Position numbers and translations under genes: made by a program. 37,242 nt of DNA from a virus: positions 1-37,242 of IMG/VR virus record IMGVR_UViG_3300046656_000402; one strand, given 5' to 3'. The notes under the pieces are model-generated. The model saw only the letters and a program-made list of their open reading frames with translations. It ran no database searches and was not told the origin of the DNA. Below, one piece after another: positions 1 to 37,242 of the stretch. Numbering within the stretch: position 1 is the first letter of the stretch; the number at the start of each line of letters is the position of its first letter.

Positions 1-1032
1 AAATTACTTCAACCTATTATTGACGAACTAATATTTCGCAATATACCCTATTCTATATATCATTACGACACCTACCGAGGAGAAAAAGAGTATTTAAGGG
101 CGTCTCGCGTTAATATCGAAAAATCATCAAAAACAATTATAGAAGGAGCATTGAGAGTAAAATCATTTTCTGATGATAATTATTTATTGGAAGCATTAAA
201 AAAACATAAGACTACTAAATTGATAAGTGTAGAAATTAATTTATGGGGAAAGGAATATTTAAATTATTTTAAAAATAACAATATAAAAACTTATTCAATT
301 CAATACTTAACTGATTCTATGTGGCGAACAAAGCAATCGCATATTGACAACATAAGCCGAGTGTATTACTCGACTTCATATATAATGAACAAATGTTTTG
401 AATTTAATAATATAAAGTTTAATCCAAGTAGAGATAGATGTTTGGGCTCACCAATGTTTGAACCAATAGAATTGGAATCAAGAAATAAAAATCTATTGGT
501 GTTGTTGCCCAATCTTAAAAAAGAACATGTGCAACATTCCTTTGGAAACGAAGAAAATTTCTTTAACATAATGCAAAAACTTTATAATCCTGCAAAATAC
601 AACATAATATTAAAAACTCGTAAAAAACAATGGCTTCCAAATTCAATAACTCAATTTGGCGAATTAATGGATGATGGTGATATTATGTATAAGCCTGCGA
701 TGGTTAAATATTTAAAAGAATGTGGAACAACTGTGATGTTTAATAGTAGTGGAATATATGAATGTGTTTTGGGCGGGAATTATGTAATTAATGTAAAATT
801 ACCATTAACCAGATGGAACTGGGATCAGAATAAATTATATAATTATTTTAATAACAATCTATATAATTTTAAAGGTGTCGTGGAAAGTATCGAACAGAAA
901 ACAATATTAGATAAAAATTACGAATTTTCATTAAAACAAATAGATCCTGTTGCTAAAAAAGAATGGCTGGATTTGTTTCTTGGTAATACATCAGATAGTG
1001 CAAAGTTAATAACAGAAGATATACTTAATTAA
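1..1032 (+). CDS. GT-B-like surface-glycan transferase, 5'-truncated by the window edge
   Basis: The reading frame is open from base 1 to the TAA at 1030-1032 (343 codons), so the gene starts outside the window. The TTG at 151 is internal. The second half reads like the donor-binding half of a GT-B enzyme: a strand LLVLLPNL, a helix, then NIILKTRKKQW, then MVKYLKECGTTVMFNSSGIYECVLGGNYVINVKLP-type sequence (split here as TTVMFNSSGIYE and VLGGNYVINV). That order resembles CDP-glycerol glycerophosphotransferases and capsule-processing enzymes, where a Ser-Ser pair follows a buried strand. It is the only plus-strand gene and converges on the minus-strand operon, so it belongs to a different transcript. 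The family call is inference from pattern; an unrelated Rossmann-like protein is possible. Confidence 0.55.
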   Translation, partial: KLLQPIIDELIFRNIPYSIYHYDTYRGEKEYLRASRVNIEKSSKTIIEGALRVKSFSDDNYLLEALKKHKTTKLISVEINLWGKEYLNYFKNNNIKTYSIQYLTDSMWRTKQSHIDNISRVYYSTSYIMNKCFEFNNIKFNPSRDRCLGSPMFEPIELESRNKNLLVLLPNLKKEHVQHSFGNEENFFNIMQKLYNPAKYNIILKTRKKQWLPNSITQFGELMDDGDIMYKPAMVKYLKECGTTVMFNSSGIYECVLGGNYVINVKLPLTRWNWDQNKLYNYFNNNLYNFKGVVESIEQKTILDKNYEFSLKQIDPVAKKEWLDLFLGNTSDSAKLITEDILN

Positions 1033-1067
1033 AAGCACCCCTTTTTGAGATGCTTTTAACTTTTTTA
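1031..1067. terminator. Hairpin terminator between convergent genes
   Basis: AAAAGCA at 1031-1037 pairs with TGCTTTT at 1051-1057, and a run of six T follows on the plus strand (1061-1066). Read on the minus strand the stem can extend to 11 pairs using G-U pairs, but the T run there is only the four T inside the stem. It overlaps the stop codon of the plus-strand gene and lies 7 nt from the stop of the protease gene, so it could end transcription from both sides. It is probably the end of the long minus-strand transcript. Confidence 0.65.
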
Positions 1068-1073
1068 AATTAA

Positions 1074-1775
1074 TTATTCTTCCATTTTCCAGCCAACTAT
1101 TTTGATGAACTTTTTAACAACAGAAGCTTTAACACAAATAGCAAGATGTTCGTATGGCTCTGTGCCTCTGACAACTATGCCAACTACCTTTCCATCTTTA
1201 TTTACTACTGGTCCGCCACTATTTCCTCCGGCAACCGCTGCTGAAATTAACAATTCGCCTTTATAATTTGCATTTATAACATTACCTTCTTGCCAAGAAA
1301 AGTTAATGCCATAGGGGTAGCCAACTAACCATAACGGATCTTTAAAATCCACATCTTTATTATAATTATCAACGAACTCCAATGCCTTCAAACCATGATT
1401 TGGCTTTCTTAATAAACAAACATCATGAACTCCGTCTATATCCACTACTTCTGCACCATCTTTTTCTGCAATTGGTTGTCCATCTCGAACTAATTGCAGT
1501 CTTATTGTGTTTTCTAATATACCCTGATCTTGATATTCCATTATACCAGAGCAAACATGTCCAGCGGTAATTAGATAATCTTCATCTATTGCAAATGCCG
1601 TTCCTGACATACGCCCTTTCATCCCAACAGCATTAGCATATACCATTGCTACTGATTTTTCTATCTTGGTCATATCTGGCAAAACTCGATCATTTACACT
1701 ATGACCTGGAACATTTAAATTAACTGTGCAACTTGCTAAAAGCATAGCGCACATAAAAGCAAGAATTTTTTTCAT
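1074..1775 (-). CDS. Trypsin-like serine protease, predicted lipoprotein
   Basis: 233 residues. The N-terminus (MKKILAFMCAMLLASC) is a lipoprotein signal with lipobox LASC, predicting cleavage before Cys16 and lipid attachment there; residue +2 is Thr, not Asp, which in enteric bacteria would favour the outer membrane. The rest is a chymotrypsin-fold protease (Trypsin_2 type) with an intact triad: His73 in TAGHVC, Asp118 in HDVCLLR and Ser186 in GGNSGGPV. The start is fixed by AAAAGGAGT 6-7 nt upstream of the ATG. It is the last gene of the minus-strand series, 24 nt after the neighbouring glycosyltransferase. A secreted, membrane-anchored protease is unusual in a phage late region. It may cut a host surface protein or a virion protein, or act in superinfection exclusion; the target cannot be read from sequence. 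Confidence 0.85.
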   Translation of the reverse strand: MKKILAFMCAMLLASCTVNLNVPGHSVNDRVLPDMTKIEKSVAMVYANAVGMKGRMSGTAFAIDEDYLITAGHVCSGIMEYQDQGILENTIRLQLVRDGQPIAEKDGAEVVDIDGVHDVCLLRKPNHGLKALEFVDNYNKDVDFKDPLWLVGYPYGINFSWQEGNVINANYKGELLISAAVAGGNSGGPVVNKDGKVVGIVVRGTEPYEHLAICVKASVVKKFIKIVGWKMEE

Positions 1776-1799
1776 ATCATACTCCTTTTAATTATCTTA

Positions 1800-2561
1800 C
1801 TACTTGATAATTTCCAGAGCAATGTTCTTCCATTTTGCTAACTGGTCTTTATGACTTAAAAATCCATTTCTAACCGTCTTTCCTTCTAAATTCGAGCCTC
1901 TTCCGAAATGTGCCAATAGAGGCTTCCCGTTCAACCAAAACTCATCAGATTGAAAATTTCCATCAAAAATCTTGCCTTTATTACTTTTGCAATCAATAAA
2001 TTCTAATAATTGAACCTGATCTTTATAAACCTTATCTCTTAATCTCCAACCAACATCTTCGTGTGATTTATAATTTCTATTCGATCTGTTTTCATCTTTG
2101 CCAGCCCTAAAGTCCATAATGCCGTTGTGTTTTAACAAATTAGTGCTAAATATCAAAAAACAAATATGATAATAAGGCTGTCCTGCCAATTCACCTTTTT
2201 TTGCAGCGAGCATTTTATACTTTGAGAAATCTATTTTATCCCAGTTTTCACATAAAACTATACAATCGCTTTCTATTATTGCCGTCTTAATTGTTTCTAC
2301 CAATGGAAATATTTTATTTAGGGCATCAGAATGTCTATTTGATCCACCTTGCAAAATTGGATTATTATTAACTATCTGAAAATTGTTATAATTTCCAAAT
2401 GCTTCTTTAATTCTATTCTCATTCTTACCATTGGCGTTGTCGCATATAATAAATCTTGGTGCTGGGCGCGTAAATTTTAGAACCGATTTGATCATAAGTT
2501 CTAAAAGTCCATTATCATTTTCTACAACAGTTATAACTGTTAAATCACTTTTATCAGCCAT
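1800..2561 (-). CDS. GT-A family glycosyltransferase
   Basis: The ATG at 2561 gives 253 residues; the frame can also be opened from a TTG at 2594, but neither start has a clear Shine-Dalgarno. Numbered from the ATG, VITVVENDNG is the first strand, IICDN (38-42) the nucleotide-sugar loop, GGSNRHSDALN (72-82) the usual basic/His turn, IESDC (96-100) stands where DXD normally lies, and HEDVGWR (167-173) is the late acidic pair. That order fits a GT-A (GT2-like) enzyme that transfers sugar from a nucleotide donor in the cytoplasm. The gene overlaps the upstream 118-aa gene by 22 nt, suggesting translational coupling. It ends in tandem stops TAG TAA. Donor and acceptor are unknown. Confidence 0.75.
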   Translation of the reverse strand: MADKSDLTVITVVENDNGLLELMIKSVLKFTRPAPRFIICDNANGKNENRIKEAFGNYNNFQIVNNNPILQGGSNRHSDALNKIFPLVETIKTAIIESDCIVLCENWDKIDFSKYKMLAAKKGELAGQPYYHICFLIFSTNLLKHNGIMDFRAGKDENRSNRNYKSHEDVGWRLRDKVYKDQVQLLEFIDCKSNKGKIFDGNFQSDEFWLNGKPLLAHFGRGSNLEGKTVRNGFLSHKDQLAKWKNIALEIIK

Positions 2562-2896
2562 CGTTTTAATGTAAGTTTTGTATATTTGCAACAATTCATT
2601 AATAATTCAAAAATACCCTTTATTTCATTAACTATAAATGAATTACTCCTTGTTAAACCATTGAATATTCTACTTCTCATTTCCACATATATAGTTTCAG
2701 AAAGATGCTTGCTATTGGAATATTTAGATAATTTTTCTAAATGTTGCTCGCCCAAATATGAAAATTTATATTCATTATCTTTATTTTTAATAAAAATCTT
2801 ATACATTTCATAAGAAAAATTCTCACTCATCATTATATCTTTTAATATTGATGTCGCTGGTTTTGACACCTGCCACTGATTTCCTGCCAAAGACAT
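2540..2896 (-). CDS. Unrecognised 118-aa protein of the glycosylation island
   Basis: 118 residues, no family recognised. The protein is Lys-, Ser- and Asn-rich, with no signal peptide, no convincing membrane helix, and a basic C-terminal end (KYTKLTLKRWLIKVI). The start ATG shares its A with the stop of the upstream glycosyltransferase (TAATG), and a GGGG stands 6 nt upstream. The 3' end overlaps the next glycosyltransferase by 22 nt. Such tight nesting on both sides argues it is translated. It could be an accessory subunit or the remnant of a lost domain; nothing in the sequence decides this. Confidence 0.6.
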   Translation of the reverse strand: MSLAGNQWQVSKPATSILKDIMMSENFSYEMYKIFIKNKDNEYKFSYLGEQHLEKLSKYSNSKHLSETIYVEMRSRIFNGLTRSNSFIVNEIKGIFELLMNCCKYTKLTLKRWLIKVI

Positions 2897-3894
2897 TATA
2901 ACCCCATTGTTTTTATATATTTATTAATCATAACCTCAATAGATAAACTTTTAACCGCATGTTCCCTTGATCTTTTCTTAAAATCGTCTAAATTGGGAAT
3001 AATTTTCTCTATTGCATCCGCTATGTTATTATTATAAGTATTGCCATAGTCCCATTCACCACTTTCGACTACTATGCCAGTTTCGTTATTAATTACCATC
3101 TCGGCATTTCCAGAGTAAGAGGCACAAATAACTGGAAGACCACAAGATTGAGCTTCTGGCACAGTATTATCACAAGAGGAACCAATACGAGCGGATAGAA
3201 ATATATCTCCTTGTGCATATGCCTGTGTTAATTGATCATTTGGAAAGGCGCCTAAATGTCTAATACCAACATCGCCCCTATATTTATTATACACCAATAA
3301 GCACTCTTTATCCATATTTCCTACCAAAACAAGCCTTATTTTTTTATTACGACACTTTAATTCTTCATAAACACCAATAAGAGTTTCCATAAAATAACCA
3401 TTACGCATTGAACCTATGTGCAGGAGATTAATAAACCCATCATTTTGTCTTGGAATTGGCTTGAATATATTAACATTAGCCCCGTTATGTATTATTGAAT
3501 ATTTAGAAGGATCGTCTATTTTAACAATTTCTTCAAAAATTCTATCCTTTGACCAGCTTGATTGAAAAATAGTATGATGAATTAAAGGAATATCCCTTGC
3601 CAATTCATTATGTAAGGCCACCATATGACCTTCTACCGCTCTATTAAATTTTTCGTTATATACCTTGTTATATATACCATCAATCCTTAAAAAGACTTTT
3701 GTTTTATTTGGATTTGTTTTTCTTACAATTTTACCAGTATTAATTATACAAAGAGCCACATCTGAATTTTGTGGATTATCATATATAATCTTATGTCCTC
3801 TTTTAGCCATTTCCGTTGCAAACTTATAAGAAAAGATATTTGGGCCACCACCTGAAAGAGCACCATTAACTGATAAATATATTGTTTTACTCAT
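2896..3894 (-). CDS. GT-B (GT4-like) glycosyltransferase, copy 1 of a tandem pair
   Basis: 332 residues. Residues 12-21 (ALSGGGPNIF) form the N-terminal glycine loop, IIHNGANVNIFKP (134-146) is the GT4 linker region, INLLHIGSMRNGYFME (155-170) starts the donor domain, and PEAQSCGLPVICASYSGN (246-263) is the donor-binding motif. In canonical GT4 enzymes a second Glu sits eight residues before the PEA Glu (E-x7-E); here that position is Ser, as it is also non-acidic in the neighbouring copy. The upstream paralogue's stop overlaps this start by 8 nt, and AAGGG is the likely ribosome site. A cytoplasmic transfer of one sugar in a glycan pathway is expected; the sugar is unknown. Confidence 0.85.
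   Translation of the reverse strand: MSKTIYLSVNGALSGGGPNIFSYKFATEMAKRGHKIIYDNPQNSDVALCIINTGKIVRKTNPNKTKVFLRIDGIYNKVYNEKFNRAVEGHMVALHNELARDIPLIHHTIFQSSWSKDRIFEEIVKIDDPSKYSIIHNGANVNIFKPIPRQNDGFINLLHIGSMRNGYFMETLIGVYEELKCRNKKIRLVLVGNMDKECLLVYNKYRGDVGIRHLGAFPNDQLTQAYAQGDIFLSARIGSSCDNTVPEAQSCGLPVICASYSGNAEMVINNETGIVVESGEWDYGNTYNNNIADAIEKIIPNLDDFKKRSREHAVKSLSIEVMINKYIKTMGL
3437..3471. repeat. 35-nt identical direct repeat, copy in the first GT4 gene
   Basis: Identical to 4425-4459, 988 bases away in the same orientation. It encodes the conserved NIFKPIPRQNDG segment at the domain junction of the two paralogous glycosyltransferases. It reflects recent duplication or gene conversion and could support recombination between copies. 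Confidence 0.85.
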
Positions 3895-4864
3895 TCATTA
3901 CCCTTAAATATTCATTAGCCATTGTCTCGACGGATGAAGTTCTAACTGCGTGCTCCCTTGATCTTTTCTTAAAACAATCCAAGTCTATAATGATTTTTTC
4001 CACTGCGTCCGCTATGTTATTATTATATTTTTTTCCATATTCGCACTTGCCACTTTCAACTACAAACCCAGTTTCTCCATCAACAATCAATTCGCCATTT
4101 CCCGAATAAGAAGCGCAAACTACTGGCAAACCACAGGATTGTGCCTCTATAACCGTATTGTCTCCTGTGCCACCAACTCTAACCGACAAGAATATATCTC
4201 CTTGCGAATATACCTGTGATAGTTTATCGTTTGGGGATGCACCTACAAGCCCAATGCCTGGGTCATTAAAATTTCTCAAAACATCTCTACATTCTTTATC
4301 CATACTTCCTACCAAGTTTAATCTAACCTTTATACCGCGATTATTTAATTCCTTATATGCACCAACCAATGCTTCCATAAAATAACCATTTCGCATATTA
4401 CCTATATTTAATAAATTAATAAATCCATCATTTTGTCTTGGAATTGGCTTGAATATATTTAGATCTACTCCATTATGTATTGCAACACATTTATCATTGT
4501 TTATTTCGTCGATTTCTTCTAATACCGTATCCTTTGACCAATGTGATAAAAAAACAACTTTATCTACATATGACAGATCTCGTTTTAATTGGCTATATAA
4601 CTCTATTAACTTTTCTTCGTCCAATCGGTTATAATATTTATTATATATTCCACCTATTCTTAATATAACCTTTGTTTTATTTTTGTCTATTTTTCCTATA
4701 ATTTTATCAGTTTTGTTTATACACACTGCCACATCTGCTAAATTGGGATTGTCATATATAACATTATATCCTCTTTTTTTAATTTCACTTGAAAATTTAT
4801 AACAAAAAATATTTGGGCCGCCGCCAGAGAGGTGCGACTCTTCTGATAAATATATGGTTTTCAT
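3887..4864 (-). CDS. GT-B (GT4-like) glycosyltransferase, copy 2 of a tandem pair
   Basis: 325 residues, a clear paralogue of the next gene downstream along its whole length: shared SGGGPNIF, IYDNP, NIFKPIPRQNDGFINL, MRNGYFME, YSQGDIFLS-type, IEAQSCGLPVVCASYSGN, KKRSREHAV. The first Glu of the GT4 E-x7-E motif is replaced by Gly. The differences are spread through the acceptor-side N-terminal half, as expected if the two copies now recognise different acceptors. The start ATG overlaps the TGA of the small upstream ORF (ATGA), with AGAGAG upstream as a weak ribosome site. Function is inferred from family only. Confidence 0.85.
   Translation of the reverse strand: MKTIYLSEESHLSGGGPNIFCYKFSSEIKKRGYNVIYDNPNLADVAVCINKTDKIIGKIDKNKTKVILRIGGIYNKYYNRLDEEKLIELYSQLKRDLSYVDKVVFLSHWSKDTVLEEIDEINNDKCVAIHNGVDLNIFKPIPRQNDGFINLLNIGNMRNGYFMEALVGAYKELNNRGIKVRLNLVGSMDKECRDVLRNFNDPGIGLVGASPNDKLSQVYSQGDIFLSVRVGGTGDNTVIEAQSCGLPVVCASYSGNGELIVDGETGFVVESGKCEYGKKYNNNIADAVEKIIIDLDCFKKRSREHAVRTSSVETMANEYLRVMNE
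4425..4459. repeat. 35-nt identical direct repeat, copy in the second GT4 gene
   Basis: Exact match to 3437-3471. Flanking DNA diverges at both ends (T for C before it, T for A after it), while the encoded proteins remain alignable, so this is the most conserved nucleotide block of the duplicated pair that I found by eye. Confidence 0.85.
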
Positions 4865-5043
4865 ATCAGCTCTCTAATAAAAAGTTTGCCATCGGATATA
4901 AATATACGATATATCATATAAAAGGAATTTTTATCTATCATGACATATTGCGGAACTCTTACCACAATAGCATTTTTATCCTGCGACAAGATGCCATTAT
5001 TAATAAAAAATGCTCTATACATTAAGATAAGTGCCCTATCCAT
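4861..5043 (-). CDS. Unrecognised 60-aa protein
   Basis: 60 residues, no family recognised. It begins MDRALILMYRAFF and later has SFYMIYRIFISDGKLF, so a short Tyr-Arg pattern occurs twice; a similar pattern is found in the gene just upstream. It is rich in hydrophobic and aromatic residues without a clean membrane helix. The start ATG lies inside the end of the upstream small gene (8-nt overlap), and the TGA overlaps the ATG of the following glycosyltransferase (ATGA). This chain of overlaps supports real translation and coupling. The ribosome site is weak. Confidence 0.55.
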   Translation of the reverse strand: MDRALILMYRAFFINNGILSQDKNAIVVRVPQYVMIDKNSFYMIYRIFISDGKLFIRELI

Positions 5044-5221
5044 TAAAATAGCCCATATCTTCGCATTGTATTATGAAATTTAATATACTATCTTTGTCCG
5101 TGCTATATTGGTAGAAAAAGCCAGATCCGTATTTTTCTACAAGTTCGTGTATTGTCGCTGCCCGATATATAAGATGTTTTCCTAAATAACATCTATAAAT
5201 ATAATGTATGGTCTCATCCAT
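5036..5221 (-). CDS. Unrecognised 61-aa protein
   Basis: The ATG at 5221 gives 61 residues; an in-frame TTG at 5239 would add six residues, but the AAGG there sits directly against the TTG, so the ATG is preferred without certainty. The product starts MDETIHYIYRCYLGKHLIYR and is acidic at its end (QCEDMGYFNG). The MD-x4-5-IYR beginning resembles that of the downstream 60-aa protein. It follows a GT2 gene by about 20 nt and overlaps the next small gene by 8 nt. No function can be proposed from sequence. Confidence 0.5.
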   Translation of the reverse strand: MDETIHYIYRCYLGKHLIYRAATIHELVEKYGSGFFYQYSTDKDSILNFIIQCEDMGYFNG

Positions 5222-5242
5222 TATTAAACATGTCTTCAATCC

Positions 5243-6010
5243 TTATATTAAATTGTTTTGTTTAAATAAATCAGCGAACTCTTTTTGCATATCTTGCCAA
5301 TCTTTTGTTTGTTGAGGGGAGTGGTGGCTTTGCACCTGATCGTTATGTTGCCTCCAATTATATAAAACTTTATCTATTTTTACTATTGGATATTTCATTA
5401 ACATTCGTCCCGCTGCATTATAATCTGTGGCATATTTATAACTTGTATTAAATCCACCTATATCCATTAAGCACTTGATTCTAAACGCTCTCAAATGACC
5501 TATTGGATTTTGGCTTATAAATAATTTTCTTAATATTCTTTGCCCTTCTGGTGTAAATTGGTTTGGAACTAATCTTGCTTTTGCATGATTTATGTGTGCT
5601 ATTCTGCTTTTTAAATCTATTATATTAAATCCACTATAAGTTTGTCCTATTTCTGGATGGGCGTCAAACATTTTTTCAACTTCATGCAATGCGTTGGGTA
5701 GTAATTCATCATCACTATCTAAATTAACTAATATCTCCGCCTCTGGTGTATTTTTTGGCAACCATTCGTTCAATACATAATTAAATGCTGGCTGTTGTCC
5801 TAAATTGGTTTGCATCTTAACCAGTTTTATATATGAAAACATTTTAGCATAATCTTCACAAACTTTTGTTGCCCCATCAGAACTTGCATTATCAATAAGC
5901 AAGTGTATCCATTTTTCCTTTGATAGTGTTTGGCTTATACCAGAATTAATTGCGAGTTTTAATAAATTTTTTCTATTATGCACTAACGATACTAAAACTA
6001 TTTTAGTCAT
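5243..6010 (-). CDS. GT2 family glycosyltransferase
   Basis: 255 residues with the full GT-A plan: IVLVSLVHNR (first strand), LLIDNASSDG (37-46, nucleotide loop), NLGQQPAFN (69-77), VNLDSDDELLP (95-105, the metal-binding DXD), and a late segment GGFNTSYKYATDYNAAGRM where the acceptor-side acidic residue lies. It should transfer a sugar from a nucleotide-sugar in the cytoplasm. The ATG shares its A with the stop of the 55-aa upstream gene (TAATG), and AGGATGAGATA provides a ribosome site. There is no membrane helix, so the acceptor is a soluble protein, nucleic acid or membrane-surface lipid. The specific sugar is unknown. Confidence 0.88.
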   Translation of the reverse strand: MTKIVLVSLVHNRKNLLKLAINSGISQTLSKEKWIHLLIDNASSDGATKVCEDYAKMFSYIKLVKMQTNLGQQPAFNYVLNEWLPKNTPEAEILVNLDSDDELLPNALHEVEKMFDAHPEIGQTYSGFNIIDLKSRIAHINHAKARLVPNQFTPEGQRILRKLFISQNPIGHLRAFRIKCLMDIGGFNTSYKYATDYNAAGRMLMKYPIVKIDKVLYNWRQHNDQVQSHHSPQQTKDWQDMQKEFADLFKQNNLI

Positions 6011-6177
6011 TATCTCATCCTATCTATAATATGAGTTATTTCTGCTATTGAAATACCAAGCATCATACCAAATAACGCCCCAAGTGCAGGCTCTACACTA
6101 TCCGATATAAGTCCTGTTCCCGCACCAAGCACACTAAATAAAACATGCCTTTTGGTTATATAATTTGTAAAATTCAT
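6010..6177 (-). CDS. Small hydrophobic protein, 55 aa
   Basis: Encodes MNFTNYITKRHVLFSVLGAG at the start and ends THIIDRMR. Two hydrophobic stretches are visible, roughly residues 12-25 (VLFSVLGAGTGLIS) and 31-50 (ALGALFGMMLGISIAE), separated by a short acidic turn, so it may be a two-helix membrane hairpin or a single membrane segment. The case for translation is strong although it is short: GGAG at 6183-6186 lies 5 nt before the ATG, the ATG overlaps the TGA of the upstream GT2 (ATGA), and its TAA overlaps the ATG of the downstream GT2 (TAATG). It might anchor the soluble glycosyltransferases at the membrane, or act as a small holin-like protein; neither is shown. Confidence 0.72.
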   Translation of the reverse strand: MNFTNYITKRHVLFSVLGAGTGLISDSVEPALGALFGMMLGISIAEITHIIDRMR

Positions 6178-7007
6178 TTTTGCTCCAATGAACCATCTAA
6201 TTTTTCAAAATTAGCCCACTTTGTATCATCTGGATCATATGGTATATACGGAATATATACATTGCCAGTTTTTTCATATTCAATTTTTGCCTGTGAAAAT
6301 GCCTTTAATTGCGACGATCCTTTTTGATGTGCCCTATTTTTTATAGTTCTATATTTACTACCAGATTTTATTGATTCATTATCTAAATGAACCCCATATG
6401 GTTCAATATATGCACTCATTAAACCTAATCTGTTTAGTCTTACATACATGTCGCTGTCCTCCAAACCATATTGTCCATAAACCCTATAATATCCCACTTT
6501 CTTAAATACTCGTCTTGGCAAAACTAACGCAGCACCACCAAGATTTCCTATTGTTTTTGGTCTAATATTAACACCATTGATGTTTTGCACTGGATATTTT
6601 GTTGGTTCTACACAAATACCAGTAATTCCTAATCTTTGTATCTTATCGCATGCCTCTACTATAAACTTGTCATAATTATCTGGAACCAAAACATCATCAT
6701 CAATTGTCATCAAGTATTCTCCACTTGCAACTTTTAGTCCCTCATTTCTTCCGCCAGCGACACCAAGATTTTTTTGATTATATATTTTTATAATATTTTG
6801 CGTATGTTTGTTTCCATTTTTGATGCCTTCCAAATAGGCACGAGTTTCTATTGCTAATGGACTATTGTCTAATTCTGGAACACTATTATCTACTAAAATC
6901 AATTCATGCGGAACTGTGGTTTTTTTCAACAAGCATTCTATTGTTTGTCTTGTATATTTCAGCCTTCTATAATTTAATACAATAATACTTAATAATTTAT
7001 CGCTCAT
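6174..7007 (-). CDS. GT2 family glycosyltransferase
   Basis: 277 residues: LSIIVLNYRR (6-15), ILVDNSVPELDN (37-48), NLGVAGGRNEG (80-90), LMTIDDDVLVP (99-109, the DXD metal site), and GLEDSDMYVRL (181-191, the catalytic-base region). This is a complete GT-A domain of the rhamnosyltransferase-like GT2 type. Residues after about 215 form a Lys- and Tyr-rich tail ending in an acidic stretch. AGGTGAATA precedes the ATG, and the gene follows the methyltransferase by 7 nt and overlaps the 55-aa gene by 4 nt. It probably adds one sugar in the glycan made by this island. Confidence 0.88.
   Translation of the reverse strand: MSDKLLSIIVLNYRRLKYTRQTIECLLKKTTVPHELILVDNSVPELDNSPLAIETRAYLEGIKNGNKHTQNIIKIYNQKNLGVAGGRNEGLKVASGEYLMTIDDDVLVPDNYDKFIVEACDKIQRLGITGICVEPTKYPVQNINGVNIRPKTIGNLGGAALVLPRRVFKKVGYYRVYGQYGLEDSDMYVRLNRLGLMSAYIEPYGVHLDNESIKSGSKYRTIKNRAHQKGSSQLKAFSQAKIEYEKTGNVYIPYIPYDPDDTKWANFEKLDGSLEQK
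6183..6186 (-). promoter_or_regulatory. Ribosome binding site of the 55-aa gene
   Basis: GGAG on the minus strand, 5 nt before the ATG at 6177, inside the end of the upstream GT2 gene. It is the main evidence that this short overlapping frame is a gene. Confidence 0.7.
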
Positions 7008-7014
7008 TATTCAC

Positions 7015-7518
7015 CTATTTTTTAATTAAGAACGCTCCACAGCAATCTCTGTGTGGCTTGTTGTCTATGAAGGCATCTAACAATATCGCTTTTGGTTCCC
7101 ATTTACATAACGCTCTATAACCATCTGGATTGAACCGCCAACAATCAATTTTCATATGCAACCCGTCTTTGTGTGGTGCCAATAAAAAGAAATGTCCCCC
7201 ATTTTTAAGCACTCTAACAATTTCTTTAAAACTTAACCAAAACATTTCATCATGCTCAAAACAAGAAATAGAAACCGCCACATCAAATATATTATCTTCA
7301 AATGGATATTTATGCGGATCCTTTAAAACCAAATCTACTCCATTTCCAGCCTCTATATCAATTCCAGTATATTTCCAGCCGCGATCCGTGAATAGAGACT
7401 TGCAACTACCATTTATATTCATACTACCAATATCCAATACACTTGTATTTTTATTTTCTAAATGCCCAAGATATTTTATAATATACTTTTCTATATTTAT
7501 ATATGCTGATTTATGCAC
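7015..7518 (-). CDS. SAM-dependent methyltransferase
   Basis: Class I methyltransferase of the Methyltransf_11 kind. From the chosen GTG start it has 167 residues, with SVLDIGSM (26-33, motif I), YTGIDIE (50-56, motif II with the ribose-binding Asp), FDVAVSISCFEHD (78-90) and VLKNGGHFFLLAP (103-115). The later CWRFNPDGYRAL (126-137) is common in methyltransferases that sit in glycan clusters. The start is GTG at 7518 because AAGG stands 5 nt before it, 8 nt after the upstream stop; a TTG at 7542 would extend the protein by eight residues into the upstream gene. It may methylate a sugar or cap the glycan end; the target is inferred from context. Confidence 0.85.
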   Translation of the reverse strand: MHKSAYINIEKYIIKYLGHLENKNTSVLDIGSMNINGSCKSLFTDRGWKYTGIDIEAGNGVDLVLKDPHKYPFEDNIFDVAVSISCFEHDEMFWLSFKEIVRVLKNGGHFFLLAPHKDGLHMKIDCWRFNPDGYRALCKWEPKAILLDAFIDNKPHRDCCGAFLIKK

Positions 7519-7523
7519 GACTA

Positions 7524-7527
7524 CCTT
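7524..7527 (-). promoter_or_regulatory. Ribosome binding site that decides the methyltransferase start
   Basis: AAGG on the minus strand overlaps the TAA of the upstream gene and lies 5 nt before the GTG at 7518. This favours the GTG over the TTG at 7542. Confidence 0.55.
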
Positions 7528-10102
7528 ATTTAAATTTAACAAAGGTTCTTATCATTTTTTTTCTAATAATAGAAGTTGGCGTTCTTATGGTGTCAAATTT
7601 AGATCTCCATTTTTTAGCCAATGCTTGTAAAAGTCTCATGAATTCATTTTTACCAGAAATTAAACTACCAGATGATGAGTCATGCACCAATGGACACAAG
7701 ATGCCATAATTTTTCATCCCTCTGCTTGTTGCCAATAAACAAATATCTGGCCCATACATATGCCACCCATTAAATGTATTACTATCAAATCTTAAACCAC
7801 TTGATTTTTTAATTATCATACAATGTTCATCTACCGTTTGAACCTCTCCAAATCTAACCCTCTTGGTTGATTGCCATTCAATAGCACCCTTGATATTATG
7901 AACTACACCATATGTATCATCCCTCAATGTTATTCCAGCCGTGCCCAAAACACCCCATTTTTTATTTTGCAACTCTATTTCTTTTATACGATCGAACAAC
8001 ATATCTACCCAGCCTTGATAAAATATTACATCTTGGTGGCACAATACAACTATATCACTTCTGGCTTGTGACATTCCCAAATTCAAAGCTTGTGCTGCCG
8101 AATATCTATTATCAAAATTAATAATTGGGATTGTTTCATAATTTTTCTTTGTATTGTTTTTTAATAGCGAATTAATAACATAATTAATATATTGTTTCAT
8201 ATTATTTACACAAGTGACGAAGGAAACATCTACTTTATATATGTTTTTATTTAGGTCTTTTTGAAATACTCCAAAATCTATTGACACCTCTTTCATCCAG
8301 CGTTCTTTGAAAATTCTTATACCTTCTTTTTGTTTTTCTCCGCCGGTTTTATACTTTTTTTGAGTTATGCTTTCTGCATGTTTTAATATTGCATTCGCTG
8401 CGTATAATACTTTCTTATTTAGTTGCTTTCTAACTTTCAAACACAAATCAACATCCTCATAGCAAAAATAATAAACTGGATCAAATCCCCCAACTGCATT
8501 AAAATCTTCGGCTCTCATTAGCATACAAGCACCGGTGACTGCTTGGTAATATCTGTCGTAAGATGCAAATGTCTCTGGAAATGATTCTAAAACAGAATGA
8601 CCTATGTTTGCTGGGCCCTGTGGAATAAAACAAATTCCCGCATGTTGTATTTTTTTCTCGCTATAAATAAGTCTTGCCCCAACAATTCCTATTTCCGGAT
8701 TATGCAATATTTTAGACATCATTTCATGCAACCAAAAAGGTTGTGGCTCAGTATCATTGTTCAAAAAAAGAAAATATTCACCATCTGCATATTTAGTCAA
8801 ATCATTATTTATTGAAGAAAATGAACCCTCTGTCGTTCCTCGCTCTACATACTTAATTCTCGTGTCTTTTAACTCTTTTATATATTCTGATGTTCCGTCG
8901 GTTGAAGCACTGTCTCCAATTATCCATTCCCAATTTGCATAACTTGTATTTTCATTAAGTGCCACATAACATTTTTTTAATAACTCTAATCCATCTCTGG
9001 TTGGAGTTATAATGCTAACTTTTGGAACTTTATCGGCACTATTAACCATCACTTTTGTTATACTTTCAGAACTATTTTTTCTTAATTCGTATGGTCTAAA
9101 TTGCATACTTGTAAAATCCCTATTGTCTATATACTTTACTTTTCTATTATCTGATTCTTTTCTTTCTTTAATATGTTTAATTTTTTCTTTAATTGCATTC
9201 GGTGCAATTTTAGATTTTGGCTGTTCTAATCTATTATATTGAATTGTTTTCAAATATATCTTTCCAGTAGAATTATCTGGTCGCCACAATCTCAAATAAA
9301 TTGGTAAATTTGATGGAAATCTTGGAACTTTTATTATAAAATTATAACTTATCATTTCTTCTGAACTAATATCTATTGAGGCAGGAGCGCCATCAAAGTT
9401 TTTACTGCCAAAAAAATTCACCAGTATCGTTCCATTGCCTGTTTTTTTAGATGCAATTAACGAAATTTTATATGATGCTTCGCTTGTAACCGATACTGGA
9501 ATCATTACAATGGAATGTTTATCTAAAAGTTCTATAAGAGTTATTCCGTCCCTATGGATACTTTTAATTCCCTTACCTTTCCATTTGTAATTATTCCCCC
9601 CAACAATTGCCATATCATTTCCACGAGTTGTGAGTATATTTTTTAATTCCTCTTCTCTTTTTTTAAAAAATTCCTCTTCTCTATTGTTTATAATTTTATT
9701 TTCTTTTTGCTTAATTACATTTTCTACAACTTCCTTGTATCTTATCTCTTTTATTATTACATTCCCTGCCGCACCATTTACTTTTATAATTTTAAAATTA
9801 ATATAATCGTCTAAATAATCATTGCTTATTTCAAAAAAATATTCTGTAAATATAGATGATGTTATATTTATTTTTTGTTCTTTACCTTCCTCTAAATTAT
9901 AATTTATGCCTAATCTTCCTATTCCACCAGAATTTTTTGCTAAAAAGTATATTTTATATTTTGTTTTTGGACTAAAATAAATCTGAAATGTTATAGATGA
10001 GTCTTTTTTTGGCAGCGTCGCACAATCAAATCCATCTATATTTATAATTCTTATATTTTTACCTTTCCATTTATAATTTTTTCCAGATATTAATTTGGTC
10101 AC
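7526..10102 (-). CDS. Large double glycosyltransferase with duplicated beta-rich N-terminus
   Basis: 858 residues in five parts. Residues 5-125 and 166-290 are two related beta-rich domains (GKNYKWKGKNIRIINIDG and GNNYKWKGKGIKSIHRDG at their starts), perhaps carbohydrate-binding sandwiches. A charged helix (125-157, REEEFFKKREEELK) joins them. Residues 360-610 are a GT2 domain: VSIITPTRDG (362-371), GDSASTDG (396-403), FLNNDTEP (447-454), FCYEDVDLCLK (546-556). Residues 624-835 resemble a second GT-A domain of the Glyco_tranf_2_5 kind, with VVLCHQDVIFYQGW (685-698) and GVLGTAGI (717-724). The start is GTG, overlapping the upstream TGA (GTGA). Two catalytic domains suggest a polymerase or two-step transferase; the N-terminal domains may hold the glycan or the acceptor. 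Substrates are unknown. Confidence 0.85.
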   Translation of the reverse strand: MTKLISGKNYKWKGKNIRIINIDGFDCATLPKKDSSITFQIYFSPKTKYKIYFLAKNSGGIGRLGINYNLEEGKEQKINITSSIFTEYFFEISNDYLDDYINFKIIKVNGAAGNVIIKEIRYKEVVENVIKQKENKIINNREEEFFKKREEELKNILTTRGNDMAIVGGNNYKWKGKGIKSIHRDGITLIELLDKHSIVMIPVSVTSEASYKISLIASKKTGNGTILVNFFGSKNFDGAPASIDISSEEMISYNFIIKVPRFPSNLPIYLRLWRPDNSTGKIYLKTIQYNRLEQPKSKIAPNAIKEKIKHIKERKESDNRKVKYIDNRDFTSMQFRPYELRKNSSESITKVMVNSADKVPKVSIITPTRDGLELLKKCYVALNENTSYANWEWIIGDSASTDGTSEYIKELKDTRIKYVERGTTEGSFSSINNDLTKYADGEYFLFLNNDTEPQPFWLHEMMSKILHNPEIGIVGARLIYSEKKIQHAGICFIPQGPANIGHSVLESFPETFASYDRYYQAVTGACMLMRAEDFNAVGGFDPVYYFCYEDVDLCLKVRKQLNKKVLYAANAILKHAESITQKKYKTGGEKQKEGIRIFKERWMKEVSIDFGVFQKDLNKNIYKVDVSFVTCVNNMKQYINYVINSLLKNNTKKNYETIPIINFDNRYSAAQALNLGMSQARSDIVVLCHQDVIFYQGWVDMLFDRIKEIELQNKKWGVLGTAGITLRDDTYGVVHNIKGAIEWQSTKRVRFGEVQTVDEHCMIIKKSSGLRFDSNTFNGWHMYGPDICLLATSRGMKNYGILCPLVHDSSSGSLISGKNEFMRLLQALAKKWRSKFDTIRTPTSIIRKKMIRTFVKFK

Positions 10103-10956
10103 TCAATTTCTGCCTCGTGATTTTCTTTTTGTTGAATAATTGGCTTATAAATCATAAAATTTGGATTATTTAAATAAAATTCTAAATCATTATAGTATTT
10201 TCCAGAACAATTTTTTCTAAATGCTGCTATGTTGTCTTGCAATCTTGGTTGTGTTTTAGATATTCCCTCATTATGCACCAAGACACTATTTGGACAATAA
10301 ACTGCGCCTTTCTTTAACTTATCTTTAATTTTAAGGCACAATTCAATATCTTCGAATGAGTAAAAAAATTCTGTATTAAATCCACCAACTTCTTCAAAAT
10401 CCTTTCTTCTCACCAACATACAGGCGCCAGTAATTGCCTGATAGTATCTATAATGTGATATGAAATCAGAAACACTATCTATTGTTTGCTTATAAAACAT
10501 ATGGTATGGTAAGTTATTAGTTTTGCTACTAAAAAATACACCACAATGTTGTATAGTTTTTTGGTCAGGATATAATAATAATGAACCAACAACTCCTATT
10601 TTATTGTTATTATCTAAAACACTCACCATACTATATAACCAATCATCTCTTAATGGATATACATCATCATTTAAAAATAAAATATAATCATTCTTTCCTT
10701 CTTTTGCTGCGGCGTTATTATTTGAAGAAAAAGAACCAGAATTATCATCGTTAAATATTGGCTCTATATGATCATTAAATAAAATATCATCAATATACAT
10801 TGCATCGTGAATAGTTTTTTTCATTTCTTCACTTGGATCATTTGCAAAAAGATATATCTTATAATCTACGAATTTAGTTTTTTCCAATATCGTTGCTAAA
10901 CAAGTTTTAAGTTTTTCTGTATTTCGATATGTGGTAATTGCAATATCAACGCCCAT
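10099..10956 (-). CDS. GT2 family glycosyltransferase, paralogue of the large double enzyme
   Basis: 285 residues: DIAITTYRNTEKL (4-16), YLFANDP (35-41), NDDNSGSFSSNNNAA (69-83), ILFLNDDVYPL (92-102, metal site), YYQAITGACMLVRR (171-184) and FYSFEDIELCLKI (198-210). The segment from the metal site to the FEDIE motif matches the first GT domain of the neighbouring 858-aa protein closely (YYQA-TGACML-R, VGGF, ED--LCLK), so the two arose by duplication. The ATG directly follows the upstream TAA (TAAATG), with AGGTGAATA as ribosome site. The tail after residue 255 is polar. Expected role: one transfer step in the same glycan pathway. Confidence 0.88.
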   Translation of the reverse strand: MGVDIAITTYRNTEKLKTCLATILEKTKFVDYKIYLFANDPSEEMKKTIHDAMYIDDILFNDHIEPIFNDDNSGSFSSNNNAAAKEGKNDYILFLNDDVYPLRDDWLYSMVSVLDNNNKIGVVGSLLLYPDQKTIQHCGVFFSSKTNNLPYHMFYKQTIDSVSDFISHYRYYQAITGACMLVRRKDFEEVGGFNTEFFYSFEDIELCLKIKDKLKKGAVYCPNSVLVHNEGISKTQPRLQDNIAAFRKNCSGKYYNDLEFYLNNPNFMIYKPIIQQKENHEAEIE

Positions 10957-11703
10957 TTATTCACCTAACTTTGGCAATATCATTTCTTTTTTACCCAACA
11001 TCATTTCTAAAAACATTTTGCGATTTTTATTATACTGCTCTAATAAATCAATATTTTCTGTTTTAAAAGTCTGATGTTCTTTATGAAGTAATTTAATTTT
11101 ATCTATACCATCAATAATTCCGATTTTAAATTGTGGATATTTATTTTTTACAACATAAGACCATGCCGTATCTTCCCAAAATCCAATTCCAAAATCTTCT
11201 GGCAATATTCCGGCCGTCTCAAATACTTTCTTTTTTACACCAAGACACCAGCCAACTGGATATGAAAAACACTTATCTTCCCTATATTTATGCCTGTCGA
11301 TGTCCAAAATATAATTATAAGTTTCATCTAAAATTGATTGTTTTGGTGAAACTATATCATAGTTATATAGTTCCGCTGCATTAATTAATCTCACCAACCA
11401 ATCGTTTTGCAGTATTTGTATATCGTTATTTAACAGTACGATCCATTCGTTTTTAGAATTTCTTATTCCTGCATTAACAGCCTTTGCGAAACCATAATTT
11501 CTATCACTATGAATAAAATTAACTAATGGATGTAATTTTTTTAACAAGTCGATCCACTTTTTATCCGAGCCGTCATCAACAAGAATGATTTCGCAATTAT
11601 TTATTCCATGACTTTGCTCTACACCAACCAAACAACTATGTGTCATTTGAAATAATTGCTGTTGTCTGATATAAGCTGGAATTACTATTGATATATTCTT
11701 CAT
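10957..11703 (-). CDS. GT2 family glycosyltransferase
   Basis: 248 residues: ISIVIPAYIRQQQL (4-17), EIILVDDGSDKKW (38-50), NYGFAKAVNAGIRNS (69-83), IVLLNNDIQI (88-97) and GIGFWEDTAWSYVV (172-185). It is a complete, compact GT-A domain; the NND at the metal site and the ED at 177-178 are in place. The start overlaps the TGA of the upstream GT4 (ATGA) and has no visible Shine-Dalgarno, so translation is probably coupled. It is less similar to the two neighbours than they are to each other. Sugar and acceptor unknown. Confidence 0.88.
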   Translation of the reverse strand: MKNISIVIPAYIRQQQLFQMTHSCLVGVEQSHGINNCEIILVDDGSDKKWIDLLKKLHPLVNFIHSDRNYGFAKAVNAGIRNSKNEWIVLLNNDIQILQNDWLVRLINAAELYNYDIVSPKQSILDETYNYILDIDRHKYREDKCFSYPVGWCLGVKKKVFETAGILPEDFGIGFWEDTAWSYVVKNKYPQFKIGIIDGIDKIKLLHKEHQTFKTENIDLLEQYNKNRKMFLEMMLGKKEMILPKLGE

Positions 11704-12947
11704 TTTATTTTATGTTGATTTAGTAAGTTATAAGTTCCTGGCTTATAATGTTCCACCTTGCCATTCACAACATCTACTATCTTTTGAGCAGCGTTTTGCC
11801 AACTATATTCTTTAACCATCTTTTCCATTTCTGGCTTGAATTTTTTTAATAACTCATCTTTTTCTTTAACTGCCCTTTGCATTAATTCCGCTGTATGATT
11901 AACATCTGGCTGACCTATTTTTGATCCTTTATTATAAGTCCAATATTGCTCTTCTCTTTTTGCTTCTCTTAATTCTGTATTTATTAAAAGAGCATTGCCC
12001 CCATTCATAAAATCTAAATGTCCAGAATATCTTGGTGCAATATTTATTAAACCACATGCCTGAACTTCTAAACCAGGCATATAAAATCCCTCTGCCCCAG
12101 TTGTTGAAATATGAGCATCACAAGCATTATAAATTGAAGCAATATTATCGACATGCCCATCTACTAGTTCAACTTCTGGCATATTACTTCCGTATTTATT
12201 ATATAATTCTTTAAATATATCACCAATGACTATCTCAAATCCCTTACGACCATTTGGATTTTTGGTGGCATCATATAACCCATCACTATGCCTATATACT
12301 TTTGTTTTAAGCACCAAACAAACATCATCTTTTGCCGTAAAAGCCTTACAATATGCTCCCAACATCGTATCAATATTTTTTCTATAATGGGGCGCGACGA
12401 CACTACAAAATTTAAATTTTTTATTGGTTTTTAATTTTGTGGGCGGAATATTTGTATTAAATATCTTTATATCAACACCATGTGGAATTACAAATACTTT
12501 TTCTGCTGGAACACCATTTTTAATAAATATTTCAGCAGAAAAATTAGAAGATGGAAAGTAATAATCTGCTAAATGATAATAATTTTTCCAATTTTCGACC
12601 CATCCATTACCATTTGGATTAAATGTCTCATAATTATAAATAGCACATTTCGCTTTAGAATTAGGAAGAAATCTTTGAGAAAAATTATTTGGAACTGTAT
12701 AAGTGAGATCTATATCAATTGGAATATTGTTTTTCTTTAACTTTTCTAACCCCAATGTGGATTGGAGCATTTTTTCTTTATTAAAAAATGAATTATTAAA
12801 GCCATTTGTTGATATTGGATAAAACCCATGCCCCAATTCTTCAAATGCCATTCCTAATCTTTCCATAACATATACCCACGACAAATTCGTGGATCCATTT
12901 AACCAAGTATATGATCTTATATTTAATTTCGTTATTTCTTCATTCAT
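11700..12947 (-). CDS. GT-B (GT4) glycosyltransferase with intact E-x7-E motif
   Basis: 415 residues from the ATG at 12947; a TTG at 12965 would add six. Landmarks are SYTWLNGSTNLSWVYVMERL (12-31, acceptor side), FVIPHGVDIKIF (152-163, the domain linker), CSVVAPHYRKNIDTML (181-196, the basic donor-phosphate region) and TGAEGFYMPGLEVQACG (283-299), where Glu286 and Glu294 make the full GT4 E-x7-E pair. This distinguishes it from the tandem GT4 pair further downstream, which lacks the first Glu. It is the first gene of the island, 30 nt after the dockerin-bearing virion gene and apparently on the same transcript. It likely adds the first or an early sugar, an inference from position only. Confidence 0.88.
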   Translation of the reverse strand: MNEEITKLNIRSYTWLNGSTNLSWVYVMERLGMAFEELGHGFYPISTNGFNNSFFNKEKMLQSTLGLEKLKKNNIPIDIDLTYTVPNNFSQRFLPNSKAKCAIYNYETFNPNGNGWVENWKNYYHLADYYFPSSNFSAEIFIKNGVPAEKVFVIPHGVDIKIFNTNIPPTKLKTNKKFKFCSVVAPHYRKNIDTMLGAYCKAFTAKDDVCLVLKTKVYRHSDGLYDATKNPNGRKGFEIVIGDIFKELYNKYGSNMPEVELVDGHVDNIASIYNACDAHISTTGAEGFYMPGLEVQACGLINIAPRYSGHLDFMNGGNALLINTELREAKREEQYWTYNKGSKIGQPDVNHTAELMQRAVKEKDELLKKFKPEMEKMVKEYSWQNAAQKIVDVVNGKVEHYKPGTYNLLNQHKIK

Positions 12948-12977
12948 ACTTATATGATACACCAATAAATTATTTTT

Positions 12978-15776
12978 TTACACGGTGACCAATAAATCAC
13001 TAAACTGCGAAGAGGTAATTGCCACTTCTGTATTTTTAAATCCTGCCTTTTTTAAATATACGGCAAGACTTATTTTTGTTCTTAACTCTGGTCTGGTGCT
13101 AATATTGCGTATATTAGCCGCCCTAACTCTTAAAATACCAGAGGCTTGTGTATATAAAACGGCAATAGTTTCGTTTATTGGATCATTGCCATCAATAGAA
13201 CCTATGTCATCTCCACCCAAATCTTTTACAAATGACTGGATGCTTGCAACTATTTTTATCTGATTATTGTCCAGTGCCGAAGCAGTAACAAAACTGCCAT
13301 CTGAAAATTTCATTTGATTTTTAATGAAATTATTAAATATATCTACTTCTCCCTGCGTGGAACCCTCTGGCAAATCTATTATTATTGAATTAACTTCTAA
13401 ATCTATTGCATATGGATTTCCATCAACATCAAGCAAATCTCCGCCCAAAAATAAATCATCTGGAACGAACACTTTATTTACCCCGCCGGAACTTGGTAAA
13501 TCTGATGAAGAAACAATAGTAAATGTTTTTGGAATAAATCTTCTTAAATCAGTTACTAATAAATTGCTTGGTGTCCATATTGGCACAAAGTCTATTCTAT
13601 ACTCTAATGAAGAAAATGGCACCAAATTAAACGATGCATCATTACCTATCATATCCGCTGGTGTATTTAATGGATCAACTAAACTCTCAACTGTTATTAA
13701 AACCCTTTTAAATGTGCTACCTGCGTCAAATGCCGTGCCAAGAGCAATATTTTGTTGAATTAATTGTGCATCAACTATATCTATTACTCCGTCATTATTT
13801 ACATCCGCTCTTATTATTTCTTCCATAGTAACCGCACCATTTATTATAGCATCCTGCTGATCTGCACTTGATATTGTTCCAGATGTAAGATCTTTGGCAT
13901 ATCCATCTAATGCCTGTGCTCTAACAACATCACTTAAATCTATCACGCCATCATCATTAACATCTCCATAGGCATCGTTAAACACTTCTACTTTAACAAT
14001 ACGATACTTTAATTCTGGCTCCTGTGTATTTGGAATTAAAATAGAACCAACTAAATTATTTAGTATAACATCTGAATTTGGACTAATTATCGTAAATGTA
14101 TTTTCTTTTAATAGACCCGGAAAATCAGTAAATCCAGTTATTTCAGGATTATCTACTGGATTTGTATCTTGGGCATAACCCAAAATAATTGTTTCATTTC
14201 CAGCATCCAATAGTGTTGTCAAAGTATCTCCTGAAACTACCGAAACACTTGATATATCTTCTATTCTTGTAAAAACTAAATTACCAGTTGCCGGATGTGG
14301 CTTTGGATCAGTAAAATTGTTTGCCTTTTGAACTATCGCATAATTTTTGGTATTAAATGATACATCTATAAAATTGTGATGTCCCTCTATAAATGGCTCA
14401 TCGACGCCCGTTGTATTATTGGTTATAATCTTTGGAATTGTAATCTTAACTCCTGCGTCAAAAGCAACTCCATCTACCACCCTTAAAGCATCTGTATATA
14501 TTTTAAACCACATGTCACTTTCTGGAATATCAGTCCATATATTGCCAGAAAACACCGTCATTCTCATATTATCTGCTACTGCCGGATCTCTACTTGTATT
14601 CGCCGCTTCCTGTAAAACAATGGTTCCGTTGCTTATATTTCCAGATCTTCTTATAGTAACTACATAATATTTTCCCACTTCTATTCCGGAATGTGCTAAT
14701 CCAGACTGGGTAAATATAAAATCTACTACCTGCGGATCCCCATTTAATGACACCCCTAGATCTTCTAATCCGCTTTGATTAAAGGACACCTCTGCCAAAG
14801 TAGATGGCTCTGGATCAAACTCAATTGCTGTGCCTGGAATAGCATCAGTTGGGCAGGTAGTGGTGGTTTGAAGTGCCCTAATTCCTACAACTATTTCTCC
14901 TGACCAATTGAATTCTTCGCCAGGTATAGCCAATGTATTTTCTAACACAGACAACAGCAAGGATATTTTTTGTATATTATCTGTTGTTGCTTGAAATTTT
15001 TCGCCTATAATTAGTCCCACTGTATCTGGTGGCAATTCTCTTGTAGTGGTTGCTGTTACATTTATATTTAAATCATTGGAGTTTAATCCCTCTGTTGCAG
15101 CAATCTCATCAAGCAAAATGTCTAATGTTTTTGATAAAGTTGCTGGCTTAAAATTTCTATAATCCATATTTGGTTCTACTGATTGCTCTGCCATAATCGG
15201 ATCTATGGCAAGTGTCATTGGTAAAGCCTCCAGTATTCTCAACCTGCCACCAACATTTCTACACGCAATGCCATCAACAAGAATGTTTTGATTGCCTCTA
15301 AAATCCTGCGTCATTAGTGCTATGATTTTTGTAAAATGTTTTCTTGTTATTTGTGACCCATTGTCATCAAATACCAGCACCTCTTCCTCAAAATTACCAC
15401 CAAAAACTGTACCAAAAATAAAAATCTTTGCTACAGCGGATCCTAATAATTCCGCGCCTGATATTTCCACCTCAAGCTGATTGCCTTCCGACGCGTCCGA
15501 TGGTTGTGTATAAACTACATTTCCAAAAGTATCTGTTGGGTATATGGGCTCACCATCGAAATTTTCCGTATCCAATAAGCTTTGCACAGAAGCTGGGGCG
15601 CTATCAGTATCAAACAATACAACTTGTATTGCCGTATCCTTTTCAATACCGCTACCGAATGCGCTATCGGCTACTTGAGCAATATTATCGTGCCACGCTT
15701 GCTGCTCTATATCCATATCAGTTTCGGTTATTTGCATACCATCAAACCAATTTGTACGCTGAAGTATTGTTGCCAT
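12978..15776 (-). CDS. Baseplate/appendage protein with dockerin-like calcium-binding pair
   Basis: 932 residues. The N-terminus (QRTNWFDGMQITETDMDIEQ, 6-25) resembles the anchoring start of phage fibre and baseplate-appendage proteins. The middle is beta-rich. Residues 604-677 hold two F-hand loops, GDVNDDGVIDLSDVVRAQAL and ADVNNDGVIDIVDAQLIQQN, with calcium ligands Asp605, Asn607, Asp609, Asp616 and Asp658, Asn660, Asp662, Asp669. This is the dockerin I pattern, although the loops start about 53 residues apart, wider than usual. Beta-rich sequence follows to the end. AAGGAGAG fixes the ATG. It comes after the LamG protein in the operon and before the first glycosyltransferase. The fold may be stabilised by calcium or may bind a partner; cellulosome function is not implied. 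Confidence 0.72.
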   Translation of the reverse strand: MATILQRTNWFDGMQITETDMDIEQQAWHDNIAQVADSAFGSGIEKDTAIQVVLFDTDSAPASVQSLLDTENFDGEPIYPTDTFGNVVYTQPSDASEGNQLEVEISGAELLGSAVAKIFIFGTVFGGNFEEEVLVFDDNGSQITRKHFTKIIALMTQDFRGNQNILVDGIACRNVGGRLRILEALPMTLAIDPIMAEQSVEPNMDYRNFKPATLSKTLDILLDEIAATEGLNSNDLNINVTATTTRELPPDTVGLIIGEKFQATTDNIQKISLLLSVLENTLAIPGEEFNWSGEIVVGIRALQTTTTCPTDAIPGTAIEFDPEPSTLAEVSFNQSGLEDLGVSLNGDPQVVDFIFTQSGLAHSGIEVGKYYVVTIRRSGNISNGTIVLQEAANTSRDPAVADNMRMTVFSGNIWTDIPESDMWFKIYTDALRVVDGVAFDAGVKITIPKIITNNTTGVDEPFIEGHHNFIDVSFNTKNYAIVQKANNFTDPKPHPATGNLVFTRIEDISSVSVVSGDTLTTLLDAGNETIILGYAQDTNPVDNPEITGFTDFPGLLKENTFTIISPNSDVILNNLVGSILIPNTQEPELKYRIVKVEVFNDAYGDVNDDGVIDLSDVVRAQALDGYAKDLTSGTISSADQQDAIINGAVTMEEIIRADVNNDGVIDIVDAQLIQQNIALGTAFDAGSTFKRVLITVESLVDPLNTPADMIGNDASFNLVPFSSLEYRIDFVPIWTPSNLLVTDLRRFIPKTFTIVSSSDLPSSGGVNKVFVPDDLFLGGDLLDVDGNPYAIDLEVNSIIIDLPEGSTQGEVDIFNNFIKNQMKFSDGSFVTASALDNNQIKIVASIQSFVKDLGGDDIGSIDGNDPINETIAVLYTQASGILRVRAANIRNISTRPELRTKISLAVYLKKAGFKNTEVAITSSQFSDLLVTV

Positions 15777-15805
15777 TTTAATTCTCTCCTTCTTTCTTTT
15801 TCAAT

Positions 15806-18800
15806 TTATTTTATAAATTTTATTATTGCCTCTGTGTGTGCGGGCTTCAAGATATTTATTAACTCTACTAATAACTCTTCTAATTGAGTATTTCCTATAA
15901 CCTTATCAAAACTATCAATAACATCGATCTCAAATCGGAAAATTCCTCTTTCGGCGTTTATTAATGTAACCAAGAATTCTATTTTTGACAGATCTTTGTC
16001 AAAATTAAATATTGCCGTAGTATTATCATCTTCTACCACTGGCAATGCAAATTCAGTATTTGCAACATAATTAACATCTATTGTATCGTTGGTGGTTACT
16101 CTAATAGATTGTAGTCTTTCAATACTTGAAAATCTTATATTATCCATTAAAGATCTGGCGCCCTCAAATCCCAATACATCAGTGCCTATAAATATTTTAG
16201 AAAATGTATCTGTAAGATCTATATTATCTACTATAAATCTATTAACTCCAGGTCTGACTTCTGCCTGGCCGTATATAACTCCAGTTCCATATATTAAACC
16301 TGTGCCGTATTTAATAGTGCCCTTTTCGCTTCCATCAACAAATAACCTTAATCTGTCCAAATTATCACTTCTATTTGTTCTCCACATAACCATTACTCTA
16401 TGCCAAGTGTGCCTGTCCCAATCAACATGCACGCTTAATAAATGCTCAACGCCACTTGCTTTAACAAAAAAGTTAATAAAGCCACTTGGATCTCTAAATA
16501 TACTAACTCTGTCTCCATTTGCATTTAATGGCACATACACAATTTTCACATCAACATTTTGTGCTGGTAGTGGAATACCAAGTGTAATAGTTTTTCCATC
16601 TACATTGGAAATAGAACCTCCAGTAAAATAATTGGTTCCTGTGTTAAATATATCTGATGCTAATCTAACACTTTCAACGGTGCGAATTCTTTGAGTTGTA
16701 ATAACATTTATATTTGTAGAAGATGTAGCCTGTTCTTCTACTATTGCAGACATATCTATAAAATAATGATAATTTGGATCATCTTTTGTATCATCCAATG
16801 GCTTAATCCAGAATTCAATGGTTCCTTCATCATTATTGAAAATGGAACCAGCATTACTTACTATATAAGGTCTATTGTTTTCAAATCTAATCGCACTTAT
16901 GAAATTATTATTAACACTTGGGGCGACTTCAAATCCTGTATCAAATCTATCCATAAATATAGAACTATCTTCCACATCATCATTAAAATGCATCAGTAAT
17001 AGTGTATTATTATCTGCTTCAAATTCATCTGATGTATTATAATCAACTGTTATAGAGCTTTCCCCAGAAGATATAGTTTCGCCAATACGAGTATCTTCTT
17101 GCATATTATCTAATATCCTAAACTCATCTATTATACCATCAAATTGATTATTTAAATTGGCATCAGTACCTATCAAAAATGAGTCTGGCATAGAATCAAA
17201 TCTTATTCTTAAAAATGTTGGGTATTCAATATCATAATAACCTTGACTTATTATAAATTCCATACCACCAGATCCATAAACTTCCAATTTGAATACCCCA
17301 TTTGAATACTTAACTACTTCGGCAAAATCTCCATTATTTTCTGATTCAGTTAATGGTTTATACTCTTTTACCTCAACTAATCCTGCTGGTTTTGTTGTAT
17401 CAATTGGAATTACGGAAACCTCAATTCTATTTAAAGTTATCCAATATTCACTTGAAATCATTGTATCATTTTCAGTAAATGTTATAGTTTCAAAAGAGGC
17501 ACCTGAAAACGCTTCACCAATAATAGTAACGGTATTTAAATTAAATGTATAATCTATATTATCCCCAGACAATCTTACCGAAAGTCTTCTTCCTGAAACT
17601 GAATTACTAACTGAATAGTATCCATCAAACTGACCTTCAAGCAGAGTTATTAAATCTGGGCCTATAAATGTATTGACTAGGGAAAATCCATTATTTGCAC
17701 TAATTAGATTTTTTGGAATTAAAACAGAGGTTATTTTAACATCTCCCAAAGTTACTGGTGCTGGTGCCAAAAGTCTAATTTCGTCCGTGCTTCCATAAAC
17801 AAATATTCTTTCTTTTAATTGTCTAAATATAAGACCAAGTGTTTTAATTACCACCTTATCTCCAAGAGATATTCCATTATTTATAGTTATAACATGCGTA
17901 TTATCTGCCCCTCTTCTAACCGAATAATCTGGCTGGTCTGCATCAATTCCTTTTAACTCTACACTGTTACCATCTGTATCAGTTGTTACTAGAATAAAAT
18001 CTTGAAAATTAATTGGCGTATCAACAGTTGTTATTACTTGATTTATAGTAAAATGAATATTCCCCAAAGTTTGAGTAAAATCTCTATCCACTGTTATTGT
18101 ATTGGAACCAACTCCAGTTACAGTATATGGTGCTCCTAAATTTGGAGACTCTTCGCCATCTGGAGAATTTTCTAATATAATTAAACTATCTCCAATTTCT
18201 ATTCCCCTATCTGCAAAATTTACTGTTTCAGAAATAAATAAACTAGAGTTTGCCAAAGTAGAGCCATCATAATTTCCCACTATTGGTCTTGTTGCTGATT
18301 CAATTACCGTTTCTTCCGCCACATTTCCAAAATCAAAGTCGCTTGTTGCTTTTGGGTTTCCGCCATATTTAAATAGATTTGGAACCTCTTCCCCATCTAT
18401 AAACAGGTGCATTTCGTCTTTTTCGTAATCAGAATTGAATCTCCAAGACGCGGCTATTTGGTGCAACTCTCCAGATTTCCAAGAACTCACATCTGATGAT
18501 AAATTAAATGATCCTATTATATTATCCACTATCATTCTATTGTCTATTACATGGAAATTTAAATATCCAGTTCCATCTTTAAATATAGACATTCTATTTG
18601 CGTCATCTCTATATAACATATCGAATAAATAATGTGTATCTCCCGATGAGAATGTTATGCCATCAAGAGAAAATCCAGAAGTTTGTTCTGATGAAAATTC
18701 TGTATCTAGGAACGATCCGCCATCGAATTCAAATAAAAATGATGTTGTATTAAATGCCCCACCATTAACTATACTTGAAATTGTTGTATCGGTAAATTCT

Positions 18801-21800
18801 CCACCATCAATACTATTGTCCCCGTCCTCATGAAGATCTATTGTTGCCGAGAATCTAATAGTTTTTATAGAACTTGTAATTAAATCCGAAATTTCATCAA
18901 TAGAATATCCATCACTACCAGTTGGTTTAATTACATTATAGAATTCGCCAGAAGTAGAAATTGTTCCTTCGTAAAGATGATATTCCTGCAAACTTCCCTT
19001 CCATCTAATGTTCCATTGATTAGCGAACTCATCAAACCAAATAAAATATCCTGTTATATCATCATCTATATTAGATGGCTCATTAAAAACTGAAATATCA
19101 GTATTGAAAATATCAATGCTGAATGGAATTTCTGTTGGATTAACTGCCGAAAATCCTATATAAACTGCCGATGGATCTTTAACTCCATTAATAGAAATAT
19201 CAAAGGTAAATGTCGAATCATTTGTCAAGCCATTCCAATTTGGTCTAACCCATGCCTCTATCGTTCCCTCGTTTAATTTAAGATGGGCAAGAGCTGGAAC
19301 TTTAATAAAATCTGAATCATCTACACTTACGCCTTTATCAAATTTACCCAAATCGAATGTTATATTCGTAGAACTTTCTATTTTTCTCAAATTTAAGAAG
19401 TCTCTACCTAATATCCAATTATTAAAAGCAAATTCTCTTATTTCTGGCGTTACATCCGTAAATGCCTCTACCAATTTTTCCATAGATGGTATAGTTGGGC
19501 CTTGAATAAATGACTGAAGTGTTCCACCCACTATTGATCTATAAATTTCTCTATCTAAATTTTGAGAAAAATTAGTTAATTGTGGTATTTGTGTTAAAGA
19601 ACCAAAATTAGATAATAGTGCTTCTCGCAAAGCACCATATTTATATGTTGCGAAGTATTCTTCTCCTGTATTTAGGGCACCACTGATACTCCAGTCCAAA
19701 CTATTGTTGCCGTATTCGTAAGATACAAGTAATTCGTCCTGCAAATATCTATAATCTATGAATAAATCTCCATAATTATAATTAACTATGACGGCATCAC
19801 CTACATTGAGTGGGTTTGTTTCGCCAAGAGTAATTACATTTGCATTAAAAGTATCCCTATTAACATCAAAGTATCCATCTAGTTCTGACGCCGATAAATT
19901 TCCCAATTGTTCAACAGAATAAATATTTTTAATAGATAAAATATTATTTGCAAGAGTAATTGTTTTTGGTGCGCCCTCTGATAAATCTAAAACAGTCCAT
20001 GGCCTTGCGGTTAAAGTATCTGTAAAATTCTGATCTACTGTGACCTGATGAGTATTTATTATTCCAGTAATAATAACATCTTGTATAGGCGCATTGCTTT
20101 CGGAACCTACCGTGAGAGTTCTTTGTAAATCATCTGTAGTAAAAATTGCAGAATTGGAAGTAAATATATTGAAATTTGCACTTGTTACTCCATCGGTTCC
20201 ACTTTGATATGTTCCTACTAAAATAACTCGTGAAGCATCATCTTCTAAAAATCTTTCACCAACTTGCTCTAATCCTATCACTCCCACTGTCGTATCTGTA
20301 ATATCACCAATGGCATAATTTTTAATATTAGATCTTAATGCACTTGCACTACGATAAATATTATTAACGCCCAGAATATGCGCATTTCTCGTTTGTATGT
20401 CGCCATATTGATAAGTTACGTCTCCTATATTAGAGTTTTGATCATCACTTACCGCTACATACACTATGCCATTGGTATAATCTACTGAATAATCCCCTAT
20501 TGATTGTAGTCTATCTATATTTGTATCAATGTTATTAAATAACCTATCTTCATAAAACTTTTCTCTTATAAATAAATCTGTTCTTGAAAATGATGCCGAT
20601 GTATCAAAATTTGCTCCAATAAATCTACCATTGGCGTCGGTAATATTGTTATTTTGCAAATTCACTTTCAACACTCTAATATTACTACTATTTTCTAAAT
20701 CATCTGATATTAATAATGTTTCTTGTGGAACTCTAACGAATGCTACGCGCTCTCTTGTTATATCCTTTTGTCTTGGCGCCTGTCTTCCTGAAAAAGTTAT
20801 AGATGTGTCATTAAATCTAACTATAGAATATATTTCTCCAGTAGTTTCATTAAATATTCTAAATGCATTAGTAATTGGAGATTGTAAAGTTTGTATTTTA
20901 AAATCTGCGATGAGCCTATTATCTACTCTTTCATTGAGTGCCTCGACGTGGAACAATTCCCTATAATCTGTGTCTTTTGCAAAAGTATCTTCATATTTAA
21001 ATCTAATTTTTGCCTCTATCCCATCTATGTTTCTTGTAGAATTTATAACCAACTCATTTCTATCTGAATTGAAAGTGAAATCCAAGTCTTTAATAAATAA
21101 TTGCCTATATGTATAAGTTGCTGCTGGCGGAGCACTTCCTGTACCATCATTACTTTGATCTGCACCAAATACCAACACTTCTCCCGTTTCATAATTTATA
21201 CTATATTCGCCCGCACGAGATGGCAAACGCGAGGGATCAAATTTTAATTCTCTTACAAATGCCGGATGTGTTATAGAAAATGGAGCATTGCCGTCGATAG
21301 CTTGCGTATTTAAAAACACAACTCCGTCTCTAATTGGTATTTCATCATCAATATCTACTATTGGTGCATGTTTTAAGCTAAAAGAATTCAATAAAGCTGA
21401 GGTTGGTTCTCTGACTGCATTATTAATTGAACTTAACTCTACTGTTGTGTCATCTATAATTCTACCAAGCTTCTTATGAACATACGAAATAAATATAGAG
21501 TCCCCTGCTTGTGGAGTTAAGAATCCGCCAGTTAAACCAGTAATTGAACTCGAAGACAGTTCCAGCTCTCTATCTGATAGCGTTACATTTGTTGATGCAC
21601 TTAAAGTATCGTATCTATTGCTATTAAGTGTATATCCAAATCGCTCGATGTCGTACGGTATTAATTCATCATCTCTTTTAAGCGTAACTGATATAACTTG
21701 AATAATTGGCCCATTTGCAACTTTTATTTTTAATCCATCAAAAAAATTACTATTGTCAATATTATCAGAAACTTGCTCATTAATTACATCTATTGATTGT

Positions 21801-22498
21801 AAGCTAATTGGATCGGCAGTGAGAGATTTAATTACAGTATTTATTATAGTAGAACCATCTACTTGAAAGGAATTATATCTTTCTTCATTAAACTCCAAAG
21901 TTCCAAATACACTGGCTCCGGTCGGCACTCTTGCTACACGCAATACCTCGAATACTCCACCATTAGAAAATTTATCTACTGGTCCGTCGTCTCTAACAAT
22001 TCTTTCATCTTCGACCAAAATAGACAAATAATTAGATGCCTCTACGGTATCCAGAACATCAGCAGTTCTTTGTATTTCGCCCGCCAAGGAAGTAATTAAG
22101 GTTCTTACCAAAGATGGCTGTTCGGTTTCATACACTTCTGGTATAACTTCCAACATACTATCTCTAATTGGACTTTCATTTTCTCCAGGGCTTGTTATAA
22201 ATAGAGAATTTCTAGTTCCATCTTCTGTTATACGATCTCCGTTTATAGTTTGAAAGGGCTGTTGATCGGTGCTTTTAAAAACTATCTTATATTGAACATT
22301 TGGAAATAAAGGTCTAAAGTTTATATTTAAAATGTCATTTTCTATCACAACAGAAATTATTTCTGGATCATTTACACTATCTATATTAGATATTATTGAA
22401 ACATTGGCTATTCCTATGTTTGGATCTAAATCATCACTAAACAGTATTTCAATATTAGATACTGTGAGTTGCAATGTTCGCAATATAGCCAATGCCAT
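15806..22498 (-). CDS. Giant baseplate/tail appendage protein with two LamG-like domains
   Basis: 2230 residues, the largest product in the window. Residues 1-1050 are mainly beta strands with repeated turns such as YSINYETGEVLVFG (near 431) and YSVDYTNGIVYVA (near 669), and endings of the VNYNYGDL or TYQYGDI type. A LamG/concanavalin-like jellyroll starts at GTIEAWVRPNW (near 1078) and ends after HQIAASWRF and LFIDGEEV (near 1345-1376); a second runs from GTIEFWIKP (near 1892) to WHRVMVMWR and LFVDGSEKG (near 2040-2060). The last residues, ILKPAHTEAIIKFIK, resemble the ends of tail proteins acting near the baseplate. GAGGAGAG sets the start, directly after the J gene. LamG folds often bind sugars, so host-surface binding is likely but not proven. 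Confidence 0.75.
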   Translation of the reverse strand: MALAILRTLQLTVSNIEILFSDDLDPNIGIANVSIISNIDSVNDPEIISVVIENDILNINFRPLFPNVQYKIVFKSTDQQPFQTINGDRITEDGTRNSLFITSPGENESPIRDSMLEVIPEVYETEQPSLVRTLITSLAGEIQRTADVLDTVEASNYLSILVEDERIVRDDGPVDKFSNGGVFEVLRVARVPTGASVFGTLEFNEERYNSFQVDGSTIINTVIKSLTADPISLQSIDVINEQVSDNIDNSNFFDGLKIKVANGPIIQVISVTLKRDDELIPYDIERFGYTLNSNRYDTLSASTNVTLSDRELELSSSSITGLTGGFLTPQAGDSIFISYVHKKLGRIIDDTTVELSSINNAVREPTSALLNSFSLKHAPIVDIDDEIPIRDGVVFLNTQAIDGNAPFSITHPAFVRELKFDPSRLPSRAGEYSINYETGEVLVFGADQSNDGTGSAPPAATYTYRQLFIKDLDFTFNSDRNELVINSTRNIDGIEAKIRFKYEDTFAKDTDYRELFHVEALNERVDNRLIADFKIQTLQSPITNAFRIFNETTGEIYSIVRFNDTSITFSGRQAPRQKDITRERVAFVRVPQETLLISDDLENSSNIRVLKVNLQNNNITDANGRFIGANFDTSASFSRTDLFIREKFYEDRLFNNIDTNIDRLQSIGDYSVDYTNGIVYVAVSDDQNSNIGDVTYQYGDIQTRNAHILGVNNIYRSASALRSNIKNYAIGDITDTTVGVIGLEQVGERFLEDDASRVILVGTYQSGTDGVTSANFNIFTSNSAIFTTDDLQRTLTVGSESNAPIQDVIITGIINTHQVTVDQNFTDTLTARPWTVLDLSEGAPKTITLANNILSIKNIYSVEQLGNLSASELDGYFDVNRDTFNANVITLGETNPLNVGDAVIVNYNYGDLFIDYRYLQDELLVSYEYGNNSLDWSISGALNTGEEYFATYKYGALREALLSNFGSLTQIPQLTNFSQNLDREIYRSIVGGTLQSFIQGPTIPSMEKLVEAFTDVTPEIREFAFNNWILGRDFLNLRKIESSTNITFDLGKFDKGVSVDDSDFIKVPALAHLKLNEGTIEAWVRPNWNGLTNDSTFTFDISINGVKDPSAVYIGFSAVNPTEIPFSIDIFNTDISVFNEPSNIDDDITGYFIWFDEFANQWNIRWKGSLQEYHLYEGTISTSGEFYNVIKPTGSDGYSIDEISDLITSSIKTIRFSATIDLHEDGDNSIDGGEFTDTTISSIVNGGAFNTTSFLFEFDGGSFLDTEFSSEQTSGFSLDGITFSSGDTHYLFDMLYRDDANRMSIFKDGTGYLNFHVIDNRMIVDNIIGSFNLSSDVSSWKSGELHQIAASWRFNSDYEKDEMHLFIDGEEVPNLFKYGGNPKATSDFDFGNVAEETVIESATRPIVGNYDGSTLANSSLFISETVNFADRGIEIGDSLIILENSPDGEESPNLGAPYTVTGVGSNTITVDRDFTQTLGNIHFTINQVITTVDTPINFQDFILVTTDTDGNSVELKGIDADQPDYSVRRGADNTHVITINNGISLGDKVVIKTLGLIFRQLKERIFVYGSTDEIRLLAPAPVTLGDVKITSVLIPKNLISANNGFSLVNTFIGPDLITLLEGQFDGYYSVSNSVSGRRLSVRLSGDNIDYTFNLNTVTIIGEAFSGASFETITFTENDTMISSEYWITLNRIEVSVIPIDTTKPAGLVEVKEYKPLTESENNGDFAEVVKYSNGVFKLEVYGSGGMEFIISQGYYDIEYPTFLRIRFDSMPDSFLIGTDANLNNQFDGIIDEFRILDNMQEDTRIGETISSGESSITVDYNTSDEFEADNNTLLLMHFNDDVEDSSIFMDRFDTGFEVAPSVNNNFISAIRFENNRPYIVSNAGSIFNNDEGTIEFWIKPLDDTKDDPNYHYFIDMSAIVEEQATSSTNINVITTQRIRTVESVRLASDIFNTGTNYFTGGSISNVDGKTITLGIPLPAQNVDVKIVYVPLNANGDRVSIFRDPSGFINFFVKASGVEHLLSVHVDWDRHTWHRVMVMWRTNRSDNLDRLRLFVDGSEKGTIKYGTGLIYGTGVIYGQAEVRPGVNRFIVDNIDLTDTFSKIFIGTDVLGFEGARSLMDNIRFSSIERLQSIRVTTNDTIDVNYVANTEFALPVVEDDNTTAIFNFDKDLSKIEFLVTLINAERGIFRFEIDVIDSFDKVIGNTQLEELLVELINILKPAHTEAIIKFIK

Positions 22499-22499
22499 A

Positions 22500-25400
22500 T
22501 TATCTCTCCTCGGCTGTCATTTTAATAGTACCGGCGCGCAAATATTCATTTTTAGCAGCAACAATGCTTAATAAATTACCACTATCGCCCGTACTAAAAT
22601 TAATTATTTGTACCCTATCAATTCCGCTTACTGAATATAAAGCATTTACAACATCTGATGCATCTACGGTTGTTCCTAAACTATTTGCATTAAGAAATGC
22701 AGTTACAGAATCTATTGCATCTTGAATTACAGTTTGTTCTTGATTAACAAATTCTGGTAATAAAACAATTCTTACAGTAACATCTATATCTTTTGCTTTC
22801 GCGGCTTTTATTAATACATCTGCCGTTATTGGCCTAACTGCCTCAATAGCCAGAGTGGCATTGTCAATTACTATATTACTATTAAATGTCACTGTAATTC
22901 TTTCATTTTCTTTTGGTGCAACATAATTATAATCTACATCATAAACAGTATTGCTTAATGGCTGATTATAGTTTTGAATTAAAAAATTTCCTATAATTTG
23001 ACTGGCGGCATTTTGAAAGCCCGATCCTACCGCTATTCTACTTACAGAAAAATATAATTTATTTGTAACTAATGTTCCACTTCTGGAAAAAAATAAAGAT
23101 TCGGAATCCGCTATGTTTATATAATAAAATGTCACCCTAACTATATCGCCCGTATTAAGAAGGGCATCTTCATTATTTACAGTGGCGGGTAAAATTATCT
23201 GAGTTGCTGTTAGATTTGAATCTTCTAACGCCGTATCTAAGTCATATGAATTATCATTAATTTTATAATTAACGATGTCATATACATTATCCACCGATTC
23301 TATTATTCCCAACCTACTTACATTTACTCTTTCAACACTTTGAATTTTAACAAGCTTAATATTAGAGGACAGTGATGATACGCCCATATCTTTTTTGATT
23401 GCGGGTGCAAGATCTATTTCCAATCCAGATGATGCCGTAACTGTAACCAGGGCATCTTTAACCTTCTTAACCGTTACCCCAGAAACTACCATATTTCCTG
23501 ATGATACTGTTGAATTGGTTGTTACTCTTATACTAGATGGGGCCCTTCTAATGTTTTGAATAAAATTGCCATCGACATCAAGTATATTGGATGTTGGCTG
23601 TTCTCCAACTATTTCACTATTAAATAAAAATTTATTTTCTGATTTCACCGCTGGTAAGAGGTCTATCTCTGCTTCTGGTAATAGTGTAGATACATTGGCT
23701 ATGTAATTAACCAATACAGATGCACCACCTGTACCGACCACTCCTGGTGTCAAAGTAATTATATTATCATCAAATGTTCCCGCATCATATCCATCAAAGG
23801 TAAAATAATCAACGGTATTAAATCTTAATATTGCCATATCTCCGTCTTCTGCCAGCGAATCACTTGGTAAGATTATAGAATTTGTTCCAGATAAAACACC
23901 ATCTCTTAAATCTGTATTAAATAACTCTGCTCCGTCCGATATTCGCCTTACATCAATAATGTTGCTAACTGTACTACTTGCAGATATTACTCCACTTTCT
24001 ACAGTAACATTTGATGTTTCAAATGTATTAACTGATAATATTTTTGATATCGGATGCAACACTGTAATTGTAAAATTACCGTACCCGTCATCATCAATTA
24101 CATCTGGTTCATTTTTTACTAAGTTACCGAAGCCCCAATCTACCGAATCCTGTGTAGTTCTATTTACATTAAATACCTTTAAATTATCAAAATCATATGC
24201 ATTGTCAAAGGGCTTAACCCAAGTATAATCTACCTGCAAAACATCAGTTCCTATTGGCAATGTGCTCCCGCTTATTAAAATATTTCCAGTTGTATTTAAT
24301 TCCCCCGCTGATCCATCTGGATTTTGATCTTCAATAACATATCTTTCTCCAGTAGTCAAATTTACTACTCGACTTACACTTCTTATCGGAGTATGCTTTA
24401 AAGTAATTTGAGTACGATTAGATGAATTGATAGTTGAGTTTTCATTTGTAACCAAAACATCCTGGGTAATGTCCCTTATTTCCTCTATATCTGAGAACCC
24501 CAATGAATCTATTCCATTAAATATTCCCTTTATAACCTCTTCATTATCCAATTCTATTTTATTAGATATCCAATGTAGTTTATCAAAACCAAATGGACTT
24601 CCGCCAAAATCTCCATCGTCTTTTGTTAAGGTATAATTTCCCTTAATGGCGCCACTTGAATCTACAAAAGACTCAATAAAATTAGCCCCACTAGAACTTC
24701 CAACAACTGAAGTTATATTTTCTACTGGCTGGAATGGAAGATTGTCTTCAGATATTAATGTTACTCGTCTTTGTGAGGCGTCTAGAGTAGTATCTTGGCC
24801 ATTTTGACCAAGAATTATATCATTAGATGGATCTGTCGGATCACCCCTGCCACTCTGGTCATTGTATATAAACGAATCTATTTCACTTTGTAATTGGGAG
24901 CCCAACAAATATATATCTACCTTGCCGCCGGTGCCAGGATCTGATACGATTAAATTGCCACTGCTATCTGTTGAAGTTTGGGTTCCGTCTCTTATTAACA
25001 ATGGGTCTCCTGGAACTATAACTATTGCATCCTGAACTCCATCTACTGACTTTACCGTTGTCTCATAACCAAGAGCTGTACCAGTATTACTTCCAGCAAA
25101 TATACTTAAAATTCTCGATCTAAATTCTGCGTCGCTTTCTTGATCGGTTCCACCAGAAAAAGATTGTAAATTTGTGATATTAGAGATGCCAGGAACATTT
25201 TGTGATGATAGTGCAAATCTCCCTATATTGCCAGAGGTTCCTGTAATTAAGGACTGTACATTTATTTCCACAGCAAATTGATCTACATTACCAATTAAAT
25301 CTAAATCCGATCTTAATCTTGTTGCGTTTGCTTTATAAACATTTGAGCTTGATGCACTTAATGTAATCGCTACCGTTGTCTGGAAAGTTATACCATTATT

Positions 25401-25733
25401 TGCGGTAACAACAGAGCCCTGTGGAATAAAAATATCCAAATCCAAATTATTAGTTGTAAAAACAGCCACACCAGTTGATGCTGTTCCAGAAGCACGACGG
25501 ACACCATAATTAAGAGCTAATTTATTTAAGTCTGTTCCTGTGGCTGAAAAGAATGATTGCAAGCTGGATATATTTCGCAATTCGGCATATAAAGAGGCTA
25601 GTTGTTGAGCTGGAGAATCTATAAAAAGATCTCGAGAAACTGTTCCGGGTTTTGTATCAAGATTGGGTTGAACTAATCTTAAGTATTCTATAAGATTTAT
25701 AACTACATCTTGAAAGTTTCTGAATATAGCCAT
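22500..25733 (-). CDS. Baseplate J-like wedge protein with a very large insertion
   Basis: 1077 residues; J-family proteins of small phages have about 300-400. The N-terminal part is typical: PGTVSRDLFIDSPAQQ (29-44), a strand region including IPQGSVVTANNGITF (103-117) and the signature FSGGTDQESDAEFRSRI (192-208), then GGKVDIYLLGS (269-279). The matching second half only resumes at about 960 with AVRPITADVLIKA and closes with VDASDVVNALYSVSGIDRVQ. Between about 290 and 960 lies a beta-rich insert. J proteins (T4 gp6, P2 gpJ, Mu gp47 relatives) form the wedge ring that holds the baseplate around the tail tube, so the insert probably projects outward. TGGAG precedes the ATG; the gene follows the gp25-like gene by 28 nt, the usual order. 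Confidence 0.9.
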   Translation of the reverse strand: MAIFRNFQDVVINLIEYLRLVQPNLDTKPGTVSRDLFIDSPAQQLASLYAELRNISSLQSFFSATGTDLNKLALNYGVRRASGTASTGVAVFTTNNLDLDIFIPQGSVVTANNGITFQTTVAITLSASSSNVYKANATRLRSDLDLIGNVDQFAVEINVQSLITGTSGNIGRFALSSQNVPGISNITNLQSFSGGTDQESDAEFRSRILSIFAGSNTGTALGYETTVKSVDGVQDAIVIVPGDPLLIRDGTQTSTDSSGNLIVSDPGTGGKVDIYLLGSQLQSEIDSFIYNDQSGRGDPTDPSNDIILGQNGQDTTLDASQRRVTLISEDNLPFQPVENITSVVGSSSGANFIESFVDSSGAIKGNYTLTKDDGDFGGSPFGFDKLHWISNKIELDNEEVIKGIFNGIDSLGFSDIEEIRDITQDVLVTNENSTINSSNRTQITLKHTPIRSVSRVVNLTTGERYVIEDQNPDGSAGELNTTGNILISGSTLPIGTDVLQVDYTWVKPFDNAYDFDNLKVFNVNRTTQDSVDWGFGNLVKNEPDVIDDDGYGNFTITVLHPISKILSVNTFETSNVTVESGVISASSTVSNIIDVRRISDGAELFNTDLRDGVLSGTNSIILPSDSLAEDGDMAILRFNTVDYFTFDGYDAGTFDDNIITLTPGVVGTGGASVLVNYIANVSTLLPEAEIDLLPAVKSENKFLFNSEIVGEQPTSNILDVDGNFIQNIRRAPSSIRVTTNSTVSSGNMVVSGVTVKKVKDALVTVTASSGLEIDLAPAIKKDMGVSSLSSNIKLVKIQSVERVNVSRLGIIESVDNVYDIVNYKINDNSYDLDTALEDSNLTATQIILPATVNNEDALLNTGDIVRVTFYYINIADSESLFFSRSGTLVTNKLYFSVSRIAVGSGFQNAASQIIGNFLIQNYNQPLSNTVYDVDYNYVAPKENERITVTFNSNIVIDNATLAIEAVRPITADVLIKAAKAKDIDVTVRIVLLPEFVNQEQTVIQDAIDSVTAFLNANSLGTTVDASDVVNALYSVSGIDRVQIINFSTGDSGNLLSIVAAKNEYLRAGTIKMTAEER

Positions 25734-25761
25734 TATTTTTTCTCCATTTTTATATTATATT

Positions 25762-26190
25762 TTAACTAGTAAGAGTAAAAATTTCTTCAATTTTAGAAAG
25801 CCTTTTTGTCATAATCGAAACAACTATATTTACTTGTCTCGGATCTATTGGATTGCGACCAGTTTCTATATCTCCAATCTCTGCTATCATTTCAGCCAAA
25901 GATACGCCTTGAGTTGCAGTTTGTGCCACCTGCAATGTCTTTAATCTATCTAAACTTTGTTCAACAGAAGATTTGATTTCCATATCAAGGACATTTTCTG
26001 GCAAATTTTTACCTATAGTTGCTTCTCCGATTGCACACCCATACCACGGATGAAATTTATTAGATCCAAGTGATGTGGTGATTATCTTTATAATATCCTG
26101 TCTTAATTTTGGTGTATCGGATATAGTTTTTACAGATCCGTCGTTTTTAATTTTAAGATCACTGTTTATTATTTCAAGATCAAAAGACAT
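25762..26190 (-). CDS. gp25-like baseplate wedge protein
   Basis: 142 residues, a normal length for the GPW/gp25 family. KLRQDIIKIITTSLGSNKF (28-46), then the turn HPWYGCAIGE (47-56), then helical VLDMEIKSSVEQSLDRLK, and an end strand VNIVVSIMTKRL match the family. These proteins sit at the inner baseplate, joining wedge and sheath; despite old lysozyme labels no lysozyme active site is present. The gene lies directly upstream of the J gene, as in T4, P2 and Mu-type phages, which supports both calls. GGAGAGG precedes the ATG, which directly follows the upstream TAA (TAAATG). Confidence 0.88.
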   Translation of the reverse strand: MSFDLEIINSDLKIKNDGSVKTISDTPKLRQDIIKIITTSLGSNKFHPWYGCAIGEATIGKNLPENVLDMEIKSSVEQSLDRLKTLQVAQTATQGVSLAEMIAEIGDIETGRNPIDPRQVNIVVSIMTKRLSKIEEIFTLTS

Positions 26191-27531
26191 TTATACCTCT
26201 CCATTTTCTTCTTGTTGTAATGATCTCTTGTTTGAATGTTTTGTTTGAGATACATTACTTTCTATTTTTGTATATAAATCTAACACTTCTTTTTGTAAAA
26301 TTGATATGGATTCATTTACTGATAATTTGTTTTTGGCGATACCCTTGCCTTTAATTTTTTCAAGATTTAATATAGCATTATTATTCAATAAACCATATAA
26401 TGCATTTAATTCTATATTAAATAAGGCTGAAATAACCACCATAATATCTACTCCTGAAATACTACCAAAGGTTCCTAAAAGTAAATCAAGCGTTCTAAAG
26501 GTCTCTTTTATATCTGATACATATTTTTCTCTTTTTGTATTAGTATCTCTATTATCTTTTTTTATTTTACTTTCTTGTGTTAGGCCAGAATTAATCATGG
26601 ACATGAGATTGGATACAAAAATTGCATCTTTAACATTTCTTGAATTTTTAACATCTCCACCAAAAGTATCATCAAATTCCAATGCCGTTATTATTGCTTG
26701 TTGGGTTTGTAATCTTTCATTTTGTAAAAACAACTTTCTATCCATTTCTCCGATTGTCTGATCTTGCGGCTCTACCCTTGCCAAACTTTGTTGTGCTATA
26801 TTGGCTACTATTGGTGCCAAACTAATATTAGTATTTTTTATTGCATTACTTGCCTTATTAATTGTTTTCGATAATAATTCATCTAATCCATCCGTGTTAT
26901 TCACCAGAGAAGTATAAATTAATTTTGAAAACTTATCCAGATCTTTAAGAGCTGTACCAAAATCTTGATTTACTTTTGATTGCAAAACGGCATTATGCGC
27001 ACCTTCAATTTTAAGTCTCATTAGTACTATTGCTTCTATTAATGGGCGTCTATATTTTACTGTTCCAGCTATTAACCCTTCGTCAGTCTTAAAGGCGTCC
27101 GCCATTCTTTTTTCTTGTGGGAAAATTGGAATTTCTCCATCTACAATCATTGGAAACAAAACGCCTCTAATTCTATGATCTTTATCTGACAAGTCTTTAA
27201 TTCCATCACTTAATTTATTTTGATTAAATTTTAAAAAATCAGAAATTTCCTCTGGTAAAATGCTTTTTTTAAATGAAAATCTTCTTATATTAAATGAAAC
27301 GGAATTTTCCTGATAGTCAATAATATTTGCACTAAAAATATTACCATTATTCGCATCTTGCTGTTTAGTATCTTCAATTATTGCTACTGGAAGACCTATG
27401 GCTCTATAAAATGCGTTAATTCTTGGCTCAATTGGGGTACTACTATCTTTTCCGTAAGATCTGATTTCATCAATCACCTGTATTGCTTGGACGGTAAATG
27501 TTTCAAAATCAAAATCAGAATTTTTAGCCAT
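26191..27531 (-). CDS. Unrecognised 446-aa protein of the baseplate cluster
   Basis: 446 residues, no family recognised. The N-terminus is mixed (FETFTVQAIQVIDEIRSYG, EPRINAFYRAIGLPVAI); residues 155-300 and 330-440 are mostly helical and polar (LMRLKIEGAHNAVLQSK, SISILQKEVLDLYTKIES). There is no signal peptide or membrane helix. It sits between the 636-aa membrane-like protein and the gp25-like gene, 2 nt after the former and touching the latter, so a structural or assembly role in the baseplate is likely. It could be a hub-side or wedge component that has diverged beyond recognition. Confidence 0.7.
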   Translation of the reverse strand: MAKNSDFDFETFTVQAIQVIDEIRSYGKDSSTPIEPRINAFYRAIGLPVAIIEDTKQQDANNGNIFSANIIDYQENSVSFNIRRFSFKKSILPEEISDFLKFNQNKLSDGIKDLSDKDHRIRGVLFPMIVDGEIPIFPQEKRMADAFKTDEGLIAGTVKYRRPLIEAIVLMRLKIEGAHNAVLQSKVNQDFGTALKDLDKFSKLIYTSLVNNTDGLDELLSKTINKASNAIKNTNISLAPIVANIAQQSLARVEPQDQTIGEMDRKLFLQNERLQTQQAIITALEFDDTFGGDVKNSRNVKDAIFVSNLMSMINSGLTQESKIKKDNRDTNTKREKYVSDIKETFRTLDLLLGTFGSISGVDIMVVISALFNIELNALYGLLNNNAILNLEKIKGKGIAKNKLSVNESISILQKEVLDLYTKIESNVSQTKHSNKRSLQQEENGEV

Positions 27532-27533
27532 TT

Positions 27534-29444
27534 TTATTTATCCGATTTTTGTTCGGTGTTATTTGTTGAAACCGAAGTATTTGAATTTGGTTTTGTAATG
27601 GTTCTTCTTGTTGGCAATATTGCATCTGATACGAATCTTACTTGTATTTCTTTTACAACTTCTTGTCCCGCATCATTTACTTCAAAAACATAACTTGACG
27701 CAACTTTTGCTTTTACCGTAGCAACCCCAGTGCTTATTGAGGTTATATCTGCAAGTATTTCACCAGTAGCATTGTTTCTTCTCTTATTAGATATAACCCC
27801 AAAATTTGTTTCAAAATTCACCTCTATATCAACTCCATTTGGAAGATTTTGTGCTAAATTAGATCCAGTAACATCTTTTGGAATAACAACCAATGTAGCC
27901 TTATCTTTATTACCAGCACGAACAATAGTCTTATCTACATCAAAAATAGAATTGATTCTATCATTGGTTTTTGACAACATATCATTTAATAATGAAACTA
28001 AATTATTTGCGAAATTAGTTAATAGTGCGAGTGCCTGATCTTGGGTATTTTGTATTCCATTTGTATCATTATTATCCACTTGTCCTTGGAGCCCATTTAA
28101 CAAGCTATTTAAATTGGCGTTTAAATTAGCAAAATCGCCCTCGAGGTTGCCTATTTCTGGAAATCTATCTACAACAGAATTATCCAAATCTGGAAATCTA
28201 TTTTCTATTTCTTCTTTGGCTGCAACCACATCCGGATGACACGCAAGTCCAATAAATCCTGACATAATCATTAGATCATAATTTGGAACAATTTTCCAAT
28301 CAACTGTTCCAATCATTCTCCTTGCCGATGGATTTACAACTATAATATCACCAGAATCTTTTATTTTTACCACAGGAACATTTATTTTTCTTCCAGCCCC
28401 ACGACGACTTGTTATTTCAACTCTCAGCATTGTCAAGTCACCTGTAAAATGCGCTGGACGTCCAAAATCAATTTCCTCATCCAATTGACAATTAAGTTGG
28501 CTTGGTAAATTTTGAGAAAATTGTTTATATTCAACAACCTGTGAATTATTAGTCACAATTTTCATAGCAAAGAATGGAGGAGACTCACAATAATTAACTG
28601 GTATCATAACTCCTCGTCCAAAAGGCGGATGACTAATTATATCTGGACAAACATCCTCATCACAACAAGAGGCATCTTCATCATCCTCATTAAAATCACT
28701 TGAAACGCCGGTGAGATCCATTCTGGACTTTTTCCCCTTTTTAGATTTCTTTTTGCTACATGGGAAACCAGAAACCAAACGAAGAATTAAAAATATTATA
28801 CTTAATAATGGGGTTAGGATATTTAGAACTCCAATTTGATTTAAAAGCTCTACTATTAATGCATTTAATTTTTCTCTTCCTGCTTTTCTTTTTTGCTCAT
28901 TTGAATCTTTATCAACTGCCGCCACCAAAATTTTAACATTGAATATAATTAATTGTATTGTTGGCACCAAAACTGTCATTATAAAATAAACAATTGCTAA
29001 AAGAGTTTTTATAATACTTATAATTAATATTATTCCAGCGAATGGAGGAAATATGCTAATAAACGGCGGAATCCATTTTTTAAATAATCTTATAACTGCC
29101 TTAATTACAGCAAAAGGATTCATCATGGCACAAATTACTTCTATAATTCCACGAATAACACCAAGAATCGGTAAAACCAGCCCATAAGCCGAAATAAATG
29201 GAGCAACAACTGCGAGCATAGAGTTAATGGCTGATCCAATTGATTCCGTTATTGATGGTTCAGAGTATCCTTTTAAAGATGTGCCACCTGGAACTCGGAA
29301 TTGAATCAAGTCTTCGTTATTTCTATCATTTCCCACTATTGGCTGTTGTGAAGCATCATAAGGTGGGGTAAAATTTGGGCCTGCTAAATCCAAGATTGTT
29401 TGTAAAATTGCCAATGAGGTATTATCTATAAAGGGCTGTGCCAT
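27534..29444 (-). CDS. Tail-cluster protein with hydrophobic membrane-like region and Ig-like end
   Basis: 636 residues. Residues 75-108, 128-175 and 205-226 are strongly hydrophobic (SIFPPFAGIILIISIIKTLL, LSIIFLILRLVSGF) and would be called membrane helices. A very basic stretch (KKKSKKGKKSR, 231-241) and an acidic, Cys-rich segment (DDEDASCCDEDVCPD, 254-268) follow. Residues 280-410 are beta-rich. Residues about 425-500 are a polar helical region, and about 525-600 resemble an invasin-type Ig-like domain (TNFGVISNKRRN, GVATVKAKVAS). It lies directly after the spike gene. A virion protein with membrane helices could open a channel in the cell membrane during DNA entry, but that is inference. 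The start follows GGAGTAAGAAGTA. Confidence 0.7.
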   Translation of the reverse strand: MAQPFIDNTSLAILQTILDLAGPNFTPPYDASQQPIVGNDRNNEDLIQFRVPGGTSLKGYSEPSITESIGSAINSMLAVVAPFISAYGLVLPILGVIRGIIEVICAMMNPFAVIKAVIRLFKKWIPPFISIFPPFAGIILIISIIKTLLAIVYFIMTVLVPTIQLIIFNVKILVAAVDKDSNEQKRKAGREKLNALIVELLNQIGVLNILTPLLSIIFLILRLVSGFPCSKKKSKKGKKSRMDLTGVSSDFNEDDEDASCCDEDVCPDIISHPPFGRGVMIPVNYCESPPFFAMKIVTNNSQVVEYKQFSQNLPSQLNCQLDEEIDFGRPAHFTGDLTMLRVEITSRRGAGRKINVPVVKIKDSGDIIVVNPSARRMIGTVDWKIVPNYDLMIMSGFIGLACHPDVVAAKEEIENRFPDLDNSVVDRFPEIGNLEGDFANLNANLNSLLNGLQGQVDNNDTNGIQNTQDQALALLTNFANNLVSLLNDMLSKTNDRINSIFDVDKTIVRAGNKDKATLVVIPKDVTGSNLAQNLPNGVDIEVNFETNFGVISNKRRNNATGEILADITSISTGVATVKAKVASSYVFEVNDAGQEVVKEIQVRFVSDAILPTRRTITKPNSNTSVSTNNTEQKSDK

Positions 29445-29484
29445 TACTTCTTACTCCAATTAAAATTCTTTCTATAAATTATCA

Positions 29485-31587
29485 TTAATTCGATCTTCCC
29501 TTTCTTCGTTCTAATTTTTCACTTGCTATAATTGCCCTTGTATCTGGATCATGTGAGCCATAATGTTTGATTAATTCGCCATTAAGCAACAAACTGCCAT
29601 CTGCTGAAATAACAAAATCTCCAGAACTTGTCATAACCATATTGCCTTGAATATTGAGCGTAAGCCCATTTTCATCAATAATTATTTTTTGAGATGTTCC
29701 GCCTGGCCTATTTAAGTGTATTTCAATTCTACCTGGCCTATCTTCTGTATCTATCTGATCTTTAAATCGCGTATCGCCACTTATGCCCTTACCACCAATT
29801 TGCACTATTACATCCCCATCTGTTTGATGTATTATACTTCTTCCATTTTTGTCTCGCCCAAAATGCGAAATTACGCCGCCGGCAGTATCTATGACCATTG
29901 ACTTTCTATCTATCGTATCTGCCCCTACTGACATCTCCATACTACCATCAAGGTTCATAGAAATGCTTCTTCCGCCAGCATTTGGTTGCTGATCTGCCGA
30001 AATATTATCTTCTTCATTAAATATCTTATTATTAATAGAAGCATTTATTGGCGGAACGGATATTTTGCTATTGTCTGGATCTGGACTTTTAAGTTTGCCA
30101 TTGGTAAATATAGAATTTGCTATATTAAATAAATCGTGATACGCGGTTCCAGCAGTGACTACCTGACTTTGTATAACTGCCCCATCTCTTTTTTCTTTAT
30201 CTTCTATAGTTTTTGGGATATAAGCTGTATCGCTTATAGTTTGTCCTGAAAATTTGTCTGTTTCTATGCCATTTTCAATTTTTTTGGATCCAAATTGCGA
30301 CAACCAAATGTCTCTACGATCCTTATCTTTAAACGATCCATTGGTTGGATCGTTTATATCTTGTGAATTAATATATCTGCCCAAAACAGGAATATTTCCA
30401 ATTTCCGAACTTGCTGGAATATTGATTTTAGTTAGTCCCTCTCCATCCACATCTACTGCCCACTTACTGCGAGCTATTTCATTATTATTTGTTGAAATAT
30501 TGGTTATAGAAGTTAAATCTTCAGGTTTTCTCGAATTTATTTCAAAGTGATATTTTACGGAGCGGCGTAAATACTTATATATCTTTTTTAATCCCGCCTG
30601 AAGTTCTGTGGTTGTATTAATGGTCTCCACATCTGGGACTGGAATTATATTGCGATTTATATCCAATACATTTCCATAAATATCTACTAATGTGCCCTGA
30701 ACTTTTTCAATTAAATGATTATAGTTTTCATGTTGTAAGTTTAATGTATCCGTTCTTCTACGATCTCTTGCTGATGAATCCGATTGAATATCTAATATGT
30801 TTCCATTGACATTCCCTGAGCTATTCGAGGCCATAGCATTGGCCTCATTATCCATATTCTTAACATTAAAACTATCAGCATACTCATAGACTAATTCTTT
30901 TTTTTCCACTAATGCTGGATTGCGTATAACAGATTTTAACAAGGTGGTGGTTCTATAGTGAGTTTCATGTGATGGAGATCTGCCCACTGTGGATAAGAAA
31001 GAATCATATGAGGAACTTGTCAAAAAATCTGATGTCTGAGAGTCTTCTATTTTTTCTTCTAAATTCAAATCTCTTTTAATCACCCCTTCAACTATTCTTC
31101 CAGCTTCAGTAAATTGATAAAAATTATTTACTCTTAAAAACATTCCTTGTGAAAATTTTGATAATTCTAAATCAGATGTATCTCTACCTATGCCAGCGTC
31201 TAACATTAAACTTCCATTATTTAACAGCTCTATTTTTTGCCCTTCTGATCCCCTGATTGTTATTTCACCAGAATCTAATGATGGATAGTCTATTTCATTA
31301 AAATTAATGTCCCCTCTACCCTCAACATCATTATAAAATGCTATATCTGGAATAAATCCCACAACATACCATTTTTCATGAGAGCTGTTTGCCAATAGAA
31401 CAAATGTATCTGGCTCTATACCGACAAACATTCCGCTTCCCCTACTAACATACGGGTGGGGAATTGGACAACGAACTGTTTTTTCTCCAAATCTGTCATA
31501 GAAATCGCAATCAATAAATGTTCGTCCTACTTTACGAACAATTGCTATTCTAACTGTATATCCTATTGGTAATCTATCGCCAGCCAT
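29485..31587 (-). CDS. gp5/gpV-like baseplate spike with OB-fold and beta-needle
   Basis: 700 residues. Residues 9-80 form a small OB-fold barrel (YTVRIAIVRKVGRTFIDCDF, MFVGIEPDTFVLLA, WYVVGFIP), as at the base of T4 gp5 and P2 gpV. From about 530 to 675 short strands of alternating pattern recur (SISMNLDGSMEMSVGAD, GVISHFGRD, GDVIVQIGG, GLTLNIQGNMVM, GDFVISADGSLLLNG), the signature of a trimeric beta-helical needle. No lysozyme domain can be seen; the middle (130-530) is polar and unrecognised. It should form the membrane-piercing tip attached to the hub, encoded directly upstream. GGTGAAAA precedes the ATG. Confidence 0.85.
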   Translation of the reverse strand: MAGDRLPIGYTVRIAIVRKVGRTFIDCDFYDRFGEKTVRCPIPHPYVSRGSGMFVGIEPDTFVLLANSSHEKWYVVGFIPDIAFYNDVEGRGDINFNEIDYPSLDSGEITIRGSEGQKIELLNNGSLMLDAGIGRDTSDLELSKFSQGMFLRVNNFYQFTEAGRIVEGVIKRDLNLEEKIEDSQTSDFLTSSSYDSFLSTVGRSPSHETHYRTTTLLKSVIRNPALVEKKELVYEYADSFNVKNMDNEANAMASNSSGNVNGNILDIQSDSSARDRRRTDTLNLQHENYNHLIEKVQGTLVDIYGNVLDINRNIIPVPDVETINTTTELQAGLKKIYKYLRRSVKYHFEINSRKPEDLTSITNISTNNNEIARSKWAVDVDGEGLTKINIPASSEIGNIPVLGRYINSQDINDPTNGSFKDKDRRDIWLSQFGSKKIENGIETDKFSGQTISDTAYIPKTIEDKEKRDGAVIQSQVVTAGTAYHDLFNIANSIFTNGKLKSPDPDNSKISVPPINASINNKIFNEEDNISADQQPNAGGRSISMNLDGSMEMSVGADTIDRKSMVIDTAGGVISHFGRDKNGRSIIHQTDGDVIVQIGGKGISGDTRFKDQIDTEDRPGRIEIHLNRPGGTSQKIIIDENGLTLNIQGNMVMTSSGDFVISADGSLLLNGELIKHYGSHDPDTRAIIASEKLERRKGRSN

Positions 31588-31598
31588 TTTTCACCAAA

Positions 31599-34500
31599 TT
31601 AATCATTATTTATTAAGACCACTTCCACTATATTAGAAAAGTCTCTTCCTGTTAAAACATTAAAAACTTCTTCTCTTGGAACACGACCTTTTGTTGCATT
31701 ACCTTCTTGAATATTAATTATATTAATTGGATCAAGTTTTTCATCAACGGATCTAATTGATTTTGGATTAAATCCAGGAAAGTCCTTACTTTTTAATGGA
31801 GAAGTGGCTGTCTCTGCTGGATCCATGAGCCACTTTCTAACCGCAGCTATTTGTGCTAAAATTACATCTTTACTGCTTTGTGCTACAGCGGCGTCCTTGT
31901 TGCTTTCATCTTCAATAATAAATCCGCGTATATCTAATTTTGGAAATTCTTGTCCAGTAACTATATGACTCGAAGCTATTAATGATATTCTTTTTAATTC
32001 CATTAAATTATATTTCCCAATGTCCCCACTCAACATTTCTTTAAATGCATTGTCAGAATTAGCAGAATTGAACAAAACTACCCCAAGACTTGTTCCTTTG
32101 TTGCTTGTAGCTGTTTGCCTCTTTGTGGTTCTTAAATTAAAATTGCGTTGCGTTTTTATAAGATTTTTTCCTATAACATCTAGTGGGGTTGCAATATATT
32201 CTCCCAATGGATGTCCATAACACAAGTCAAGCGTAGTTGCAAATGAATTGCTATTATAATCAAAACTATGTGATACTCTATTTACATAATATAACATATC
32301 TCTGGAATTAACATATACTACATCCCCAAGTTGATAGTATTCATTTCCAACAACAGTAATTTGCCCAGTTACGGTATTTTTTCTTGCCCTATTTAGTAAC
32401 ATAAGGGCATATGGGGCGCATTGAAGTTCAGAATCTTTAAAAAATGGCTTTGTTACGGGCCCATCGGATCGCCAACCGTATTGTCTCCAAAGATCGAAGT
32501 CTGTAGCGCCAGCCCATATATTTGGTATTCCACCCTGTATTCCCGGCCCTTCGCCTAAATAATCCTGTTGCCCATTAACATCCACTCTGCACACAACTCC
32601 ATTGTCACTTTCTGTAAAAGTTGAATTAATTAATTGCTCGTCATAAATAACAAATCTTTTAGATGACCCGGGCCCGAGAAAATCATTAAAATCATCCTCC
32701 ACTAAATCAATAAAGGGGGTGAGTATCTGTGTCATTTGTTGTCTAGTTAATCTTGAGCCTTTTGGTGGAAGTCCCCCAACAGAAGTTTCAAATTTATCCA
32801 CCTGTGATGTTATTTTTGATATTGTAGAAACTAACTCTTGTTTTCTTCCCTCTAACCTTGCCAATTGATTAACTATTTCTAATCTTTTTACATTTATATT
32901 TGGACTGCTTGGATTATTAAGATCTGCTATTTCCTTTTGAGCATTTTCAACATCTTGTTCGCTGCTTGTAGAAATTGGCGCTCCTCCAATTTTTGCAGCT
33001 AATGTATTTCTTAAATTAACCAATAGCTCTGCTCTATTTCTAATTTGACTTTCCGTTGGAACCTGTGTGCTTATACCAATTAATGGTGAAATAACAACCG
33101 AAGTTGTGGTTTCATCTCCCTTAGTGCTATTTGCTTGATCGCTGCTTACTATTGACATTTTATTCAATAAAACATTTCTAATTTGTATTTCTATTTCAAC
33201 TGTGTCCGCCTCATCTTTATAGGACGACATTCTATCTTTGAACATTTGTTGTAAAAATACCGGATATAATTTTTTATTTTGCGTCTTGTCTAATAAAAAT
33301 AATCTCAAAATTAATGATAATGGAACTTTATTATATTTTGGTGCTCTAAACTGAACATTGCCCTGTGTGTCAGAAAAAAATTCAAAATCTAATGTTTTCG
33401 CTACATTGGTACATATATCATAAGGAGTTTGAAATTGAGTATTTTCCCATAAAGAAGGTTCTTGTGAAGCCAATGATTCAATTATAAATGCCTGAATATC
33501 TAAATCCTTATCATAGTCATCCGATACTATAAATAAATTAGTGTCATTGTTGAATTTACATTTTAATTGAGTTCTTAATTGTAAAAGTTCATTTTTTAAT
33601 CTATTTCTTTTATCATTTTCTCTAATTTCTTCTTGTGTTGAGCTTGTTGTGCTTCTTTCAAAATTTAAAGCAATGTCATTTCCGTATATTCTTAATCCTG
33701 ATTGCTGACCATCTTTAATTTTCCCCATAAAACTTTGTGATATCTGATCTATTTGTAAGTTTAAATCTGATATATCTTTGGACAAACTTATTATGGCAAT
33801 ATTTCTTCTTGAGGCATCGCTTCCACTCTGTTTAATTTGTTCCGGTGGAGAGTTCATAGAATTAAGCTGATCTTGTAATTTTGCTTGTTGAGAACGAAGA
33901 TCTGCTAATTTATCTGCTTGATTTTTAAGATCAGTTTGTAAATTAATTCTTTTAGCAAGTTGATCTTGACTAATATTTATAGTTTTAAATGGTTGAAAGT
34001 TTCCTAGAGCCCTGTTTGTTCTTCTCGCTACATCAAAAAAATAATGAAAGTAACTCTGCGGATTATTTGATTGACTTCCATAGATATAAGATCCCACATG
34101 TGTAGAGTTTATAATAAATGACTCATAATTATGTGGATAACCTGTCACCAATAAACTAACTATGTCCGCGGCATCTAAATTTGCAAATGGGTCGGGAACT
34201 ATCGTGATACCCGCTTCTTGCTTTAATGTTGAAGATCTGAGTCCTGTTCCATCCAATGCTGTGCGTAAATTTATATTTCTTGTTACGGAGATAACGCCCT
34301 CTTTCCATCTATAAATAAGTCCTGGTGCATGAGTTCCCACTGGCAATACAGAATCTCCAAATGGAAAGTAATCTCTCTCAAGATCATCAACACTCTCTAC
34401 TTTTTTCCCAGCATTATCGCCAGTAACAAATGTAAGGAATCCCGCCTCTATTAATCGCTTATTCTCATCTAATAGTTCTGGTTTCGTTCTTGTTAGTCCC

Positions 34501-36347
34501 GTTCCAGGATCTATTGCAGAATTAAAATCATATGCAGTTAGTGGATCTTCCAGTATTCCATTGGGCTGATCTAAAGCAGGAGATTTATTTACTCTTGACA
34601 TCGTTAGCCATTTTAAATTACTATTTCCTGATACATTTAATACATAGCCGTGATCCGCTTGATAGGATTCTGTAACGGTGGAAATTAAACCTCCAAAAAC
34701 ATGCGTGCCAGCATTACGCATAAAACTTCCAGTTCGCATTAATTTATAAAGAGAAACTGGAACATTTAAATCACTTAATCCAAATTGTTTCATTTCCTCT
34801 TCTAACATAACATCATTTACATCATCATCTTCAGAAAAAGATCTAATAAAGTCTGTACCGTTAAGAAGCGTTCCCAATGGCCCAGTTAATTCCCCATCTT
34901 TAAATGTATTGCTTCTCATATAAACATGAATGCCGTCCATTGGTTGAACGATAGACTTGCCCAAGTAGTGACTTCTCAATTGTCTTCTTGCATATTTAAC
35001 TTCTGACTTATCATTGTTTTCTAAATTAGCTGTATTAAGCCTTTCTATTTCAGCCACATATCTATCTAACAAATCGAATATTTCTGTTACTAGCTGATCT
35101 TCTTCTAAAGTCAATTGATATTCTACTGGCAAATGTAATAAAATTATTCTAAAATTATCTTTTGTAAATGGTTCTGGAAGAGTCGCGACACTTCCAATAA
35201 CTTTATTTTTTGCAAATGATGATGCATTAATTTCAAATACCAACTCTACTGCATCAGAAGAACTTAATATTGTTCCAGATCCACTTAAACCAAAAGTATT
35301 ATTTATACGATTTCTTCTTATTCTATTTAAAGCATTATCCTTATCTTTCGCTGCCTCAAGTAATTGTTGGGGGCCTACATTAAATCCACTTGATGCTAAT
35401 ATGTCACTATTATTTACTCCACTTTCTGATGATATTGAAATATCCTGAGCCTCTTGAAATGCTGCACCTAAAGCAATTTCTATATTATCACTTGTTATTT
35501 TAGTTAAATTATATGGATCTTCTATTGAAAATTGAACCGATCCTGTATTTCCCACTTCTAAACTTAATTCTGTATTTAAATTGGTTACGAGAGTTAATTC
35601 TATAACGCCCGAGCCACGGCCAATGTTTATTACATCCGCAGCATTATCGGAATCTACAACCCAAGTAGTTCCAGTAGATTGTTTTAATTTATTCTGGTCT
35701 CTTGATAATTTGCTAAGTCCTTCAATTAAAGCGGCAGCATCTGCTTTTATATTTTCAACTTGAGCTATTAATTGATTATTTAATTCTATATTAGTTGGAT
35801 CTGTTTGTAATCCAGTTAAGGCATCTTGCTCTAATGAATCAGAAAGCCCTCCAAGAGCATCTATAATAACTGATATTCTTTCAGCATCCAGTTGCGCATC
35901 TTCGCTAACCAGCCTACTTAATTTTGTCAATCCTTCATAAGCGGCAATTTGGGAACATTTATTTTCAAACAATATTTTTGATGCTCTTAAAAATAATTTT
36001 TCGCCCGGATCCATGAAGCGGGTATCATTTTCATTGCGTAAAGACCAAAAAGCACGCTTCTTAATATAAACGGTCATTTGTGGCTCTTGAGTAGTTATGC
36101 GCCTTGTCTTTATATCATCTATGCCCTCAATTTGAGAACCGGCAAATGAAGTGCCAGGTACATTGGTAAATCCGTCATCAACAAATATCTTTTCTTTGGG
36201 TGGAGTTGGTGGTAGTCCAGATGTCTCGCCACCAAAACTGTTCTCTAATCCAGTTTTAACGCGTTGAAACTCTGTGGTAATTTTATCTACAAATGAACCA
36301 AATGTATCTTGTCTAACACCAGCATCCCCACCAAATACAATTGCCAT
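31599..36347 (-). CDS. Very large baseplate hub-like structural protein
   Basis: 1582 residues. Beta-rich parts include IELTLVTNLNTELSLEVGNT, GSVQFSIEDPYNLTK, GLISTVTESYQADHGYVLNV and GNEYYQLGDVVYVNSRDMLY, the latter close to phage hub proteins (gp27/gpD-like) in which a LysM-like or barrel strand leads to a final DLCYGHPLGEYI region. Three coiled-coil stretches are visible, near 789-835 (LKNQADKLADLRSQQAKLQ), 905-935 (RNRLKNELLQLRTQLK) and 1146-1190 (LARLEGRKQELVSTISKI). It is encoded just before the spike gene, the usual place of a hub. Hub proteins of T4 or P2 have about 390 residues, so if the call is right it is greatly enlarged. It could also combine hub and other roles. AGGGG lies before the ATG. 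Confidence 0.65.
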   Translation of the reverse strand: MAIVFGGDAGVRQDTFGSFVDKITTEFQRVKTGLENSFGGETSGLPPTPPKEKIFVDDGFTNVPGTSFAGSQIEGIDDIKTRRITTQEPQMTVYIKKRAFWSLRNENDTRFMDPGEKLFLRASKILFENKCSQIAAYEGLTKLSRLVSEDAQLDAERISVIIDALGGLSDSLEQDALTGLQTDPTNIELNNQLIAQVENIKADAAALIEGLSKLSRDQNKLKQSTGTTWVVDSDNAADVINIGRGSGVIELTLVTNLNTELSLEVGNTGSVQFSIEDPYNLTKITSDNIEIALGAAFQEAQDISISSESGVNNSDILASSGFNVGPQQLLEAAKDKDNALNRIRRNRINNTFGLSGSGTILSSSDAVELVFEINASSFAKNKVIGSVATLPEPFTKDNFRIILLHLPVEYQLTLEEDQLVTEIFDLLDRYVAEIERLNTANLENNDKSEVKYARRQLRSHYLGKSIVQPMDGIHVYMRSNTFKDGELTGPLGTLLNGTDFIRSFSEDDDVNDVMLEEEMKQFGLSDLNVPVSLYKLMRTGSFMRNAGTHVFGGLISTVTESYQADHGYVLNVSGNSNLKWLTMSRVNKSPALDQPNGILEDPLTAYDFNSAIDPGTGLTRTKPELLDENKRLIEAGFLTFVTGDNAGKKVESVDDLERDYFPFGDSVLPVGTHAPGLIYRWKEGVISVTRNINLRTALDGTGLRSSTLKQEAGITIVPDPFANLDAADIVSLLVTGYPHNYESFIINSTHVGSYIYGSQSNNPQSYFHYFFDVARRTNRALGNFQPFKTINISQDQLAKRINLQTDLKNQADKLADLRSQQAKLQDQLNSMNSPPEQIKQSGSDASRRNIAIISLSKDISDLNLQIDQISQSFMGKIKDGQQSGLRIYGNDIALNFERSTTSSTQEEIRENDKRNRLKNELLQLRTQLKCKFNNDTNLFIVSDDYDKDLDIQAFIIESLASQEPSLWENTQFQTPYDICTNVAKTLDFEFFSDTQGNVQFRAPKYNKVPLSLILRLFLLDKTQNKKLYPVFLQQMFKDRMSSYKDEADTVEIEIQIRNVLLNKMSIVSSDQANSTKGDETTTSVVISPLIGISTQVPTESQIRNRAELLVNLRNTLAAKIGGAPISTSSEQDVENAQKEIADLNNPSSPNINVKRLEIVNQLARLEGRKQELVSTISKITSQVDKFETSVGGLPPKGSRLTRQQMTQILTPFIDLVEDDFNDFLGPGSSKRFVIYDEQLINSTFTESDNGVVCRVDVNGQQDYLGEGPGIQGGIPNIWAGATDFDLWRQYGWRSDGPVTKPFFKDSELQCAPYALMLLNRARKNTVTGQITVVGNEYYQLGDVVYVNSRDMLYYVNRVSHSFDYNSNSFATTLDLCYGHPLGEYIATPLDVIGKNLIKTQRNFNLRTTKRQTATSNKGTSLGVVLFNSANSDNAFKEMLSGDIGKYNLMELKRISLIASSHIVTGQEFPKLDIRGFIIEDESNKDAAVAQSSKDVILAQIAAVRKWLMDPAETATSPLKSKDFPGFNPKSIRSVDEKLDPINIINIQEGNATKGRVPREEVFNVLTGRDFSNIVEVVLINND

Positions 36348-36367
36348 ATTAACTTACCCCTATATTA

Positions 36368-37242
36368 TTATAAAAGATTTCCTATAGCACCTATTGCTCC
36401 AAGAACTCCATTTGCTCCTTGTGCTGATGCCTGAATTGAATTTCCACCAAATGTCAATGGAGCGTTTTCAGGATGGAATTGAACTGGTGCTTGCTCTGTA
36501 AACCCAAATGATCTCCTGATTGCATTACCAACGCCATTTATTAATTGTCCAGATAAATCATTTGCTAATGCCTCTTTATGCCAGGCGATGAAGTTGCGAC
36601 GCTTTCCTCGTTTCTCTGTAGACATAAAGGTCATGTCGTAATCAAAAAGACCTAAATTTTGCGTACTCTCTGTTACACTAAAGGATGTAAAAAATCCTTT
36701 ATACTGAATACCTTGATAAAATAATAGTATACTTGTGGCCAATGCAGCAAGCGATGGTCTTAAAATAAAATTACGATCTCTTAAAATTTGAGCATAATTA
36801 GTGGTTATTTCACCAAACCCCTCTTCTCCCAAACTACTATCGGACAATGCTTGAACCAAATCATTAGTTTGCGTTGCCGCTACTAATTCAAATGCTCTAT
36901 TTTCAGCATTATAAATATCATATAAAACATTAATGCCTTGAATACCAGATGATCCTGTGGTTCCTCTCAAACTCAATTCAGAAAGATTTTGTCCCCAGTA
37001 TTGAACAACATATCCACCTTTTGTTCTTGTATAGCTTATTTGTTTCGTGTCCCTTACATCAAAATTTTGTGGATTTATGTACATCTGAACACTTGCACCA
37101 TTTGGAAGACGCCAAGTCATAATTTGTTGATTTCTATTCGTTATACCGGATCCAACTCTTGTATTTGGAAATGGTTGCAAGTCATTCAAATTTACTCTAA
37201 CTGGGCCCAAGCTTAAAATATTTTCTGCTGCTTTAAAAGTTG
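36368..37242 (-). CDS. Tail/baseplate structural protein, 5'-truncated by the window edge
   Basis: The frame is open to the right edge of the window (the TTG at 37210 is internal: residues TFKAAENILSLGPVRVNLND span it), so the true start lies outside. The visible part contains MYINPQNFDVRDTKQISY, then TKGGYVVQYWGQNLSELSLR and GTTGSSGIQGINVLYDIY, a pattern met in tail-tube-associated proteins that join tube and hub in large myophages and Bacillus phages. A later stretch YQGIQYKGFFTSFSVTES fits another beta region. The C-terminal end is Gly-, Ala- and Gln-rich. It directly precedes the hub-like gene (20-nt gap), which supports a role at the tube-baseplate junction. The exact family is uncertain. 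Confidence 0.6.
   Translation of the reverse strand, partial: TFKAAENILSLGPVRVNLNDLQPFPNTRVGSGITNRNQQIMTWRLPNGASVQMYINPQNFDVRDTKQISYTRTKGGYVVQYWGQNLSELSLRGTTGSSGIQGINVLYDIYNAENRAFELVAATQTNDLVQALSDSSLGEEGFGEITTNYAQILRDRNFILRPSLAALATSILLFYQGIQYKGFFTSFSVTESTQNLGLFDYDMTFMSTEKRGKRRNFIAWHKEALANDLSGQLINGVGNAIRRSFGFTEQAPVQFHPENAPLTFGGNSIQASAQGANGVLGAIGAIGNLL

Follow-up and report, generated by a model that had tools for sequence, protein, structure and literature searches.

A glycosyltransferase island behind the baseplate operon in a jumbo-phage family, a candidate module for virion glycosylation

Large clusters of sugar-related genes have been described in jumbo cyanophages, where they are read as tools for modification of the host surface (PMC7824862, PMC2984593). 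In mycobacteriophages, phage-encoded glycosyltransferases (GTs) have been proposed to modify structural proteins (Freeman et al. 2023, as cited in PMC12619734 and PMC11256854), and glycans have been shown on the capsid and on the tail tube, according to the same two sources. The moraphages, a group of aquatic jumbo phages, include four putative GT groups in their core genome (PMC12619734). Within the literature covered, itself a partial set, no report was found of a GT cassette of the kind presented here within a tail operon, or of jumbo phages with nonulosonic-acid genes. Both GT clusters in jumbo phages and the glycosylation of virions are already known; the family-wide linkage to a tail gene and the design of the cassette appear to be new.

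The stretch of DNA analyzed, in the following called the window, is an IMG/VR record of 37,242 bases, a fragment of a jumbo-phage genome of metagenomic origin. On its minus strand, positions 1800-12947 are occupied by an island composed of nine GT genes (three GT4-like and six GT-A), a methyltransferase gene and four small open reading frames (ORFs), placed directly behind a baseplate operon.

Gene content of the island

Ten GT domains are distributed over the nine genes, one of which carries two GT-A domains. Seven of the nine genes pass the Pfam cut-off, namely two GT4 genes, GT4b (3887-4864; PF13692, E 5.7e-15) and GT4c (2896-3894; PF13692, E 1.3e-14), and five GT-A genes, all on the minus strand: GT-A 1 (10957-11703; PF00535, E 5.2e-22), GT-A 2 (10099-10956; PF00535, E 1.2e-12; 56-72% identity in close relatives), a two-domain gene coding for 858 aa (7526-10102; PF00535, 2.6e-27, and PF13712, 6.8e-14), GT-A 3 (6174-7007; PF00535, E 3.9e-16) and GT-A 4 (5243-6010; PF00535, E 1.9e-14; 67-70% identity in relatives). 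The third GT4-like gene, GT4a (11700-12947, minus strand; ORF open from 12965, with a likely ATG start at 12947), is below the Pfam cut-off and matches PHROG 2170, annotated as 'glycosyltransferase', with E 1.5e-31; its relatives match GT4 Pfam models with E values down to 3e-11, and the E-x7-E motif of GT4 enzymes is kept in the window protein. The ninth gene, GT-A 5 (1800-2594, minus strand), is divergent and more weakly supported. A Pfam search with it gave no match; hhalign aligned a profile built from three members with the other GT-A genes (probability 83%, E 1e-5), and in a low-confidence AlphaFold model (mean pLDDT about 51) the N-terminal half matches SpsA, TarS, SunS and other GT-A structures by Foldseek. 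Homologues 46-58% identical are found in two relatives, with homology starting from near position 2549.

In the 858-aa protein, the two GT-A stretches cover residues about 360-600 and 627-800, preceded in the predicted model (mean pLDDT about 51) by two domains which are suggested to be beta-sandwiches. In Foldseek, this model is matched by a mixture of GT-A synthases, beta-sandwiches that bind carbohydrates and beta-sandwich domains of other kinds, and the list is used here only as a hint to the nature of the N-terminal domains. This GT-fused N-domain recurs across the phage family.

The SAM-dependent methyltransferase (7015-7542, minus strand; Methyltransf_11, E 2.5e-11) is located in the middle of the chain. 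The small ORFs, on the same strand, code for 118 aa (2540-2896; a weak, 28% identical homologue in one relative), 60 aa (4861-5043; no homologue demonstrated), 67 aa (5036-5239; two relatives have a homologue, 43-44% identical, in this slot) and 55 residues (6010-6177; one predicted membrane segment), the slot of the last being filled by other small membrane proteins in two relatives. Nearly all neighbors within the island either overlap by 1-17 nt or are separated by 0-7 nt, and GT4a starts 12-30 nt behind the last gene of the baseplate operon. No terminator-like site was found in this gap, and scans of the locus for promoters and terminators gave no signal above chance. At the edge of the window, on the opposite strand, a truncated gene (1-1032, plus strand) codes for 343 aa of a protein which has no match in a Pfam search and whose homologues, 42-49% identical, are placed within the sugar-gene regions of two relatives.

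These results confirm the gene content proposed in the initial annotation: the nine GT genes with their division into three GT4-like and six GT-A members (by Pfam, PHROG, hhalign and Foldseek, the ninth more weakly), the presence of two GT-like domains in one of them, the methyltransferase, the four small proteins and their chaining directly behind the end of the baseplate operon. Structure prediction, proposed there as a check on each GT, was of partial help, as the models of the 858-aa protein and of GT-A 5 are poor; the GT-A match of the latter was nevertheless obtained. The claim of a full glycan pathway is not borne out, since genes for sugar activation are missing from the window and are carried downstream of the island by two longer relatives. 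Nor is there any sign that such a pathway ends in methylation, given the mid-chain position of the methyltransferase.

Linkage to the baseplate operon across the virus family

The right part of the window is a baseplate operon on the minus strand. It includes a sheath initiator or gp25-like protein of 142 aa (25762-26190; PHROG 2669, baseplate, 8.7e-10; Pfam Sheath_initiator 5.8e-5, below cut-off), a J/gp6-like wedge protein of 1077 aa (22500-25733; PHROG 6, E 3.7e-43), a 2230-aa protein (15806-22498) and, as last gene, a protein of 932 aa, called V932 (12978-15776). The 2230-aa protein, 52-64% identical in relatives, is probably structural, as suggested by its position in the operon, and no function was assigned to it. 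Residues about 603-677 of V932 form two dockerin-like repeats with visible calcium loops, and one such repeat is seen in three relatives; the match is just under the Pfam cut-off (Dockerin_1, E 3e-4, 21.4 vs 22.9 bits). V932 had been described as a dockerin-bearing virion gene: the calcium-loop repeats are present, the dockerin assignment stays below threshold, and the role in the virion is deduced from membership in the operon. No match to V932 was found among 50,697 phage records.

Related phages were searched in IMG/VR by using the wedge protein as anchor. Scans with single proteins (the 858-aa GT or GT4a) found no relatives, and alignments of baseplate, V932 and GT4a sequences were required; these revealed a large family, with contigs up to 340 kb. 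V932 homologues are found in 42 of 50 related records, after setting aside short cross-matches to the 2230-aa gene. GT4a follows V932 on the same strand in all the 33 records whose contigs reach it, and in 26/26 when at least 5.5 kb of room is available. Near-duplicates are included in these figures (G013/G014 and G028/G042 with identical GT4a; G023/G037 and G005/G008, which look like the same phages), so that they count lineages rather than independent events. The two genes are often separated by 20-50 nt, and elsewhere an ORF resembling homing endonucleases, or a small gene, stands between them; in G018 the distance from V932 to GT4a is 10.8 kb, with about 10 kb of other genes in between.

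The island is syntenic in the nearest relatives, whose wedge proteins are 58-67% identical: G002 (L013/L014), G004 (L020, 206 kb), G005 (L021/L033) and G020 (L182), and also in G003 up to the end of the contig. When the records with at least 41% baseplate identity and a downstream stretch of 12.5 kb or more are considered, GT2-family genes are found downstream, on the same strand, in 19 of 20, mostly first seen 10-13 kb past the wedge gene, while the twentieth (G052) has GT4a downstream of the baseplate instead. At 35-38% identity GT2 genes become rare (3 of 14 records), and GT4a is still behind V932 wherever the contig reaches. This recurrence, in 19/20 and 33/33 records, rules out a chance arrangement or an island private to one phage. 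Outside the family, the named phages with the closest baseplate proteins are Bacillus phage G (32%) and Tunturiibacter phage Tunturi_5 (28%), and neither has an annotated GT within about 18 kb downstream of the baseplate gene. Scans of cellular genomes detected no related prophage, only GT fragments 28-35% identical in three MAGs, and tRNA and Rfam matches gave no pointer to the host.

Pairwise distances for V932 and GT4a are strongly correlated (Mantel r = 0.90, 31 records), a value reached by no permutation, and GT4a is under strong purifying selection, with dN/dS of 0.06-0.11 in the two measurable pairs. Together with the 33/33 linkage, this shows that V932 and GT4a are an old, vertically kept pairing, not the product of repeated insertion. 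The link to the baseplate genes, called contextual in the initial annotation, is thus conserved across the virus family; the finding of the island at unrelated positions in relatives, named there as a refuting outcome, is the opposite of what was observed.

The architecture beyond GT4a was mapped gene by gene in four records (G021, G023, G029, G050). They share a core made up of GT-A 1, GT-A 2, a protein of about 300 aa without assigned function, GT-A 3, and a protein containing the beta-sandwich domain found twice at the N-terminus of the 858-aa GT, which in G021 is combined with GT2 and GT6 domains. Past the core, the content is lineage-specific and includes genes for nonulosonic acids, rhamnose (G036, read by eye) or fucose, the latter with GT11 fucosyltransferases and GDP-mannose dehydratase. 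Sugar-nucleotide genes are accordingly confined to relatives such as G002, G004, G036 and others. Downstream of the island, G002 and G004 carry orthologous sets that include three or four NeuB-family synthases and proteins resembling PseC (an aminotransferase), PseG, PseH, PseF and PseB, the last a dehydratase with a fused MerR-type DNA-binding domain; NeuB occurs in these two of the 50 records only. Most of these proteins score below NCBIfam equivalog cut-offs, and for this reason the exact sugar is not fixed. An identity as MptE/Maf-type transferases, considered for several G002 and G004 proteins, was dropped for lack of a Pfam match.

Possible function and alternative explanations

By a crude segment scan, the sugar-gene stretches of the window, G002 and G004 code for no polytopic membrane protein; the same scan detected one segment in GtrA, two in GtrB and seven in GtrC of phage P22, used as control. 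Similarly, no clear polytopic membrane protein was found in the islands of nine other records, with at most two weak segments per ORF, and no member of Wzx-type flippase families was found in the sugar regions. In the window, the membrane segments predicted in or next to the island are those of the 55-residue ORF and of a separate protease. The lack of polytopic proteins and flippases suggests that glycan assembly probably takes place in the cytoplasm, on an acceptor that is soluble; enzymes that are themselves soluble and work there would need either such an acceptor or a lipid carrier of the host, handled by the host's own machinery. A virion acceptor is favored because the island is chained to, and co-inherited with, a gene of the baseplate operon, and V932 is a candidate for this role. 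The initial annotation had suggested virion fibres or the infected cell surface as possible sites of the glycan; the former is preferred here, as no membrane or lipid-carrier step is encoded.

The island is therefore best read as a module for glycosylation of the virion, at its tail or baseplate, with a probability of about 0.6, both acceptor and glycan being predictions from sequence. In this view the phage encodes a glycosylation cassette whose conserved front part is the island; its expression would presumably be late, together with the baseplate operon that it terminates. The first sugar or sugars would be attached by GT4a to a virion protein in the cytoplasm, the leading candidate being V932 or a neighboring tail protein, and the chained GT-A and GT4 enzymes would then lengthen the glycan one sugar at a time, in this presumed order. 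The N-terminal domain or domains of the 858-aa GT would probably bind the acceptor or the glycan as it grows, and a methyl group would be added by the methyltransferase. Extension would take place before or during tail assembly; unusual activated sugars may be supplied by the lineage-specific downstream genes, where the phage makes its own, while the window phage may use host sugars or genes beyond the contig. The glycan would be brought outside on the finished virion, so that membrane transport would not be needed, and may serve to shield the tail tip or to alter adsorption. A more detailed version, in which GT4a is a dedicated protein glycosyltransferase with V932 as obligatory acceptor, and the family shares an exchangeable tail-tip glycan cassette, capped in some members with phage-made nonulosonic (sialic-acid-like) sugars and acting as shield or adsorption chemistry, is possible and is advanced tentatively.

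Some observations speak against a virion target. No clear Ser/Thr-rich tract is found in the proteins of the virion operon, where the S+T fraction peaks at 0.36 per 50-residue window, and GT4a is distant from V932 in G018.

The GTs might rather extend lipid-linked O-antigen, capsule or S-layer glycans of the host during infection, in order to exclude competing phages. Such remodelling is the role published for the cyanophage clusters, which have the same kind of content (GT, NDP-sugar and methyltransferase genes), and the variable sugar genes of G002 and G004 resemble those for capsule and flagellin sugars; moreover, soluble GTs can use host lipid-linked glycans, so that a host-surface target is compatible with the lack of membrane genes. 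An action on the host is nevertheless considered unlikely, in view of the sugar regions devoid of polytopic proteins and flippases, of the chaining to virion genes and of the co-inheritance with V932; the precedent is itself unproven, as the clusters of Prochlorococcus phage P-SSM2 are also without membrane segments. Glycosylation of modified bases in the phage genome is known for phage GTs elsewhere, sometimes for several of them (Pyle et al. 2024, as cited in PMC12619734). It is improbable here, since no base-modifying enzyme is seen beside the island and a linkage to the baseplate is not expected; a Tet/JBP search (PF12851) gave no match on these incomplete contigs, with the controls likewise silent.

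The variability of the 3' part of the island among relatives, and the homing-endonuclease-like ORFs in it, would fit GTs that lack a common function and were gathered by transfer at a site behind the late operon where insertions are tolerated. For the front part of the island this is largely refuted by the retention of the first GT in 33/33 records, its co-inheritance with V932 and the purifying selection on it; for the island as a whole accumulation of cargo is very improbable.

Large sugar clusters of jumbo phages are usually read as host-surface tools; here, the leading GT travels with a gene of the tail operon throughout the family, and this, along with the absence of membrane machinery for export, points to the virion as target. 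The question may be reduced to one acceptor and one enzyme. If the virion reading is true, glycosylation of the tail tip, with sugars that vary and are in part sialic-acid-like, would be widespread among giant phages and would bear on adsorption, competition between phages and their recognition by antibodies.

Comparison with known systems

The 'LPS' clusters of P-SSM2 contain chained GT1/GT2-type genes, a methyltransferase and sugar-nucleotide genes and no predicted membrane proteins; the same features are found here, the sugar-nucleotide genes in relatives only. One of the two P-SSM2 clusters is flanked by tail-fibre genes, whereas the baseplate block of that phage, at 2-39 kb, is without annotated GT gene, in a comparison made by gene content. 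The published role is a change of the host surface; the absence of membrane proteins from the P-SSM2 clusters either weakens their label or means that the membrane criterion does not discriminate.

Adjacency to a tail gene is in itself weak evidence for a virion target, as the gtrABC genes of phage P22, which act on the host surface, also adjoin a tail gene. That system differs in being made up of three genes, convergent with the tail gene, which code for clear membrane proteins and act on lipid-linked O-antigen; its membrane set (GtrA flippase, C-terminal membrane helices of GtrB, polytopic Gtr transferase) is missing from the island.

The moraphages resemble the present family, by description only, as a jumbo lineage with core GTs, baseplate and contractile-tail genes; the position of the GTs relative to tail genes is not given in the accessible part of PMC12619734. 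Mycobacteriophages differ in having few GT genes, and no link to a gene at the end of a baseplate operon is reported in the accessible parts of PMC12619734 and PMC11256854.

A further parallel is offered by serine-rich-repeat adhesins, which are O-glycosylated stepwise in the cytoplasm by GTs encoded beside the acceptor gene. Neither a serine-rich repeat acceptor nor a GtfA/GtfB pair was identified here, and these systems are used as the working model for the island. The linkage to structural genes expected of phage virion glycosylation systems is present in the family, as seen in the 33/33 records, the 12-30 nt gap and the correlation of 0.90.

V932 and its junction with the island

The terminal protein of the baseplate operon, V932 (932 aa, 12978-15776 on the minus strand), contains two dockerin-like calcium-loop repeats, at residues ~603-677 (13735-13975). 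At least one copy of the repeat is found in three related phage records (G001, G003 and G004), while the same pattern did not detect it in G009, G018 and G020; in another relative, G002, the V932 gene is broken into two exactly at the site of the repeats. A short segment of V932 (residues ~88-155) is related to a segment of the 2230-aa protein encoded at 15806-22498, and the same cross-match is seen in many relatives.

In close relatives, the junction between V932 and GT4a, the first glycosyltransferase of the island, is interrupted by GIY-YIG-like ORFs, which have the look of homing endonucleases and also interrupt junctions between glycosyltransferase genes. One is located at L013:3589-4860 (G002) and others in L021 and L033 (both G005) and in L182 (G020); the window contains none.

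Far end of the island and small proteins

Directly behind the last glycosyltransferase lies a trypsin-like protease (1074-1775, minus strand) whose signal sequence is of the lipoprotein type. Beyond it, and encoded in the opposite direction to the island, is a 343-aa protein (1-1032, plus strand). This protein has no Pfam match; G002 and G004 both carry homologues of it in their sugar regions, with two additional paralogues in L015, and it may represent an unrecognised transferase family.

Short proteins of 60-85 aa are interspersed with sugar genes in the window (5036-5239 and 4861-5043) and in several relatives (L029:6708-6959 and L029:14829-15071, within G004; L033:5638-6022); by their mutual likeness, judged by eye, they possibly form a small protein family tied to these sugar-gene islands.

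Sugar enzymes of the relatives

G002 and G004 encode fusion proteins, 60% identical, in which a MerR-type helix-turn-helix precedes a UDP-GlcNAc 4,6-dehydratase of the PseB/CapD type (L014:7280-8470 and L029:15068-16216, respectively), an odd combination of a sugar enzyme with a DNA-binding domain.

NeuB-family paralogues number three to four per phage (L015, L016, L029, L030). Three of those in G004 were compared with the synthase profile; their matches end at position ~256-277 of 329, so the C-terminal domain that known sialic acid synthases possess seems to be missing from them.
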